Below are positions 1 to 44,505 of a stretch of DNA of 44,505 nucleotides, one piece after another; positions within the stretch are counted from its first letter, which is position 1, and every line of letters starts with the position of its first letter. Below the pieces are notes generated by a model. It was not told the DNA's origin. It worked only from the letters and a program-made list of their open reading frames with translations, and did not search any database. The DNA is taken from the IMG/VR virus record IMGVR_UViG_3300036806_000124, positions 1 through 44,505 of that record, one strand, 5' to 3'. Origin of the DNA: a virus. The translations under genes were made by a program, and so were the position numbers.

Positions 1-127
1 TCTGGAACGCATTGCCGTTCGAAATCGTGGCCGTACTGTTCAGCGTGCCGCGCGCGATCGGGGCCTGCGCAAAGGCTGATCCCGCAAACAGGATGAAGGC
101 GAAGGTGATGAGCGCTTTGGCGAGTGT
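1..127. repeat. Left copy of 127-bp exact terminal repeat (circular assembly overlap)
   Basis: These 127 bases are identical to positions 44379-44505. An exact overlap of this length at both contig ends is what an assembler with a 127-base k-mer leaves on a circular molecule or on circularly permuted phage DNA. It lies inside a gene that reads smoothly across the junction, which supports artificial linearisation rather than a biological terminal repeat. The unique genome is 44,378 bp. Confidence 0.93.
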
Positions 128-133
128 TATCAC
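1..133 (-). CDS. Signal-peptide protein, 5' part (continues at 44378-44143)
   Basis: This is the beginning of a 122-residue protein cut by the linearisation point; the rest is at 44143-44378. It starts with GTG at 133, five bases after the TAG stop of the gene at 139-354. The first ~24 residues are a clear Sec signal peptide: a Lys near the N-terminus, a hydrophobic run (ITFAFILFAGSA), then an AFA-Q cleavage site. The mature part is small, Thr/Asn/Ser rich, and no family is recognised. It is the first of six consecutive genes with signal peptides. ATG is absent near this point, so GTG is chosen because it gives the complete signal peptide. Confidence 0.8.
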   Translation of the reverse strand, partial: MITLAKALITFAFILFAGSAFAQAPIARGTLNSTATISNGNAFQ

Positions 134-138
134 GGGCG

Positions 139-354
139 CTAACCCGCTATATCGAAGCCAGAGCCGGCCTGTTGTGCGTTTTCGAAGAAACGTTTGAAGG
201 CATCCAACGCCTTGATGACTTCGGCTTTCTTCGGTGTGACGCCATCGAGGACGCGAAACTCGAATTGATCAGTTGTGGCCGATGTGCCGACAGTAAAATC
301 GACGTAGGCCGAACCTTCAACGCCGCGCTTGAGGCTAACGAAATGGCTCGCCAT
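139..354 (-). CDS. Small conserved phage protein, head region
   Basis: A 71-residue protein starting with MASHFVSLKRGVEG. It is mixed alpha/beta with a C-terminal helix (KAEVIKALDAFKRFFENA) and no membrane segment. It lies downstream of the capsid gene in the minus-strand late region, between a 70-residue protein and the signal-peptide gene that starts five bases after its stop. The position suggests a virion or tail-completion role, but I do not recognise a family. Confidence 0.7.
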   Translation of the reverse strand: MASHFVSLKRGVEGSAYVDFTVGTSATTDQFEFRVLDGVTPKKAEVIKALDAFKRFFENAQQAGSGFDIAG

Positions 355-364
355 CCACCGTCTC

Positions 365-577
365 CTATTTCAATCCTGACGAACTCGCCTGCTTGCGCGC
401 GGAAGCGTAGAGGCTATCGAGCGTTGCCAGCCGCGTCACAACGGCCTTGTCATACGAAATCGAGAAATCGCCGCTTGCCGATCCGCCGATAGACGGCGAA
501 TGCCTGTGATCGCTGCCGTCGACCTTGGTGGCAGAGTTCTTATCAGCCGTGACGTTGACGAATGTGTCCTGGGCCAT
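365..577 (-). CDS. Small hypothetical protein, head region
   Basis: A 70-residue protein beginning MAQDTFVNVTADKNSATKV. It is Ser/Asp rich, with a helical C-terminus containing RLATLDSLYASARKQ. It starts four bases after the stop of the 183-residue protein at 581-1132, so it is co-transcribed with the capsid genes. There is no signal peptide and no recognised domain. The tight packing, not any motif, makes this a convincing gene. Confidence 0.7.
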   Translation of the reverse strand: MAQDTFVNVTADKNSATKVDGSDHRHSPSIGGSASGDFSISYDKAVVTRLATLDSLYASARKQASSSGLK

Positions 578-580
578 GCG

Positions 581-1132
581 TCATTCCACATACCAGCACT
601 CGAGCTGGACGATGCCGCCCGTGGTGATGGTGGTCGTGATGTTGATTTGGATGTCGAAGAACCCACCGGGGTCGGACGTAAACGTAGTCACGCCGAGGCC
701 GACAAGAACCGACCAGAGCGGTACGTTCATGTGTGCCAGGGTGAAGGTGCCCTTCAAAGTCCAATCGACGCGGACCTGCGCGACGATCGATTGAGCCGAG
801 CCGAACAGTTTGTTGTTCGCTGCGGTGATCTGCGGAATGGTGCCCTGCAGAGCAGCCGGGGTGCCATCGGTCAGGGAGTCGGAGTGGACGACGTTGAAAT
901 CGGCCGAACCGGCTGTCGCAACGGCGCTGTCAAGAACGAGCTTCTTGACCTTCGCCGTGGTCGGGATGCGGACCATTTTGTAGGTCGAAGTCGTGTCATC
1001 CGAGGAAACCGTGGTGACTTGATCCGCGATGACGCGGACCATGCCCTGTGTAAATTCGCCGATCGTGCCGGCCGAGACCGGGGAGGCATCAGCGTTGGTG
1101 ATCGAAGTGGATTTAAGGTTGTGGCCAGCCAT
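581..1132 (-). CDS. Conserved virion-associated protein following major capsid
   Basis: A 183-residue protein beginning MAGHNLKSTSITNADASPV. It is largely beta-rich, with a central segment (KMVRIPTTAKVKKLVLDS) followed by hydrophobic strands and Thr runs near the C-terminus. Proteins of this size and composition directly after the capsid gene are usual in T7-like phages of alphaproteobacteria, where they are probably head decoration or minor virion proteins. That role is inferred from position. It starts 12 bases after the capsid stop, with a GGGAGA ribosome-binding site upstream. Confidence 0.75.
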   Translation of the reverse strand: MAGHNLKSTSITNADASPVSAGTIGEFTQGMVRVIADQVTTVSSDDTTSTYKMVRIPTTAKVKKLVLDSAVATAGSADFNVVHSDSLTDGTPAALQGTIPQITAANNKLFGSAQSIVAQVRVDWTLKGTFTLAHMNVPLWSVLVGLGVTTFTSDPGGFFDIQINITTTITTGGIVQLECWYVE

Positions 1133-1144
1133 CTGAGTTCTCCC

Positions 1145-2065
1145 TTACGGCGTCACGTCGGCCGCGGCCGAGGTATCGGCACATTGGACTTGCAACAGCC
1201 GGCCCGGCTCGAGGCGGGTCGCGCCTGACGACATGGCCGTGTAGAGCTGATACGGCAGACCAGACAGGTCCTTGCGGCGATCGACGTCGTTCTCGGTATC
1301 CTTCCAGATGCCGAGGTAGGCGCCGGATTTGACGAGCGCGATGTTCGATCGAACGCTCGCGGCGGACGCCAAGCGTTCCGAGTAGCAGATGTCGAAGCCC
1401 ATGAAGCGAACCACTTTGCCATCGACCAGCACGGGGCGGTCGCCGGAGAAGTCGGACGAGACAACCTGCACCTGATTGAGCAGATCGCTTTCGCCCTGTG
1501 AGTTTGTGACCCACGTAAGGGCTTCCTCGTCGACGGGGACCTGCGCCTTGCGGAATACCCGCTTGGCCTCGATCATCTTCGCCACGGTCAGACCGGAAGC
1601 AGCGGCCGATCCGAATGTGCTGGCGATTTGCCACGATGCGGTGACGAAGTTCTCGCCCGACAATGAACCGGCGTCGGTGCCGATCTGCGCCTGTGCAAAG
1701 GCGCAAGCGATGATCCGATCGTCCCACTCGCGCGCTACGGCGGCGGCGGCAACGGATGAATACTGCGAAGTCGGGTCTTGCAGGAGCTTCAACTTATCGA
1801 ACGAGTCGATGAGCTGTGCGGCTTCCTTGTCCACCGGGAAAACCCAGCGGCGGCTAAAGTCGACGTCCTGGCGATTGATCGGTGCAAAGCGGCCCGCAGG
1901 CGCCTGCATCTGGATCGCGCCGATGTATTGGATGGGCGATGCCTGCTTGCCGATGTGGAAACCTTCCATCACGCGGCCGCGGAGCTTCGATTGCGTCTGC
2001 TGCAACTTGAGGTTCAAGATTGCAGAAAATTGCGTGACGTAGAGTTTGGTAAGGTTCTCGGACAT
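1145..2065 (-). CDS. Major capsid protein
   Basis: A protein of about 306 residues that resembles the capsid family common in T7-like phages of proteobacteria. It opens with MSENLTKLYVTQFSA, then the LKLQQTQSKLRG segment typical of this family. The central region has helices and a beta-rich C-terminus (FMGFDICYSERL). Position agrees: portal, Bbp19-like and scaffold genes lie upstream on the same strand. I chose the ATG at 2065 because family members start at MSENL; an in-frame ATG at 2077 would add four residues. Neither start has a strong ribosome-binding site. The 5' flank holds unusual repeats (2108-2201). Confidence 0.88.
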   Translation of the reverse strand: MSENLTKLYVTQFSAILNLKLQQTQSKLRGRVMEGFHIGKQASPIQYIGAIQMQAPAGRFAPINRQDVDFSRRWVFPVDKEAAQLIDSFDKLKLLQDPTSQYSSVAAAAVAREWDDRIIACAFAQAQIGTDAGSLSGENFVTASWQIASTFGSAAASGLTVAKMIEAKRVFRKAQVPVDEEALTWVTNSQGESDLLNQVQVVSSDFSGDRPVLVDGKVVRFMGFDICYSERLASAASVRSNIALVKSGAYLGIWKDTENDVDRRKDLSGLPYQLYTAMSSGATRLEPGRLLQVQCADTSAAADVTP

Positions 2066-2107
2066 GGCCAATCCCATTCGTTCGGTTGAGACGAAAGTTG
2101 CTTGGCG

Positions 2108-2201
2108 TATCCCTTGCGGGGGCCATCAAACCTTCGGCCGTGTCCGATAAACGGGGGCCGTCACTTCGCGATTTTGGCCGTATCCTTGCGGGGGCCTTTG
2201 A
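2108..2201. repeat. Three spaced GGGGGCC repeats upstream of capsid
   Basis: GGGGGCC occurs at 2118-2124, 2153-2159 and 2190-2196, a spacing of 35-37 bp. Copies 1 and 3 share about 17 bases (GTATCC, then TTGCGGGGGCC); copy 2 is more divergent. Copies 2 and 3 are preceded by GGCCGT followed by a GTCC or ATCC. They lie in the 5' flank of the capsid gene. The function is unknown; it could be a leader element or decayed duplicated sequence. Confidence 0.65.
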
Positions 2202-2243
2202 CGCCGCGAACAGTCGGGAGAATACTCAGCGGCGATCTGCTTA

Positions 2244-2254
2244 CAACGCACTCA
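2244..2254 (-). repeat. Late-region element, partial copy (TGAGTGCGTTG)
   Basis: On the minus strand this reads TGAGTGCGTTG, matching 11 bases of the 14-base element found exactly at 6867-6880, 25323-25336 and 37674-37687. It lies about 170 bp upstream of the capsid start on the same strand. Confidence 0.5.
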
Positions 2255-2452
2255 CCCTTTCTTTCGGGCGTGCTTGGACCGGATAGGATTTTGTTTTTGA
2301 CGCTTATCTGCCTGCACAAATTCTTTTCCGACAGATTGCGAAACCCCAACTTTCTTCGCAAATTTTGCAGAATGCGAGACAGCTTCCATAAATCTATGTT
2401 GCTTTGGCGTACTAGATGGCATAATTCACCTCAAATGATTCGAGGAACGCCA

Positions 2453-2986
2453 ATGACGCCGGAACAGGAATTAGCATACCTCGCTGCGTTCATCGACGGA
2501 GAAGGATGGATCACGTTTTGGAAATTTCCTAATCGAAATAAATTTACCAGACAGATTGGATTTACAAATACGAACGAACAACTTTTCCGTTTTATCGTAG
2601 AACTTGCAGAACGTGCGGGGCTCACCTTTTCTATACGCCACGTAAAAATTAAAAATGAAAAACATTCAGATAGATGGAATGCTATGTTACTCGGCGGAAA
2701 GGCCGCATATGCACGATTTGAGTCTATAGTACCTCTTATGCATCCTGATAAAAAAATCAGGCTTAATGCAATCATGGATTGCTACGAGAATTTAGAATTG
2801 AATGGGCGACAGCGTTCTGCACCAATTTACGATGAAAAAGCTCGCGCACGAAGATCAGAAATCTCACGCATGGCGGTAAGAAAACGGTGGGGTTCCCATG
2901 TACCAAAACAACCGAGAATGCGGGCTCTAACTGAGGAACAGAAAGCCCACCGCAACTTGCTTGCGCGTCAAAGACGGATTTCGTAG
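2453..2986 (+). CDS. LAGLIDADG homing endonuclease
   Basis: A 177-residue protein on the strand opposite to its neighbours. Residues 8-19 (LAYLAAFIDGEG) are a LAGLIDADG motif ending in the catalytic acidic residue. The following WITFW strand and the TNTNEQLFRFIVELAERAG segment match the usual beta-helix layout of single-motif enzymes, which act as homodimers. The C-terminal third is Arg/Lys rich. The gene is markedly AT-rich compared with the phage, which suggests acquisition. Start at ATG 2453 is supported by GAGGA eight bases upstream; an ATG at 2435 is the alternative. It is free-standing: no intron boundaries are visible and the capsid gene is intact. Such enzymes cut a specific long site and spread their own gene. 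Confidence 0.85.
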   Translation: MTPEQELAYLAAFIDGEGWITFWKFPNRNKFTRQIGFTNTNEQLFRFIVELAERAGLTFSIRHVKIKNEKHSDRWNAMLLGGKAAYARFESIVPLMHPDKKIRLNAIMDCYENLELNGRQRSAPIYDEKARARRSEISRMAVRKRWGSHVPKQPRMRALTEEQKAHRNLLARQRRIS

Positions 2987-2998
2987 CGCTCCAGGGCA

Positions 2999-3328
2999 TC
3001 AGCCGGCCAATCGTTTGTCCAGCGATGCGTGTGCGAGAATGGACTTAGCCTTTTTCATTTGCTCGATCATTCCGGGATTGTTCATGTCGCCGTGGCGCAG
3101 GCCGCCCATGTATGGATGGCCGCAATACGGCTTGCCGGTGATGACGCATTTATCAGCGGAACACGAAGCGCAACACGAATTGTTCGTGATCCCGGCAAAT
3201 TCGTCGGGCTCCGTCTTGGCCACAACGGGCTTCGGCTTTTGACCCCTGACATTCGCGCGGCGGGTATATTTCCGCTTGGGCTTCGGGGCTTCGGTGATGT
3301 CTGCCTGCGTCGTGTCAGTCATGGTCAT
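2999..3328 (-). CDS. Cysteine-rich small protein between scaffold and capsid
   Basis: A protein of up to 109 residues. The N-terminal third is basic (PKPKRKYTRRANVRG). A cysteine cluster follows (CCASCSADKC, then C-G-H-P) that could bind zinc, and the C-terminus is helical. It begins five bases after... upstream genes of the scaffold operon read in the same direction, so it belongs to the head operon. The start is ATG 3328, with ATG 3322 as an alternative. The function is unknown. The homing endonuclease gene lies just downstream and separates it from the capsid gene. Confidence 0.65.
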   Translation of the reverse strand: MTMTDTTQADITEAPKPKRKYTRRANVRGQKPKPVVAKTEPDEFAGITNNSCCASCSADKCVITGKPYCGHPYMGGLRHGDMNNPGMIEQMKKAKSILAHASLDKRLAG

Positions 3329-3332
3329 ACTC

Positions 3333-4178
3333 CTACGCTGCGGCTGCTATCAGGGTGGTCAATGTGTCAAACTCGCGGCGCTCTTGGACGCCGCCTTTGA
3401 GGAAACGGTCACGCCATGCCGTGTCGGCTTGTAGTTCATCGAGCCGGGACTTCGCGGATTCAACCGTTTTCGGATTGTCTGCACCCTTGCCACCCTCGAC
3501 GAAAGTATCCTCATTCGTCCCGGCGCCAACCTTGCGGAACATTTCCATGATGCGATCGTAGCCAACCACACCCTCCATCGCGGAAACGTCGGCCTCCGAA
3601 ACGCCAAGGCGCTTGGCGCCCTGCATCGCGGTTAACTTGTTGAAATCGAAGTTTGTGCCCCAGCTCTTTTGCAGGTTGGACTTTTGACCGTCGAGCTTGA
3701 CCTTGAGTTCAGCCGCTTCACTTTGGTCCTTGCCCTCCATAAATTTTACTACCGATTGAGCAAAGGCCGTCGCAGCATCCTTTGGGATGTGCTGAGAGAA
3801 TGAAGTCTGACGGATCATGTCCGCGAATGAGTCGTCGATCGCAGCACCGTCCGCAAACTTGACACCGGACAAGTCGTAATCCTTTGCCTCCTTCGGCTTC
3901 CCGAGGCGCGTGTAAACGGTGTTCCATCCGGCCTCATCCTTTGCGTCCTTGGGCAAACGCAACAGTTGATCGGCGGGAACGCCCACGAATTTCTCCGCGT
4001 CACGATGCGCTTTCGCGGCATCCGTGAAGGCGGCGATCGGATCGTCCGATTTCCAGCCCTTGTTCTGCATGTGACCGATCAGGTCGGCATCGAGTTTGCC
4101 CTGATACCAAGGTGTTGCCGGCGCCGTTGTCGTGGTGGTTGTCGTGGTATCTGCCGTCGTGGTCGCAGCGTCAGGCAT
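3333..4178 (-). CDS. Capsid assembly (scaffold) protein
   Basis: A 281-residue, highly charged, helix-rich protein. The N-terminus is a low-complexity Thr/Ala run, then PWYQGKLDADLIGHMQNKGW, a segment seen in scaffold proteins of alphaproteobacterial T7-like phages (dxxxxWxNKGW/DDP pattern). The rest is mostly helical with a small C-terminal domain. It sits between portal and capsid genes, the standard place for a scaffold. It would shape the prohead inside the cell and leave on DNA packaging. The start is ATG 4178, with GGAG six bases upstream; a GTG directly before it is also in frame. It overlaps the upstream gene by 8 bases. Confidence 0.8.
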   Translation of the reverse strand: MPDAATTTADTTTTTTTTAPATPWYQGKLDADLIGHMQNKGWKSDDPIAAFTDAAKAHRDAEKFVGVPADQLLRLPKDAKDEAGWNTVYTRLGKPKEAKDYDLSGVKFADGAAIDDSFADMIRQTSFSQHIPKDAATAFAQSVVKFMEGKDQSEAAELKVKLDGQKSNLQKSWGTNFDFNKLTAMQGAKRLGVSEADVSAMEGVVGYDRIMEMFRKVGAGTNEDTFVEGGKGADNPKTVESAKSRLDELQADTAWRDRFLKGGVQERREFDTLTTLIAAAA

Positions 4179-4452
4179 CACTATCTCCTGCAGGTTTTAG
4201 GCGCGGTCTGCGCAATGCGAGCTCGAGAATGTCTTGATCGGTCAGGTAGAAAAATTGCTGTATGCGAAGCCACACTTCGCGGCGCCCTTCGAAGCGCGCG
4301 TGAATGCGGGGGTCTGGATCGAAACACGGTTCCGCCGCTTTGCAGAATGGCGCAAGATCAGCCAACACCGCCTGTCCGGCCGGCGAGCCGAAAGCCACCC
4401 TGAAAGCCGCGCGAAGTTCATTGTTCTTTGCCTCTACTTCTTCCGGTGTCAC
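4171..4452 (-). CDS. Bbp19-family protein
   Basis: A 93-residue helical protein. The segment FGSPAGQAVLADLA near residues 21-34 and the C-terminal EGRREVWLRIQQFFYL are the hallmark of the Bbp19 family, named after a protein of Bordetella phage BPP-1 and common beside portal genes in podoviruses. The biochemical role is unknown. It overlaps the portal gene stop by 4 bases and the scaffold start by 8, so it is translationally coupled inside the head operon. Confidence 0.82.
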   Translation of the reverse strand: MTPEEVEAKNNELRAAFRVAFGSPAGQAVLADLAPFCKAAEPCFDPDPRIHARFEGRREVWLRIQQFFYLTDQDILELALRRPRLKPAGDSDA

Positions 4453-6215
4453 TGGACCTGTCCGGCCGGCGACGGTTGCTGTTGACCTTGCTGCTGGCCA
4501 CCTGTCATGCCGGCTTTGAATTGTGCGGCATCAGCCTTCTTCATCGCGGCGATATTCGGCAGCGCCTTAAGCTGTTGTTCCTTCTCCATCGCCTGAGCGC
4601 GTGACTTGCGTTTCTGCGCGATTGCTTCGGGGCTCGCGGTCCAGCGAACCGGGGCGCCCTGAATGTCGGCTATTTCCGGCATCGCGGTATCAAAATCGGC
4701 CCAATCCAAATGGCTGGGGTCCTGAGTGATCGCGACGACTTCCTTCGATGTTTCCACGGCGCGCATGAAGCCGGACGCCTGACCGGCCCGCTGGGTCCGC
4801 GCGAGCGGCGAGGTATAGACCGTGCGATATTCGCCGCGTGCTTCCTGCAGCCGCGGCGGCATCGGCGGCAAAAGCCCTTGGTCGGCAAGCACGTCGAGTT
4901 CGCGGTCGATCATCGGGCCGAGGTATTCCGATTGCTGGCGGCCGAGCGTCGGGCCAATCAGAATTCCCTTCTGATTAACGATTTCCGTGACCTGGGTGGC
5001 GGTCAAAACCTTTTCATCGAGGATCAGACGGAACAGGCTTTCAAGGAACGCATCGCGAATGAGTTCCTTTTCCATGTCCATCATTTTTTCGTTGGTCTGG
5101 ATATTCCCGGTCGGCAGCACCCCGACTAGCGCCTTGCCGTCCATGTTCATGCCGCCTGGATTGAGAGCCCCAGGCCGCAGGTTGAAATTCGTAAGGCCGT
5201 CGTCGGTCGTGAGCAAAACAGGGTCAGCGGCGCGGTGGCCCTGCTTGAGGAACGTCGTCTTTTGCGCGTTGAGCGTCTTGAGTGACGGCAGGACCATTGC
5301 GGCCGGGCCGCGCGCATAGACCTCGCCAGGCGCCATTTCGTAGCGCATCGGCGCAAGCGGCAGGCAGCGATACCCGCCTTCCGGCGCCATCAGGCACTGG
5401 CCATCGACCGAAACATAGTAGGAGCCAAACGGCATCCGGCGCGCGTCATAGCGGCCTGGGTCGTAATCATCGCGCGGACGCACGCAATGCAGGAACGTGT
5501 AGAGCCACTGACTATGACTTTGCAGCGGGGAAATCAAATTCGCCGGCAGGTTTTCCTTGCCCCACTTTTGCGCAGCCTGGGCCGCCGTGAGTTTCATCCA
5601 GCGCACGAAACCATCGACCATGCCTTGATGATTTTCGCGCCAGAATATCTCCCCGAATGGCAGCGACTTGTACCGGATGCCGCGGGCGCCATGCGCAAGC
5701 CTGCTATCGAGGGCATCAATGAACATGCCGCCGTTGCCGAAGGCGCCGAGCTCCTGATAGTTGTTCTGGTTCTGCGACGTGAAGTTCGCCAATGGCGCAT
5801 AGCGGTATTTGAACAGGATGCGGGTCACTTCATCAAAATAAAGCCGCGTGAGCCGATCTTTCATCACGTAGTCGCTATCTGCTTTCAGTTCATGCCACTG
5901 CATGTTGCGCGGCGTGAGCATGGAGTCGCAAATCGCGCCGAAACGCGATAGGGCCATCATGCCGGTCGCGTCGATCTGCGATTGTGTTTTCTTGGTGCCG
6001 GGCCAGTTGATCGAGCCGTAAAAAAACGTGTTGCGTGAGTTGGGGCGGATTAACTCGCTGATTTCTTCGCATTGCAGCGCATATGTGTTGCGCCACGTCG
6101 TCATCTGCGAAAATTCCTGCATGATGTCGCGGACGATAGTCGCCTCGCGGTCAGACACCTGCCGCGTTCGCCCCGATGGTGCGGGCGTGTCAGTGGAGAA
6201 CAAGGCGTCGGGCAT
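4449..6215 (-). CDS. Portal protein (T7-type head-tail connector)
   Basis: A 588-residue protein of the head-to-tail connecting family (T7 gp8 type), which forms the ring at the unique capsid vertex through which DNA is packaged and ejected. Supporting features are the length, the N-terminal helical region followed by WHELKADSD and RFGAICDSMLTPRNMQW, and the late QARGEYRTVYTSPLAR region. The C-terminal tail is rich in Gln, Gly and Lys, as usual. It starts with ATG 6215, overlapping the previous gene by 26 bases. The position between terminase and scaffold fits. Confidence 0.92.
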   Translation of the reverse strand: MPDALFSTDTPAPSGRTRQVSDREATIVRDIMQEFSQMTTWRNTYALQCEEISELIRPNSRNTFFYGSINWPGTKKTQSQIDATGMMALSRFGAICDSMLTPRNMQWHELKADSDYVMKDRLTRLYFDEVTRILFKYRYAPLANFTSQNQNNYQELGAFGNGGMFIDALDSRLAHGARGIRYKSLPFGEIFWRENHQGMVDGFVRWMKLTAAQAAQKWGKENLPANLISPLQSHSQWLYTFLHCVRPRDDYDPGRYDARRMPFGSYYVSVDGQCLMAPEGGYRCLPLAPMRYEMAPGEVYARGPAAMVLPSLKTLNAQKTTFLKQGHRAADPVLLTTDDGLTNFNLRPGALNPGGMNMDGKALVGVLPTGNIQTNEKMMDMEKELIRDAFLESLFRLILDEKVLTATQVTEIVNQKGILIGPTLGRQQSEYLGPMIDRELDVLADQGLLPPMPPRLQEARGEYRTVYTSPLARTQRAGQASGFMRAVETSKEVVAITQDPSHLDWADFDTAMPEIADIQGAPVRWTASPEAIAQKRKSRAQAMEKEQQLKALPNIAAMKKADAAQFKAGMTGGQQQGQQQPSPAGQVQ

Positions 6216-6687
6216 CGGGGTCTTTCGGGTCCATCAGCGGATCGAGACGTCGATCGGCCACAACCCATCGCTTGACCGAGTGAAACAATTCCTGCCGGTC
6301 AGCGTCGTTCAATCGCAAATCATCGGACAACCGGCGAAACTCGCTTTGCATGTGCAGTTCGTCGCGAAAGATCACGGTGTCCTTTTCGATCTTGCCGTCG
6401 CGCGTCACCATGTCGGCGACGATCGTGCCGGTCTTGTCGACCTTTGCTGCGGTGCAAAGGAATGGCGCGGTGATGCTTTCGAAACCGGGAAACACCGCGC
6501 GCAGCATTACCGGCATTCCATCGTCGAAATTGTGGGAGAGGACCGAGAGGACCACCATTCCCAGCGCCGTATGTCGGGTATGGGCGAGCGCGCGGCCCTG
6601 CCACATATCGCGGAGTTCCTGCGCGTGGCGCTCAGGCGTGAGCTCAAGCACGGAACAGGCCGAGCATTTGTGCGGCGCCGAGTCCAA
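6190..6687 (-). CDS. Conserved protein between terminase and portal
   Basis: A protein of about 165 residues with a TTG start at 6687. The beta-rich middle (VLSHNFDDGMPVMLRAVFPG, then KIEKDTVIFRDELHMQSEFRRL) ends in a C-terminal helical stretch. Similar proteins occur just upstream of the portal gene in T7-like phages of Hyphomicrobiales, but no function is known to me. The start is uncertain: TTG gives the full frame with only a weak upstream purine run, and no suitable ATG is present near the N-terminus. It overlaps both neighbours. Confidence 0.65.
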   Translation of the reverse strand: MDSAPHKCSACSVLELTPERHAQELRDMWQGRALAHTRHTALGMVVLSVLSHNFDDGMPVMLRAVFPGFESITAPFLCTAAKVDKTGTIVADMVTRDGKIEKDTVIFRDELHMQSEFRRLSDDLRLNDADRQELFHSVKRWVVADRRLDPLMDPKDPDARRLVLH

Positions 6688-6835
6688 ACGAGTTTGATCC
6701 CGTTTGATCGAGCCCTTGCGCCATCAGCTTTTTCTTTTTCTTCAACTCGTCCTCGTCGGTGTCGACCTGCTGACTGAGCAGGTTCCCGTCACCCAGGCCG
6801 AGATCGAGCGAGGCTGGCGAATAGGCTTGAGGCAT
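6644..6835 (-). CDS. Small phage protein after large terminase
   Basis: A 63-residue protein beginning MPQAYSPASLDLGLGDGNLL, followed by a charged helix (DTDEDELKKKKKL) and a Gly-rich C-terminus. Proteins of this style are common next to the portal in this phage type. The ATG at 6835 is favoured on family resemblance. A TTG at 6871 would add 12 residues and lies within the repeated element at 6867-6880, so the element could instead be part of the coding start. Confidence 0.65.
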   Translation of the reverse strand: MPQAYSPASLDLGLGDGNLLSQQVDTDEDELKKKKKLMAQGLDQTGSNSFGLGAAQMLGLFRA

Positions 6836-6866
6836 GGCGGGGAAAATGCGCGCGGCGAGAACGCCC

Positions 6867-6880
6867 AGCAACGCACTCAG
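6867..6880 (-). repeat. Late-region element CTGAGTGCGTTGCT, copy 1
   Basis: An exact 14-base match to 25323-25336 and 37674-37687, read on the coding (minus) strand. Here it contains the TGA stop of the large terminase and ends 31 bases before the ATG of the next gene. Confidence 0.65.
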
Positions 6881-8334
6881 CCGAATATGGGGTAATCGAT
6901 ACCGTCTGCCATCTGGTTCGGCTCAGCGCGCGGGCGAAAGGCGCCGAGCTGCACGCGCTTGCCCATGCGTTTCATCATCGTGGCAATGCGGACGGCTGAA
7001 ATGATGTCATCGCGCTCCTTGACGATCTGCCCATCCTTGCGGTGATAAAGGCGAAATTCCTCAAAGAAATCCGAAAGATGATCGGCAACCTTGAACCGGC
7101 CGGTGGCCATCCTGTCCTGCAATTCGGTGATGCCGGCCTCTGTGGAAATCCCGCCATCCGGCCATGTGGCGTGTTCGGCCATCATGCGAAGGCCCTGCGC
7201 CTTGAACAGTTGCGCCATCGTCTGCCCGGTATTGCGATCGCCGCGCACGTTGCCATCGTGTGGCCAGGCCACCGGGACGTCGGCGCCGATGACCTTCATC
7301 GGGACAGCGCATTGCAGCGGCAGCGAGTTCGACATGCGAACGGTGTGGTGCAGGTGCAGGACGTCGGTATCGGTGTCCCAAAGCAGCAATGCCGCCGCGA
7401 AAGGATGGTCGATACCGAAGTCGAGGCCCCACAGTTTTGCCCAATGGAGCGGAACGCGCTCGATCATCGGTTCCGAAATAGCCGCCTCAGCCACCTGAAA
7501 GATGCGGCCGGATCCCAGCATCGGGACCCCCTTAACCCGAGCTTCACGTTCATGGGCCGGGTAGCCGGCGATGATCCTGGCGCGTTCATCGGCCGGGATG
7601 TGCTTGGCGTCCTCGATCGTCATGGACACGATCGCGCGGGCCTCATCGTGTTCGTTCAGGAACCGTGACACCACAGACGACATGCCCTTGAGCGGGGTGA
7701 AGGTCATAAACACCATGCCGCCCGTCGCGGTGATGCGGGTCAGACCTTCGGAATATATGGATAAATCCGGTTCCTCATCAAACCAGATAAAATCCAGTGT
7801 TTCACCCTGAAACTTAGCCCGACCTTGTTCATAAGATTTGAAACGCGCCACAGATATGCCGCCCGATACGTGTCGAACTTGGATAGTGTCGTAAGCGTCC
7901 GTAACTCCTCGAGCGAGAGACGGTTTGTCTGCGAAACACTCTTTGGGGATGAGTCCTGATCCATAATCGGCCTCCACGCCGGGTTCGCCGCAAAGCTTCT
8001 TTTGCTGAATGTCCCGCACCGCGGTCGACGTTTCGCCGGCGATCCAGCAGCGCACAGGACGATCGAAACGCCGGCCCTTCCAATCCTTCGGATAGCGGCC
8101 AGTCATATGGCAGGCGACCTCGAAAGCGCCAGCCTCAGACTTGCCAACTTGATTGCCCGCCATCAGCAGGCGTTCGCGGTAATACGCGCCGAGATCGAAA
8201 AATGCTTTCTGCTTCTCGTAGGGCTCGAAATAGGCCCATCGATTGTATTTTTTCTCATGCGTCACCCACGCAATGACGCGGCGCCGTTCCTCTGCCGTCA
8301 GCGGGGTATTCACGATTTTTGCTTCTGGACGCAT
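6877..8334 (-). CDS. terL: Terminase large subunit
   Basis: A 485-residue DNA-packaging motor. The ATPase domain has a Walker A motif AGNQVGKS at residues 59-66 and a Walker B region (FIWFDEEPD) near residue 180. The RNase H-like nuclease domain begins at LWGLDFGIDHPFAAALLLWD, with its first catalytic Asp. It cuts concatemers and drives DNA through the portal. I start it at ATG 8334 (MRPEAKIVN) because a coupled small gene ends at 8310; a GTG at 8388 would add 18 residues and lie deep inside that gene. The stop codon sits within a repeated 14-bp element. Confidence 0.93.
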   Translation of the reverse strand: MRPEAKIVNTPLTAEERRRVIAWVTHEKKYNRWAYFEPYEKQKAFFDLGAYYRERLLMAGNQVGKSEAGAFEVACHMTGRYPKDWKGRRFDRPVRCWIAGETSTAVRDIQQKKLCGEPGVEADYGSGLIPKECFADKPSLARGVTDAYDTIQVRHVSGGISVARFKSYEQGRAKFQGETLDFIWFDEEPDLSIYSEGLTRITATGGMVFMTFTPLKGMSSVVSRFLNEHDEARAIVSMTIEDAKHIPADERARIIAGYPAHEREARVKGVPMLGSGRIFQVAEAAISEPMIERVPLHWAKLWGLDFGIDHPFAAALLLWDTDTDVLHLHHTVRMSNSLPLQCAVPMKVIGADVPVAWPHDGNVRGDRNTGQTMAQLFKAQGLRMMAEHATWPDGGISTEAGITELQDRMATGRFKVADHLSDFFEEFRLYHRKDGQIVKERDDIISAVRIATMMKRMGKRVQLGAFRPRAEPNQMADGIDYPIFG

Positions 8335-8471
8335 CGGACCTGCATCGTATCGACGGCTGGCCCCATTTTGTTCAACGCGAGAAGGCACCCGGCCTGAGTG
8401 CTAAATTCAAAGTCGTCCACCATGAACGGCCGGCTGGCGATCAGGAACGACATGAGGACCCAGACCGTCAT
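8310..8471 (-). CDS. Small membrane-anchored protein (53 aa)
   Basis: A short gene that starts with ATG 8471, overlapping the TGA of the previous gene in an ATGA arrangement. It opens with a hydrophobic segment (VWVLMSFLIAS), then a polar part with two cysteines (QAGCLL and VRCVQK). The overlap at the 5' end and the 25-base overlap with the terminase start indicate coupled translation. It is probably membrane-anchored or exported. I know similar tiny proteins in phages of Hyphomicrobiales, but not their function. Confidence 0.65.
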   Translation of the reverse strand: MTVWVLMSFLIASRPFMVDDFEFSTQAGCLLALNKMGPAVDTMQVRCVQKQKS

Positions 8472-8689
8472 TGCAGCAATTTCCGCGGGTCGACCTTTTC
8501 GAGTTTGACCCCGGCTAGTTCCAAAACCTTCTGCGCGAGGTCAATCGCCTGCGCCGGGGTCATCAGGTATTTCATCGGCAAGCCCTGGATTTGCAACCCG
8601 ATCCGTCCGTCCAGTTCCTTGCTCAGCGTCCATGACGCCTGATTGGGCCGCACCAGTTGCGGTAGAGGTTTCAAAAGCGGGTCAGTCAT
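8468..8689 (-). CDS. Small protein downstream of small terminase
   Basis: A 73-residue protein starting MTDPLLKPLPQLV. It contains LDGRIGLQIQGLPMKYLMTPAQAIDLAQKVLELAG-like content: a short strand followed by an amphipathic helix. The ATG at 8689 overlaps the end of the small terminase gene by 8 bases. No function is recognised; a packaging accessory role is possible from position only. Confidence 0.7.
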   Translation of the reverse strand: MTDPLLKPLPQLVRPNQASWTLSKELDGRIGLQIQGLPMKYLMTPAQAIDLAQKVLELAGVKLEKVDPRKLLQ

Positions 8690-9209
8690 TTCGAACCTCC
8701 ACAAACTCCGCATCAATCGTTTCCTGCCGGTTCGTGCCCAGCAACCGGTCAGTCGCCACGCCAATCTCCTTCGCCAGCTTGATCGCTAAATCCGTCAGTT
8801 CCTTCGGCTGCTTGTGGTCGACCGTGACCTTGTGTTCGGTCAGTTCGTGGAAGCCGACACGGTTCGCCAAACCCTCCGCAGCCTTCAACTGATCGCGGTG
8901 ACCGTCCGTGCGCGCAATCTTGGCAATGACCGAAATCCCCAACAGCGCGTACCCGCGCAGCCGCTTGTCCGCTTCCTCACGCATCGCGGCGATTATTTTT
9001 TCGTTGTGCAACAGCGAATGAGCCCGCACACGCAGCGCCCCGTGACTGCCGTTCCCATACCCGGCCGCCTTGGCTATCTGCCAATCCTTGCCGGTCGGAA
9101 ACTGCAAAGCCGCAATCACAAATCGCCGCTGCGCTGGATTAAGCGCCAGCATCGCCGGACCAAGGCTCTCGATGTCAGGATCAATAACCGAAGGATCAGG
9201 AGCACGCAT
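8682..9209 (-). CDS. terS: Terminase small subunit
   Basis: A 175-residue protein with the layout of small terminases. An N-terminal helix-turn-helix region (LNPAQRRFVIAALQF, then WQIAKAAGYGNGSHGALRVRAHSLL) resembles the DNA-binding part that recognises the packaging site. It is followed by helices for oligomerisation and an acidic C-terminus. It is the first gene of the packaging operon and precedes the large terminase after two small genes. The ribosome-binding site is weak, and the ATG 9209 start was chosen on domain completeness. Confidence 0.82.
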   Translation of the reverse strand: MRAPDPSVIDPDIESLGPAMLALNPAQRRFVIAALQFPTGKDWQIAKAAGYGNGSHGALRVRAHSLLHNEKIIAAMREEADKRLRGYALLGISVIAKIARTDGHRDQLKAAEGLANRVGFHELTEHKVTVDHKQPKELTDLAIKLAKEIGVATDRLLGTNRQETIDAEFVEVRND

Positions 9210-9831
9210 ATAACGCGATTAGCCGCTTCAACTCCGCCCGCCAACGCACCGGGGAAAATTCCGGAAAAACTCGGTCAAAATCCCAAAGGGCCGAAAAACC
9301 GAAAGGTCTGCAGAAAAGCCGCGTGAGAGGGGGAGGAGGTCGGAATTTCAGTGTGTGCGAGTTCCTTGGGGTACACGCCGTACACCCCCGGTCTTTTTCC
9401 AATGAAATCAATGGGCCTTGAGGCGGTCACACATGCCGCATAGCTGGCCAGATCGCATAACCTATTGATATTGCTTGTGCTGGTTCGCAGGCATCATGGG
9501 GAACACGCTAATTGGTGCGGTGCAATGCATAAGTATTATGGAACATTTCGTTACCGGATGTGATGCGCATGAGAGGTCTTTCGCCCCTTATACCGCCTGT
9601 TGGTCTGTTCACCTGCTGGGCCGATGCGCTGGGCGTTTGCCCCTTGCCTTGCTCAACACTGTGAGAGGCAATTCGTTTGGCTGCTGGGCTCTTGCGTTGG
9701 CCATTGTGCTTGTGGCTGGGCTGTTGGACTTACGAGGTAGTGGAACTCGGCTTGTTTGCGCCTGAGCCTTATGGTGCGCACGCGCTGCTTGGCGTTCTGG
9801 CTGATGCTCTGCGAATACAGCTATATAGTAC
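9210..9831. other. 622-bp non-coding gap between early and packaging genes
   Basis: No convincing gene on either strand. Near 9368-9388 there is GGGGTACACGCCGTACACCCC, with GTACAC twice in direct orientation, possibly a regulator site. From about 9600 to 9810 the minus strand is poor in T and rich in AGC and GCCCAGC (GCTGGGC on plus at 9615, 9628, 9683 and 9715), superficially like the lattice at 18.9 kb but without a clean 5-bp phase. A perfect hairpin marks the left end of the early operon (9811-9846). The late/packaging promoter or the packaging site may lie here; neither can be located by eye. Confidence 0.5.
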
Positions 9832-9846
9832 TTATGCTGTATTCGC
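9811..9846. repeat. Perfect 11-bp inverted repeat at end of early operon
   Basis: GCGAATACAGC at 9811-9821 pairs with GCTGTATTCGC at 9836-9846 across a 14-base AT-rich loop. It spans the stop codon of the gene at 9832-10335. There is no T-run after either arm, so it is not a standard intrinsic terminator. It could protect mRNA ends, act as a Rho-assisted terminator, or bind a dimeric protein. Confidence 0.75.
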
Positions 9847-10335
9847 GGCTTTCTTCCTTGCGCGCCAAGCCCTTGCGTTGGCTGCTATGCGCGCCTTGCG
9901 GCGTTTCTTGCGCTGGGCCTTGGAACAGTCGATTGCGCCGATGGTCGTGATGCCGAGGGCTGTTCGCTCAGCGTCTGTCAGCCGCAGGCGCCAAGCCAAT
10001 TGGTCGGCCTTCCAGCACTGCTTGTCCATGATGGCCTTGGTGGCAATTGCGGTGCGCTCAGCCAGGGTCATCCATGGACACCAAAGGCCAAGCCATTTGT
10101 CGATGCGGCCAAGAGGATGGGCGAGACTGGCGCAGTGATTGACTGCCACCATCAGATCATCGCGCCCTGCATCATCGTCTGGAAGTGTCACACCATAGCG
10201 CGCACGGAATAGCCTGGCGAGATCGTTGAGACGCAGGGATGCAATCTGGCACGGTGATCCGCGTGATCTGCGCCTGCGCTTTTGCCGTGTGCTGAAATAC
10301 TTGACGTTGTAGATTTTGCGGTGTGGCCGAGGCAT
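9832..10335 (-). CDS. Conserved early phage protein of Hyphomicrobiales type
   Basis: A 167-residue basic protein beginning MPRPHRKIYNVKYFSTR, followed by an Arg-rich patch. The middle holds LRLNDLARLFRARYG with LPDDDAGRDDLMV, then WCPWMT, and an Arg/Lys-rich C-terminal helix. This pattern (LPDDDAGRDDL, WxPWM, ITTIGAIDCSKAQR) recurs in uncharacterised proteins of Bradyrhizobium-type phages and prophages. The charge suggests DNA binding, but no function is established to my knowledge. It is the last gene of the leftward early operon. Confidence 0.75.
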   Translation of the reverse strand: MPRPHRKIYNVKYFSTRQKRRRRSRGSPCQIASLRLNDLARLFRARYGVTLPDDDAGRDDLMVAVNHCASLAHPLGRIDKWLGLWCPWMTLAERTAIATKAIMDKQCWKADQLAWRLRLTDAERTALGITTIGAIDCSKAQRKKRRKARIAANARAWRARKKAANTA

Positions 10336-10339
10336 CCGC

Positions 10340-10828
10340 TCAGGATGACGTGGCAACAGGCAGTAGCAACGCACCCGGGCGCCGTTTGTCGCGTTCACGT
10401 TTCCAGCGGATGCGAGCTGCGCGCCTGGCGATTCGTCTGCGCTTGTTCGGATCGTGCAACAATATCTGCCGCGCCCTTAAAAGCCTTCCCATTTCACTGC
10501 CCCGAAACCCGCGCTTTGTCTTTCTTTTTTTCGCTGGCATCGTTTCGCGAGCACGAATTGCGCGCGTGCGTTGGGATGCGATTCGCCGCACGCTCGACAG
10601 GTCCTCAACAATCACAATTGCGAGGCCAAGCGTTTGCAACATCGGCCCAAGCGATACCCTGCCAAGCGCGCGAATTGGAACCGGTGCAAGCAATTTGCTC
10701 GCATAGCCGTCCGGCAGTGTGCTCAGCGCTTCATCCAATTGCAGCCGCGTGATTTTCAATTCGTCGACACGGCCGCGCAGCGCTGCCATCAGCTCATCGT
10801 AATCCTTGACGATCGCGATTTGCCGCAA
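10340..10828 (-). CDS. Conserved early phage protein, Arg/Lys-rich C-terminus
   Basis: A 162-residue protein. The N-terminal half (DYDELMAALRGRVDELKITRLQLDE, then LPDGYASKLLAPVPIRALGRVSLGPMLQTLGL) is a compact helical domain that I recall from many Bradyrhizobium and relatives; its DGYxSKLL and SLGPMLxxLGL segments are typical and suggest a helix-turn-helix-like fold. The C-terminal half is strongly basic. It has a TTG start at 10828 with GGGAGA eight bases upstream. A DNA-binding regulatory role is likely but unproven. Confidence 0.7.
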   Translation of the reverse strand: MRQIAIVKDYDELMAALRGRVDELKITRLQLDEALSTLPDGYASKLLAPVPIRALGRVSLGPMLQTLGLAIVIVEDLSSVRRIASQRTRAIRARETMPAKKRKTKRGFRGSEMGRLLRARQILLHDPNKRRRIARRAARIRWKRERDKRRPGALLLPVATSS

Positions 10829-10843
10829 AGCGGAATCTCCCGG

Positions 10844-11260
10844 CTATTTGTCTAAAGGGATGTTCGAAATTACCGCCAATTCCCGCAACAATTCGTCGGC
10901 CTCACTATGGAAGCTATCGGCGGTGGCGTGTGCAACCCGCATAACTTCGGGCTTTTTCGCGTCAAATTCATCCAGCTTGACCGCAACTTGATCCAACTCC
11001 GCGTTGAACTTCTGGTGCGTGTCTTTCATGCGTTCCGCTATTGCTGCTGCTCGTCCCATTTTCCTGCCCTTTATGATTGCCTTTGCGATTGGTTGCGCGG
11101 CTTGGATCCGGCGCGTTGTGTTTTCGAGCTCGACCGCCAGCCTATCGAGCTGAATTGCTTTCTGTGGCGCATAGCGCTCAGGCCCAGCGAGGCCCCGCTG
11201 CGTTGCGTAGAGCGCCGCATCGCTGCGCATTCCGAACCGGCGTGCGTCACGGTCTGACAT
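10844..11260 (-). CDS. Coiled-coil early protein
   Basis: A 138-residue, mostly helical protein starting MSDRDARRFGMRSDAAL. A long heptad-like stretch (AIQLDRLAVELENTTRRIQAA, then MKDTHQKFNAELDQVAVKLDEF) predicts a coiled coil. The ATG at 11260 overlaps the end of the 50-residue gene upstream by 14 bases. No family is recognised. Its place in the replication operon is the only functional clue. Confidence 0.65.
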   Translation of the reverse strand: MSDRDARRFGMRSDAALYATQRGLAGPERYAPQKAIQLDRLAVELENTTRRIQAAQPIAKAIIKGRKMGRAAAIAERMKDTHQKFNAELDQVAVKLDEFDAKKPEVMRVAHATADSFHSEADELLRELAVISNIPLDK

Positions 11261-11399
11261 TGCGTTTGTCGTATGCGAAATATCCCCGCTTCCGCTTTGG
11301 TTTTTGGACCATGCGCCTGTGAACCGGCGTATAAATCTTCTCGAACTTACCACGCCTCATGGCCCGCAATTGCTCGCCGAAGGTCGGTTCTTTGCCCAT
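11247..11399 (-). CDS. Small basic protein (50 aa)
   Basis: A short gene found by reading the junction: ATG 11399 shares its A with the TGA stop of the previous gene, and its own TGA at 11247-11249 overlaps the next gene. The product begins MGKEPTFGEQLRAMRRGKFE and ends in a Lys/Arg-rich tail. The double coupling makes it likely to be translated. The function is unknown. Confidence 0.55.
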   Translation of the reverse strand: MGKEPTFGEQLRAMRRGKFEKIYTPVHRRMVQKPKRKRGYFAYDKRNVRP

Positions 11400-11542
11400 C
11401 ACGCGACCTTTGCCGGGTGTTGTAGTACGCCATCTTTTTGGCAGTCCCTGTCTTGTTCGCGCTGCTTTCGTTCGATATCCGCGACGATTTTCGAAGCAAT
11501 CACGCCAATTGGCTTCCAGTTTTCGTCAAGCTTTTCCCTCAT
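11399..11542 (-). CDS. Small protein after helicase (47 aa)
   Basis: It starts at ATG 11542 in an ATGA overlap with the helicase stop codon. The product opens MREKLDENWKPIGVIASKI and is a single charged helix with one Cys. No family is recognised. Translational coupling to the helicase suggests a replication accessory role. Confidence 0.6.
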   Translation of the reverse strand: MREKLDENWKPIGVIASKIVADIERKQREQDRDCQKDGVLQHPAKVA

Positions 11543-12357
11543 AGGCTCACCGCCCCTTTTTGCGGAATAAACCGCTCGTTTCCATTGACCGTGAAAAAGC
11601 ATGCGCCAATTTTTCCGGCGCCATGCTCGCGCACTTTGGCGCTCACGACCTTGGTCGATGTTTGGTCGCGCTCAACGATCAATCCGTTGTCGCATTTGTT
11701 CCACCAGTTCATCGATCCTTCGATATCCGCGAGCGTGACGCCGCGTTCGCTTGCCGCTTTGGTAGGATGTGCAACCATAAAAACCGTGGTTTCTGTGCAG
11801 TGCGCGAAGTTTTTGACCTTCATCAGACATTCGCCGATGTAGTCGGCCAATAACTGATCCTTCTTTTTCGCGCGCTCTAGCTCATTCCACGGATCGATCA
11901 TCACAACGTCGATGCCGTAATATTCGATGGCGCCGTATGCGGCCTCCAACACCCAATCGATCGTGTGAGGTTCACTGTCGTAATGCTCGTAGCCAGCGCA
12001 TTGGATGTAGAGATTTTCCTGACTAAGCAACTCGAATTGCTGAGGGTTATCGCTCCAAATCCGGCGCAACTTCGCGCGCAAATGCCGCTCGTTTTCCGGC
12101 ACATACAAAAACGCGCGCTTATCGGCGCGGCTGCATAAATTCATAATGAGATTGAAAAGGAACGTCGACTTCCCGTGCCCCGCCTTGCCGGTGGTCACAA
12201 CAAGCTGGCCAGGATAGGCCCTGAAAATCTGATCTAATTCCCACCATCCGCTTTCGATGACGGAATCGGCGATCGATTTTGCCTGCGGTACAACGGAAAG
12301 CGGGAAAAGCCCGTAAAGCGTTTTCAGGTGCGTGGGAATTTTGATTGCTTCGTTCAT
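11539..12357 (-). CDS. RecA-fold replicative helicase (DnaB/gp4-like ATPase domain)
   Basis: A 272-residue protein. Walker A is at GKAGHGKST near residues 56-64, followed by the FLFNLIMNL helix. Walker B is VVMIDPWNEL near residue 160. A later VFMVAHPTKAA segment matches motif H3 of DnaB-family helicases, and REHGAGKIGACFF matches motif H4. It lacks the N-terminal primase-binding domain, so it is a minimal helicase or a loader-type ATPase. It lies directly after the initiator, with ATGA overlaps on both sides. The likely role is unwinding DNA at the phage fork. Confidence 0.82.
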   Translation of the reverse strand: MNEAIKIPTHLKTLYGLFPLSVVPQAKSIADSVIESGWWELDQIFRAYPGQLVVTTGKAGHGKSTFLFNLIMNLCSRADKRAFLYVPENERHLRAKLRRIWSDNPQQFELLSQENLYIQCAGYEHYDSEPHTIDWVLEAAYGAIEYYGIDVVMIDPWNELERAKKKDQLLADYIGECLMKVKNFAHCTETTVFMVAHPTKAASERGVTLADIEGSMNWWNKCDNGLIVERDQTSTKVVSAKVREHGAGKIGACFFTVNGNERFIPQKGAVSL

Positions 12358-12947
12358 AGGACATTCGACAGCGTTGACGGCCGGCCAAGCGGCAGGACGT
12401 TTGGTTGATCGTCCCAGCCGCCGCGGCGCAGCCAAGTCGATGGATGCGGGATGTATTTTGGATCGCCCCAATCAGGCTTGATGCGGTTGAGGCCGGCCAT
12501 GATGGTTTCTTGGGAAACGTCGCGCCTAGCGATCTCATACGCCTTGGCTGCGTCTTTTTTCCCGACCCTTTTCGGGTAATTATTCCAGAATAATTCAAAC
12601 TCAGTGGTATTCTTTTTCCTTACTTCCTCACTGTTCTTTTTCCTTACTTCTTGGATTCTACTTTTAGAGTCAGAAATATCACCACCGTCACGCTCAGAAG
12701 CGTGATGGTCAGCGTGACGCGACACGTGACGGTCAACAGCCCTGTCAGGATTGTGCTCATCCTGCTCTGCTGTTGATTCACGGGCCTTATTTGCACGGTA
12801 ACGACGGGAGCGCTCTGCACTCCCGTCACGTTTATAGCGTGACGCGTCACGTGACGCCAAGCGTGACGCAAGCGTGACGATTTTCATGGCGAGCGCGGGC
12901 GCCAAATCCAGCGTGTTTAGCTCGTCGATGAACTCAGAAAGGGTCAT
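12354..12947 (-). CDS. Replication initiator (lambda O-like organisation)
   Basis: A 197-residue protein. An N-terminal helical part is followed by a linker with ASR/RHVSR repeats and KKNSEEVRKKN, then a C-terminal domain with FWNNYPKRVGKKDAAKAYEIA and IPHPSTWLRRGGWDD. This C-terminal signature is common in phage replication proteins encoded next to a helicase or DnaC. The linker is encoded by a cluster of GTGACG repeats that looks like an iteron origin, as in the lambda O gene. It has ATGA overlaps with the methyltransferase before it and the helicase after it. Confidence 0.78.
   Translation of the reverse strand: MTLSEFIDELNTLDLAPALAMKIVTLASRLASRDASRYKRDGSAERSRRYRANKARESTAEQDEHNPDRAVDRHVSRHADHHASERDGGDISDSKSRIQEVRKKNSEEVRKKNTTEFELFWNNYPKRVGKKDAAKAYEIARRDVSQETIMAGLNRIKPDWGDPKYIPHPSTWLRRGGWDDQPNVLPLGRPSTLSNVL
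12686..12879. repeat. GTGACG repeat cluster inside initiator gene (candidate replication origin)
   Basis: GTGACG or its complement CGTCAC occurs at 12686, 12714, 12726, 12824, 12839, 12845, 12851, 12863 and 12874, with a variant at 12703. That is nine copies in 194 bp, several as inverted pairs (12839-12856). Chance predicts well under one. Phage origins with initiator-binding iterons are known inside lambdoid O genes. A T/C-rich stretch follows at 12600-12660, but I cannot call an unwinding element. Confidence 0.6.
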
Positions 12948-13531
12948 TCGGCCGCCTCAAACTTGGCGGTTTCGTTGCCCCAACAATCCCAGCCGGCGCG
13001 TTCCTGGCGCGCGAACAGCTCGAGGTATGGACCGGCGACTAGCCGCTCGATCCGTTCGTGGATTCCATCTGGCTTGCGGCTATGCTCGCGGCGTGGGGCT
13101 ATAATGCCCTGACGCACATCCGCATTGAGGCGCTTAGGCTTACCCCTGGTCGCCAGCAGACAAGGCTCTGTATTGGCTCGCGTCCAATAACCAAGGCCCA
13201 TCTGAACGGGGGCGTCCTCCCTAAACATATCAATTTGCCCAGCATGGGCCTTCATCCAATCAAAAGCACAGGTTTTATATTTGAAGCCCCAATCGTGGAT
13301 CACATCGAGAACTCGAGGCAGCAATATCCAAATTGTCCACATAAACAGGACGCAATCATCGGCCGCCACTTCATCGACTGGAAGGCCGCAAATATCTTCT
13401 AGGCTCATCGTTGAATAATGTTCTGCATCTCCCCGGTTCGGACCAGCTGGAGTATTCCAAAGATTCTGAAACTGCCAAGGTGGATCAGCGAGGATTGCGC
13501 CGTAATGCTGGCGGGGAAGTCCGTCGAGCAT
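12944..13531 (-). CDS. MT-A70 family adenine methyltransferase
   Basis: A 195-residue enzyme of the MT-A70 class that transfers a methyl group from S-adenosylmethionine to the N6 of adenine, most likely in DNA here. The catalytic DPPW motif is at residues 16-19 within GAILADPPWQF. The later CVLFMWTIWILLPR and WGFKYKTCAFDW segments and the final ELFARQERAGWDCWGNE match the family. The start at ATG 13531 overlaps the RusA stop; the frame extends upstream, but the extra residues have no family match. Possible jobs are protection from host restriction or marking the origin. Confidence 0.9.
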   Translation of the reverse strand: MLDGLPRQHYGAILADPPWQFQNLWNTPAGPNRGDAEHYSTMSLEDICGLPVDEVAADDCVLFMWTIWILLPRVLDVIHDWGFKYKTCAFDWMKAHAGQIDMFREDAPVQMGLGYWTRANTEPCLLATRGKPKRLNADVRQGIIAPRREHSRKPDGIHERIERLVAGPYLELFARQERAGWDCWGNETAKFEAAE

Positions 13532-13932
13532 CAATTCGGCTCGCGCGGCTTGAGGATGACGCGACAGCCTTGCGGGGCATTCCCCCATTCGACGACGAGG
13601 CGCCGCATGTATTTCGGGCTATCGTCGATGATGAGGTCGACGCGCCGCAGCCAATCGATCAAGCTTTTCAGGCAGTTATCGAGGTCCATTTTGGTGTGGC
13701 GTTCACTCAAGATGACCGTCAGTTCGAACGCTGCCGGGATGCTTTCGCCGCGCAGCGGGTGATATTCGCGACACTTCGCAGCCAGGAATGATGCGTCGGC
13801 CGCTCGTTCCCACTTGTTGTGCCCGGCGCGTTGTTTCCAATCGACCCGCCGCGTCAGGTTGACGGACGGCGGCGCCGGCAAGTCGAGCTCAATATCGATA
13901 GGTGGCGCGAACGGCCGATCGACCATGTTCAT
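13531..13932 (-). CDS. rusA: RusA-family Holliday junction resolvase
   Basis: A 133-residue nuclease of the RusA family, which cuts four-way DNA junctions. The typical PAPPSVN segment lies near residues 19-25, and the acidic signature [17 protein letters not shown] with VDLIIDDS supplies catalytic aspartates near residues 83, 85 and 103-104. The length is close to E. coli RusA (120 residues). It starts with ATG 13932 in an ATGA overlap with the GapR-like gene. It should resolve replication and recombination intermediates before packaging. Confidence 0.88.
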
Positions 13933-14297
13933 CGGAGGCTGTCGGCCGCTCGTTGGATCGCGCCGGCTGTCGTCTCGACCTTCGAGTCGCCCGAGCTGAT
14001 CGTGACCTTGGTATCGGCAAAATCGCGATTGATGGCGGCCTTGCCAAGCGGCAGGTCTGCGAGCATCCCCAGCGCGTGCATATAGGTTTCGAGGATGGCT
14101 TCCTGTTCGCGGCGCGTCTGCGCGTCGATCTTGCGCAGCCGGATCACGGCCCGCAGCGCTTTCACATCGAAGCCGTTGCCTTTGGCCTCTTTGTAAACAT
14201 CGCTAATATCGCTGGCAGTGGCGGCTTTTTCTTCTTCGAGTCGCTCAATTCGTTCGACGATAGAGCGCAATTGTCCGTTGTGACCGACGTCGGCCAT
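13929..14297 (-). CDS. gapR: GapR/DUF2312-family nucleoid-associated protein
   Basis: A 122-residue protein. Residues ~9-80 ([52 protein letters not shown]) are nearly the textbook DUF2312 domain. Caulobacter GapR of this family binds AT-rich, overtwisted DNA ahead of forks as a coiled-coil tetramer clamp. About 35 extra C-terminal residues are not part of the usual domain. The family is almost restricted to alphaproteobacteria and their phages, which helps place the host. GGGGAG eight bases before ATG 14297 is a good ribosome-binding site. It probably supports phage replication. Confidence 0.92.
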
Positions 14298-14348
14298 GTC
14301 GCGTACTCCCCTGTTAAAACCCCGAAAGCACGCAACACGGTTTGATAT

Positions 14349-14606
14349 TCAGTCGCGCTTAACGAAAATCGCCTCCATCGTGGCCACGACCACGATCAGA
14401 GGCGGATCAAACTCTCCCGATAGCCAGCGCTTTGCTGTTCTTTCATCGCGACCTGCAATCGCCGCAACGTGTGCAGCCGTTTTGACAGGCCAGAGGACTT
14501 TCGCGATGGGACCAAAGTTGCGGGTGACAAGTTTGTCCCGCCCTTCCGTAAACTGTCCCTGAATTTCGTTGGTAACGGAACCCGAGTTCCCGAATGGTGA
14601 ACGCAT
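14349..14606 (-). CDS. Helix-turn-helix-like early regulator
   Basis: An 85-residue protein and the first gene of the leftward operon. The segment VLWPVKTAAHVAAIAGRDERTAKRWLSGEFDPP (split here as VLWPVKTAAHVAAIAG and RDERTAKRWLSGE) has the pattern of a helix-turn-helix with a recognition helix, seen in many small proteins of alphaproteobacterial prophages. It could be a Cro- or CII-like regulator. The ATG at 14606 is preceded by a short G-run. The role is inferred from the motif and from being first in the operon. Confidence 0.68.
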   Translation of the reverse strand: MRSPFGNSGSVTNEIQGQFTEGRDKLVTRNFGPIAKVLWPVKTAAHVAAIAGRDERTAKRWLSGEFDPPLIVVVATMEAIFVKRD

Positions 14607-14671
14607 GGACGCCCCCTACTCACACTCACAAAATTCGCTTGATCGCGCTCATCCCCGGCGCGGTCCGACTG

Positions 14672-14719
14672 CGGGCGAGTTGCGGGAACGCAACAGGCCA
14701 CAACTCGCCCGTTTTTATT
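14672..14719 (+). terminator. Intrinsic terminator with competing hairpin (possible attenuator)
   Basis: CGGGCGAGTTG (14672-14682) pairs perfectly with CAACTCGCCCG (14701-14711) and is followed by TTTTTATT, a classic plus-strand terminator. A second hairpin, GTTGCG-GGAA-CGCAAC (14679-14694), shares four bases with the left arm, so both cannot form fully at once. No plus-strand gene ends here; the next plus gene starts at 14867, so it may attenuate that gene or end a short RNA. Confidence 0.75.
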
Positions 14720-14866
14720 CAAATGCCCTATCTTTTGTTCATAGCTTGTGGGTTGCCGCATATCGCAATCTGGGCTTGCATTGGTTCCGAAGTGGGCAAA
14801 GCCGCGCGCCAAAGAAGCGGTGTCGTAATCACCGGGGAACGCTTCGTGACAACAAAAATCGAACCT

Positions 14867-15082
14867 ATGGAACTTTCCGATCCACTTTCTGTGCCAGATA
14901 CCTTCGTCGAGGGTATTGGGGAAATCACAAAAGTCGGAGGTTGTGTTCGCTATACGCTCTACGCGATCCATCATGGAGAGAGGATCGTCGTGGCGCGGCT
15001 TGTGTGGCCAGCCGCATTGATCGCGGAAATAGCCAACGCTCAGGCGCGCGCCTTTTTCGAAAGTGGATTTTTGCTGAACTGA
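14867..15082 (+). CDS. Small conserved phage protein, immunity region (71 aa)
   Basis: A 71-residue protein beginning MELSDPLSVPDTFVEGIGEI, with KVGGCVRYTLYAIHHGERIVVARLVWPA. I recall this pattern (PDTFVxGxG, VRFTLYA, ERVVVAKLVMP) from small proteins of Hyphomicrobiales prophages, function unknown. The open frame extends upstream to 14594, but that part crosses a strong terminator and lacks any family match, so the ATG at 14867 is preferred. It converges on the Cro-like gene, whose stop is 2 bases away. Confidence 0.68.
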   Translation: MELSDPLSVPDTFVEGIGEITKVGGCVRYTLYAIHHGERIVVARLVWPAALIAEIANAQARAFFESGFLLN

Positions 15083-15084
15083 GT

Positions 15085-15294
15085 TCATTCAGCCGCTTCC
15101 GCCACACCGAGCATTGCCGCGGCGGGAATGCCGGTCACCGCAGAAGCTTTCAGCAAATCGTCGCGGTGGGGCGCGCGCTTGCGCTGTTCCCAGCGCGAGA
15201 TCGTTGCGGCTTTAACACCGATCAGATTGCCCAAGCCTTCTTGGGTCAATCCGTGCGCTTCGCGGTAAAGCCGCAGGGGGTGTTTTTCTGACAT
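15085..15294 (-). CDS. Xre/Cro-family transcriptional regulator
   Basis: A 69-residue, single-domain helix-turn-helix protein. The YREAHGLTQEGLGNLIGVKAATISRWEQRKRAP-type layout has the Q (LTQEGLG) and the recognition helix (AATISRWEQ) of the lambda repressor-like fold. Divergent transcription from the second Xre protein over shared operators (15303-15395) fits a CI/Cro switch. Its start codon lies only 9 bases from operator 1, and the candidate promoter would give a leaderless transcript. Which of the two is the lysogenic repressor cannot be told from sequence alone; this one is Cro-sized. Confidence 0.85.
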   Translation of the reverse strand: MSEKHPLRLYREAHGLTQEGLGNLIGVKAATISRWEQRKRAPHRDDLLKASAVTGIPAAAMLGVAEAAE

Positions 15295-15302
15295 ATTGGC
15301 CA

Positions 15303-15319
15303 GTTACCATTTTGGTAAC
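15303..15319. promoter_or_regulatory. Operator O1, GTTACC-N5-GGTAAC
   Basis: A perfect 17-bp dyad, GTTACC ATTTT GGTAAC. It lies between the divergent Xre genes, within the spacer of a candidate leftward promoter (TTGACG at 15324-15329 on the minus strand, weak -10 at 15301-15306). Confidence 0.85.
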
Positions 15320-15336
15320 GGCTCGTCAACTTTTGA

Positions 15337-15353
15337 GTTACCGCAGCGGTAAT
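15337..15353. promoter_or_regulatory. Operator O2, GTTACC-N5-GGTAAT
   Basis: A second 17-bp dyad, 34 bp from O1 centre to centre (about three helical turns, same DNA face). It touches the candidate -35 (ATGACA, 15352-15357) of the rightward repressor promoter. Confidence 0.85.
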
Positions 15354-15378
15354 GACAATTCTGTAAATGGTACAGATA

Positions 15379-15395
15379 CTTACCATTATGGCACG
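15379..15395. promoter_or_regulatory. Weak operator O3 overlapping the repressor start codon
   Basis: CTTACC ATTAT GGCACG matches the operator in the left half-site and two bases of the right. It covers the ATG at 15388 and the candidate -10 (GATACT, 15375-15380), so binding here would give autoregulation. With a -10 this close, the transcript would start at or just before the ATG, a leaderless mRNA like lambda cI. Confidence 0.5.
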
Positions 15396-15705
15396 TCGAG
15401 TTGTCCCAAAGCCGGGGAAAAACTTCTTTTTGGGCGAGTGGATGGCCGTTCGCGGCGTCGACCCGAAAAGCGTAGCGGACGCGATCGACACCACTGAGGC
15501 TAGTGTTTCCCGCTGGGTCAACGCCCGCAGAAGCCCAAGGAAGCGTTATTTGGTCGCCCTTGAGGGTTTCCTACAGGTGGATCCTGGCGGCCTCTCCCGT
15601 GACCCCTCTAAGGCGCCAGAAGCCGAATTATTGGCAGGTTTGGACGCCGATGCCCGCACGGACGCCAAGCGCTACATCGCCTTTCTCCACAGCCGGAAAA
15701 AATAG
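15388..15705 (+). CDS. Xre-type repressor candidate (CI-like)
   Basis: A 105-residue protein starting MARRVVPKPGKNFFLGEWM. Its helix-turn-helix is SVADAIDTTEASVSRWVNARRSPRKRY, seen as VADAIDTTEASVSRWVN and a basic segment after it. The remaining C-terminal part is short, with no peptidase S24 domain, so induction by RecA-type self-cleavage is not expected. It lies between two operator clusters, as lambda cI lies between OL and OR. An upstream in-frame start (15367) is ignored because the ATG 15388 begins the recognisable protein. It is probably the lysogeny repressor. Confidence 0.82.
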   Translation: MARRVVPKPGKNFFLGEWMAVRGVDPKSVADAIDTTEASVSRWVNARRSPRKRYLVALEGFLQVDPGGLSRDPSKAPEAELLAGLDADARTDAKRYIAFLHSRKK

Positions 15706-15706
15706 T

Positions 15707-15723
15707 GTTACCATTCCGGTAAT
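15707..15723. promoter_or_regulatory. Operator O4, GTTACC-N5-GGTAAT
   Basis: A 17-bp dyad GTTACC ATTCC GGTAAT starting two bases after the repressor gene stop. With O5 it forms a second operator cluster upstream of the rightward operon. Confidence 0.85.
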
Positions 15724-15740
15724 TTGATGCTTGCCTTTCA

Positions 15741-15757
15741 GTTACCGTTTTGGTAAT
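15741..15757. promoter_or_regulatory. Operator O5, GTTACC-N5-GGTAAT
   Basis: A 17-bp dyad GTTACC GTTTT GGTAAT, again 34 bp centre to centre from O4. It overlaps the likely promoter of the 15784 gene (TTGCCT at 15731-15736 with TAATTG at 15754-15759, weak), so the recombination/integration operon should be repressor controlled. Confidence 0.85.
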
Positions 15758-15783
15758 TGTCTCCCCCTGATTTGGAGGGGACA

Positions 15784-16086
15784 ATGCACGCGGCCAACGC
15801 CTCAATTCTCAATTTCGTCGATCTTATCCAGCGGAAGCCGACCCCTGTGGTCCCCGCGAATGAAGTGGTCCGGGTCACATGGGCGAAGCATCCGAAGGGC
15901 GGATTTGCCCACGTCACCATCGAAGCCCTTACCCGCGAACTCGCTCAAGGCGAGATCGACAGCGTGGTGCGGGGCGCTGACGCTGACGGTGCCGTCGTCA
16001 TAGTCAACGGACCCACCCCCATCGACAACCAATGGCGGGCCGAATGTTCGGTTGAAAGCCTCGCGCACTCGCAGGCCGCCGAATGA
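15784..16086 (+). CDS. First gene of rightward early operon, unknown (100 aa)
   Basis: A 100-residue protein beginning MHAANASILNFVDLIQRKP, with a beta-rich centre (EVVRVTWAKHPKGGFAHVTIEAL) and an acidic remainder. GGAGGGG six bases upstream of ATG 15784 is a strong ribosome-binding site. Operators O4 and O5 lie just upstream, so it is the first product after repressor release. No family is recognised. Its stop overlaps the next start (ATGA). Confidence 0.72.
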   Translation: MHAANASILNFVDLIQRKPTPVVPANEVVRVTWAKHPKGGFAHVTIEALTRELAQGEIDSVVRGADADGAVVIVNGPTPIDNQWRAECSVESLAHSQAAE

Positions 16087-16277
16087 CCATCCGCGACCTC
16101 ACCGATCGTACTCCGCAACTCGTTGCGTGCGTTCTCTTTGGTTCCGTGACGCTGACATGCCTTGCCATCGCCATCGCACTTTGGGGGACTCACGATGAAA
16201 CGCTTTTTGCTTCTCGCGAACTTGCTGGCCCTGGTTGCCTCGCCTCATTCAGCGATTGCCCGAATGCGAACCATTGA
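16083..16277 (+). CDS. Small single-pass membrane protein
   Basis: A 64-residue protein starting in an ATGA overlap with the previous stop. It has one clear transmembrane helix (LVACVLFGSVTLTCLAIAIALW) near residues 13-34. Its 3' third overlaps the next gene by 83 bases, a lot for a phage, so either the C-terminus is short-lived sequence or the protein is real but overlapping. The coupling and membrane helix support it. The function is unknown. Confidence 0.5.
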   Translation: MTIRDLTDRTPQLVACVLFGSVTLTCLAIAIALWGTHDETLFASRELAGPGCLASFSDCPNANH

Positions 16278-16584
16278 CGCAAATGGCAACCGCGCCGATC
16301 CGCGGCCTCACGCATGGTGCGGCTGGTATATGCGGCAGCATTTTCATGTTCCCGATCGCAAGTATAACCGCGCGCTCGAATGGGCGCGGTATGGCTCGCC
16401 GTCGCACGGTCCCGCGATCGGTGCGATTGTCGTGTGGCCTCACCACGTCGGCCTAATCACCGGCCGCAACTCTGTCGGTTGGATCGTGAAATCAGGAAAT
16501 GATGGTCACACCGTTCGCGAACGCGAACGCAGCGTGCATGGCGCCGTCGCGTTCCGATGGCCAACAGGGATGGCGATGCAATGA
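16195..16584 (+). CDS. Secreted CHAP-like cysteine peptidase/amidase
   Basis: A 129-residue protein. Residues 1-20 are a Sec signal peptide (MKRFLLLANLLALVASPHSA), so it acts outside the cytoplasm. The mature part has HAWCGWYMRQHF with the candidate catalytic Cys and, later, AIVVWPHHVGLITG with the candidate His, followed by KSGNDG: the layout of CHAP/NlpC-P60-type peptidoglycan enzymes. I recall close relatives in Bradyrhizobium. It is in the repressor-controlled early operon rather than the lysis cassette, so a role in cell-wall remodelling or exclusion is possible but unproven. The ATG at 16195 gives the full signal peptide. Confidence 0.72.
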   Translation: MKRFLLLANLLALVASPHSAIARMRTIDANGNRADPRPHAWCGWYMRQHFHVPDRKYNRALEWARYGSPSHGPAIGAIVVWPHHVGLITGRNSVGWIVKSGNDGHTVRERERSVHGAVAFRWPTGMAMQ

Positions 16585-16703
16585 CATGGTGGGAACACGT
16601 ATTCGCAATCTGGTTTTTGCTCAACGTGGCCGTTGTCGCGTTGTCCTTGTGGAGAGTTTCGAATGAAGAACTGCCCGAAGGGTCATCCGTACACGGTCGA
16701 TAA
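16581..16703 (+). CDS. Tiny membrane protein (40 aa)
   Basis: ATG 16581 overlaps the previous TGA (ATGA). The product is one hydrophobic helix (HVFAIWFLLNVAVVALSLW) with a short polar tail. It overlaps the next gene by 41 bases. Likely an inner-membrane peptide; the function is unknown. Confidence 0.55.
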   Translation: MTWWEHVFAIWFLLNVAVVALSLWRVSNEELPEGSSVHGR

Positions 16704-16848
16704 CATTTGCTTCATCCGGCGCAAACCACGAAGTCGGTCGCGCGGAATACGCAATCGGAAGCCGCCGCGCGAAACCATCGAGAAGCAATGCAGGACATGC
16801 AATCGGTGGCGATCAAAAATCTACAATCCGCAGGGAGCGCACCCGTGA
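16663..16848 (+). CDS. Zinc-knuckle protein (61 aa)
   Basis: A 61-residue protein beginning MKNCPKGHPYTVDNICF, with a second C-x2-C pair (QCRTCNRW) after a basic stretch. The CPKGHPYT/CRTC pair is the zinc-binding part seen at the N-terminus of many phage HNH endonucleases, here without the HNH catalytic domain. It may be a remnant or a small nucleic-acid-binding protein. Its TGA overlaps the GTG start of the exonuclease. Confidence 0.65.
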   Translation: MKNCPKGHPYTVDNICFIRRKPRSRSRGIRNRKPPRETIEKQCRTCNRWRSKIYNPQGAHP

Positions 16849-17774
16849 AAATCACCAAACCGGGAATCTATCGCGACATCGACGTTGCCGACTACCATCG
16901 AGATCCATGCGAACGGCCGTCATTCTCGCAGTCGATCGGCAAAATACTGATCGATCAATCGCCCTGGCACGCGAAGTGCGCGCATCCCCGCCTCACGCCG
17001 GTCGAGCCTGGCGACGAGGAAACCGAAAAATATGTAAAGGCGCAGGTTATTGGCGATGCCGCGCATAAGCTGATGATTGGTCGCGGCAAGGATTTGCTGT
17101 TTGCACAGTTTGAAAACTGGAAAACGAAAGCGGCCCAAGAGTTTCGCGATAAGGCAATCGAGCGCGGCCAACTTCCAGTCCTGCACGCGCACCTCGACCA
17201 AGCCCATGCCATCACGCTTGCGGCCAAATTGCAGTTAGCCTCACATGAGGAAAACGATTGTTTCAGGGCGCCCGGCGCCGGCGAGGTTGCGCTGATCTGG
17301 CAGGAAGGCCCGATATGGTTCCGATGCTTGGTCGACTATCTGCACGACGATCTTCTGATAGCTGACGACATGAAAACTAGCGGCATGTCGATGGCGCCGC
17401 ACGTTCTCGGAGTGCGCGCGGCCGATGCCGGATGGGATATTCAGGCCGCCATGATCGAGCGCGGGCTTGACGTCCTCGATCCGAAGAACGCCGGCCGGCG
17501 TAAATTCCGTTTCATCGCGCAAGAGCAAGATCCGCCACACGCGCTGAACGTGATGGTGATGACAAAGCCGTGGATGACGATGGGCCACAAGCGGCTGCAA
17601 CACGCGATCGACATTTGGAATACCTGCGTCACGCTCGATAAGTGGCCCGGCTATCCGCCGTATGCGTTGCGGTTGGAATATCCCGGCTTCAAAGAAAGTC
17701 AGTGGCTCAATCGTGAGATTCATGAGGCGGCCGAAAATCGCAAACCAATGCTCACATCGATTGCAGGAGGTTAA
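16845..17774 (+). CDS. PD-(D/E)xK exonuclease (RecB/RecE-like)
   Basis: A 309-residue nuclease related to the phage exodeoxyribonuclease VIII/DUF3799 group. It opens KPGIYRDIDVADYHRDP, typical of the family. Catalytic positions can be followed: E in GAGEVALIW, D in RCLVDYL, the D-x-K of LIADDMKTSG, and the Q of WDIQAAMIERG. It should degrade double-stranded DNA ends to give single strands for annealing by the Sak4-type protein encoded downstream. The GTG at 16845 overlaps the previous stop (GTGA); the longer upstream frame is only a shadow of the zinc-knuckle gene. Confidence 0.85.
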   Translation: MKITKPGIYRDIDVADYHRDPCERPSFSQSIGKILIDQSPWHAKCAHPRLTPVEPGDEETEKYVKAQVIGDAAHKLMIGRGKDLLFAQFENWKTKAAQEFRDKAIERGQLPVLHAHLDQAHAITLAAKLQLASHEENDCFRAPGAGEVALIWQEGPIWFRCLVDYLHDDLLIADDMKTSGMSMAPHVLGVRAADAGWDIQAAMIERGLDVLDPKNAGRRKFRFIAQEQDPPHALNVMVMTKPWMTMGHKRLQHAIDIWNTCVTLDKWPGYPPYALRLEYPGFKESQWLNREIHEAAENRKPMLTSIAGG

Positions 17775-17776
17775 GC

Positions 17777-18436
17777 ATGTCCAAAGTTGCTCAGCTAAAA
17801 TCAGTCGCCCAGCCAGAAACTAAGATCGTAATAACGCCGCCGAAAATGGCGGTTGCGACGGTCAAAATCACTGGCACCGCGCCCTATCTTCAAAATCGGT
17901 TCAGTTCTGAAAATCGCGACAAGATGCTCGAAACACAAAAAGCCGGCTCATCCGTGAAGAAAACGCGGAAAGCCAAGGCGCCTAAAGATTTTGAGAAAGT
18001 CTATCGCGGCTCGATGCACATTTCGCAAGAGGGCTGGCCTGGCATTCCCGCCACGGCGCTGCGTAATGCGATGATTGCCGCCTGCAGGTTGACCGAAATG
18101 GAAATGACGCGCGCCAAAATGTGCATTTTTGTCGTCAGCCAAGGGCTCGATGCTGAAAGCCTTGAGCCATTGATAAAAATAGATGGTGAGCATCGTATGC
18201 ACATCGAGCGCGTCAGTATTGGAATGGGCTCGACCGACCTAGCGGCGCGCGCCATTTTTGAGAAGTGGTCAGCCACCTTTCAAATCGAATGGGATGACGA
18301 TGTATTCAAAGCGCAAGACATCGTGAACCTACTGGCACGCGCTGGTTGGCAGGTTGGCATCGGCGCCGGTCGCCCATTTTCAAAGATGAGCGGCGGCACT
18401 GGCAAGGGCACATTCAAAGTCGATATGGAGGGCTAA
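17777..18436 (+). CDS. Phage recombination-operon protein, possible RAMP/Cas7-like fold
   Basis: A 219-residue protein with AGGAGG upstream of ATG 17777. Three landmarks resemble RAMP proteins such as Cas7: an N-terminal strand with TVKITGTAPYLQNRF, a WPGIPATALRNAMIAACR helix near residues 88-105 (Cas7 proteins have IPGSSLRGxxR), and a glycine-rich end, VGIGAGRPF with GGTGKGTFKV (compare the GGxxSxGxGxF loop). There are no catalytic residues that I can identify. It sits between the exonuclease and the Sak4-type ATPase, where a single-strand-binding protein is often found. The fold is an inference from motif order; the gene itself is certain. Confidence 0.8.
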   Translation: MSKVAQLKSVAQPETKIVITPPKMAVATVKITGTAPYLQNRFSSENRDKMLETQKAGSSVKKTRKAKAPKDFEKVYRGSMHISQEGWPGIPATALRNAMIAACRLTEMEMTRAKMCIFVVSQGLDAESLEPLIKIDGEHRMHIERVSIGMGSTDLAARAIFEKWSATFQIEWDDDVFKAQDIVNLLARAGWQVGIGAGRPFSKMSGGTGKGTFKVDMEG

Positions 18437-18919
18437 GTGAGCATCGAATCTGAACTGCTAATCATCAAAGGCAACAATGAAATGCTGACGGCAGAAGCCG
18501 TCGTTGAGTGGGCGCGCAAGCATCCAGAATCGGCCCTTTATAAAGCGCCGGAATTTCACGGCTGGGATGTGAACAAATCAGCCTATGAACATTGGCTGTG
18601 GGGAGCTCGCAGGCTCATCGCAATCCATGTCGTGTACGAGGACGGCCAGCGCAAGTTCATATCCCTTTCGCTCGATCGCACGAAGGAACACGGAGGCTAT
18701 AGAGACATCGATGACGTGCTCCGTGACAAAAGCCTGCATGACATCATGCTCGCGGATGCCCTGCGGGAATTGGATCGTGTGCAGGCGAGATATGAGCGTC
18801 TTAAAGAATTGACACCTATTTGGCGTGAGGCGGCAAATCTTCGGCGCCGAAATTCCAGAGCAGGCAAAGCGGTGCTTGGCCAAGACCAGCCGAGCAGCGC
18901 GCGGCCAAGAGTAGCATAG
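18437..18919 (+). CDS. Unknown protein of the recombination operon
   Basis: A 160-residue protein with a GTG start directly after the previous stop. The N-terminal part contains LTAEAVVEWARKHPESALYKAPEFHGWD and HWLWGARRLI, a pattern found in hypothetical phage proteins of Hyphomicrobiales. The rest is helical and charged. The last ~20 residues are encoded by the beginning of the AG-lattice repeat, so the natural C-terminus may have been extended by the repeat. The function is unknown. Confidence 0.72.
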   Translation: MSIESELLIIKGNNEMLTAEAVVEWARKHPESALYKAPEFHGWDVNKSAYEHWLWGARRLIAIHVVYEDGQRKFISLSLDRTKEHGGYRDIDDVLRDKSLHDIMLADALRELDRVQARYERLKELTPIWREAANLRRRNSRAGKAVLGQDQPSSARPRVA

Positions 18920-19321
18920 CAGGCATAGCTATGACCGGACCAGCGCAGTCCAGCCGCCCGTAGATCAGCAATGTCCAGCAAAGCAGGCGGAGCACAGCCT
19001 AACTCAGCTCAGTCAAGCGCAGTCCAGTAAAGCGGGCAATGCAACGAACAGCAAAATGTAGTGACGCCTTGTGTAGCAAAGCAGGCGAAGCGCAGTCGAA
19101 CCGAGTAAAGCGCGGTGCAGCTTAGTATAGTAAATCGAAGTGGAGCGAAGCAAAGCAGGCATGGCCCATCGCAGTTCAGCCGTGATTGCCGAGCCGATCC
19201 GAGCAAAACAAAGCAGGCAAAGTTGAGCACAGTGTAGCGCTGCATGGACTAGCAAAACTAAGCAGGCAGTGCATAGCCAAGAGTCGCAGAGTTCAGCAGA
19301 GCGTAGCTAAACAGAGCAGGC
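18855..19321 (+). repeat. 5-bp AG lattice with AGCAGGC phase-shift cores
   Basis: On the plus strand, AG (mostly AGC or AGT) recurs on a 5-bp grid for about 465 bp. AGCAGGC cores are at 18859, 18918, 18982, 19080, 19154, 19212, 19261 and 19315, with AGCGGGC at 19031. After each core the grid shifts by exactly one base, so core spacings are 59, 64, 49, 49, 74, 58, 49 and 54 (5n-1, apart from 58, which has a second slip near 19190). It is T-poor and non-coding except for the end of the upstream gene. The last core sits eight bases before the Sak4 start and may serve as its ribosome-binding site. Confidence 0.85.
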
Positions 19322-19328
19322 AAAATAA

Positions 19329-20282
19329 ATGTCCTTCCGTCCAGCATCACGCGCCGAAGCAAAGCCATTGATCGGGCTCTATGCCAAATCAGGTCACGGC
19401 AAGACATGGAGCGCATTGCTATTGGCGCGCGGCTTTGTCGGGCCTGGCGGCAAAATTGGAATGATAGAAACAGAGGGCGGCCGCGGCGAAGCAAACGTTG
19501 GCCGTGAACCTGTCGGGCAATACTTTGTGCGACCAATCCGCGGCAATTTCTCGCCAGAGGAATACGACAAAGCTATCAGTGACGCCGAAAATGCCAAGAT
19601 TGATGCTTTGATTATTGATAGCGCGAGTCACGAATGGGAGGGTGCGGGCGGCGTGCTCGCGATGGCCGCTGAGAACGACGCGGCCGGCAAGAAGGGGGTC
19701 CTTGTTTGGCAACAACCGAAGATTAAACACCAACGCCATTTTATGTTGCGCTTGATGGGGACGCCGATACCCCTCGTCATCGTTTGTATGCGGGCGAGAT
19801 TTCCGATGGAGCATGCCAAAGGTAAGGATGGCAGAATGGAATGGGCTCGATCGACAGTTCTTGAGCCAAAGCAGGATGATGACATTCTATATGAAATGTT
19901 CGTGCACGGCTGGATCGATAACGAACACAAACTTCATGTTACAAAATACACGATGCCAGAACTCGGCCATGTCATCATCGATGGCGAGCCGATCGGCATT
20001 GAAAGCGGCCAGCGTCTTGCGACGTGGGCCAAAGGTTCGCCGCAGCCGTCGTCCTCTGCGGTGAAGGCCGCTCCGTCCGAGGCCCACCAGCAGACTGACG
20101 GGGCGGCCGATCTTTCTGAACGTTTGAAAGAAGCTGACAAGGCGCTATCCGCCGCGGCGTCGATGGGAATGGAAATGCTGCAAACGGCGTGGAAAACAAT
20201 CCCGGCTGACCTAAAGCCTTCGCTCAAATCAGCGCTCGATCGCCGATACAAACCAGTGGCCGAACTTGTCAATGCCAAGTGA
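19329..20282 (+). CDS. Sak4-type RecA-fold recombinase (AAA_24 ATPase)
   Basis: A 317-residue protein. Walker A is at GLYAKSGHGKTWS near residues 15-27 and Walker B is DALIIDSASHEW near residues 96-107. The TEGGRGEA and QQPKIKHQRHFMLRLM segments are typical of the phage AAA_24 group, which includes Sak4 single-strand annealing/recombination proteins. The C-terminal part is a flexible linker and a helical domain (LKEADKALSAAASMGMEMLQTAWKTI). Paired with the upstream exonuclease it forms a phage recombination module. Translation starts at ATG 19329; the preceding 410 bp are the AG lattice. Confidence 0.85.
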   Translation: MSFRPASRAEAKPLIGLYAKSGHGKTWSALLLARGFVGPGGKIGMIETEGGRGEANVGREPVGQYFVRPIRGNFSPEEYDKAISDAENAKIDALIIDSASHEWEGAGGVLAMAAENDAAGKKGVLVWQQPKIKHQRHFMLRLMGTPIPLVIVCMRARFPMEHAKGKDGRMEWARSTVLEPKQDDDILYEMFVHGWIDNEHKLHVTKYTMPELGHVIIDGEPIGIESGQRLATWAKGSPQPSSSAVKAAPSEAHQQTDGAADLSERLKEADKALSAAASMGMEMLQTAWKTIPADLKPSLKSALDRRYKPVAELVNAK

Positions 20283-20307
20283 AATCCGAACTTGAGGTAC
20301 TATTTCC

Positions 20308-20628
20308 GTGACCGTTCCGCTTTACGCCACCGATGAGCAACTGGCCAAGGAAGTGCTTGGTACAGGCAAGCTTGTGCAATGGCGGGCGTATGTAGCGGTA
20401 TGGACTAGGTACGGTTTTCCCCCGGCCGATGAAGTGACCGGCTTGCGTTACTGGCCTGCCGTGAGACAATTCTTTGACCGTCGCCACGGGCTGACAACGG
20501 TTGCACCACATTCAGCGCCCGATGGGAGGGAGAAATGGCCAGCAAGATCAACGCGCCCGGCCTCCGATGGCGCCAGCGAGCAAACGGCGAATGTAAGGCA
20601 TATTGGGTCGGGCGTTCGGACCTCGTAA
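20308..20628 (+). CDS. Excisionase-like small protein preceding integrase
   Basis: A 106-residue protein with a GTG start. The core YATDEQLAKEVLGTGKLVQWRAYVAVWTRYGFPP has the layout of short winged-helix/excisionase-like proteins (a helix-turn-helix, then GFPP and VRQFFDRRHGL), and similar proteins directly precede integrases in Bradyrhizobium elements. It overlaps the integrase gene by 94 bases; the part after VAPHSAPDG is low complexity and may be dispensable. It likely directs excision, but this is inferred from motif and neighbour. Confidence 0.7.
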   Translation: MTVPLYATDEQLAKEVLGTGKLVQWRAYVAVWTRYGFPPADEVTGLRYWPAVRQFFDRRHGLTTVAPHSAPDGREKWPARSTRPASDGASEQTANVRHIGSGVRTS

Positions 20629-21731
20629 AGAAGGGCTACAAGCCCAAGACTGTGCCGCTGCATTACGACCTCGCGGATCCGGCATCGGCCGCGCTACTCA
20701 TTCAGCGCTGCCATCTGTTGCAGGACGAAATGCTGCAGTGGGCGCATGGCGCTGGCGTCCTGGCGCGGCAGTTCACCGGCACGGTCAAATCTCTTTGCGA
20801 CAAGTATCAATCCGATGCCGACTCGCCGTTCCGCGAGCTCCAGCCCGACACCCGCAAATCATACGCCAAGCATCTACGCATCCTGTGCGAAAGCGTTGGC
20901 GATCGACGGTTGGATGCCGTGTCAGGCGCCGACGTGCGGCGCTGGTACAAGCGCATCGCTGAGCCCACAGAGCCCGAAGGCAAGCCGCGGCTGAGCTACG
21001 CCTATACGATCATCGGCATATTCAAGGCGGTGGTCAGCTATGGCGGTTCGCTTGGCGCCGAACTGGTCAGCCCAAACCCGTGTATCGAATTGCGGGCGCA
21101 GCTCGCAGCCGCAAAGTTCACGCAAGGCCCGGCGCGCGATACGCATTTGACGCATGAGCAGGTGACGGCGTTCTGCAACCGCGCCCATGAAGTCGGCCGG
21201 CATTCGATGGCGCGCGGCGTTCTTATTCAATTCGAATGTGCGTTCCGCCAGCGCGACGTGATCGGACGATGGGACGGCGATCGATGGGAACGCGGCCTTA
21301 CGTGGTCACATGTCGGCAAAGACGGTTGGCTGCGAAAGCGAACGAGCAAGAACGGAGCGCCGGCAGAGCATCGCATTGCCGACTATCCCGACCTGGCCGC
21401 AGAGCTCGAGCGCACGCCGGCAGAGAACCGCGTTGGCCCGCTGGTGATCGACGAGACAAACGGTCTGCCCTACAAGCCGGAAAAATATCGGCGATGGTTT
21501 AGGGCAATCGCGCGTGAGGTCGGCATCCCCGATGAAGTTTGGAATATGGACTCGCGCGCTGGCGCCGTGACAGAGGCTTACGAATCCGGTGCTACAACAG
21601 AAGGCGCAATGGCGCTGGCAACACATACCCAGGTCGCGACATCTCGCCGCTATCGCCGCAAAGGTGGCGAGGCCAGCAGTCAAGTTGCAAAGCTAAGAGT
21701 GAGCAATCGGACTAATGGGGAACGTCGATAG
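20535..21731 (+). CDS. int: Tyrosine recombinase (phage integrase)
   Basis: A 398-residue site-specific recombinase. The central core-binding part (RKSYAKHLRILCESVG, VRRWYKRI) precedes the catalytic domain. First Arg in ECAFRQRDVIG (~238), Lys in SKNGAPAEHR (~272), second Arg in DSRAGAVTEAY (~341), His in THTQVATSRRYRR (~363) and the nucleophile Tyr in RRYRR (~373). The usual His three residues before the second Arg is Met here (N-M-D-S-R), a variant seen in relatives of this clade. The start is ATG 20535 with GGGAGGGAG upstream. It integrates and excises the phage at attP, which is probably just downstream. Confidence 0.92.
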   Translation: MASKINAPGLRWRQRANGECKAYWVGRSDLVKKGYKPKTVPLHYDLADPASAALLIQRCHLLQDEMLQWAHGAGVLARQFTGTVKSLCDKYQSDADSPFRELQPDTRKSYAKHLRILCESVGDRRLDAVSGADVRRWYKRIAEPTEPEGKPRLSYAYTIIGIFKAVVSYGGSLGAELVSPNPCIELRAQLAAAKFTQGPARDTHLTHEQVTAFCNRAHEVGRHSMARGVLIQFECAFRQRDVIGRWDGDRWERGLTWSHVGKDGWLRKRTSKNGAPAEHRIADYPDLAAELERTPAENRVGPLVIDETNGLPYKPEKYRRWFRAIAREVGIPDEVWNMDSRAGAVTEAYESGATTEGAMALATHTQVATSRRYRRKGGEASSQVAKLRVSNRTNGERR

Positions 21732-21833
21732 GGAACGTGGTGCAACAGCACTCAATACGATCAAAGGCTTAGTTCACTTTATTGGCCAAGTCGTAAGGCC
21801 GCCACGTCATTGATTGTGTTGCACGCTGTTCCC
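21731..21833. other. Inverted repeats after integrase, candidate attP region
   Basis: GGGAAC-GTG-GTGCAACA (21731-21747) is inverted at 21817-21833 (14 of 17 bases match), and GGGAACGT is also repeated directly at 21718-21725 and 21731-21738. About 70 bp lie between the arms, including GGCC-aagtcgtaa-GGCC. Repeats of this kind directly after an integrase often are arm-type sites around the attP core. No tRNA fragment is visible, so the core cannot be fixed. Confidence 0.5.
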
Positions 21834-21848
21834 TAACAGGAGCGTACG

Positions 21849-22082
21849 ATGACAGAAAAGCAGACATATCGGTTCCAATTCAATCCAAAGCGCCCCAAGA
21901 TTTCTTTACGCCGGATCATCGAATACGTCGGTGAGAGGCCGATAACTTTGGAGCGCGAACAACAGCTCATGTGGGTTCAATCGGCCGTTGGCGAATACAT
22001 TCTCAATCAGAACACTCAAGCCGAGGCAAAGTCTTTGGCGAACGTACACGCGCAAATCGCCAAGCTGGAGGAAATGCTATGA
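21849..22082 (+). CDS. Small hypothetical protein (77 aa)
   Basis: A 77-residue helical protein beginning MTEKQTYRFQFNPKRPKISL and ending in a coiled-coil-like helix (LANVHAQIAKLEEML). AGGAG precedes the ATG by nine bases. Its stop overlaps the lipoprotein start (ATGA). No family is recognised. Confidence 0.65.
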   Translation: MTEKQTYRFQFNPKRPKISLRRIIEYVGERPITLEREQQLMWVQSAVGEYILNQNTQAEAKSLANVHAQIAKLEEML

Positions 22083-22216
22083 GGTTTATTCTGATCGTAT
22101 TTGCCACACTCACCCTCACCGGGTGCTCCTGCCTGGAGAACTGCCCAGCGCAGGCCAATCTGGACTGCGGTCATGGTGTCAAAGCCAATCCCAAAACACT
22201 GGAGTGTCCCCCGTGA
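22079..22216 (+). CDS. Small lipoprotein (45 aa)
   Basis: It starts in an ATGA overlap. The product MRFILIVFATLTLTGCSC has a lipoprotein signal ending in LTGC; Cys16 or nearby would be lipidated, leaving a short Cys-rich exposed peptide (about 28 residues). It is a likely envelope lipoprotein. Possible roles are superinfection exclusion or an outer-membrane spanin, but its place next to the integrase favours lysogenic expression. Confidence 0.65.
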   Translation: MRFILIVFATLTLTGCSCLENCPAQANLDCGHGVKANPKTLECPP

Positions 22217-22461
22217 GCAAAACCGATCACAACCCGTCGCTCTTGTTGATGATCCCTGCGTTGATGTGTGCCCCGCTCATAATCGGGGGCGTCCTTGCTG
22301 TGGGGAGCGCAATCGTCGCCAATAACATACTCAGTGGTTCACTCAGCCGGGCTGGGGCCAAATGGGTCGATGAACAGGAACGCGAGGCGTTCAAGGACTC
22401 GATAGATGAAATTGAGCCACGTTCGAATCCAACTCTCCGAGGCGAATGCTTTCGTCTCTGA
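22213..22461 (+). CDS. Small membrane protein (82 aa)
   Basis: GTG 22213 overlaps the lipoprotein stop (GTGA). Two closely spaced hydrophobic stretches (SLLLMIPALMCAPLIIGGVLAVGSAIVA, read as LLLMIPALMCAPLII and GGVLAVGSAIVA) predict membrane insertion, followed by a polar, charged tail. It overlaps the XF1762 gene by 56 bases. No family is recognised. With the lipoprotein it forms a small envelope pair. Confidence 0.6.
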   Translation: MSKTDHNPSLLLMIPALMCAPLIIGGVLAVGSAIVANNILSGSLSRAGAKWVDEQEREAFKDSIDEIEPRSNPTLRGECFRL

Positions 22462-22852
22462 GCACCACAGGCACCACAAGCCTGTCATCGGACATTTATT
22501 TTCAATCGGCGCGGTTATCAATGATGAGCTCGTTGGTGTTGCTATTGTAGGGCGCCCGGTGGCAAGAATGCGCGATGATGGCCTAACCGCTGAAGTCACG
22601 CGCCTATGCACGGACGGCACAAAGAACGCCTGTAGCTTCCTCTATGGCGCGGCGGCTAGGGCTGCCTTTGCACTCGGCTTTAAGCGCATCGGCACCTACA
22701 TCCTCGCTAGCGAGCCGGGAACATCACTGACAGCTACAGGATGGCGATTGATTGGGGAAACTAAAGGCGGATCGTGGTCGCGACCGTCACGCGGGCGTAC
22801 CGACAAGCATCCTATCGCACCTAAGTTCTTGTTCGAGAAAACAGCGAGTTAA
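22406..22852 (+). CDS. XF1762-family protein (GNAT-like)
   Basis: A 148-residue protein. AFVSEHHRHHKPVIGHLFSIG, VGVAIVGRPVARMRDDG, TAEVTRLCTDGTKNACSFLYG and TYILASEPGTSL form the near-invariant core of the XF1762 family, which is widespread in phages and has a GNAT acetyltransferase-like fold. The substrate is unknown. It starts with ATG 22406 inside the end of the previous gene. It is probably an accessory gene of the rightward transcript. Confidence 0.88.
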   Translation: MKLSHVRIQLSEANAFVSEHHRHHKPVIGHLFSIGAVINDELVGVAIVGRPVARMRDDGLTAEVTRLCTDGTKNACSFLYGAAARAAFALGFKRIGTYILASEPGTSLTATGWRLIGETKGGSWSRPSRGRTDKHPIAPKFLFEKTAS

Positions 22853-22957
22853 ACCTATATGGCTAGTAAATGACTCGCGAGGCGGAGGTCGTTTCAGGTA
22901 GCACCGTTCTACCCCGGACTGCTCGACCAATCCGGGCCAAAATCAAAAGGAGGCGAC

Positions 22958-23152
22958 ATGCCGAAAGCAAGACCGCCGTTGGCTGACGTTATGAAGGAAA
23001 TGGATAGGATCGGACAAAAAACTATCGCTGATAGTTTTCGCGATCTCCACATATTGGCCCACTGTATTAAAAATGTGCGCCCCAGAATCAAGATGACCAC
23101 GGCATACAGGGTGGCTGAGGAAATCCAAAAAGATTTGGGTATCGAGCACTAA
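22958..23152 (+). CDS. Small hypothetical protein (64 aa)
   Basis: A 64-residue helical protein beginning MPKARPPLADVMKEMDRIG, with AGGAGG seven bases before the ATG, one of the best ribosome-binding sites in the window. It has a basic middle (KNVRPRIKMTTAYRV) and an acidic end, so a small DNA- or protein-binding role is plausible. It is the last plus-strand gene before the converging late operon. Confidence 0.65.
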   Translation: MPKARPPLADVMKEMDRIGQKTIADSFRDLHILAHCIKNVRPRIKMTTAYRVAEEIQKDLGIEH

Positions 23153-23173
23153 CGTGTCGGAAATGCGCGCCTC

Positions 23174-23209
23174 AAAAAAAGACCCCGCGCGCAGGGTTGA
23201 ACGCGGGGT
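23174..23209 (-). terminator. Intrinsic terminator of the minus-strand late operon
   Basis: ACCCCGCG (23182-23189) pairs with CGCGGGGT (23202-23209); on the minus strand the stem is followed by CTTTTTTT (23174-23181). This is a classic terminator for transcripts arriving from the lysis genes. It lies in the gap where plus and minus transcription converge. Confidence 0.88.
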
Positions 23210-23238
23210 AAGTCTAGGGAGGAACGCACGCCACAAAG

Positions 23239-23586
23239 CTATTTGTCCATCTTTGTTTCCATGCGCTCAAGCCGATTTACAATTTCTATTCGCAGAGATT
23301 TAACATCGGCTGCAATTTCGTCGCGCACTTTGTAAAATCCGTCGCGCCGCACATAGTTGTCTCTGCCCCACAGTTCGACTTGCGTCACCTTCTCGCGGAT
23401 CGCCGCCACCGCTTCCCCATATTCGCGCGTGATACTATCCTGCCTGTCCTCTACCTCATCACGCGCTTTCGTGATGGCCTCGCGCAATGAAACATCAAGC
23501 CGCGACAACCGCCACGTCCCGCCAATAACAAGGATGGCGAGGTTTAGGCCGAACGCAGCGATAGCGAGGATGTGCGGCTGCTCCAT
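23239..23586 (-). CDS. Membrane-anchored coiled-coil protein of the lysis region
   Basis: A 115-residue protein with an N-terminal transmembrane helix (ILAIAAFGLNLAILVIGGTW, residues 5-24) and then a long charged coiled coil to the C-terminus. This topology fits an inner-membrane spanin (Rz-like) or a phage-encoded membrane regulator. Position at the end of the lysis cassette supports the spanin idea. No outer-membrane partner is evident on this strand next to it. Confidence 0.65.
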   Translation of the reverse strand: MEQPHILAIAAFGLNLAILVIGGTWRLSRLDVSLREAITKARDEVEDRQDSITREYGEAVAAIREKVTQVELWGRDNYVRRDGFYKVRDEIAADVKSLRIEIVNRLERMETKMDK

Positions 23587-23590
23587 CGCG

Positions 23591-23821
23591 TCAGCTATTG
23601 ATCGGAGGCGGCGGGGTCAAAACTTCTTTCAGCGTGTTCAAGGCGTCGTCCAGCAGGTTATTTTCATTGAGCGCTGGATAATACTTTTTCAGGAACGTGA
23701 CCGCAGCCGCTGCAAGATCGATCGCCTCTCGCGATGACTTGTCGCTTTGGGACGGCCCTACGAGTTTGGCGATCGTTTGGTTTTGGCGCCAGTAAAATCC
23801 CACTAGAGGTAGGAGCTGCAT
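23591..23821 (-). CDS. C-terminal frame of a split or overlapping lysis-region gene
   Basis: 76 residues starting MQLLPLVGFYWRQNQTIAK. The part from IAKLVGPSQSDKSSREAID through FLKKYYPALNENNLLDDALN looks like genuine protein (amphipathic helices). It lies in the +1 frame relative to 23664-24008, whose tail in the same region is composition-poor. Either the two frames are one gene interrupted by a frameshift near 23790-23810, or this is a nested gene with its own ATG at 23821. No ribosome-binding site is convincing for that ATG. Confidence 0.5.
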   Translation of the reverse strand: MQLLPLVGFYWRQNQTIAKLVGPSQSDKSSREAIDLAAAAVTFLKKYYPALNENNLLDDALNTLKEVLTPPPPINS

Positions 23822-24008
23822 TGGCCTTGCCCTTGATATATGTTTTGACTTCTGGCGCCCACTTCTTGAAATCCAAAACGGCATTTACCGTACCGTCGAC
23901 GCCAGTGAGGATCGTAGCGGCGGTGGTGAATACATTTATAGCGCCCGTGACTTGAGCTGTACCCAGCACCGCCGCTAAGGCGATCCAGAACGGCGTCCGA
24001 ACAATCAC
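23664..24008 (-). CDS. Lysis-region membrane protein, N-terminal frame
   Basis: It starts with GTG 24008 in a GTGA overlap with the gene before it. Residues 1-70 (RTPFWIALAAVLGTAQVTGA, FTTAATILTGVDGTVNAVLDFKKWAPEVK) look real: an N-terminal hydrophobic segment followed by an amphipathic helix. After GILLAPKPN the frame becomes Arg/Cys-rich and unlike a protein, while the +1 frame carries a good helix (see 23591-23821). The genuine product may therefore be about 145 residues spread over both frames. Confidence 0.55.
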   Translation of the reverse strand: MIVRTPFWIALAAVLGTAQVTGAINVFTTAATILTGVDGTVNAVLDFKKWAPEVKTYIKGKANAAPTSSGILLAPKPNDRQTRRAVPKRQVIARGDRSCSGCGHVPEKVLSSAQ

Positions 24009-24505
24009 GGCGTTGCGGCTGGTGCTGCCGGCGTCGACGTCGCAGGGATAGTTGCGGCAATCGCCGAGGCAGAGGCCGCAGCGACTTGAAGCGCCTTAGT
24101 CGCCTTGAAGCCATCAACCAAAGCGGTGCTCGCATTGTCTTGCAGCGCTTGGTTGTTCAGGGCTGCGTTCACGCCGGCGACAGCCGAGTTGATGTTCGCT
24201 ACCGCGTTGGTCAGCGAATTGGGGATCGGAACGCCAGCGGCATTCAGCGCTACAACGCTGTTCTGAACCGCAGTAACCGTCGCGCCGATCTGGCCGATAT
24301 GGCCACCGAGCCAACTCAATGCCCAAGCAAGGTCCTCAGCAACCACTTCCACTTCGGCGCCGATGTTCTGGATCAGCGAAATAACATCTTCTTCAACCAC
24401 CTGCCATTCGGCCTTGAGGTTTGAGAAGAACGTGTTGATAGGGTTGGTGGTCGGTGCGGTGGGTGCGTCAGCCGGTGCGGTGGTGGTCGTGGTCGTGCCT
24501 GTCAT
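24005..24505 (-). CDS. Ala/Thr-rich protein of the lysis region
   Basis: A 166-residue protein. An N-terminal Thr/Ala/Pro low-complexity run precedes helices (FFSNLKAEWQVVEEDVISLIQNIG, shown as FFSNLKAEWQVVEED and VISLIQNIGAEVEVVAEDL). The rest is small-residue-rich helix with a PATSTPAAPAATP tail. CAGGAGC eight bases before ATG 24505 is a good ribosome-binding site. It lies between holin and the split gene. No function is recognised; a late accessory or virion role is possible. Confidence 0.65.
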   Translation of the reverse strand: MTGTTTTTTAPADAPTAPTTNPINTFFSNLKAEWQVVEEDVISLIQNIGAEVEVVAEDLAWALSWLGGHIGQIGATVTAVQNSVVALNAAGVPIPNSLTNAVANINSAVAGVNAALNNQALQDNASTALVDGFKATKALQVAAASASAIAATIPATSTPAAPAATP

Positions 24506-24520
24506 GGCGTGCTCCTGTTT

Positions 24521-24766
24521 TTAAGCTTTTGGACCGAGGGGAAATTCTGCTGCTGCCTTCGCATTGGCTGGCGGTGAAGCCGGCATGGCATGCAGGATGG
24601 CGTTCACAGCATTGCCGACCGTCATTAGCAGCATCGCAACTGCAACGATCACAGCGGTCGTGTGGTCGCCGAAGATCGTGGTGAGCTGCGTGGCGCTAGT
24701 GGCGAGCACACCGAATACGGCGAGGATGATGCTGAGATAGAAGCCGTAGCGTGGATCGACGATCAT
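24521..24766 (-). CDS. Holin-like membrane protein
   Basis: An 81-residue protein with two hydrophobic helices (YLSIILAVFGVLATSA and TAVIVAVAMLLMTVGNAVNAIL) separated by a short polar loop, and an Ala/Pro-rich C-terminus. Size and topology match class II holins. It is encoded 10 bases after the endolysin stop. GAGGA precedes the ATG. The likely role is forming pores in the inner membrane to time lysis. Confidence 0.72.
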   Translation of the reverse strand: MIVDPRYGFYLSIILAVFGVLATSATQLTTIFGDHTTAVIVAVAMLLMTVGNAVNAILHAMPASPPANAKAAAEFPLGPKA

Positions 24767-24776
24767 GGAGTCCTCG

Positions 24777-25292
24777 TTATGTGACTGATACCGTGTGTGC
24801 GGGCGTAGCCACGGGCATCAGGACCGGTCCGATGGTTGGAAGTGCGACAGCCTTGGGCCACCAGTAGCCGACTAGCCCGAAAAGCGGCGAGTTCTTTGGA
24901 AGGGCCTCGATCTGAACCATGTCGCCTTCATTGCCGCCGAGCGTGTAAACGTAACTTACCGTTTCGCCGCGGTAGAAGCCGACGTGCCCTAGACCGGACT
25001 CCCGCGTGCCGCGCCAAAAGACTGCGATGGCGCCAAGCGCCGGGCCGGGTAACGCGACGAAATCTGCGCTGTGCCGAAACGATTGGGATGACGCGCTGCG
25101 CGTTCCGGTGACGTGGGACGCCTCGAGGGCTGCGTTCGCAAAAATAGCACACCACGGATCGCCCTGAGCGCCGCAGTGGGACAGGTCGATGTAGCGCTGA
25201 ATTGCCGGGCCTTTGTTCTCGGGTTCCTCGCGCGTCCCGAACTCATGGAGTGCCCATGAAAACCACGCGGGGGCCGTGTCGAAGGTTGCCAT
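24777..25292 (-). CDS. Endolysin, TIGR02594/CHAP-like
   Basis: A 171-residue cell-wall hydrolase. The segment DPWCAIFANAALEASHVTGT carries the candidate catalytic Cys near residue 48, and GLGHVGFYRGET carries the His near residue 102, matching the TIGR02594 (NlpC/P60-like) family of phage lysins. The C-terminus is an Ala/Pro/Val-rich tail. No signal peptide, so release needs the holin. It starts with ATG 25292, 31 bases after a copy of the 14-base late-region element. Confidence 0.85.
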   Translation of the reverse strand: MATFDTAPAWFSWALHEFGTREEPENKGPAIQRYIDLSHCGAQGDPWCAIFANAALEASHVTGTRSASSQSFRHSADFVALPGPALGAIAVFWRGTRESGLGHVGFYRGETVSYVYTLGGNEGDMVQIEALPKNSPLFGLVGYWWPKAVALPTIGPVLMPVATPAHTVSVT

Positions 25293-25322
25293 GCCGCCGA
25301 CTTGCCCTTACGGCAGGACACC

Positions 25323-25336
25323 AGCAACGCACTCAG
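25323..25336 (-). repeat. Late-region element CTGAGTGCGTTGCT, copy 2
   Basis: An exact copy on the minus strand, starting three bases after the TAG stop of the 1021-residue virion protein and ending 30 bases before the endolysin start. It marks the border between virion and lysis blocks. Confidence 0.65.
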
Positions 25337-25337
25337 G

Positions 25338-28300
25338 CTATTCGAGGGCCGGCGCGTGCTTCGGCTTGTCGGTATGGGTGACGCCTGTGATGTGGTCGAG
25401 TTTCTGCTTTAGGCCCTGCTGGATGAGGCTGGGATTGGCCGCCTGCATCGCGCCGGCCGCCATGTCGCGGGTGCTTCTTATGGCGCTCCGTAGGGCGGTC
25501 TCACGCACAAAATCAGGCTGTTCTTTCCAGCCGGGACTAGACACGATGCTATCGAGGGTCTGCTTGGTTAGAGTTCCCGCCACCGCCTGATAGCGGTCGT
25601 ACATTTCGGGTTCCATCTTGACCCCGCCAACGCGGTCTGACGGCGGTCCTGGGTGTATCTGCAGCCGGCCCATTTCCATGTTCACCGGATCATTGAGGGC
25701 TTGCCGTTGGCGTATGATGTTGCCGTATTGGGCATTGGGAATCGGCTCGCCCAGCCAATCGCGCTTCGGCAATATCGTCTCCCGCGCCCCCGGCACTACG
25801 GACTTAATGCCATCGAAGAAGGTCTTGACGTCGCGCATATAGGGATCGCGATAGCTTGCCGTTTGTCCCAGGAAGGAGGAAAACGGGACAAAGCTCCCGG
25901 CTGTCCTCGCCGCCCATTGGACGCCTTTCCTTTCCTCCTGCATCGCTTCGAATAGATTGGCGAGGGATTGGAACCCAACTTCGTCGACCATAAGCCTCGC
26001 CGCAGCATGAGCGGCCTGATAGGTGCCCTTGGTCATCGCATCATCGTCGCCGCCCTTTAACGTATGAACGACTTCCGCGATGTTCGCTGAGAGGTTAGCC
26101 AGATCGCCGGCCGGACCAAACTTGTTGTAGCTGATCCATGTATTCCCGATGAGCAGAGAGTTTGGCTGTTTGCCTGCGAGCTTCCATGCGTCACGCTCTT
26201 TCGGATCTAGCGGATAATCCCCCGTCGCGCGGCCCATCATCGCGTTCTGGACAAAATAACCCATGATCGCGCTACCAACCACCATGCGCGAGATTGCCTT
26301 ATCCTGCTTAACGCCGCCGTTCTTGCCCATGAGGTCAGCGCGCAGATCGGCGTCGAGCATCGCCAAACCGGTGTGCTCATAGGTCGCCTTCATCAAATTG
26401 ATCGGGATATGAAGGAACGGAAATATCCACTTCATTAGCGGAATTTCTTTGACCAATGCCTGAAACGCTTTCCCCTTCGGACCCAGGTCCGTCATAAACG
26501 TGCCTTTGTACGCACCCTCCACTGCGCGCTCGCGCATGGCATCTGTCGGGTTTTCTGCGTGGTCGCCCATGCGGTTCCAGAACTGGCCTTGTGTCGGGCT
26601 CAGACCTTCATCCGCCGCGGCGCGGTAGGCTTCGGCCTTGAGGCCGGCACGCTCACCGAGCACCTTGAAGAACGTATGAATGCCCATCGCGGCATCGCCT
26701 GGCGCTCCGATGATGCGCCCCCAAATGCCGTTCAATGGCACCACGCCAAACAGTTTGTCGGTCGGGCGCCCCTGCCCCGTAACCTGATTGACCGTGCGTT
26801 CCAGCGCCTTCGGAATCTTCGGCGGTTTCTCGCCGGCCGCGATCGCCTCATTGCGTGCGTCAAGGGCTGATTGGTAGAGATCGAGTTCGCTTTTCAGGAC
26901 GTATCGGCTTCCCGACGCTACAGACTTGGCAGACGCCATGAATGCTTCCGGCACCGCCGACACCATGCCCCACGTCGAGGCCATCGTTTCCCCGAAGAAT
27001 ACGCGGTCAGTCTCCGCGCCCATGAGCTGCTTTGCCTTACCGATAGTCGCGGCGATCGGCGGGACAATGCCGTTCTCGCTGACGGCGTATAGCGCGTTTG
27101 CAGCCACGTATTTCGTATGCGTCAGCCAGCCGGAAATAAGGCCGTTGACCCATGTCCAATAGAACGGCGCGGGCGCCTTTTTCTGCGCATCGCTCAAGAT
27201 ACGCGCGGCCTGTGTTCGATCGGCCTGGTCGATGAGGTCGGCAATGTCGCGCAGGTCTTGCGGTGTGTTGCCGGTCTTATCTTTAATGGTTTTGTTAAGG
27301 TCCTCTGCCTCGCGAATGTCTTTCATAAATTCCTGAAACACATTGCCTGTTCGGCCCCACTCGGCGCGTTGACCGACAATCTGTTCGACCGCCATATTCC
27401 GCCGCAACATAGACTCCTGGAGCGCGGCGAGGTTTTCCGGTGTTGCTTCCTCTTTGACGGCGCGAGCTGCGTCTTTTACATTCTCCGTGGCCTGCAGCAT
27501 GATCCGCATTCCGACGCGAACCTCTTGGTCATTGCGCATGAGACGGCCAACGCCTGTCGGGTCGACCGTTGAAGGCTCTACGCCTGCGGCGTCTGCCAAG
27601 CCCTCGACATGCGACAGCGGAATATCGCCCTGACGCGCTGCGGGAAAGTTATCGTTTTCCTGCGCCGCATCCCTGATTAACTGCTGCACATCGCCTGGCG
27701 TATCCAGCTTTCCGACAAACTGATTGAAACGATCTTCCCACGGGTTTGTTTCGCCGGGCGCCTCGCCCGTTACCTTCTCATCCTTCTGTGCGGCCGCCGC
27801 GAGTTTCGGCGCGGTCGCCTCAGTTGCCGCCTGCTCTGGCGTGCCTTCGCTCAGCTTGGGTTTCTGCGGACCGATAACATTGAGGTCGACGGCTTGCTCG
27901 ATCGGGCTTGGCTTTGGTGGCGCCTCAGCCTCGATTGCAGGCTTGGCCAATCGCGGTGACTCAAACATCCCTGTCGGCTTTGGCGAGCCCATGAAGGCTT
28001 CCGGCATGGCCACGAAATCGCGAGGCACGCCGGCCTCGATCAGCGCATCGCCAAAGGCATGATATATCGAGTTTGGGGTACGCCATGTCTTGTCGAGTTG
28101 CGCCACGGCGGGAATGAGAACGTTGTCGGCAAACGCTTTATACGTCTCATTGGTCGAGTCAGTGAGCCATTTTTTGTTTGCGTCAGAGAATCCGAAGGGC
28201 TCATCGCCGTAGCCTTCCGCCGCGCCGGATTTGAACCGATCGACAATGCGGCCGAAATAGCCTTTCGGTGTAGCCTCTACAGCGCCTTGCACGGCGGTTG

Positions 28301-28403
28301 TGAACAGGTCTTTTGGCGGCTGTATGACTTCTTGATCGGTCATTTCCCGCTGCGCAACCTGGGGCGGTTGCATTACTTGTTCATCGGTGAGCTCGTCGTT
28401 CAC
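25338..28403 (-). CDS. Large internal virion / DNA ejection protein (1021 aa)
   Basis: A 1021-residue protein at the place of the largest internal core protein in T7-like phages (gp16 position). The N-terminus has two near-identical short motifs (LTDEQVMQPPQ and MTDQEVIQPPK), then a disordered Pro/Lys/Glu-rich stretch. The C-terminal ~650 residues are helical with hydrophobic helices (LMKWIFPFLHIPINLMKATYEH region; MVVGSAIMGYFVQNAMM), which could form a channel in the host envelope. No lytic transglycosylase motif is seen. The 5' end overlaps the previous gene by 4 bases. The function is inferred from size, order and helix content. Confidence 0.75.
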   Translation of the reverse strand: MNDELTDEQVMQPPQVAQREMTDQEVIQPPKDLFTTAVQGAVEATPKGYFGRIVDRFKSGAAEGYGDEPFGFSDANKKWLTDSTNETYKAFADNVLIPAVAQLDKTWRTPNSIYHAFGDALIEAGVPRDFVAMPEAFMGSPKPTGMFESPRLAKPAIEAEAPPKPSPIEQAVDLNVIGPQKPKLSEGTPEQAATEATAPKLAAAAQKDEKVTGEAPGETNPWEDRFNQFVGKLDTPGDVQQLIRDAAQENDNFPAARQGDIPLSHVEGLADAAGVEPSTVDPTGVGRLMRNDQEVRVGMRIMLQATENVKDAARAVKEEATPENLAALQESMLRRNMAVEQIVGQRAEWGRTGNVFQEFMKDIREAEDLNKTIKDKTGNTPQDLRDIADLIDQADRTQAARILSDAQKKAPAPFYWTWVNGLISGWLTHTKYVAANALYAVSENGIVPPIAATIGKAKQLMGAETDRVFFGETMASTWGMVSAVPEAFMASAKSVASGSRYVLKSELDLYQSALDARNEAIAAGEKPPKIPKALERTVNQVTGQGRPTDKLFGVVPLNGIWGRIIGAPGDAAMGIHTFFKVLGERAGLKAEAYRAAADEGLSPTQGQFWNRMGDHAENPTDAMRERAVEGAYKGTFMTDLGPKGKAFQALVKEIPLMKWIFPFLHIPINLMKATYEHTGLAMLDADLRADLMGKNGGVKQDKAISRMVVGSAIMGYFVQNAMMGRATGDYPLDPKERDAWKLAGKQPNSLLIGNTWISYNKFGPAGDLANLSANIAEVVHTLKGGDDDAMTKGTYQAAHAAARLMVDEVGFQSLANLFEAMQEERKGVQWAARTAGSFVPFSSFLGQTASYRDPYMRDVKTFFDGIKSVVPGARETILPKRDWLGEPIPNAQYGNIIRQRQALNDPVNMEMGRLQIHPGPPSDRVGGVKMEPEMYDRYQAVAGTLTKQTLDSIVSSPGWKEQPDFVRETALRSAIRSTRDMAAGAMQAANPSLIQQGLKQKLDHITGVTHTDKPKHAPALE

Positions 28404-30040
28404 GGATTAGCCCAACCCGTTCCTGTCCATTTCTTATTGCCGTTCGGCGTGCGGTAGATTTCGCCGACCGTCCGCTGGTTCAACGGCGGCAGTTTGATGC
28501 TTTCGGTTTTCACGGGCTTTGTCTGCAGCATTTCCATCATGTTGCCGCTGATTTCGCCGCCGCCGCCGATACGCTTCATAATCTGACCCATCATCTTCTC
28601 TTGCGGCGTCAAGGTCAGCCCGGCCATCGATTGAGATATGAGTGATTTCGGATCACGGATGTCTAGCGCGTTGGCCGGCACAGTTCCGGCGCGTTGCTGC
28701 TTGAGATATTCTGGAATGAAGTTTTGCAGGAACGTTGCATAGCGTTCGTGCCCGAGGTCCGAGTCGCCAAATATGTTTTTTACAGCCGCCATCGTTCCCT
28801 GATATAGCGGTCCTTTAAGCGGTTGTTCCTCGAGCGCTTTGCTCAAGTTCATAAGTACCGAGGTATCATGCGCGTCGAGTTTTTTATCGGCTGCAGCCTT
28901 TAGAATGTCGACGTCGCTCGTTGGGTTATCTGTCCTGAATAGACCATCGTACAGGGAGGCATGGGTGGCCTTATCGGTGATGATCGTCTCGCGCTTTTCG
29001 CGCTGCTCCGACTGCCCCCAATTTATCATCGCCTTCGCGCGCTCAGTGGCCGCCCCTGGATATTGCTTTTCGATCTCCATAACGTTCTTGAAGAACTGCG
29101 GCTTGATCGTAACCTTGCCGTTCTCATCGAACGACACGCTATCGGTAAAGTTCTTGCTCAGGGAGCTGTGCGCCGAGTCGGCCTGTTCCTGCTTCTGGAA
29201 TTGGACTAATTGCTTTTGCGTCAGAAGGTTCGCCCGCTGCTGAGCCTGCGCATATTTTTCAAACTGCTTGATTTCAGCGCCGTCGATATAGCCAGAGAAC
29301 CTATCTTCATAGGCCCACTTCGGGATTGTTCCGGTCTTGTCGATCGTGCCAATGACGCCAGCCTTGACGATCGACTCCTTCATCTTCTGTGTGAGCTCAA
29401 GCTTGGCCTTGGACGCGGCGGTGCCCTTGATGTTCGGGCTGCTGTCGACCATGCCGCCTACTAGAGCATCCGTGCTGTCGAGCAAATGAGGGACAGACGA
29501 CGGGTCTTGCATCGCTGTATTCGATAGGCTGTTGGCGGTTTGCTTCATGTTGACGGAAACCGCATCTGCCGCCAGAGACGACATATCAGCCGCCGTCTTG
29601 GTGAACATATGATTGCGCAGCGCTTCGATACGCGCTTCGGCAAACTTCTGTCCGCCTTCCGTCAGGAAGCCTTTGCGGTATTGTTCAAGTGCAGGTTCAA
29701 GAACGCCCTCATTGAACTTCTCTGCCACTGTCGGATCGTTCGGGTCGGCCTTCTTTGCCGTGTCGTTCCAGACGTTTGTCAGGTTGTCGTTGAGTTGCGC
29801 GAACGTCGCGGCGCCGTGGCTTATTTCCTTGTGCTCAGCGTATTCAACCGCTACCTGGCCGGCGTCCTTTATGGCGCTGCTAAACCCACGCGCGGCTTCG
29901 TCGCCAACTTCCTTTTTGGCGCCTGCAACTTGATTGTAGAACCGGCCGATGCGGTTTGCCGCCTGGGCTGTCGCTTCAACACCAATCTCTGTCGGCTGCA
30001 GACCAAGAGCCGGGGCTTCGAATTGTTTAATTTGAGGCAT
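28400..30040 (-). CDS. Internal virion protein (T7 gp15-like position)
   Basis: A 546-residue, almost entirely helical protein beginning MPQIKQFEAPALGLQPTEIG, with long Ala/Gln/Glu/Lys-rich helices and a short C-terminal tail (RTVGEIYRTPNGNKKWTGTGW). Length and composition fit the middle internal core protein of podoviruses, which helps DNA cross the periplasm. It overlaps the 1021-residue gene by 4 bases and follows the small core protein at 30049-30564. Confidence 0.75.
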   Translation of the reverse strand: MPQIKQFEAPALGLQPTEIGVEATAQAANRIGRFYNQVAGAKKEVGDEAARGFSSAIKDAGQVAVEYAEHKEISHGAATFAQLNDNLTNVWNDTAKKADPNDPTVAEKFNEGVLEPALEQYRKGFLTEGGQKFAEARIEALRNHMFTKTAADMSSLAADAVSVNMKQTANSLSNTAMQDPSSVPHLLDSTDALVGGMVDSSPNIKGTAASKAKLELTQKMKESIVKAGVIGTIDKTGTIPKWAYEDRFSGYIDGAEIKQFEKYAQAQQRANLLTQKQLVQFQKQEQADSAHSSLSKNFTDSVSFDENGKVTIKPQFFKNVMEIEKQYPGAATERAKAMINWGQSEQREKRETIITDKATHASLYDGLFRTDNPTSDVDILKAAADKKLDAHDTSVLMNLSKALEEQPLKGPLYQGTMAAVKNIFGDSDLGHERYATFLQNFIPEYLKQQRAGTVPANALDIRDPKSLISQSMAGLTLTPQEKMMGQIMKRIGGGGEISGNMMEMLQTKPVKTESIKLPPLNQRTVGEIYRTPNGNKKWTGTGWANP

Positions 30041-30048
30041 CTATCGGC

Positions 30049-30564
30049 CTATACGAATAGAGTTGCGACGGCAGCGGCGCCTTTGATGCCCGCACTTATC
30101 TGACTGTTCTGAATGGCGCTGTTTGCCATTTTATCTTCTTCGGAAGCGGCATAGCGCGCGGCGCCTGCCATGTTCGTATAAGCGGACGCTTGTTCATTAT
30201 AACCGGCCTCAGTGATAAGACCCTGTTGGCCGAGAACCTGTTTTGTCAGCGCCCCTTGCTGTGCGGACGATCGCAACAGGTCAAGGGCGCTACCAGACTG
30301 TTGAAAGCCAGCGCCAGCAATGTCGGCCGTTTCCGTTCCGATCCCGAGGTATTCTTGACGTTGAGCTTGCACTTGTTTGATTTCGGTGGATTGTTCGGTG
30401 AACGCTGAATTTTGTTTTGCGAGGCCAGAGGCCAGATCGAAGTCCTGCGCTTCGACAAGATCGCCGTGAGATTTTAGGCGCAATTGCGCCGCGGTCGCCT
30501 TGCCTTGGAATAGGTCGGAGACGGCGCCACCAATGTCGCTGAATGTTGAGTTGCCGAATGCCAT
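30049..30564 (-). CDS. Internal virion protein (T7 gp14-like position)
   Basis: A 171-residue helical protein starting MAFGNSTFSDIGGAVSDLFQ, with small-residue-rich helices (GAGFQQSGSALDLLRSSAQQGALTKQ region) and a hydrophobic C-terminal end (GIKGAAAVATLFV). This is typical of the small ejection protein that inserts into the outer membrane. It lies between nozzle and gp15-like genes, the expected order, and starts one base after the... nozzle stop codon region. Confidence 0.78.
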   Translation of the reverse strand: MAFGNSTFSDIGGAVSDLFQGKATAAQLRLKSHGDLVEAQDFDLASGLAKQNSAFTEQSTEIKQVQAQRQEYLGIGTETADIAGAGFQQSGSALDLLRSSAQQGALTKQVLGQQGLITEAGYNEQASAYTNMAGAARYAASEEDKMANSAIQNSQISAGIKGAAAVATLFV

Positions 30565-33500
30565 TTATTGATCCTCAGTTCTGAGGAAGCCGCCGATCGC
30601 GGCGACCGTCGCGGGATATGGCCGCGAGATTTGCCAGCAAACCATGCTGTCCATGCCTGGGCTTTTAGAATCGGTCAGCGCTTGGCGCCATAGACCTGAG
30701 AACAATTGCAGCGGCGTATATGCGGTGCCGCCAGGCGTCGTGAAATTCGCATTGTTCATCTTGTCGAAAGAACCGCCAAATTTAATTCCCTGAGTGTTGT
30801 TCAGCATGACCGCAATTAAATCTGTACGCTGGAACTTGCCGAAGCCGGGACCAATGCGCGCACCACTTTCCTGCTGGTTCGCCGCCCGCACAATCTGCCC
30901 TTGTGACGTGTAAGTGAAGCCAGCCAGGCACGGCATAGCCCCGGCGTAGTTAGAAACGAATGCCGACGTGAACAGACCACTCGCCGCGCCGAATGTCACC
31001 ACCACGGCGCCGTTCGATACGGCGTAGTCTCCTAGGTCGAGGCCTCCGGCGACGATGGTCACGTTCGCGCCATTTAGGTGCCATAGGCCGTAGAAGGTGA
31101 CATTGCTTCCCGTCGCCACGTACGCGGACGGAACAACAGCATCATCCAAGAACCAGCCATCAACCAGGGTATCCGTTTCCTCGAACTGATCGACTAGCAA
31201 TTCGACATGCCGGACTAGCGTGTTCGGATCAAACGTAATCATTGCCAAACTGTCGAGCGTGCCGTCGTGGTTCGGACCGACGCAAATGCTGTCGACCAAG
31301 CGACCGGAGCCTAATGTGTGGCGATGCCAGCCGTTGAACGTTGGACCTTGCGAAGTCATCAACGTGTCGCGCTTGTAGGTCATCCCGACAAGCTTCCCGT
31401 TGTTCAAGCGTGCCCACATGATCGGAGTTAGTTCTTGCTGATAGGCAATTTCGGCAATTCCCGAAACTGATAGATGCTTCGCTTTTTCCGAAAGGTTCGG
31501 CGCCGTGAACTTTCCCGAGAAGATATCGGCAAAATATTCGACTAGCTTGCGAGCAAACTTCTGGACAATTACGAGTGTGTGTTCGGCGCGGCGTGGCTCG
31601 ATATTCGCGCAACCGATACGGGTCACGCGATGCGCTTGAATGTTGACCGGCGTCAAAGGGTTATTGAGTGCTGATGCCTGCACCAGCCATTCGCCGGATT
31701 GCGTGCCTACAATGATGCCCTGATGATCGGGCGTCATGTGAAAAATCTTGTTAACCTCTTGGGCGTCGAACGTGTAATCGATCGCGTTCGCGTCCGTTAC
31801 CGTGCCGTCCGGTTTGGTCGGCTCAAAACTGACGCTCTGCAGGATGCCATTCGGATCCAGAGTGATCGGAACACTGCCGTCAATGCGGTTGCCAATTGTT
31901 CCGGATAGCCACAAGCGACCTTCATGGTAGGTGCCACATGACGGCCAGCCGGTCACGGAGTTGAGCAGCCCCATGCGCCATGTCCGAATAGCCGATGTCG
32001 ATGGTAGCGCTTGTCCGAATATGTCGCATGTCACGCCAGCCGTTCCGCCGCTGCCTGGCGCGATAAATTGCACCTGAGCAGCGGTCGCCGTCGTCTGGAA
32101 GGGCGTGTTTAGATTGCCCTGCATCAGTACGTTAATATCGAACCACACGTAGCGATAGGTATTGATCTGATCGTTAGACACGATCGTAACGGTATTGACA
32201 CCGAGCACGGTTGTCGCCGATGCGCCAGGCGAACCGATAATGTCCTGAGCATCTTTGCGTTCGGTATAGACTCCGAGTGCCGTGCCGTCTGAGGGAGTTG
32301 CCGGCGCACTGCTATTCTTGCCGCGCAGCGTGACCGTCAATACTGTGCTGCACCCAGGCGGCACTTGCGGCAATGGGCTGTTGCCGAGCGCTATACCGAA
32401 ATCGGTGGATGGCACAAGCGATGCTGACGCAATCAACCGTGGCGTGCCGCCGAAGTCTTTTCCGACATATCCCTCAATGGTCGATTGAAAGGCGGGACTG
32501 ACAACCGAGATGATCGTAGCGGACTGTGCGTTTGGTTTTGTCAGATTGCCGTCGAATGCGGCCGCCAAGCCACCATTGGTAGTCATGTTTCCTATGTTTG
32601 ATGATCCGGCCGGATTGGCTGGAATGATGTTCAGGAGGCCGGTGATCTTGCCCCACGTCCATACAGATGCGGTTGCATTGATCGCCCACTTGGTAATGTC
32701 CGTGCCTGGCAATGTGCCAATGGTCGCGCCAAGCGCCGTATAATAGGCGCCGTTATACGTGACCGCATTGCCAGCGACGTAGTTGGTGGCCGCTGACCAT
32801 AGCGGCGGTTCGGACAACAACCGAATGTGCCGCCCGATATCCGTTGGCTGGAATCCGTTGGGACCAACCGCCTCAGTCGGCGAAGCGACCCGCCACTGCG
32901 TCGGACTAGAAGCCGGCGTGTTGTTGATATTTAAGTCAACAAGCGATCGGTAGCCGATGCCAGCCGATGTCACCATATCGCCGATCGTATAGACGGTCGT
33001 CGCCGAGTATGCGGGCAATGTCAGCGTCAGGTTGATCGAGCCACTGATGGCCGAAGGCGTGAGCTGCGCCCCGCCCGTCACAGGGTCCAGATACGGACCG
33101 TCCTTGAACAAGGCCGGGACTAACTGAAATTCGGCAAAGTTGATGTTCGTCGGCTCCTTGGTCACAGAAAGCAACTGTGGTGCCACCAAGGGATGCAGAA
33201 GCACGGCGTTGACCTCTGCTTGCACGATGCGAAGTGCGGTCCATGTCGTACCGCCGTAGGTCGTAGCTATTTCCAATACCCGCGTCACATTGCCAGATAC
33301 AAAGCTTCCGAGCGTCGAGCCATCGATGTTTGTCCCTGTGATTGCATCGGCAATCGTAAACTTCGTGGACGACGTAACCGTGATGACAAACTGCCGGTTA
33401 TGCAAAAGCGGATTGTTGACACCAAGCGAGTTGAACATGACCGTATTGCCGGTCGACCATCCATGCGTTCCGGTAGTCACTTCGGCGGGATTTGCTGCGG

Positions 33501-33822
33501 AAATGGCCGTCACGGCCTGCGCATCATTGGTAGGCACAAGCGTCGGCCCGTTAAAGAACCGAAGCATGTTATCGGTGAACTCCATGTTGTATGGAGCATC
33601 TTCTTGAAACGTAAATGCGATCAGCCGGCCAACTTTGGCTCCGCGAGTAGTTGCGCAGAAGCGCGAACCAGATCGGCGTATCCATGCGCCGGGTTCGATC
33701 GGGTAGCCATTCAGGCAGGCGTTCATCGCCGTCTTATATTTAGGCTCCGCAATGGCGCCTTGAGCGGTCTGCGACCACTCACCGCCTAAGAAGCTGCTAA
33801 CGACGAAATTGGCGTCGGCCAT
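30565..33822 (-). CDS. Tail nozzle protein (T7 gp12-like) with inserted carbohydrate-binding-like modules
   Basis: A 1085-residue protein. The N-terminal SSFLGGEWSQTAQG, then ACLNGYPIEPGAWIRRSGSRFC and LIAFTFQEDAPYNMEF match tail tubular protein B/nozzle proteins. It is longer than T7 gp12 (794). Two extra modules near residues 270-310 and 342-385 have the pattern YSATTVYTIGDMVTSAG and WSAATNYVAGNAVTYNG, resembling ChtBD3-type carbohydrate-binding domains. A late GGFLRTEDQ end closes the protein. It forms the distal tail tube and may also touch host glycans. The neighbours are gp14-like and gp11-like genes. Confidence 0.85.
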   Translation of the reverse strand: MADANFVVSSFLGGEWSQTAQGAIAEPKYKTAMNACLNGYPIEPGAWIRRSGSRFCATTRGAKVGRLIAFTFQEDAPYNMEFTDNMLRFFNGPTLVPTNDAQAVTAISAANPAEVTTGTHGWSTGNTVMFNSLGVNNPLLHNRQFVITVTSSTKFTIADAITGTNIDGSTLGSFVSGNVTRVLEIATTYGGTTWTALRIVQAEVNAVLLHPLVAPQLLSVTKEPTNINFAEFQLVPALFKDGPYLDPVTGGAQLTPSAISGSINLTLTLPAYSATTVYTIGDMVTSAGIGYRSLVDLNINNTPASSPTQWRVASPTEAVGPNGFQPTDIGRHIRLLSEPPLWSAATNYVAGNAVTYNGAYYTALGATIGTLPGTDITKWAINATASVWTWGKITGLLNIIPANPAGSSNIGNMTTNGGLAAAFDGNLTKPNAQSATIISVVSPAFQSTIEGYVGKDFGGTPRLIASASLVPSTDFGIALGNSPLPQVPPGCSTVLTVTLRGKNSSAPATPSDGTALGVYTERKDAQDIIGSPGASATTVLGVNTVTIVSNDQINTYRYVWFDINVLMQGNLNTPFQTTATAAQVQFIAPGSGGTAGVTCDIFGQALPSTSAIRTWRMGLLNSVTGWPSCGTYHEGRLWLSGTIGNRIDGSVPITLDPNGILQSVSFEPTKPDGTVTDANAIDYTFDAQEVNKIFHMTPDHQGIIVGTQSGEWLVQASALNNPLTPVNIQAHRVTRIGCANIEPRRAEHTLVIVQKFARKLVEYFADIFSGKFTAPNLSEKAKHLSVSGIAEIAYQQELTPIMWARLNNGKLVGMTYKRDTLMTSQGPTFNGWHRHTLGSGRLVDSICVGPNHDGTLDSLAMITFDPNTLVRHVELLVDQFEETDTLVDGWFLDDAVVPSAYVATGSNVTFYGLWHLNGANVTIVAGGLDLGDYAVSNGAVVVTFGAASGLFTSAFVSNYAGAMPCLAGFTYTSQGQIVRAANQQESGARIGPGFGKFQRTDLIAVMLNNTQGIKFGGSFDKMNNANFTTPGGTAYTPLQLFSGLWRQALTDSKSPGMDSMVCWQISRPYPATVAAIGGFLRTEDQ

Positions 33823-33823
33823 G

Positions 33824-35098
33824 TCAGGCCCTACATTCTATGTAGTCGTCCAATGGCGGTTCTGTTGCGCCTTCCTCGATCGCGTTGACGAGTCGCGCTT
33901 CGCCCATGAACCTGTTGTATTCAGAAGCACAGGTTTGGATTAGTTGGTTCGATTGTGTGAGCGGCTGACACGTCGCGACGGCAAGCCGGCAGGCAAGCCC
34001 TTCGCAAAACATATCGTCCATATCTGACACCTTGGTGATGTCAGCGACAAACCGAAGGATGATCGGACCGCCATCTGATGTAACAATGAAACTGCTGTCC
34101 AATTTCCAGTCGTTGTACGGCAATCCACCAGGCGCTCCGAGCGATGATGTAGAACCAGCCTTTGGGTCCGCCGGCGCCTCGCGCAAAAATCCGGCTGGCA
34201 ACCAGAATACATTTCGCGTTGCGCTCTGAGAGAATGGCCCCGAACCGACAGGATAAAGGAAATGCGGGTTCTGGATCGTCGCTGCAACAGGCCGCCATTT
34301 GGTCGAACTGGTGATAATCGTCGGTGTGCGCGACCAACCGTTGGCGACGTGCGTGTTTGTCCAATGCACACCGGCATCTGTCGTCGGATCATGGCCGATG
34401 TTGCCGTTCCCGACAGACGAATAGATGAAATTGTCGGAGGCCGTAACGGTCTGCGCAATGCTGTAAGTTGCCCCAATGTCAAAGGCAGCGGGACCATCGG
34501 CCGGCGTGATGCCTTTGTTGAATGGGATCAGGCTTCGCCAATTCGACCCAGCCGACGTTACAACGTCATTCGTTTGGTAGGTGGCCGTTGGATCATAGGC
34601 GGTGCCTACCTTTGGATCATCGCTGTTGGCATTTTGTAGCGACATATAAACCTGATAACTGCCGGGGTCCGCGCCAGCCTCATAGACGAGCTCGCCAGAG
34701 GAATACGTCGTCGTGCTGTCAAAGATCGAAACAGTCAGCGGGCCGAAATACATATCCCATACGTCGGTGTCGCCAGGATTGTTGTTGATGTTATTTGGCG
34801 TGTTCGAAATCCAGTAAACGCCGTTCGCGTCCCTGACGATCGCCCCTGACAAATAGAGCGTGGCCGCGTTATAGAGCGCGGGAACGATGAGCATTGTCGT
34901 CGTATCGATTGCGCGGATAACTGCCGTCTTGACAGAAAATCTCCAGACATTGCGGCGCAATTCTGCGCGACGAACCTTGTCGTATGCAAACGACATTTCA
35001 TTGTTCGCTTTGCTGTCCTCAGTCGGCGTGGCAATCTTGTCGACCCCAAGATGCTGCAGACCGCGATTGGCAACGTCGAGGCTGTCGATGAAACCCAT
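33824..35098 (-). CDS. Tail adaptor (T7 gp11-like, tail tubular protein A) with inserted modules
   Basis: A 424-residue protein, about twice the size of T7 gp11 (196). The N-terminus (DVANRGLQHLGVDKIATP, VRRAELRRNVWRFSVK) and C-terminus (FCEGLACRLAVATCQPLTQS, YNRFMGEARLVNAIEE) are the usual adaptor core that joins portal to nozzle. Between residues ~70 and ~250 lie about four repeated modules of the pattern Y-(D/N)-x-x-(T/A)-x-Y-x-x-G/N-x-x-V, like the ChtBD3-type inserts in the nozzle. One base separates it from the nozzle gene. Confidence 0.85.
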   Translation of the reverse strand: MGFIDSLDVANRGLQHLGVDKIATPTEDSKANNEMSFAYDKVRRAELRRNVWRFSVKTAVIRAIDTTTMLIVPALYNAATLYLSGAIVRDANGVYWISNTPNNINNNPGDTDVWDMYFGPLTVSIFDSTTTYSSGELVYEAGADPGSYQVYMSLQNANSDDPKVGTAYDPTATYQTNDVVTSAGSNWRSLIPFNKGITPADGPAAFDIGATYSIAQTVTASDNFIYSSVGNGNIGHDPTTDAGVHWTNTHVANGWSRTPTIITSSTKWRPVAATIQNPHFLYPVGSGPFSQSATRNVFWLPAGFLREAPADPKAGSTSSLGAPGGLPYNDWKLDSSFIVTSDGGPIILRFVADITKVSDMDDMFCEGLACRLAVATCQPLTQSNQLIQTCASEYNRFMGEARLVNAIEEGATEPPLDDYIECRA

Positions 35099-35101
35099 TG
35101 G

Positions 35102-35500
35102 CTATTTCTCGCGCGTGTTGTGCAGAGACGGTGCGCTGCTTCGCACCTTGCGAAGCACGGCTTTGACATGATGGGATGCAAGCGATGGGCTTGATGATCT
35201 GACCTTGCGCAATGGCTGCGTCGTGATTGTCACCAATCGAGACAATTGCTTGACGAGCGCTGGAACTGGCAGTGTAAGTGCGAATATGGCAGTGGAAGCG
35301 CTGAGAATGTAGTTCTGCGTGTTCGTTCGGATAACGGTCAGGACAAACGGAACCATCGTGACCTTGCGCGCAACAGCCTTTGTCACCGTTCTCACCGTCA
35401 GCGCGAATATGGCTGCGTCGGCTGACAAGATATAGCTAGTCGGTACGGTGAACTTGACCTGACCGACCGCAAGCTTTCCGACCGCATTAAACCCCGGCAT
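35102..35500 (-). CDS. Repeat-containing small tail-region protein
   Basis: A 132-residue protein with two internal duplications: YILSADAAIFALTV against YILSASTAIFALTL, and RKVRSSSPSLASH against RKVRSSAPSLHNT. The strands look amyloid- or beta-prism-like, but no family is recognised. It lies between the adaptor and the tail fibre genes, sharing 14 bases with the preceding gene. It may be a small tail appendage or decoration protein. Confidence 0.6.
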   Translation of the reverse strand: MPGFNAVGKLAVGQVKFTVPTSYILSADAAIFALTVRTVTKAVARKVTMVPFVLTVIRTNTQNYILSASTAIFALTLPVPALVKQLSRLVTITTQPLRKVRSSSPSLASHHVKAVLRKVRSSAPSLHNTREK

Positions 35501-35696
35501 CGTCTTTGCCCCGCCCTATGTCGTTCAGCGCGATCTTTGCGGCCTCCGCGTTATTATTATTTGCGAGCGCCTTATATCCGTTACGATGCAGATAACCGAT
35601 GGTCTTGGCCATTCCGCCGTAATTGACTTCACCATTCTGCGCTCCGGTCGCAAGTGCCCGAAGTTTTTCAATATGAGTTGCGCGCCGCTTTTCCAT
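35487..35696 (-). CDS. Small helical protein after tail fibre (69 aa)
   Basis: A 69-residue protein beginning MEKRRATHIEKLRALATGA, with GYLHRNGYKALANNNNAEAAK and a charged end. The ATG at 35696 overlaps the TGA of the fibre gene, and its 3' end overlaps the next gene by 14 bases. The longer open frame upstream is a shadow of the fibre gene. It could be a fibre chaperone from its position; no family is recognised. Confidence 0.68.
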   Translation of the reverse strand: MEKRRATHIEKLRALATGAQNGEVNYGGMAKTIGYLHRNGYKALANNNNAEAAKIALNDIGRGKDDAGV

Positions 35697-37096
35697 CAGA
35701 CGTAGAATCCTTGTGATGACGTTGCGCCTGTGCCCACAGAATTGCCTGGATAGAAATTCGCGCCACCAGAGCCACCAGTGAACACGATGCCCATTGATCC
35801 GACGTTGTAACGCGGACCTGTCGGAGAGCCGGCCAACGCAATAGTAAATCCGGTGCCCTCTATCATTCCCCCAAGGTCGCCTTGCACAAATGCCGTTGTC
35901 CATGCCGGACTGCCGGAAATTGTTAGGCCGGGAGAGCCGCCGAGATAGATAATCCCGTGATCTTCCGAAACCGCGAAGATATTGATTGTATGGCCACCTA
36001 TTATCGTCCAATTGCCGCCCTGATAAACAATTGAACTGGTTGGGCCTGCAACGTCGAGTGCTGAGTTGCTACGAATATCAAACCAAATATCCTTGAACCA
36101 AATTTGTCCTTCGGCAACTAGCAGAGCTCCACCGCCAACGCCGGTATTAAGAAGCTGCATGTTGGAAACTTGAACGCGGGCGCCGTTGAAGCATTCGACA
36201 AAATACGCACCGTTAGTTGAGGTCGAAAGAATTGTCGAGCTAGTTCCCTGACCGTGAATGTCGAATTGATTGGCAGACGTTTGTCCGACTAGCGGACCGG
36301 TCGGCGAATATGCCGTCGTGCGAGTGATCGTAGCGGCAGGCAATGAGCAAGTGACGACCTGCCCGTTCAGATCCCATTCCGTTTGCACCTGCCCATAGGC
36401 AAAATCGACAGTCGCGTAAGCGGCCGCACCACTAGCCATGCCATCAACAGTTGTAGCGCTATCAGCGCCACTGCTTGGATCGACAAATATTGTGACGGCG
36501 CTTGGAAGCTTCCAGCGATTTGGCTTGTCGTACAACCAAGCACTATTCTGATTGAATATGCGGGCAGTCTGTCCTGGCCAAAGGCGGAATGACGTTAGGC
36601 CATTCAATGAGATCAGTTTTGCTCGAGCTGTGTCCTCATTGACAACGGTAATCACAAAGTTTGCATCATATCCTGACGCAGCATTCCCGGTCAGCGTGAA
36701 ATAGGCTGACCCACCAAGCGCGATCGTCACGCCTTTGTCCGCATTGACGAACGTATAATTCGCCGTCTTGGCGAGCCTGACGTTGGTCAACACGCCAATG
36801 TCGGCGGCGAGCTCTACCAAGGCCACCTGGGGCGCAGCGGTGAAATTGACCTTTGATCCGGTCGACGATGCGATAACCGTCGTGCGGGCGAGCGTTGCTG
36901 ATCCTGACGTATAGAGGCCGGTCCCGATTTCCCATTCGGTGCCAGCCGTGTTCTCAGCCCGGTAGCTATATTTTTGCTGGTCAACGGCGCCCGCGCTCGA
37001 TGGCGTCTGGTAGCCGGTGACGGCCGCTGAGACGACGAAATCGACCGTGCCGTTTGATGCTGCTGTGAACCGGCAGACGTTGACGAAGGCCGACAT
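35696..37096 (-). CDS. Tail fibre / receptor-binding protein with beta-helix
   Basis: A 466-residue protein. The N-terminal ~120 residues (VDFVVSAAVTGYQTP, YRAENTAGTEWEIGTGLYT) resemble the virion-attachment part of phage fibres. The rest is rich in short repeated strands with small residues (SNMQLLNTGVGGGALLVAEGQIWF, read as SNMQLLNTGVGGG and ALLVAEGQIWF), the look of a right-handed beta-helix, ending in a Gly-rich C-terminus. GGAGA seven bases before ATG 37096 supports that start; a GTG immediately before it is also in frame. It is probably the host-recognition protein, with or without polysaccharide cleavage. Confidence 0.78.
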   Translation of the reverse strand: MSAFVNVCRFTAASNGTVDFVVSAAVTGYQTPSSAGAVDQQKYSYRAENTAGTEWEIGTGLYTSGSATLARTTVIASSTGSKVNFTAAPQVALVELAADIGVLTNVRLAKTANYTFVNADKGVTIALGGSAYFTLTGNAASGYDANFVITVVNEDTARAKLISLNGLTSFRLWPGQTARIFNQNSAWLYDKPNRWKLPSAVTIFVDPSSGADSATTVDGMASGAAAYATVDFAYGQVQTEWDLNGQVVTCSLPAATITRTTAYSPTGPLVGQTSANQFDIHGQGTSSTILSTSTNGAYFVECFNGARVQVSNMQLLNTGVGGGALLVAEGQIWFKDIWFDIRSNSALDVAGPTSSIVYQGGNWTIIGGHTINIFAVSEDHGIIYLGGSPGLTISGSPAWTTAFVQGDLGGMIEGTGFTIALAGSPTGPRYNVGSMGIVFTGGSGGANFYPGNSVGTGATSSQGFYV

Positions 37097-37108
37097 CACA
37101 TAGTCTCC

Positions 37109-37531
37109 CTATGTGATTTGGGCTACGCCGTTTACGGAATCGAATGAAACAGTGAACGTGTCGCCGTTGGTCAGCGATTGCGACGAACCGTAGTCCCATG
37201 CAAAGCACAGTGGCTTGACAGGGCTGGCCTGGCTAAAATTGTAGAAAACAGCGTACCTGAATGGACCCACCCCGCCAGAGGCGGTCGTGGTCACGTTGTT
37301 AAACTTTACCGTGTAGGTGCCAGAGGTCTGTGTCGAGGAAACGAGCGTTGCCGTGCCGCCACCAGCGCTGTAGCCATTGCCGGCCGCTATTTCGGTAATG
37401 TCTGCAAAGACCGCATTGGTCGCAACCGGCGCGACGTTGCTCAGGGCGACCTTGAAGGTGTCCGCGCTGAAATCGTGCTTCTTTTGGGCCAGATCGAGGA
37501 CAAAGACGTTGAATTTGATGGCCGTTGCCAT
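37109..37531 (-). CDS. Conserved tail-associated protein (140 aa)
   Basis: A 140-residue beta-rich protein starting MATAIKFNVFVLDLAQKKHD, with FKVALSNVAP, IAAGNGYSAGGG and YAVFYNF motifs known from small proteins encoded beside fibre genes in many phages. It may bind the tail or help the fibre fold; no function is proven. It is encoded 12 bases upstream of the fibre gene. Confidence 0.78.
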   Translation of the reverse strand: MATAIKFNVFVLDLAQKKHDFSADTFKVALSNVAPVATNAVFADITEIAAGNGYSAGGGTATLVSSTQTSGTYTVKFNNVTTTASGGVGPFRYAVFYNFSQASPVKPLCFAWDYGSSQSLTNGDTFTVSFDSVNGVAQIT

Positions 37532-37642
37532 CTAGCGGCCCCCTATATTGACTTTGGAGCCGAACCGCGCCGTGTCTGCCCTGAGCACAAAATGCCGCGG
37601 CCGGCGCCGAAAAAGCGAAAGGAATGCGCGGATTAGACCCAT
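37532..37642 (-). CDS. Tiny basic tail-region protein (36 aa)
   Basis: Read between the element at 37674-37687 and the 140-residue gene: ATG 37642, TAG at 37532, directly before the next ATG. The product begins MGLIRAFLSLFRRRPRHFVL and ends FGSKVNIGGR. Very short Arg-rich proteins at this spot are familiar in phages of alphaproteobacteria. The tight spacing is the main support. Confidence 0.5.
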   Translation of the reverse strand: MGLIRAFLSLFRRRPRHFVLRADTARFGSKVNIGGR

Positions 37643-37673
37643 ACTGCGAGCAATGCCGCAGGCTGCGGATCGC

Positions 37674-37687
37674 AGCAACGCACTCAG
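37674..37687 (-). repeat. Late-region element CTGAGTGCGTTGCT, copy 3
   Basis: An exact copy on the minus strand in the gap between the divergent FkbM gene and the fibre block, 32 bases before the ATG at 37642. A 13-bp palindrome (CCGCAG-G-CTGCGG, 37656-37668) lies between them. Confidence 0.65.
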
Positions 37688-37730
37688 CCCACCCTTGAAC
37701 AGCCGCAAGGCACCGCGCTAGGATTCGGCT

Positions 37731-38435
37731 GTGTCCGTAAAATTACTCTCTAAAATAGTGCGTCCGGTCCTGCGCAAGTATGGATACGACATTTGTTGGG
37801 CGCATGAGCGCCGCGATCCGTTTGATGACATGAAACGGTTAAGCGTCGAATCGCCAGTCATTTTCGACGTTGGCGCCCATTTTGGCGAAACAATAATACG
37901 CTTTTATAAGGCGTTTGATCGGCCAACGGTTCATGCCTTCGAACCGTCGAAGGAGTCCCATAATATCCTCAAGCGCGAATGCGAGACATTCCCTAATCTG
38001 ATTGAAAATAATCTGGCGCTAGGGGCGACCCGTGGGACGATGCGGCTACTCGAAAACGAGAATACTTACATGACCTCGTTTTTGGAGCTTGGCCGTGACG
38101 GAAATGGCCAAATCGTCAATTGCACAGCCGTTGGCGTCGATACGATCGACGATTATTGCAAGGAACGTGGTATCGATCGTATCGATATTCTGAAATCAGA
38201 CGCGCAGGGCTTTGATCTCGAAGTCCTCAAAGGGGCGCAAAGAATGATGAAACGTGGTGCCATCAACCTCGTATATCTCGAAATCAATTTTGCCGAAATC
38301 TACAAGAACTCACCCGCCCCGGATGAAATACTTGCCTTCATGCGACAGCGTGGCTTTTCTCTCGTTACTTTTTATCGATTGTTCTATGTCAACGGTCGTT
38401 TGGGTTGGACCGACGCGCTATTCAAACGCGACTAA
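37731..38435 (+). CDS. FkbM-family methyltransferase (moron)
   Basis: A 234-residue methyltransferase on the strand opposite to the surrounding late genes. [16 protein letters not shown] near residues 43-58 is the S-adenosylmethionine-binding motif [14 protein letters not shown] follows. The [16 protein letters not shown] and VYLEINF segments are diagnostic of the FkbM family, which O-methylates sugars and other small hydroxyl groups. The GTG start at 37731 gives the full domain. Its TAA overlaps the TAG of the converging tail gene. Probable lysogenic-conversion gene modifying a host surface glycan, which could alter phage receptors. Confidence 0.88.
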
Positions 38436-41400
38436 GCCGCCTTGTTTAAGAATGCCGGCGAATTATCGTTAGCTGCCGGATCGAGGTCGCGCTTGAGCAG
38501 GTAATTGTGCTGCGCCTGCGCACAGCTACTACCGCCAAAGCAAACATAAAACTTATTCCAGATCACGCCATCAGAGGCCAACACCAGCGGATTATCCATG
38601 CTGCCGGTGATGTAATCCCCAACCTTTGTCCAAGTTGGCCCCGCCTTCATTGCCCCGCTTGCCGATGTTTGGCTGGCGCTAACTGTCCAAGTAGTCCCGC
38701 TGCCGCCTGTGATAGTTGCAGGGATGGTTACGTTTGATCCATAAACGCTCTGACCAATTGCGATCGGATCGCCTGAAACACCTGACACCGTAAGAGTTGT
38801 GCCAGAGATTGAGCCGGTAAATGCTGAAATAGGCGCATCGGCATTTGTTGAACGAAATACTCCGAAAGGCCAAAGGCCGTTGCCTGAAAGATCAACCCAA
38901 CCGACAAAGTGCATGGTTGGATATGTCTTGCCGGGAGCGATTGCGCCAAAGTCAAATGCCAAGGGCTCCGCAGTTCCCGGCACTCCAGTGAATGTTACAA
39001 ACCCGTCCTTGCTGCGCCAAAGCTGATTATTGAATGAAGGGTGAGGATCGCCCGCCCCGCCTTGCGTCCCAGACCCTATGAATAGGTGGCCTGCATTGCC
39101 TGGAACGGATTTAAACTTGGTGTTTTGCTCTGGCACAACAAAGGTGCTGTTATTCTGAACCGGTGTTCCGCAACTATCAATTTGATACATACCGGCATTT
39201 CCCGCACCTGTCGGATTACCACCGGCGTAAGCATAAAATCTGTGTGGCGTTACACGATCAGCGACAACAGTTTTCTGCCAAAAGAAAAAGTACGAGTTTG
39301 ACCATCCGATATAATTTACGGCACCCATGTTTTCGGAAGCGACAGTTTGAGAGTTATTGATTGTCCATGTCGTACCGCTTCCTCCTGTAATCACTGTTCC
39401 TGCCGTGATTGCACCTGCCCCTAACTGGAATAGCGTCTGACCAATAGCCAATGTGCCATGTGAGACTGAAGTGACAGTAAGGGTCGTGCCAGATATAGAG
39501 CCGACAAATATTGCCGGGCCCATTATCTCATGCCACGTCTGCCCTCCGTCCATTGTGCAAAGAGGAACTGACCCGTCAGCAGGAATGATCATAATATCGT
39601 TTGTGCTGTTTGACGCGATCGTGCCACCGCGTTGAACAGGAAACCAGTTTGCATTTCCGCCGCCAGTATAAGCGTGGGTGAATGTCGATCCTTGAAGGTC
39701 AAATGTATTCGAGCTAAAATTTGCAGTCAGCCAGCATCCGTTTGCTTCGGTTGTTCCAAGAACTCCTTCAATACATACTGGCGCGTTATTTGACCCGCCA
39801 TTACTGGTATTGAGAACGCTTATTCGAATTGCCCCGCCCCCATTGTTAGCTACAGTTGTAATAGCCCAACATGACGCATTGGTGCATCCCCAATTCGTAA
39901 CAGGGGTCTTGTCGATGTAAACAAGCGCGCGGCCTATATTTGAACTGCCATTTGTAAATGTGAATGTCGAGGTAAGAACAATGTGCGTAGCGTCGGCAAC
40001 ACAGACGTAAGCAAATCCAGACTCGTTTGGCACGCCTCCGTTAGGTGTCGAATTGTATCTGATAATATGAACGATTGTTCCACTTCCAGCACTCCAGCTT
40101 GTGTAAGCAGCGGTAGAAGGAATCGTTATCTGTTGCAATCCCGACGCGCCGCACGCGCCGCCCGCATAGCTGGTAATGGCTGTGGTCGCATCCACATCGT
40201 TATAGCTGGAATTGAAAGGCTTTAAGGTTATGCCACCGTCTGTTGATGTTCCCGCATACTGCGCATTCGAGAAAATCGTATTCATATCCAAGTAAGCAAC
40301 AAAATTATTGTTGCCGGGAACGTAATCGTAACCGAAACCAACGTTGAACACGCTGTTGTTGTTGTAGTCAGGATTGTTTTGCGTGGATGGGTAAACGTTC
40401 GGATTTGTAAGCGTAAAATTGGCGCGGTCTTGAAAAGACGCCATAAGGTAACCAAACGGGGCTATTCCGGCAGTACTAACTAACTGTTCGATCCCGGCCG
40501 TCATTGACGTCCAAGTATTTGCGCTTCCTGTTGGGCTTGTCGTCCAGACGCCAATGCCTTGGCTAAAGATCAGGAAGTTGCTCTTGCTGCTATCAAACTG
40601 AACATCACCACTCGACATGAAAAATTCGTTAGTCAATGCGAGCCAAGGCACGTCAATTGCCGCGCGGATGAAACCAGCATCGCCCCCAAAGGTAGGTGGA
40701 GAGCCAGTGACACCATTTGCACTTATCGCAATGCCGCCGCTTTCATCATTGATAATGACGCGCTCTGAATTAGACGGGTCAACCGCGACCGTATGCCAAT
40801 TTGTCCCGGCAGCAGTAATCTTAAGCCAAGTACCAGACTTTAGCCGCCACAGATCGCCTGCTGTTTGGCCCGGATTAGGCACAGCGGGATTAGGAACATC
40901 AACCGACCAGACGATACTGCTGGTAGGTGATATAACCATGTGCTGGCCCGCTTGTGGACCGCCAGTTGTTGCAGCAAATGTGCTGCCAGCATTATTCGAT
41001 ACATACATCGACGTGCCAACAGGCTGGATATAAATACCATTGGTTTTTCCGCCGGTTGATCCAGATGATGGATCAAAAGCAATATTGTAATTTCCCGAAT
41101 TTGTTGATGTTGGAATTGTGGCCGGCGATAAAGAGGTAAAGCTTGTCCCTCCATTCGCCGTTACAAATACGCCATTGTTATCAGTGCCAACGTAGAGGAC
41201 GTTGCAGTTGATTGGATCAACTGCCATCTTGCGGCCTGCCATACGCCAAACACTGTTGGCACCAGAGGCTACACTAGCAAAAGCCGTCAGTGTCCATTTG
41301 GCAGTTCCCGCCAGAACATTGGAAACAGTCATGTTGGTTGATGAGAATATCAACCCGTTATAAAACATGTAGGCGGTAGCTGTATTGGCAGGACAGGCAG

Positions 41401-41719
41401 CTATCTCAATTACACCACCAGCATTCTGACTAACCTGGCTCGTGCCGGTTGTTGGAAAGAACCCAAAGTTGGCAGCCGGCATCGTTGATTGCGTAACCAC
41501 CTGCAACCATGTTGAAGTTGCAGAATTATAAATGTACCCACCATAGCCATCGGTACGAGCCAAATAATTACTACCGACAATATCGATCCCGACAACCCAA
41601 CCGCCGCCACCGATCTTAGCTGCTTTTTCAAAATTGCTCGTGGCACCGCCATGTGTCCACCCCCCGCAAATGGCGATCACAAATAAAATAAAAAGAGGTC
41701 GGAAAGCTACCCATTTCAC
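38432..41719 (-). CDS. Large secreted-type beta-propeller protein, GH74-like
   Basis: A 1095-residue protein starting at GTG 41719, which overlaps the previous stop (GTGA). Residues 1-28 are a Sec signal peptide ([15 protein letters not shown] core). Directly after, [15 protein letters not shown] and [14 protein letters not shown] match the opening of GH74 xyloglucanase-type propellers. Asp-box-like turns recur ([36 protein letters not shown]). Two copies of an inserted module beginning [10 protein letters not shown] lie near residues 738 and 966. Predicted to be an extracellular glycan-acting or glycan-binding protein, perhaps a tail component. Catalytic aspartates are not assigned. Confidence 0.78.
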
Positions 41720-42639
41720 GGAGTGCCCCAATAATTATGTTGATTGGCATTCATGGCACTATTGCTGGCGCTCTGATCGCCGTCCCACACGGCCATTTCC
41801 GTAACCGTTCCATTATGATTGCCAAAGCAAAACCCGATGTTAATGAAGGCCGCAGTGTTTCCAAAATCAGCAGCGCCAGGATTGAGAGAACCGGTCAAAC
41901 TACCATCCATATAGATCGAGGATGACGCACCGTTAAAAAGACTTTGTGCCGCATGAAGCGTACCGTCAGACGCGGTTACGCTCACATTCGAGCCCGCAAA
42001 ATTTGTCCAGGTATTTGCACCGCTACCAAATCCGGTAACAAGGAAACTGCCAGTACTGCAAAGAACGTCTGCTTGAGTTGTTATGCCAGTTCTCTTTGCA
42101 ACATCAGAAACCCAAAATGGCTGTGTGAATTTTGGATTCCCAAAATGGTCGGCAGGCTGATAAAATTGGCTACTTGCAGCAACAAAAGTTGCGCAAAATT
42201 TTCCCGTAGGGGTGCAATTGTGAGTAAGAGTGGCACGCGCCGAATTGGTCGCCTGAACACTGTCACAAACACCAAAACAACGGCTGCTGCCTGTTAAATC
42301 ATACCAAGTAGCGATTACACAGGTGTCACTTGTGGCACAGTTGTTGGCGCCGCGCGTCGTAACGACAATATCGCCAGTTGATGCATCAGAACTTGCATCT
42401 GCACAATTAGCGCCAGCGTTGTCGCAAAGATTTATAAGCTTGTTACCGCGCGTTGCAGCGCTCATAGCCCGCAGGCTGTAAACAAGGCCGGGACTTGCAA
42501 CTACGTCAGCCACCCCCTGAAAAGGAGCGCTGCCACTAATAGAAACATTGTAGTTGCTGTCGCGGGATTGCCAAAAGCTATCGGCAGTCGCGCCCCAAAG
42601 ATACGCGAGCGCGACTACGGCTAGACGTAGGAATTTCAC
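41716..42639 (-). CDS. Secreted-type lectin/glycosidase-like protein
   Basis: A 307-residue protein starting at GTG 42639 (GTGA overlap with the previous gene). The N-terminal [16 protein letters not shown] is a signal peptide. Conserved features [39 protein letters not shown] and repeated Cys pairs resemble the catalytic domain of arabinofuranosidase B (GH54) and concanavalin A-like modules; the last third ([20 protein letters not shown]) is LamG-like. The cysteines suit the periplasm or outside. It could bind or cleave plant- or bacterial-type arabinose/galactan polymers. Confidence 0.75.
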
Positions 42640-43415
42640 AGCTTGTAACCCCATGCCGTCACCGAAACGACACCGCCCGCTCCTGGCGCAGCCGAAACGA
42701 CGGCAATTGATGTGTTGGTCGCGCTCGCCGGCACGCACGGCGTAAAGATTTGCTCTACCACGCCAAGCCCGGAAGCAAGCGGCGCGGTCCATTGCGTGTA
42801 GTTCAGTGTGCCCGTAATCGTGCCGGTGACTGTCGCGTTACCCGTTGCCGCCGCTGTCGCATTGGCGCGGATCGAAAATCCACAAATGTACGTCGTTACC
42901 GATGCCGCGCCCGCCAATGTCGCGGTCGTCGCGGTCGTCGTGCCTGTCGCCGATGCCGTGTAAGGAACTGCGGTCCCTGGGTATTGGCTGATACTATCGA
43001 CCGCGCCGATGTTCGTTGTGTGGTTCGCCTGGGCCGGAATCGCTGCGCCCGTGTTCGTCGCAATCGTGGCCAGAGATCCTATCTCTGTCGCCTGATTGGC
43101 CGAGGTCGCCGCGCCAGTTGGCAGCGAGATCGTTCCAGCAATGTTGTTGATGTTATTTGTGGCGCCAGTGAGCTGCGCCGCGAAGGTGCCCGTGCCGACA
43201 ACAGTCGCATTGAGGTTCGCCGCCGTCCCTTGTGTGACCGCAGTCGTGCCGCTGAACAATACGACGTTGGGCAAGCAATTGCCCGATCCGTCGTCGCTGA
43301 ACTTCGCGTTCGGTGTAACACCCGCATTGTCTTTCAACTGCAAGGTTGAGGGACATACGGCGAGCGCCGGCGCCGCGAACAGGCAAAGTGTGAGCGCGAG
43401 GATTATGCGTTTCAT
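42636..43415 (-). CDS. Signal-peptide protein, Thr/Ala-rich beta repeat
   Basis: A 259-residue protein with an obvious Sec signal peptide (MKRIILALTLCLFAAPALA, cleavage near residue 19). The mature part begins CPSTLQLKDNAG, followed by short repetitive Thr/Ala/Gly-rich strands and a C-terminal Cys-containing beta region. This resembles phage-encoded appendage proteins found near fibres in Bradyrhizobium phages. No enzymatic motif is visible. It is located between the small Gly-rich protein and the GH54-like protein. Confidence 0.72.
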   Translation of the reverse strand: MKRIILALTLCLFAAPALAVCPSTLQLKDNAGVTPNAKFSDDGSGNCLPNVVLFSGTTAVTQGTAANLNATVVGTGTFAAQLTGATNNINNIAGTISLPTGAATSANQATEIGSLATIATNTGAAIPAQANHTTNIGAVDSISQYPGTAVPYTASATGTTTATTATLAGAASVTTYICGFSIRANATAAATGNATVTGTITGTLNYTQWTAPLASGLGVVEQIFTPCVPASATNTSIAVVSAAPGAGGVVSVTAWGYKL

Positions 43416-43416
43416 C

Positions 43417-43623
43417 TTAGGTTCCCGTCATAAGCCCGATGAGGTTGCAGGCGTTTGATGCGTCGAGCTGCGTGGTGATGAGGCAGTTGCCGCCGCCACC
43501 GCCGCCACCGGATCCCGTGGCGCCGCCGATGCGGATACCGATACCCTGGTTGCCGCCAATCGATTGTGCGAGCGCGATTGCGCTCCACAACAGCGTGGCG
43601 ATGATGATGATGTGCCGCAGCAT
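43417..43623 (-). CDS. Signal-peptide protein with Gly-rich run (68 aa)
   Basis: A 68-residue protein, ATG 43623 overlapping the previous TGA. A signal peptide (LRHIIIIATLLWSAIALA) is followed by a Gly run and a Cys-containing tail (ITTQLDASNACNLIGLM). A longer start lies six residues upstream and is rejected. The function is unknown. Confidence 0.68.
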   Translation of the reverse strand: MLRHIIIIATLLWSAIALAQSIGGNQGIGIRIGGATGSGGGGGGGNCLITTQLDASNACNLIGLMTGT

Positions 43624-44171
43624 CAGCGCGCCCTTCGGCAACGCAGGAAGCCGTAGCCCTTGTCTGTCGATACGGTGAATGTGTCGTCAGCGACGAGGAA
43701 CATGCTTGTCGTCGCGTTCAGGCTGACACGCACCGGCCCGATGACATGCGTATAGTCCGTCACCGGTACTTGCGCCGGCGTGGAGCGCTGCACCATCGTC
43801 CCAGTCGCAAGTGATCCGTCCGCTGCCGTCGTGGTACTGAGCGACGTCTTGAGGATCGTGACCGACGTGGTGGCGCCGAACGTGCGCGTTGCGCCGGCCG
43901 AGCATTCCCAATCTCCCGCCGTCAGTGAAACGCTGGTTATGTTCGCGGGAGTCGCTGTCGTGAGCGTGACTGCCGATCCCGATACGATGCTCGATGAAAT
44001 AAATTCGCCGACAAAGCCTGACGCCGCGTTGTCGTTTGTCGCCGTTCCCGGCACTTGGCCGGGGACGATGATGCCTGACGTGGCTATGCCATCGGCCAAC
44101 GCTGGCGCCGAAAGCGCAAGCAGCGCGGCGAGGACGGCAAGCCTACTGCGTATCGATGTAGAGCGTGTCAT
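43623..44171 (-). CDS. Signal-peptide beta protein (182 aa)
   Basis: It begins MTRSTSIRSRLAVLAALLAL with a positively charged start, a hydrophobic core and an APALADG cleavage site. The mature part is beta-rich, with an Ile/Val/Thr pattern (SVTILKTSLSTTTAADGSLATG). It ends with a Cys and an Arg-rich tail. ATG 44171 lies 28 bases upstream of the previous gene's stop, in another frame. No family is recognised. A carbohydrate-binding or adhesive exported protein is likely. Confidence 0.72.
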   Translation of the reverse strand: MTRSTSIRSRLAVLAALLALSAPALADGIATSGIIVPGQVPGTATNDNAASGFVGEFISSSIVSGSAVTLTTATPANITSVSLTAGDWECSAGATRTFGATTSVTILKTSLSTTTAADGSLATGTMVQRSTPAQVPVTDYTHVIGPVRVSLNATTSMFLVADDTFTVSTDKGYGFLRCRRAR

Positions 44172-44505
44172 TGGTTGTGGCACACGTCGCGTTGATCTGA
44201 TCTGACGGCAGATAGGGGTAGTAGCGTTGATAGCTGCCACCCGAACCCAAAAGGATCGATGTGCCTTTTGTTGCCGATGCGAGCGGGCCGATGAATAACC
44301 AGCAACTATCGCCGTTGGTGTTGTTGTTCTGGATCGTGAGGGCCTTGCGCCCGCTCGATGCAACAGAGTTCAAAACAGTCTGGAACGCATTGCCGTTCGA
44401 AATCGTGGCCGTACTGTTCAGCGTGCCGCGCGCGATCGGGGCCTGCGCAAAGGCTGATCCCGCAAACAGGATGAAGGCGAAGGTGATGAGCGCTTTGGCG
44501 AGTGT
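44143..44505 (-). CDS. Signal-peptide protein, 3' part (start at 133 across the junction)
   Basis: The major portion of the 122-residue signal-peptide protein; the window's end cuts off only its first two codons, which are present at 128-133. The visible protein has the AFAQAPIARG cleavage region, then SSGRKALTIQNNNTNGDSC, a beta-rich middle, and ends NDTLYIDTQ. The reading frame is continuous when 44378 is joined to 1, which is strong support for circularity. Confidence 0.8.
   Translation of the reverse strand, partial: TLAKALITFAFILFAGSAFAQAPIARGTLNSTATISNGNAFQTVLNSVASSGRKALTIQNNNTNGDSCWLFIGPLASATKGTSILLGSGGSYQRYYPYLPSDQINATCATTNDTLYIDTQ
44379..44505. repeat. Right copy of 127-bp exact terminal repeat
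   Basis: Identical to positions 1-127. It should be removed when the genome is circularised. Confidence 0.93.

Follow-up and report, generated by a model that had tools for sequence, protein, structure and literature searches.

What does a Cas7-like protein do in a phage that carries no CRISPR locus? The open reading frame (ORF) at positions 17777 to 18436 raises this question, a preliminary description having seen in it a possible RAMP/Cas7-like protein encoded between an exonuclease and a Sak4-type recombinase. The DNA analyzed (the window) is an entire IMG/VR virus record of 44,505 bases. Its proteins include the terminase large subunit, a head-tail adaptor, an internal virion protein, tail proteins, and an integrase (E = 8e-4), and it also encodes a replication protein and a RusA-like resolvase. 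Because virion and tail genes, integrase, replication protein, and resolvase are all found in it, the window most likely derives from a temperate phage. Three features make up the locus, named here after the Viral Interference Programmable Repeat (VIPR) system discussed below:

17777..18436, + strand: vipr, encoding a 219-aa protein of predicted RAMP fold, ATG start, homolog of Vipr, G-loop VGIGAGRP
18437..18919, + strand: vipr-accessory gene (vap-like), 160 aa, GTG start, mostly helical in its model
18857..19321, + strand: predicted vrRNA array, (NN-AGY)n segments split by nine 4-nt units (eight AGGC, one GGGC)

The vipr ORF is a real 219-aa frame on the plus strand, and its translation contains the motifs first quoted for it in the order given: GIPATALR (residues 89 to 96), VGIGAGRPF (193 to 201), and GGTGKGTF (208 to 215). 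Both neighbors are also there. Upstream is an exonuclease-VIII-like gene (PHROG_412, E = 1e-47; Pfam DUF3799 PDDEXK, E = 2.4e-6), and downstream is an AAA_24-like (Sak4-like) gene belonging to PHROG_1366 (E = 6e-47), a family without assigned function, and matching the Sak4 family PHROG_124 at an E value of only 0.19. However, the preliminary description had overlooked the 160-aa ORF at 18437 to 18919, and the region 18857 to 19321, whose frames the ORF finder called junk, is an ordered five-nucleotide repeat array. The absence of CRISPR context was borne out: PADLOC gave no match among eight proteins, Pfam and PHROGs gave no Cas protein among nine, and no CRISPR-like repeats (at least 21 nt, copies at most 300 nt apart) were detected elsewhere in the whole window. 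Elsewhere on the record, the minus-strand frame at 13929 to 14297 encodes a protein whose GapR-like DNA-binding domain matches PF10073 (E = 1.8e-32).

Fold and sequence relatives of the vipr product

No Pfam or NCBIfam family was found for the vipr product or its relatives, and the product falls into PHROG_4652 (E = 3.8e-21), whose function is not assigned. Its AlphaFold2 model, made from a 67-row alignment, has a mean pLDDT of 88.9 and a pTM of 0.80, with a first strand at residues 24 to 33 and a helix at 92 to 105 at the GIPATALR motif. When the model was searched with Foldseek against the PDB, all 50 matches listed were CRISPR effector entries, including Csm, Cmr, type VII, and Craspase complexes, with a best E value of 3.5e-5 and values of at most 0.001 in 32 of the 50. 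VIA-align superposed the model on a subunit of the Enterococcus italicus Csm complex over 148 residues (Z 11.9, rmsd 3.2, 12% identity) and on Staphylococcus epidermidis Csm3 with a Z of 11.7. Structure prediction followed by a fold search, the check proposed with the preliminary description, thus returned CRISPR Cas7-type subunits as top matches. Because the matches from both programs are Cas7-type subunits, the modeling supports the product being a RAMP-fold, Cas7-like protein outside any CRISPR locus.

A closer relative emerged from sequence. By phmmer against all PDB sequences, the single match of the vipr product was 36pp, the Vipr protein of SUSP1 (E = 2.1e-4, 24 bits), and 36pp was again the sole PDB sequence match (E = 1.8e-12) with a 67-row profile of the window protein and its relatives that holds no reference phage. 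A profile containing wV8 matched 36pp at an E value of 4.9e-37, which is inflated because wV8 is a near relative of SUSP1. On these sequence comparisons, the vipr product is homologous to SUSP1 Vipr. The entry 36pp was absent among the Foldseek matches listed, the PDB copy used running to April 2026.

VIPR is described in a 2026 preprint (PMC13142463), and we found no other description of it in the literature searched. According to the main text of that preprint, VIPR is a phage RNA-guided DNA-binding system consisting of a RAMP homolog, an accessory gene, and guide RNAs of 9 to 16 YNNGG repeats; the guides recognize double-stranded DNA with one base skipped per repeat and repress transcription. 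The same text distinguishes seven types. VIPR is a proposed ancestor of CRISPR.

The repeat array and its conservation beside vipr

The array of ~0.46 kb lies between the 160-aa ORF and the Sak4-like gene. It parses to NN-AGY units in eight segments of 9 to 14 units, one of them irregular, separated by eight AGGC and one GGGC:

18866..18920, + strand: guide g1, 11 units (AA GG TT CA CC CG AG GC CA GT AT)
18925..18984, + strand: guide g2, 12 units
18989..19033, + strand: guide g3, 9 units, followed by GGGC
19038..19082, + strand: guide g4, 9 units
19087..19156, + strand: guide g5, 14 units
19161..19214, + strand: segment g6, 4 + 6 units around an irregular 4-nt CGTG
19219..19263, + strand: guide g7, 9 units
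19268..19317, + strand: guide g8, 10 units

Guide g1 overlaps the 3′ end of the accessory ORF, and the last 20 residues of the accessory protein have the lowest confidence in its model (blocks of 70 and 65). Over the 93 units, the triplet composition is A 0.75 at the first position, G 0.85 at the second, and C 0.68 or T 0.23 at the third, and the two variable positions are near even in base composition. The four top 5-nt autocorrelation windows of the entire record are all in the array region, where the local array score reaches 133.1, compared with maxima of 15.5 over 20 record shuffles and 26.1 over 200 region shuffles. The locus therefore has tandem 5-nt repeats with two hypervariable bases, which take the form GGY/NN in most relatives and here the form AGY/NN, which we counted as a VIPR repeat under the wording "a related consensus" in the main text of PMC13142463.

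Related loci were collected by two alignment-based scans, one of genome contigs, which yielded 17 loci, and one of viral contigs, in which 199 loci were confirmed and 80 of them kept. Together with other fetched loci and the window, these gave 108 entries, reduced to 103 by removal of five copies of a single locus (L002, L004, and L030 to L032); a few of the 103 are still near-identical to each other. In 95 of the 103 loci, an array scoring at least 25 lies within 0.9 kb of vipr and on the same strand as vipr, and the array score of shuffled related loci (three shuffles each) never exceeded 16.4. The loci below 25 are L009, L012, L026, L027, L056, L057, L096, and L101, and several of their contigs are cut short. 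L056 and L057 have an array-like signal of 33.5 upstream of vipr on the opposite strand (3133 to 3515 in L057), unlike the other loci.

The gene linked to vipr is that of the 160-aa accessory family, found beside it in 91 of the 103 loci. The window protein belongs to PHROG_15946 (E = 6.7e-11), and its AlphaFold2 model (pLDDT 90.5) had no Foldseek match at an E value of 0.001. Members of the family share no common Pfam family and gave no PADLOC or PDB-sequence match, and hhalign of the accessory protein against the ORF following vipr in wV8 gave a probability of 2.7, which is no match. According to the main text of PMC13142463, the accessory proteins of VIPR systems seem to take part in interactions with DNA.

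These neighbors bear on the role given in the preliminary description, that of a single-strand nucleic acid-binding partner of the adjacent exonuclease and Sak4-like recombinase. In favor of that role, the RAMP fold binds nucleic acid in CRISPR complexes, and the genes here are adjacent and codirectional. The fold part of the proposal is supported by the modeling. The recombination part fails on the neighbor counts: within the fetched flanks of vipr relatives, an exonuclease gene was found in none of 104 loci (only L030 to L032 and the window being left out of this count) and a Sak4-like gene in two, so there is no conserved linkage with either, and the array and the 160-aa gene recur instead. 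We consequently rejected the recombination reading, which we regard as extremely improbable. Since it is the accessory gene and the repeat array that recur, the role of the vipr product points to RNA-guided DNA binding of the VIPR kind.

The array could also be selfish or low-complexity DNA lying beside vipr, from which no guide RNA is made. We found no excess of promoters or terminators in the region, and no Rfam family matches it, as this explanation would allow. Against it, the motif stays constant while the NN bases turn over, the array keeps to the vipr strand in 95 of 103 loci and is absent from shuffles, and SUSP1, in the account given in the main text of PMC13142463, has similarly designed arrays that are transcribed and bound. 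The turnover is seen between near relatives: the vipr genes of L067 and L076 are 90.9% identical in DNA and those of L070 and L072 90.4% identical, with no guides in common within either pair, and L048 and L050 (94.1%) share 5 of their 14 and 15 guides. No window guide is common to L029, L003, L034, L035, L036, or L042. A constant scaffold with changing variable letters is as expected of a guide array, and we consider selfish DNA a very improbable account of it.

A candidate target of guide g1

Six of the eight window guides (g1, g2, g3, g5, g7, and g8) were scanned exactly against viral contigs, using 8- or 9-unit cores with a skip of 1. In all, 29 contigs were matched. The 16-base core of g1 occurs in ten contigs, and in two of these the three outer units match as well, giving 22 of 22 bases. 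In the other eight, 16 to 18 of the 22 bases match, and the outer three units are complete in none. The two records with the full match (L162 and L164, also fetched as G028 and G029) are 100% identical over the pieces compared and are therefore one element seen twice. In the same contigs, the best g1 scores at skips of 0, 2, and 3 were 15, 16, and 14 of 22, versus 22 of 22 at a skip of 1. By our own estimate (seed matches × 4^-(number of outer bases)), the chance of the full g1 match is ~0.002, from about nine distinct core matches and six outer bases, and ~0.01 over all scans.

The g1 site is at 15263 to 15294 of G029, on the minus strand, just ahead of an AAA_25 helicase gene. It occupies the end of an opposite-strand open frame of 114 aa, which there reads ITWALRGWNPF, and each base skipped in the match is codon position 3 of that frame. 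The element, of ~16 kb, encodes a tyrosine integrase and an AlpA-like excisionase and is flanked by lysine-2,3-aminomutase-like and lysyl-tRNA-synthetase-like genes, and a neighboring host gene is 65% identical to a Bradyrhizobium gene. No terminase, portal, or tail families were detected among its scanned ORFs, and one frame has a weak match, below the cut-off, to a T7 capsid-assembly protein. By its gene content, the element appears to be integrated and satellite-like, which is not proof that it is a satellite. At the DNA level, the window shows no similarity to this element.

No full-length target was found in the viral-contig scans for g2, g3, g5, g7, or g8, and so one of six guides was matched. 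Guide g2 has six 8-unit seed matches, none full length; g3 has six, with the last unit matching in none; g7 has four, its last unit never fully matched; and g8 has two, neither full length. The single 9-unit seed match of g5 lies in a portal-like frame (L149) and is complete in the seed (18/18), but the flanking units fail, and it was taken as chance. Matches of g3 in L174 to L176 were also set aside: they have a mismatched end unit in common, and in this collection chance alone would give matches of 16 bases.

Broader searches were less informative. No convincing target was found for 845 guides in 1.52 Mb of fetched phage DNA with arrays masked. Matches of at least 90, 85, and 80% numbered 13, 126, and 526 at a skip of 1, compared with 6, 57, and 292 at skip 0, 1, 56, and 310 at skip 2, 12, 72, and 360 at skip 3, and 5, 97, and 487 at skip 4. 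The excess at steps of 3 and 6 looks like codon periodicity, by which the small skip-1 excess is confounded. A skip-1 excess in the fetched target contigs was discarded as biased, these contigs having been picked by skip-1 seeds of the window's own guides. Guides g1, g2, and g5, with two to three mismatches allowed, had no match in 385 alphaproteobacterial genomes. The target protein had none in 297 genomes, a search that was without a positive control and so says little.

In summary of function, the window locus is very probably a VIPR system of a temperate phage that would repress genes of competing mobile elements. This identification draws together the RAMP fold, homology with the Vipr of SUSP1, the cassette conserved among relatives, the grammar of the repeats, the guide turnover, and the one full target match, of 1-nt-skip type, to mobile-element DNA. 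A related possibility is that the RNA-guided system regulates the phage's own genes or those of its host, for instance in the control of lysogeny, and does not attack rivals. A guide starting AG GA TC TA is kept in five loci of the GGY clade (L058, L062, L067, L072, and L076) whose arrays are otherwise different; a fixed, perhaps conserved target would explain this retention, although we detected no site for that guide in the DNA fetched. The main text of PMC13142463 also reports prophage induction when VIPR targets a lysogeny regulator. However, the window guides have no convincing match in the window itself, and the sole full-length target lies in an unrelated integrated element, and we consider it unlikely that the system regulates self or host instead of attacking rivals.

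If the locus is a VIPR system directed at rivals, small RNAs would be made from the downstream array, as transcription of VIPR arrays in the main text of PMC13142463 leads us to expect, and Vipr, as a single-domain RAMP protein, would line up along them as a ribonucleoprotein by analogy with SUSP1. We suppose that one Vipr subunit would occupy each five-nucleotide repeat. The conserved triplet (AGY here, GGY in relatives) would be held by the protein, leaving the two variable bases to pair with double-stranded DNA with one target base skipped per repeat, and DNA-bound Vipr would block transcription of rival mobile-element genes, these last two steps again following the account in the main text of PMC13142463.

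Scaffold triplet and relation to described systems

Eight Vipr proteins (the window, L003, L029, and L033 to L037) accompany arrays in which the first triplet position is A in 42 to 86% of units. The eight group together as a single clade (support 100/99) that lies within the GGY relatives. At residue 156, 59 of the 60 GGY rows have Arg and all eight AGY rows have Ala; at residue 197, in the G-loop, 56 of the 60 GGY rows have Glu and the other 4 Asp, whereas all eight AGY rows again have Ala. This pattern suggests that residues 156 and 197 recognize the first guanine of the triplet and that guide RNAs are not interchangeable between AGY and GGY systems. Because the AGY clade has a single origin and 13 columns in all change with it, we treat the link between residues and triplet as a hypothesis. 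L020 and L091, with a GT-type triplet that retains the first G, also retain Arg156 and Glu197; phiHSIC, with few first Gs, has Lys at 156 and Asp at 197; and the SUSP1-like wV8, which falls outside the window's clade, has Ser and Asp. Tentatively, and with somewhat less than even confidence, we propose from these comparisons that in one VIPR branch the scaffold code and the protein reading it may have changed together, the code going from GGY to AGY, and that the prey of this branch may include satellite-like integrative elements. If true, this would provide orthogonal programmable VIPRs, possibly yielding mutually independent programmable DNA binders, and the concerted change of a triplet and two residues makes the reading of a guide scaffold by a RAMP protein directly testable.

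How does the locus compare with known systems? Like the type II VIPR of Escherichia phage SUSP1 (36pp), as presented in the main text of PMC13142463, it has a single small phage-encoded RAMP-fold protein with one accessory gene, flanking tandem repeats of 5 nt in which two bases vary, and a 1-nt-skip match to a mobile element. Unlike SUSP1, its triplet is AGY and not GGY, and it has eight short guides with AGGC spacers and no Rfam match in place of RNAs of ~100 nt with a structured tail. Its Vipr sequence is distant (24 bits by phmmer) and in a separate clade from that of the SUSP1-like wV8, whose following ORF does not match the window partner. The locus accordingly lacks the GGY triplet and the SUSP1-like Vipr and partner of type II. 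The fold is shared with Csm3 and Cmr4, the Cas7-type RAMP proteins of type III CRISPR (Z 11.9, rmsd 3.2, 148 residues), but at 12% identity, with no CRISPR-like repeats or other Cas-like neighbor, and in company with a 5-nt-repeat array; the CRISPR array and other cas genes of a class 1 CRISPR-Cas locus are not present. Closer are the locus of cyanophage Cy-LDV1 (BK059895.1), with 41.5% Vipr identity, and those of Gordonia and Mycobacterium phages, with about 28 to 35%, all having the same accessory family and AGGC-type spacers. Their triplet, unlike that of the window, is GGC, and their genes are annotated "hypothetical protein."

The window locus is thus an already described kind of system, VIPR, in a clade with an altered triplet and with predicted prey, the AGY clade being set apart from described VIPRs by way of the main text of PMC13142463 and not its supplement. 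Together with its relatives, the locus contributes a clade whose scaffold triplet differs, a clear spacer-divided array grammar, and a conserved partner. A further contribution, from outside the SUSP1 and P. fulva clades, is a predicted natural target to which the gapped code applies.

Arrays among the relatives vary widely in size and triplet. Very large ones are found in the close window relatives L035 (5487 to 8089), L034 (5173 to 8604), L033 (5315 to 6582), and L042 (1175 to 3010), reaching up to 3.4 kb by the parser with 18 to 45 guides of at least six units; their triplets are mixed A/G, and some 5-unit words are common to several of these loci. The GT-type triplet (C/Y-NN-GT) of L020 (4524 to 6446) and L091 (2040 to 2606) is accompanied by CAGT-like spacers, and the L020 array has some 395 units by the parser. 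In Mycobacterium phage Donkeykong (L008), gp48 (3507 to 3893), annotated "hypothetical protein," lies almost entirely within an array parsed at 3520 to 3869; because its frame sits almost wholly in the array, gp48 probably represents a guide array read as protein.

What the first reader, a model, noticed from the sequence alone, without database searches (positions are those of the whole stretch)
18855..19321. A 5-bp AG lattice that slips by one base at every AGCAGGC core
Indexing the bases by hand shows AG (AGC/AGT, some AGA) on a strict 5-bp grid over about 465 bp. The phase moves one base only at the AGCAGGC or AGCGGGC cores (18859, 18918, 18982, 19031, 19080, 19154, 19212, 19261, 19315), plus one extra slip near 19190. 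Core spacings are therefore 5n-1. It is not a simple tandem repeat: the three bases between AGs are variable, so something selects position rather than sequence. The strand is T-poor and has no stem-loops to speak of. It lies in a recombination operon between an unknown gene and a Sak4-type ATPase, and the last core can act as ribosome-binding site. Possible roles: a binding array for a filament-forming recombinase, a replication or recombination loading site, or a structured spacing element for an RNA-binding protein. I know of no described element like this.
Basis: seen in the sequence. Interest (0 to 1): 0.92.

Follow-up and report, generated by a model that had tools for sequence, protein, structure and literature searches.

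The report
Phage guide-RNA array with altered repeats
The odd five-base rhythm is most probably a row of guide-RNA genes belonging to VIPR, a newly described CRISPR-like weapon that phages use against each other, in a variant whose fixed letters have changed from GGC to AGC.

Summary
AG occurs on a 5-base grid over 18859-19321 and slips by one base at AGC-A-GGC cores (phase-tracking score 236; best of 1,000 dinucleotide shuffles 55).

It is not a Sak4 element. It belongs to the two genes upstream. The 17777 protein is a RAMP (Cas7/Csm3-like fold, Z 11) whose only convincing solved sequence relative is the SUSP1 Vipr protein. The lattice is therefore best read as the vrRNA array of a VIPR system (Doudna lab preprint, April 2026). 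There, three fixed bases alternate with a variable NN, and the NNs specify a DNA target.

Nearly every Vipr relative examined with enough flanking sequence has such a lattice beside it. Elsewhere it reads GGC/NN with GGCAGGC cores. Only the window's clade (7 phages, 100/100 support) reads AGC/NN, or a mix of A and G, together with changes in the RNA-gripping G-loop (E197A, W210K).

Evidence for the code that does not rest on the preprint: three relatives share guide strings with NN 92% identical while the first fixed base is near chance (41% against 32%).

No target of the window's guides was found, and vrRNA expression is untested. Verdict: a new variant of a very recently described kind.

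The parts
17777..18436 (+). vipr gene: 219-aa RAMP (Cas7/Csm3-like), predicted vrRNA-binding subunit
   Evidence: phmmer to PDB 36pp 'SUSP1 Vipr protein' E=2.1e-4, family profile E=4.8e-6 with next hit 0.28; AlphaFold model pLDDT 85, all listed structural matches are CRISPR RAMPs, Z up to 11.3; phrog_4652
18437..18919 (+). candidate vipr-accessory (vap) gene, 160 aa, phrog_15946; its last codons overlap the first guide
   Evidence: Homolog in 60 of 92 Vipr-bearing loci, nearly always close downstream of vipr; predicted fold has no clear PDB match, weakly MecI/BlaI-like, E 0.5
18859..19321 (+). vrRNA array: AGY/NN pentamers in 8 guides separated by XGC-A-GGC cores
18863..18920 (+). guide 1, NN: AA GG TT CA CC CG AG GC CA GT AT
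   Evidence: parse
18922..18984 (+). guide 2, NN: AT TA CC CC GC CC CG GT TC AA CC AA
   Evidence: parse
18986..19033 (+). guide 3, NN: GG AC CT TC TC CA GC CC AA
   Evidence: parse
19035..19082 (+). guide 4, NN: AA AA AC AA GT GA CT GT AA
   Evidence: parse
19084..19156 (+). guide 5, NN: GA GC CG CG AA GC GC TT AT AA GA GG GA AA
   Evidence: parse
19158..19214 (+). guide 6, irregular: an internal extra slip near 19190, perhaps decayed or two short pieces
   Evidence: parse
19216..19263 (+). guide 7, NN: AA TG AC GT GC AT CT AA TA
   Evidence: parse
19265..19317 (+). guide 8, NN: AG AT CA GT AG TC AG GT TA AG
   Evidence: parse

Best explanation
The lattice is the guide-RNA (vrRNA) array of a phage-borne VIPR system. 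The 17777 protein (Vipr, a minimal Cas7-like RAMP) is expected to polymerise along the transcript, each subunit gripping one AGY triplet and presenting the following two bases. The NN pairs of one guide then read a DNA target with one skipped base between them, and binding silences a gene of a competing phage or other mobile element. Each core (XGC, one base, GGC) ends one guide and starts the next, which is why the phase moves by one base there. In this clade the scaffold triplet has changed from GGY to AGY, most simply by altered RNA specificity of Vipr. Shown here: the lattice and its phase rule, the RAMP fold and Vipr kinship, co-occurrence of lattice and Vipr, conservation of NN over the triplets in relatives, and the clade-specific G-to-A change. 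Taken from the preprint for related systems: vrRNA expression, Vipr binding, the 1-nt skip rule, silencing. Inferred: that these hold for this phage, that cores are processing or guide boundaries, and that the G-loop changes cause the A preference.
For: Only convincing solved sequence relative of 17777 is SUSP1 Vipr. Its predicted fold matches CRISPR Csm3/Cas7 proteins throughout, Z up to 11.3. Preprint PMC13142463 describes vipr + vap + tandem pentamer RNAs of three fixed and two variable bases, 'or a related consensus', including staggered arrays of overlapping vrRNAs. Period-5 lattices lie beside vipr in reference phages of cyanobacteria, Gordonia and Mycobacterium and in alphaproteobacterial plasmids and in nearly all of 80 IMG/VR loci; three of the loci without one are cut off 500-600 bases after vipr. 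Sak4 relatives lack it. NN carries 0.01-0.07 bits per base against 0.33-1.22 for the triplet. Guides shared by L107, L109 and L112: NN 167/182 identical, triplet position 1 34/82, chance 0.32, several at shifted unit offsets; shuffled-guide control best p 1e-4 against 3e-12. NNs within a guide keep to one coding strand more than shuffled NNs.
Against: No target was found for any window guide in 3.5 Mb of held phage DNA with skips of 0, 1 or 2, nor for guides 2 and 5 by exact-core scans of IMG/VR. No long structured 3' tail as in the SUSP1 clade is visible; the array folds no better than shuffles. No promoter-like site was found on the + strand of 17600-19500. No expression data exist.
Confidence: 0.94

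Rival explanations
1. The lattice is a protein-binding RNA leader that Vipr (or a TRAP-like protein) coats to control translation of the downstream Sak4-like gene; the NN bases carry no information.
For: It lies directly before the 19329 start codon and the last core resembles a ribosome-binding site. No target was found.
Against: The downstream gene is different in L010-L012 and other loci. Arrays reach 2.6-3.6 kb. NN strings are conserved at 92% between phages while the first triplet base is near chance.
Confidence: 0.03
2. Binding or loading array for the Sak4-type ATPase or another recombinase.
For: Position in a recombination operon with an exonuclease VIII-like and a Sak4-like gene.
Against: Nine phages with Sak4-like relatives lack it in the surrounding 8-13 kb; in the held DNA, high-scoring arrays were found only where vipr is present. 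The one high-scoring stretch without vipr is a pentapeptide-repeat gene.
Confidence: 0.01
3. Neutral remnant of a degenerated AGCNN microsatellite.
For: Short period, and the lattice is imperfect (guide 6).
Against: A microsatellite would share its NN bases with neighbouring units; here NN is near maximal entropy, slips occur almost only at a conserved core, and NN strings are conserved between phages.
Confidence: 0.01

Closest known systems
VIPR (Viral Interference Programmable Repeat) systems, PMC13142463 / bioRxiv 2026.04.26.720920
   Same: Phage RAMP gene (Vipr kin), small accessory gene, adjacent array of pentamers with three fixed and two hypervariable bases, guides mostly of 9-14 units, phage-borne
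   Different: Triplet is AGY rather than GGY; guides are joined through 1-nt-spacer cores without a visible long structured tail; target and expression not shown. Whether the preprint's fig. S17 includes AGY could not be read.
Class 1 CRISPR effectors (Csm3/Cas7 RAMPs)
   Same: Fold of the 17777 protein (Z up to 11.3), expected filament on a guide RNA with regular interruption of pairing
   Different: No CRISPR-like direct-repeat array in the window; 5-nt step in the RNA rather than 6; guide information is in separated dinucleotides
TRAP (MtrB) binding sites in trp leaders (from general knowledge)
   Same: Regularly spaced AG-containing triplets with 2-nt spacers
   Different: TRAP spacers carry no conserved information and sites number about 11 in one ring; the protein here is a RAMP

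Membership tests
VIPR | Vipr protein: RAMP with RRM core, glycine-rich loop and thumb | tested here: met
   Profile match to SUSP1 Vipr 36pp E=4.8e-6; RAMP-only structural matches, Z up to 11.3; conserved G-rich C-terminal loop GIGxGRPxSxxSxGxGxGxF. The thumb was not examined separately.
VIPR | vap gene next to vipr | tested here: inconclusive
   18437 has a homolog near vipr in 60 of 92 loci, but assignment to vap1-6 needs the preprint's supplement
VIPR | vrRNA tract of tandem pentamers with three fixed and two hypervariable bases, 9-16 units | tested here: met
   DP parse, guides of 9-14 NN apart from irregular guide 6; information content of triplet versus NN
VIPR | Consensus GGY/NN 'or a related consensus' | tested here: met
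   Strict GGY is not met in the window (A 76% at position 1) but is met in the other relatives; AGY counts as 'a related consensus' (wording)
VIPR | Invariant structured 3' tail on each vrRNA | tested here: inconclusive
   No structure beyond shuffles; a conserved core (mostly XGC-A-GGC) recurs at every boundary; the preprint also reports staggered overlapping arrays
VIPR | NN of the guide match a DNA target with a 1-nt skip | tested here: inconclusive
   No target above permuted-guide controls and none in IMG/VR core scans
VIPR | vrRNA is expressed and co-purifies with Vipr | not testable with these tools
   needs sRNA-seq and pull-down
CRISPR-Cas class 1 | CRISPR array of near-identical direct repeats with spacers | tested here: not met
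   Tandem Repeats Finder reports no such array in the window

The most novel reading that the evidence does not exclude
A natural recoding of VIPR: one Vipr lineage has switched the scaffold base it grips from G to A (AGY/NN), through changes around the G-loop (E197A, W210K and others), and a sub-branch (L025-L027) has relaxed to A or G. Its large arrays let different phages hold the same NN message on unrelated scaffolds and at different offsets.
Probability: 0.6. Interest if true: 0.78.

Novelty: new variant of a known kind. Interest (0 to 1): 0.7.

Why it matters
VIPR is proposed as an RNA-guided system older than CRISPR, and it is known so far from one preprint. This window gives (i) a lineage whose scaffold triplet differs at a single base, with a short list of Vipr residues that changed with it, so the rule by which a RAMP recognises its guide scaffold becomes testable by swapping residues; and (ii) comparative evidence, not taken from the preprint, that the message lies in the NN bases. 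A working AGY/NN system might also run beside a GGY/NN one without cross-talk. It also removes a false lead, a recombinase-loading site.

Tried and rejected
Sak4 link: nine relatives of the ATPase have no lattice around the gene. A lattice-like stretch in L131 (294-601) turned out to be a pentapeptide-repeat gene with 15-bp units. Rfam: no match in 17500-20500. PADLOC and Pfam: no family for vipr. Genome contigs: two scans, no Vipr relative found; the patterns were few, so this is weak. Targets: window and clade guides against up to 3.5 Mb of held DNA at skips of 0, 1 and 2 gave nothing above permuted guides; exact IMG/VR scans of guide 5, guide 2 and the guide shared by L025-L027 gave only hits whose remaining positions match at about chance. 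A 21/26 hit in a portal-like gene (L129) is not in wobble phase and is no better than controls. A G-type guide of L082 matches 17/18 in frame to a 707-aa ORF of L092, but this is not significant after the number of trials. Protein-level search of decoded guides: nothing convincing.

Full report
Observation. The 5-bp AG grid is real. AG pairs at lag 5 number 32 against 10.9 +/- 3.0 in 2,000 dinucleotide shuffles, with harmonics at 10, 15, 20 and 25. A dynamic-programming parse into [triplet][2 nt], with penalised 1-nt and 3-nt spacers, covers 18859-19317 with score 236; the best of 1,000 shuffles is 55, and no other place in the window passes 20. The parse shows what the slip is: AGC-A-GGC, a single spacer base in place of two, after which the next unit is GGC. 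Core spacings are 4 mod 5 except one, where an additional slip lies. The triplet is A(76%) G(87%) C/T(65/24%) and the spacer bases are near-random.

What it goes with. Relatives of the Sak4-like ATPase (19329-20282) have no lattice: L001-L009. Relatives of the 17777 protein do. L010-L012 (83% identity; one phage found three times) have the same AGC lattice and cores after the 18437 homolog, followed by an unrelated gene. More distant relatives in a Rhodoplanes plasmid-like phage, cyanophage Cy-LDV1, Gordonia phages Ecliptus and Pipp, Mycobacterium phage Brocalys, and Paracoccus and Sulfitobacter plasmids carry 5-nt lattices of GGC/NN with GGCAGGC or GGCGGTC cores beside the gene. Of 80 IMG/VR loci found with a Vipr alignment, nearly all contain one; three of the loci without one end 500-600 bases after vipr.

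What the protein is. 17777 has no Pfam or PADLOC family. It matches PDB entry 36pp, 'SUSP1 Vipr protein' (phmmer E=2.1e-4; profile of 45 relatives E=4.8e-6, next hit 0.28). An AlphaFold model (pLDDT 85) matches CRISPR RAMPs, chiefly Csm3 (Foldseek; Z up to 11.3 over 149 residues). The only paper found describes VIPR: a phage RAMP, an accessory protein, and vrRNAs of 9-16 tandem YNNGG units whose NNs read double-stranded DNA with one skipped base, repressing competing elements; array forms include staggered overlapping vrRNAs, and the consensus is 'GGY/NN or a related consensus' (PMC13142463). The window fits this architecture: vipr 17777-18436, a candidate vap 18437-18919 (homolog near vipr in 60 of 92 loci; fold unassigned), and an array of eight guides, one of them irregular.

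Evidence for the code that does not depend on the preprint. In the clade's large arrays (L107 1.2 kb, L109 3.6 kb, L112 2.6 kb) guides of different phages share NN strings far beyond chance (p down to 3e-12; best p among shuffled guides 1e-4). Over nine such pairs (one of them within L109) NN identity is 167/182, while triplet positions 1, 2 and 3 agree at 0.41, 0.59 and 0.83 against chance 0.32, 0.54 and 0.70; in five pairs the shared string sits at a different unit offset in the guide. The pairs were chosen by NN similarity, so the NN figure is raised by selection, but the shuffled control shows the sharing is real and the triplets were not selected on. So the message is in the NNs and the triplets are replaceable scaffold. 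One shared guide differs between phages at two units; read antisense as codon positions 1-2 these differences are hydrophobic exchanges (I/M, L, V, F), as expected if the target is a protein-coding gene. Across all guides NN composition fits codon positions 1-2 better than 2-3 or 3-1, and NNs of one guide keep to one strand more than shuffled NNs. This is suggestive only.

The variant. Position 1 of the triplet is mostly G in all relatives outside the window's clade that have a readable array. It is A in the window, L010, L021 and L028 (70-82%) and mixed A/G in L025-L027. These seven Viprs form one clade (100/100) on a long stem (2.27 changes per column), so one change of scaffold followed by relaxation in a sub-branch is the simplest history. 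About 38 residues mark the clade; several lie in the G-loop region (E197A, M204, G206, T208, W210K). Loss of a glutamate that could pair with guanine is an attractive cause, but L091 has the same E-to-A change with a mostly G lattice (76% G), so it is not sufficient.

What was not shown. No natural target was found for the window's guides. Collections searched were limited to IMG/VR by exact core patterns for two window guides and one relative's guide, and to held DNA with mismatches. Expression, processing at cores, RNA binding and the skip rule for this clade are inferred from the preprint. The supplement of the preprint could not be read, so the AGY form may already be listed there.

Verdict. 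It is a VIPR guide array with a shifted scaffold letter.

Noticed in passing
L109:13017-16577 (- strand) and L112:5918-8517: Very large VIPR arrays, 3.6 and 2.6 kb with 43 and 34 parsed guides, in phages of the window's clade; several guides are shared between phages.
   Followed up: partly
window 22406-22852: Mom-like DNA modification protein (phrog_1384, E 5e-37), possibly protecting the phage DNA.
   Followed up: no
window 16707-17774: Exonuclease VIII-like gene (phrog_412; Pfam DUF3799 PDDEXK) directly upstream of vipr; in L001, L002, L006 and L008 a similar-looking gene adjoins the Sak4-like gene, so vipr, vap and array seem inserted between the two.
   Followed up: partly
L131:138-932: Pentapeptide-repeat protein gene with 15-bp units that mimics a 5-nt lattice; a trap for lattice scans.
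   Followed up: yes
L082:4290 guide versus L092:2911: 17 of 18 NN bases match in frame, skip base at the wobble position, in a 707-aa ORF of another VIPR-bearing phage; not significant after multiple trials.
   Followed up: partly
L019:3520-3700 and L020:4780-5050: Rhodobacterales plasmid VIPR arrays use GGC-G-GTC cores instead of GGC-A-GGC.
   Followed up: no

Follow-up and report, generated by a model that had tools for sequence, protein, structure and literature searches.

A late-gene cassette of a soil phage predicted to encode exported, glycan-directed proteins

Six consecutive late genes of a soil phage, here A to F, appear to form an accessory, translationally coupled cassette, whose products would be exported as glycan-binding or glycan-degrading proteins and released at lysis, separate from the virion. 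We give this reading, which draws on sequence analysis, a probability of roughly 0.58. The Sec export of the six products, as predicted from their genes, is well supported, and the cassette suggests that some phages may release secreted proteins of their own around the cells they infect.

The window (the whole stretch of DNA analyzed, 44,505 nucleotides) is the virus record IMGVR_UViG_3300036806_000124, a 44,378-bp circle with an exact terminal repeat of 127 bp, in which bases 44379-44505 repeat 1-127. Gene A therefore runs from 133..1 into 44378..44143; an earlier sequence-only reading, which placed it at 44143-44505 plus 1-133, had counted the repeat twice. All six frames are present, consecutively and on the minus strand, within the late genes (Table 1). 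The earlier coordinates of A, B, C, E and F are corrected here, with new starts for B (44171), C (43623), E (42654) and F (41719); the listed frame of F had started at TTG 41731, and its start is now the GTG that overlaps the stop of E as GTGA. That most of these genes overlap was read correctly: at the five junctions, each start overlaps or directly adjoins the gene before it (ATG on stop, as where the ATG of C overlaps the stop of B; GTGA; TAAGATG). The starts that give the signals are thus the translationally coupled ones, and these junctions rule out wrong start codons as the source of the signals. A scan of promoters and terminators was uninformative.

Table 1 Features of the cassette and its surroundings in the window
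Feature	Positions	Strand	Description
Gene A, 5' part	1..133	-	GTG start at 133; signal peptide 68-133, MITLAKALITFAFILFAGSAFA|QAP; continues at 44378
Gene A, 3' part	44143..44378	-	whole product 122 aa; 2 Cys after removal of the signal
Gene B	43623..44171	-	182 aa; signal MTRSTSIRSRLAVLAALLALSAPALA|DGI, then tail-fibre C-terminal tip domain; Cys pair DWEC / RCRR
Gene C	43417..43623	-	68 aa; signal MLRHIIIIATLLWSAIALA|QSIGG; short Gly-rich mature protein, 2 Cys
Gene D	42636..43415	-	259 aa; signal MKRIILALTLCLFAAPALA|VCP; fibre-like shaft (low confidence); C-terminal beta-sandwich knob, Cys pair
Gene E	41716..42654	-	312 aa; signal peptide, then predicted GH54-fold domain with 10 Cys
Gene F	38432..41719	-	~1095 aa; probable signal; GH74-family body, 12 Cys; C-terminal tag
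FkbM-type methyltransferase	37731..38435	+	PF05050, E 1.6e-24; four-base overlap with the end of F
Fibre-like 467-aa protein	35696..37099	-	No signal peptide; assigned from N-terminal sequence; may be the phage's ordinary virion fibre
Head genes upstream	139..2077	-	Major capsid protein 1145-2077, then 581-1132, 365-577, 139-354; no signal peptides
Tail and internal virion protein genes downstream	25338..35098	-	33824-35098, 30565-33822, 30049-30564, 28400-30040, 25338-28403; no signal peptides

Signals were scored with a home-made predictor that joins a von Heijne matrix to tests of the h-region and of n-region charge. On two 50-kb stretches of E. coli K-12, used for calibration, it called 22 of 23 exported proteins, none of 46 cytosolic proteins and 7 of 22 inner-membrane proteins. 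Products A to E present a positive n-region, a hydrophobic core and small residues at -3 and -1, with scores of 14.8, 10.7, 9.2, 13.0 and 8.2, respectively. F has the strongest hydrophobic core (3.63) and the charge, but its cleavage site is weak (best 3.3-6.2, by the position allowed), so its signal is probable and not clear; the proposal of six clear Sec signals in a row stands for A to E and is softened for F. The F homologue in L085 (L numbers denote loci of relatives) is called signal-positive, homologues of A carry signals in L070, L082 and most of L131-L138, and the L131 protein at the place of gene C also begins with QSIGG after its signal. The predictor gives no signal of like strength to any other late gene of the window, and one gene of the replication region gives a marginal call (h 1.63). 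Among the head genes of relatives, the small terminase and a 140-aa family whose members start with MWQGRV were also called, but these calls are false positives. Were six signals scattered randomly over about 58 genes, they would fall in one unbroken run with a probability of ~1e-6.

The cysteines follow the signals. Mature A to F have 2, 2, 2, 4, 10 and 12 cysteines, all even, at a density of 1.68%, which is 3.3 times that of the other late genes (0.52%; p 4e-6). Among the relatives, counts are even in 60 of the 68 cysteine-containing exported proteins versus 269/639 (42%) of the non-exported ones (p 3e-11). In the E family 12 of 13 members with a signal have 6-12 cysteines and all five without one have 0-1 (p 7e-4); the E domain of L109 has a signal and one cysteine. 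The pair in D is missing from the signal-less L016 and L021; the DWEC/RCRR pair of B, always present or absent as a whole, occurs in four relatives with a signal and in 0/49 without, while most signal-bearing proteins with the B domain do without this particular pair. The export route is itself exchanged, for F homologues have a Sec-type signal in L085 and a Tat-type signal in L093 and L104. Mature N-termini are conserved at the cleavage site (one motif in 6/6 occurrences; also W-x-H-G), whereas the signals diverge to 30-56% identity. Even numbers, cysteines that track the signal within families and the Sec/Tat exchange argue that the signals of A to F are functional, and even numbers with pairwise gain and loss support the view that the mature products would be disulfide-bonded periplasmic or secreted proteins. 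Chance origin of the signals is ruled out by the calibrated predictor, the adjacency and the cysteine statistics.

Structural and sequence comparisons relate two of the bodies to phage fibres. B matches phrog_11393 (E 2.9e-14), a tail-fibre C-terminal tip domain, and its matches in named phages are tail fibres; a signal is found in 30 of the 79 classifiable proteins that carry this domain. The fibres of Klebsiella phage KpV74, Pectobacterium phage PPWS1, Erwinia phage VL73 and Enterobacter phage Mulvp2 have a C-terminal domain homologous to B (31-38% identity); unlike B, they have long N-terminal parts, no signal and no cysteine pair at the positions of B. The knob of D gives structural matches of Z 6-8, too weak for naming a family, no confident model of its shaft was obtained, and neither D nor E has a match in named phages. 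Closer in arrangement are gp19 of Burkholderia phage BcepC6B, annotated as a tail fiber protein, and orf035 of Xanthomonas phage PBR31, a putative structural protein; both join the tip domain of B to a clear N-terminal signal, and their genes follow a fibre or spike gene and precede holin, endolysin and spanin. They differ from the window in having one gene and not six, in lacking the DWEC/RCRR pair and in a signal absent from their annotation; in the genome section of the PBR31 paper a signal is noted only on the esterase gp40 (PMC10975493).

Cassettes of this kind are found again in several phage backgrounds and often have endolysins as neighbors, which follow them in L082, L085, L105 and L110. 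An exported cassette is unusual, as had been supposed, with respect to named phages, but there are further examples among environmental ones. For A to F themselves we found no Pfam or PHROG match to a peptidoglycan hydrolase or spanin, which is not proof of absence. Head genes flank the cassette on one side and tail genes on the other, and relatives vary in gene content at this site. Bodies that are otherwise unrelated share short motifs at the mature N-terminus (FWQSRDS, WxHG) and a C-terminal tag. An exported L087 protein has an N-terminal motif without a match in named phages, and a 497-aa protein of L082 has none in the PDB. Exported phage proteins already known, such as SAR endolysins, spanins, Lom and Bor of lambda and XepA of PBSX, act in or beyond the envelope; these are single proteins of lysis, exclusion or conversion, whereas the window encodes a run of fibre-like and glycan-active proteins. 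In the literature searched, which took in few subscription journals, no published description of such cassettes came up. A wider possibility, which we put forward tentatively, is that tailed phages of soil bacteria have a second, extracytoplasmic apparatus of modular glycan-active proteins. Each would consist of an export signal, a short N-terminal tag that cleavage exposes and a catalytic or binding body that can be exchanged, some with a C-terminal tag as well, and outside the cytoplasm they would join one another, the envelope or released virions.

As the domains of B and D are also tail-fibre domains, a role in the virion is possible. Once exported and disulfide-bonded in the periplasm, the proteins could bind to the virions after lysis and give them a second layer of fibres or depolymerases, with FWQSRDS, WxHG and the C-terminal tag as docking tags; the tip and knob domains and the variable site between head and tail genes agree with this. 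We consider it a doubtful competitor of release as free proteins. No virion-attachment domain is recognized in the cassette, B has no such region at its N-terminus (its tip domain begins almost directly after the signal), and a signal-less fibre or spike gene is already present in the window, in BcepC6B and in PBR31. To our knowledge, post-lysis attachment of exported parts has no precedent in tailed phages.

Still less probable is that the proteins stay in the periplasm or on the outer membrane to block adsorption or modify the surface polysaccharide of the host. Surface-modifying functions may cluster at such sites, since the cassette of L085 encodes an O-antigen-polymerase-like membrane protein (so read from its sequence, with no match in Pfam), L071 an exported deacetylase-like protein, and the window has its FkbM neighbor. 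Expression just before lysis, however, would leave a coat or an exclusion function little time, and no lipobox is seen in A to F.

Two of the six proteins had been read as GH74-like and GH54-like, and closer comparison supports both relationships, for F and E, respectively. F matches the GH74 profile (E 1.5e-51) over most of both propeller halves, and its D61 and D435 sit in the catalytic aspartate columns (D70 and D480 of CtXgh74A); in the same alignment the homologue of L093 lacks the second column. The relationship is real and F, with both aspartates kept, is a putative enzyme. It shares profile and aspartate columns with the xyloglucanases (PDB 6p2m, 6p2l, 2cn2/2cn3) and differs in its insertions, its C-terminal tag and its phage operon context. 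Searches of named phages with F gave only two weak, partial matches; its tag has no match in the plasmids or phages searched and, within the loci examined, occurs only on a few phage proteins. The AF2 model of E (pLDDT 81) matches 1wd3 with Z 22.1 (rmsd 3.2, 252-255 residues), the next family reaching Z 16.7. A profile of the E family (18 sequences) finds 1wd3 in the PDB at E 1.7e-10, with an alignment that covers only its residues 19-87, and a profile of four sequences gave no match there; PF09206 is matched by 7/18 members (best 6.9e-15), and not by E of the window. In its predicted fold E agrees with the alpha-L-arabinofuranosidases 1wd3 and 6sxt, at 14-15% identity and without their arabinose-binding C-terminal domain. 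The catalytic Glu/Asp (Glu221, Asp297) cannot be mapped, so E may be a binding domain only; the model points to a GH54-fold domain that may be lectin or enzyme.

Enzymes of GH74 and GH54 act mostly on plant hemicellulose, and A to F might be a secreted xyloglucanase and arabinofuranosidase set that degrades plant polysaccharide for a soil host. In favor of this, a chitosanase from a soil virus was demonstrated to be enzymatically active (PMC9485262). We regard a role in carbon metabolism as very improbable, because the genes lie inside a structural operon and share domains with tail fibres, late timing would not feed the host, and C and D are enzymes by no match that was found. That A to F are virion proteins with export-like N-termini, never translocated, as the sequence-only reading had allowed and as the fibre homology of B and the structural operon might suggest, is scarcely credible, since even cysteine counts, cysteine pairs that come and go with the signal, the Sec/Tat exchange and the conserved cleavage point have no cytoplasmic reason.

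Release of free glycan-directed proteins at lysis, the reading that we prefer, would proceed as follows. A to F would be synthesized late, at the same time as the virion proteins, and would be exported through the Sec system of the host (by a Tat-type route for some F relatives), a step that the sequence strongly supports. Signal peptidase would then cut the signal and disulfide bonds would form in the mature proteins in the periplasm, as the cysteines support. The bodies, by homology, would be directed to glycans: F as a GH74-family protein, E as a GH54-fold lectin or enzyme, and B, D and possibly A as fibre tips or knobs. We infer that the proteins build up in the periplasm and are freed at lysis as soluble proteins that are no part of the virion. 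Outside the envelope or on it, they might attach to polysaccharide of the surface or matrix and cleave it, which would let progeny get away from debris and biofilm or keep them from re-adsorbing. Secretion to act on polysaccharide had been suggested before, and the export signals, paired cysteines and GH74 and GH54 relationships lend it support at the level of sequence.

Virion and receptor-binding proteins of tailed phages are thought to be made in the cytoplasm. Should the products of whole operons, fibre-like and glycan-cutting alike, be exported, contact with polysaccharide would be made partly through free proteins common to all progeny. This would bear on biofilm clearing, on plaque haloes and on those soil glycoside hydrolases that at present are catalogued as metabolic genes, and also on the annotation of tail fibres, given how often the tip domain of B follows a signal.

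Scanning bacterial genomes with the E family gave a single weak, partial match, in a Blautia MAG, and thus no link to a host or prophage. Nothing in the analysis shows lysogeny; the integrase match is weak, and Pfam gave none. The FkbM-type methyltransferase beside F is probably a mere neighbor, an independent accessory gene.

Re-reading corrected the starts of the six consecutive minus-strand late genes A–F. Every start overlaps the preceding stop or stands a few bases from it, and the genes mostly overlap, as the sequence-only reading had stated: B and A share 29 bp and E and D 19 bp, the ATG of C lies on the stop of B, F starts within a GTGA overlap with E, and D begins 1 base after the TAA of C. 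That reading had also given all six products Sec signal peptides. With a home-made score, tested against E. coli proteins of known location, this holds clearly for A–E, whereas F combines the hydrophobic core with a poor cleavage site. The analysis is limited to sequence, drawing on metagenomic contigs, a simple gene caller and this predictor.

Since the exact direct repeat at the record ends is 127 bp, a typical assembly-overlap length, this uncultivated virus record is best taken for a circle of 44,378 bp. The virion genes are those of a T7-like podovirus and their minus-strand order (terminase subunits, portal, scaffold-like gene, major capsid protein, three small genes, A–F, tail proteins, internal virion proteins, lysozyme) places the cassette after the head genes and before the tail genes. 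Judged by capsid protein, the closest named relatives are an uncultivated phage (43% identity) and Pelagibacter phages (35–38%). Among 44 distinct relatives in which the capsid-to-tail interval is complete, this site holds at least two strongly predicted exported genes in 4 and exactly one in none; the cassette is therefore an accessory module. It also occurs in other phage backgrounds (loci with L-numbers): the A-B-C order is repeated in L131, A and D are present in L082 and L132, and L085 and L104 both retain D-E-F, the F of L104 being Tat-type. L105 has nine consecutive signal calls, the first and last weak. Endolysins follow the cassettes of L082 (GH108), L085 (M15 peptidase), L105 (phage lysozyme) and L110. 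The FkbM-type methyltransferase gene next to F is possibly an independent surface-modification gene.

Positions of the features discussed, in the record or in loci of other phages
Feature	Position	Strand	Observation
Terminal repeat	1-127, 44379-44505
A	133..1 + 44378..44143	-
B	43623..44171	-
C	43417..43623	-
D	42636..43415	-
E	41716..42654	-
F	38432..41719	-
FkbM-type methyltransferase	37731-38435	+	strand opposite all late genes; 4-base overlap with end of F
Mom-like DNA-modification family	22406-22852	+	match to phrog_1384, E 5e-37
C-terminal tag [13 protein letters not shown](S/A)PxxLxxAA	38432-38510 (3' end of F); L071:5294-5365; L219:3820-3891; L220:5001-5093; L133:7970-8041		on exported proteins with unrelated bodies
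Multi-pass membrane protein	L085:5814-6797		inside export cassette; O-antigen polymerase/ligase-like by eye, no Pfam match
SGNH-esterase-like motifs	L082:2237-3730		Tat-type signal (SRRKFLL); adjoins exported A, D, E-like genes; no Pfam/PDB match
BcepC6B gp19	L101:2353-3426		annotated 'tail fiber'; clear signal peptide, absent from annotation
PBR31 orf035	L100:4650-5459		annotated 'structural'; clear signal peptide, absent from annotation

Both glycan-active resemblances proposed earlier were upheld. The relationship of F to GH74 is seen by sequence (phmmer 3.7e-15; profile 1.5e-51 against xyloglucanases of solved structure), and F has aspartates in the two columns that are catalytic in CtXgh74A. 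A good structure model of E matches GH54 arabinofuranosidase (Z 22.1, next family 16.7), a predicted fold with which sequence profiles agree; E may be an enzyme or only a binding domain. B is a tail-fibre tip domain. D combines a fibre-like shaft of low model confidence with a beta-sandwich knob; A and C match nothing named.

Four lines of sequence evidence, namely cysteines, comparison of proteins with and without signals, signal exchange and conservation at the cleavage point, argue that the A–F signals are used in export. In proteins that oxidise in the periplasm, cysteines are expected in pairs. Mature A–F contain 2, 2, 2, 4, 10 and 12, even in all six, and amount to 1.68% of residues versus 0.52% in sixteen other late proteins; among relatives, the number is even in 60 of 68 cysteine-containing exported proteins versus 42% of others. 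E domains contain 6–12 cysteines in 12 of the 13 signal-bearing proteins and 0–1 in all five signal-less ones. A pair is present in the D knob of most signal-bearing proteins and absent from two that lack a signal. B-domain proteins contain 1.08% cysteine with a signal versus 0.49% without (even counts in 22/28 versus 14/32). The pair of B itself (DWEC, RCRR) is found in 0 of 49 signal-less tail fibres, which have V, L or I and A there, and is missing from most B-domain proteins with a signal as well.

The type of signal is exchanged within the F family: the N-termini are of Sec type in F and its L085 homologue, and those of the homologues in L093 (SRRSFL) and L104 (SRRHLL; relationship supported by a profile match, 98.3%, E 1.4e-14) are twin-arginine-type by motif only. 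Within the E family, signals are 30–56% identical and the ten residues that open the mature protein ([10 protein letters not shown]) 80–100% identical in five of six, a motif confined to the cleavage point in the loci searched; the predicted cleavage point is thus a conservation boundary. Proteins whose bodies are otherwise unrelated share short sequence tags, namely two N-terminal motifs located at the cleavage site and a C-terminal tag of 24 residues ([15 protein letters not shown]...). The bodies concerned are GH74 (F, L085), deacetylase-like (L071), GH54-like (L133) and those of two large, apparently beta-helical proteins with no Pfam match (L219, L220). Every carrier with a visible N-terminus has an export signal, that of F being the weak one, and the recurrence hints at docking or sorting. 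The L071 and L133 proteins have a further mature N-terminal motif in common, VTPQIGG....DGG.

The best-supported scheme starts from signals, cysteine pairing and homologies, which the sequence shows: the A–F products would be exported by Sec and oxidised in the periplasm. We infer their release at lysis and their biological purpose, as glycan-binding and glycan-cutting proteins that would act apart from the virion. Its main rival, in which the products attach to virions after lysis, draws on the fibre domains of B and D. The cultured phages BcepC6B and PBR31 each encode a single exported B-domain protein, its gene flanked by a fibre or spike gene on one side and lysis genes on the other; in the genome section of the PBR31 paper (PMC10975493), the only signal mentioned is that of the esterase gp40.
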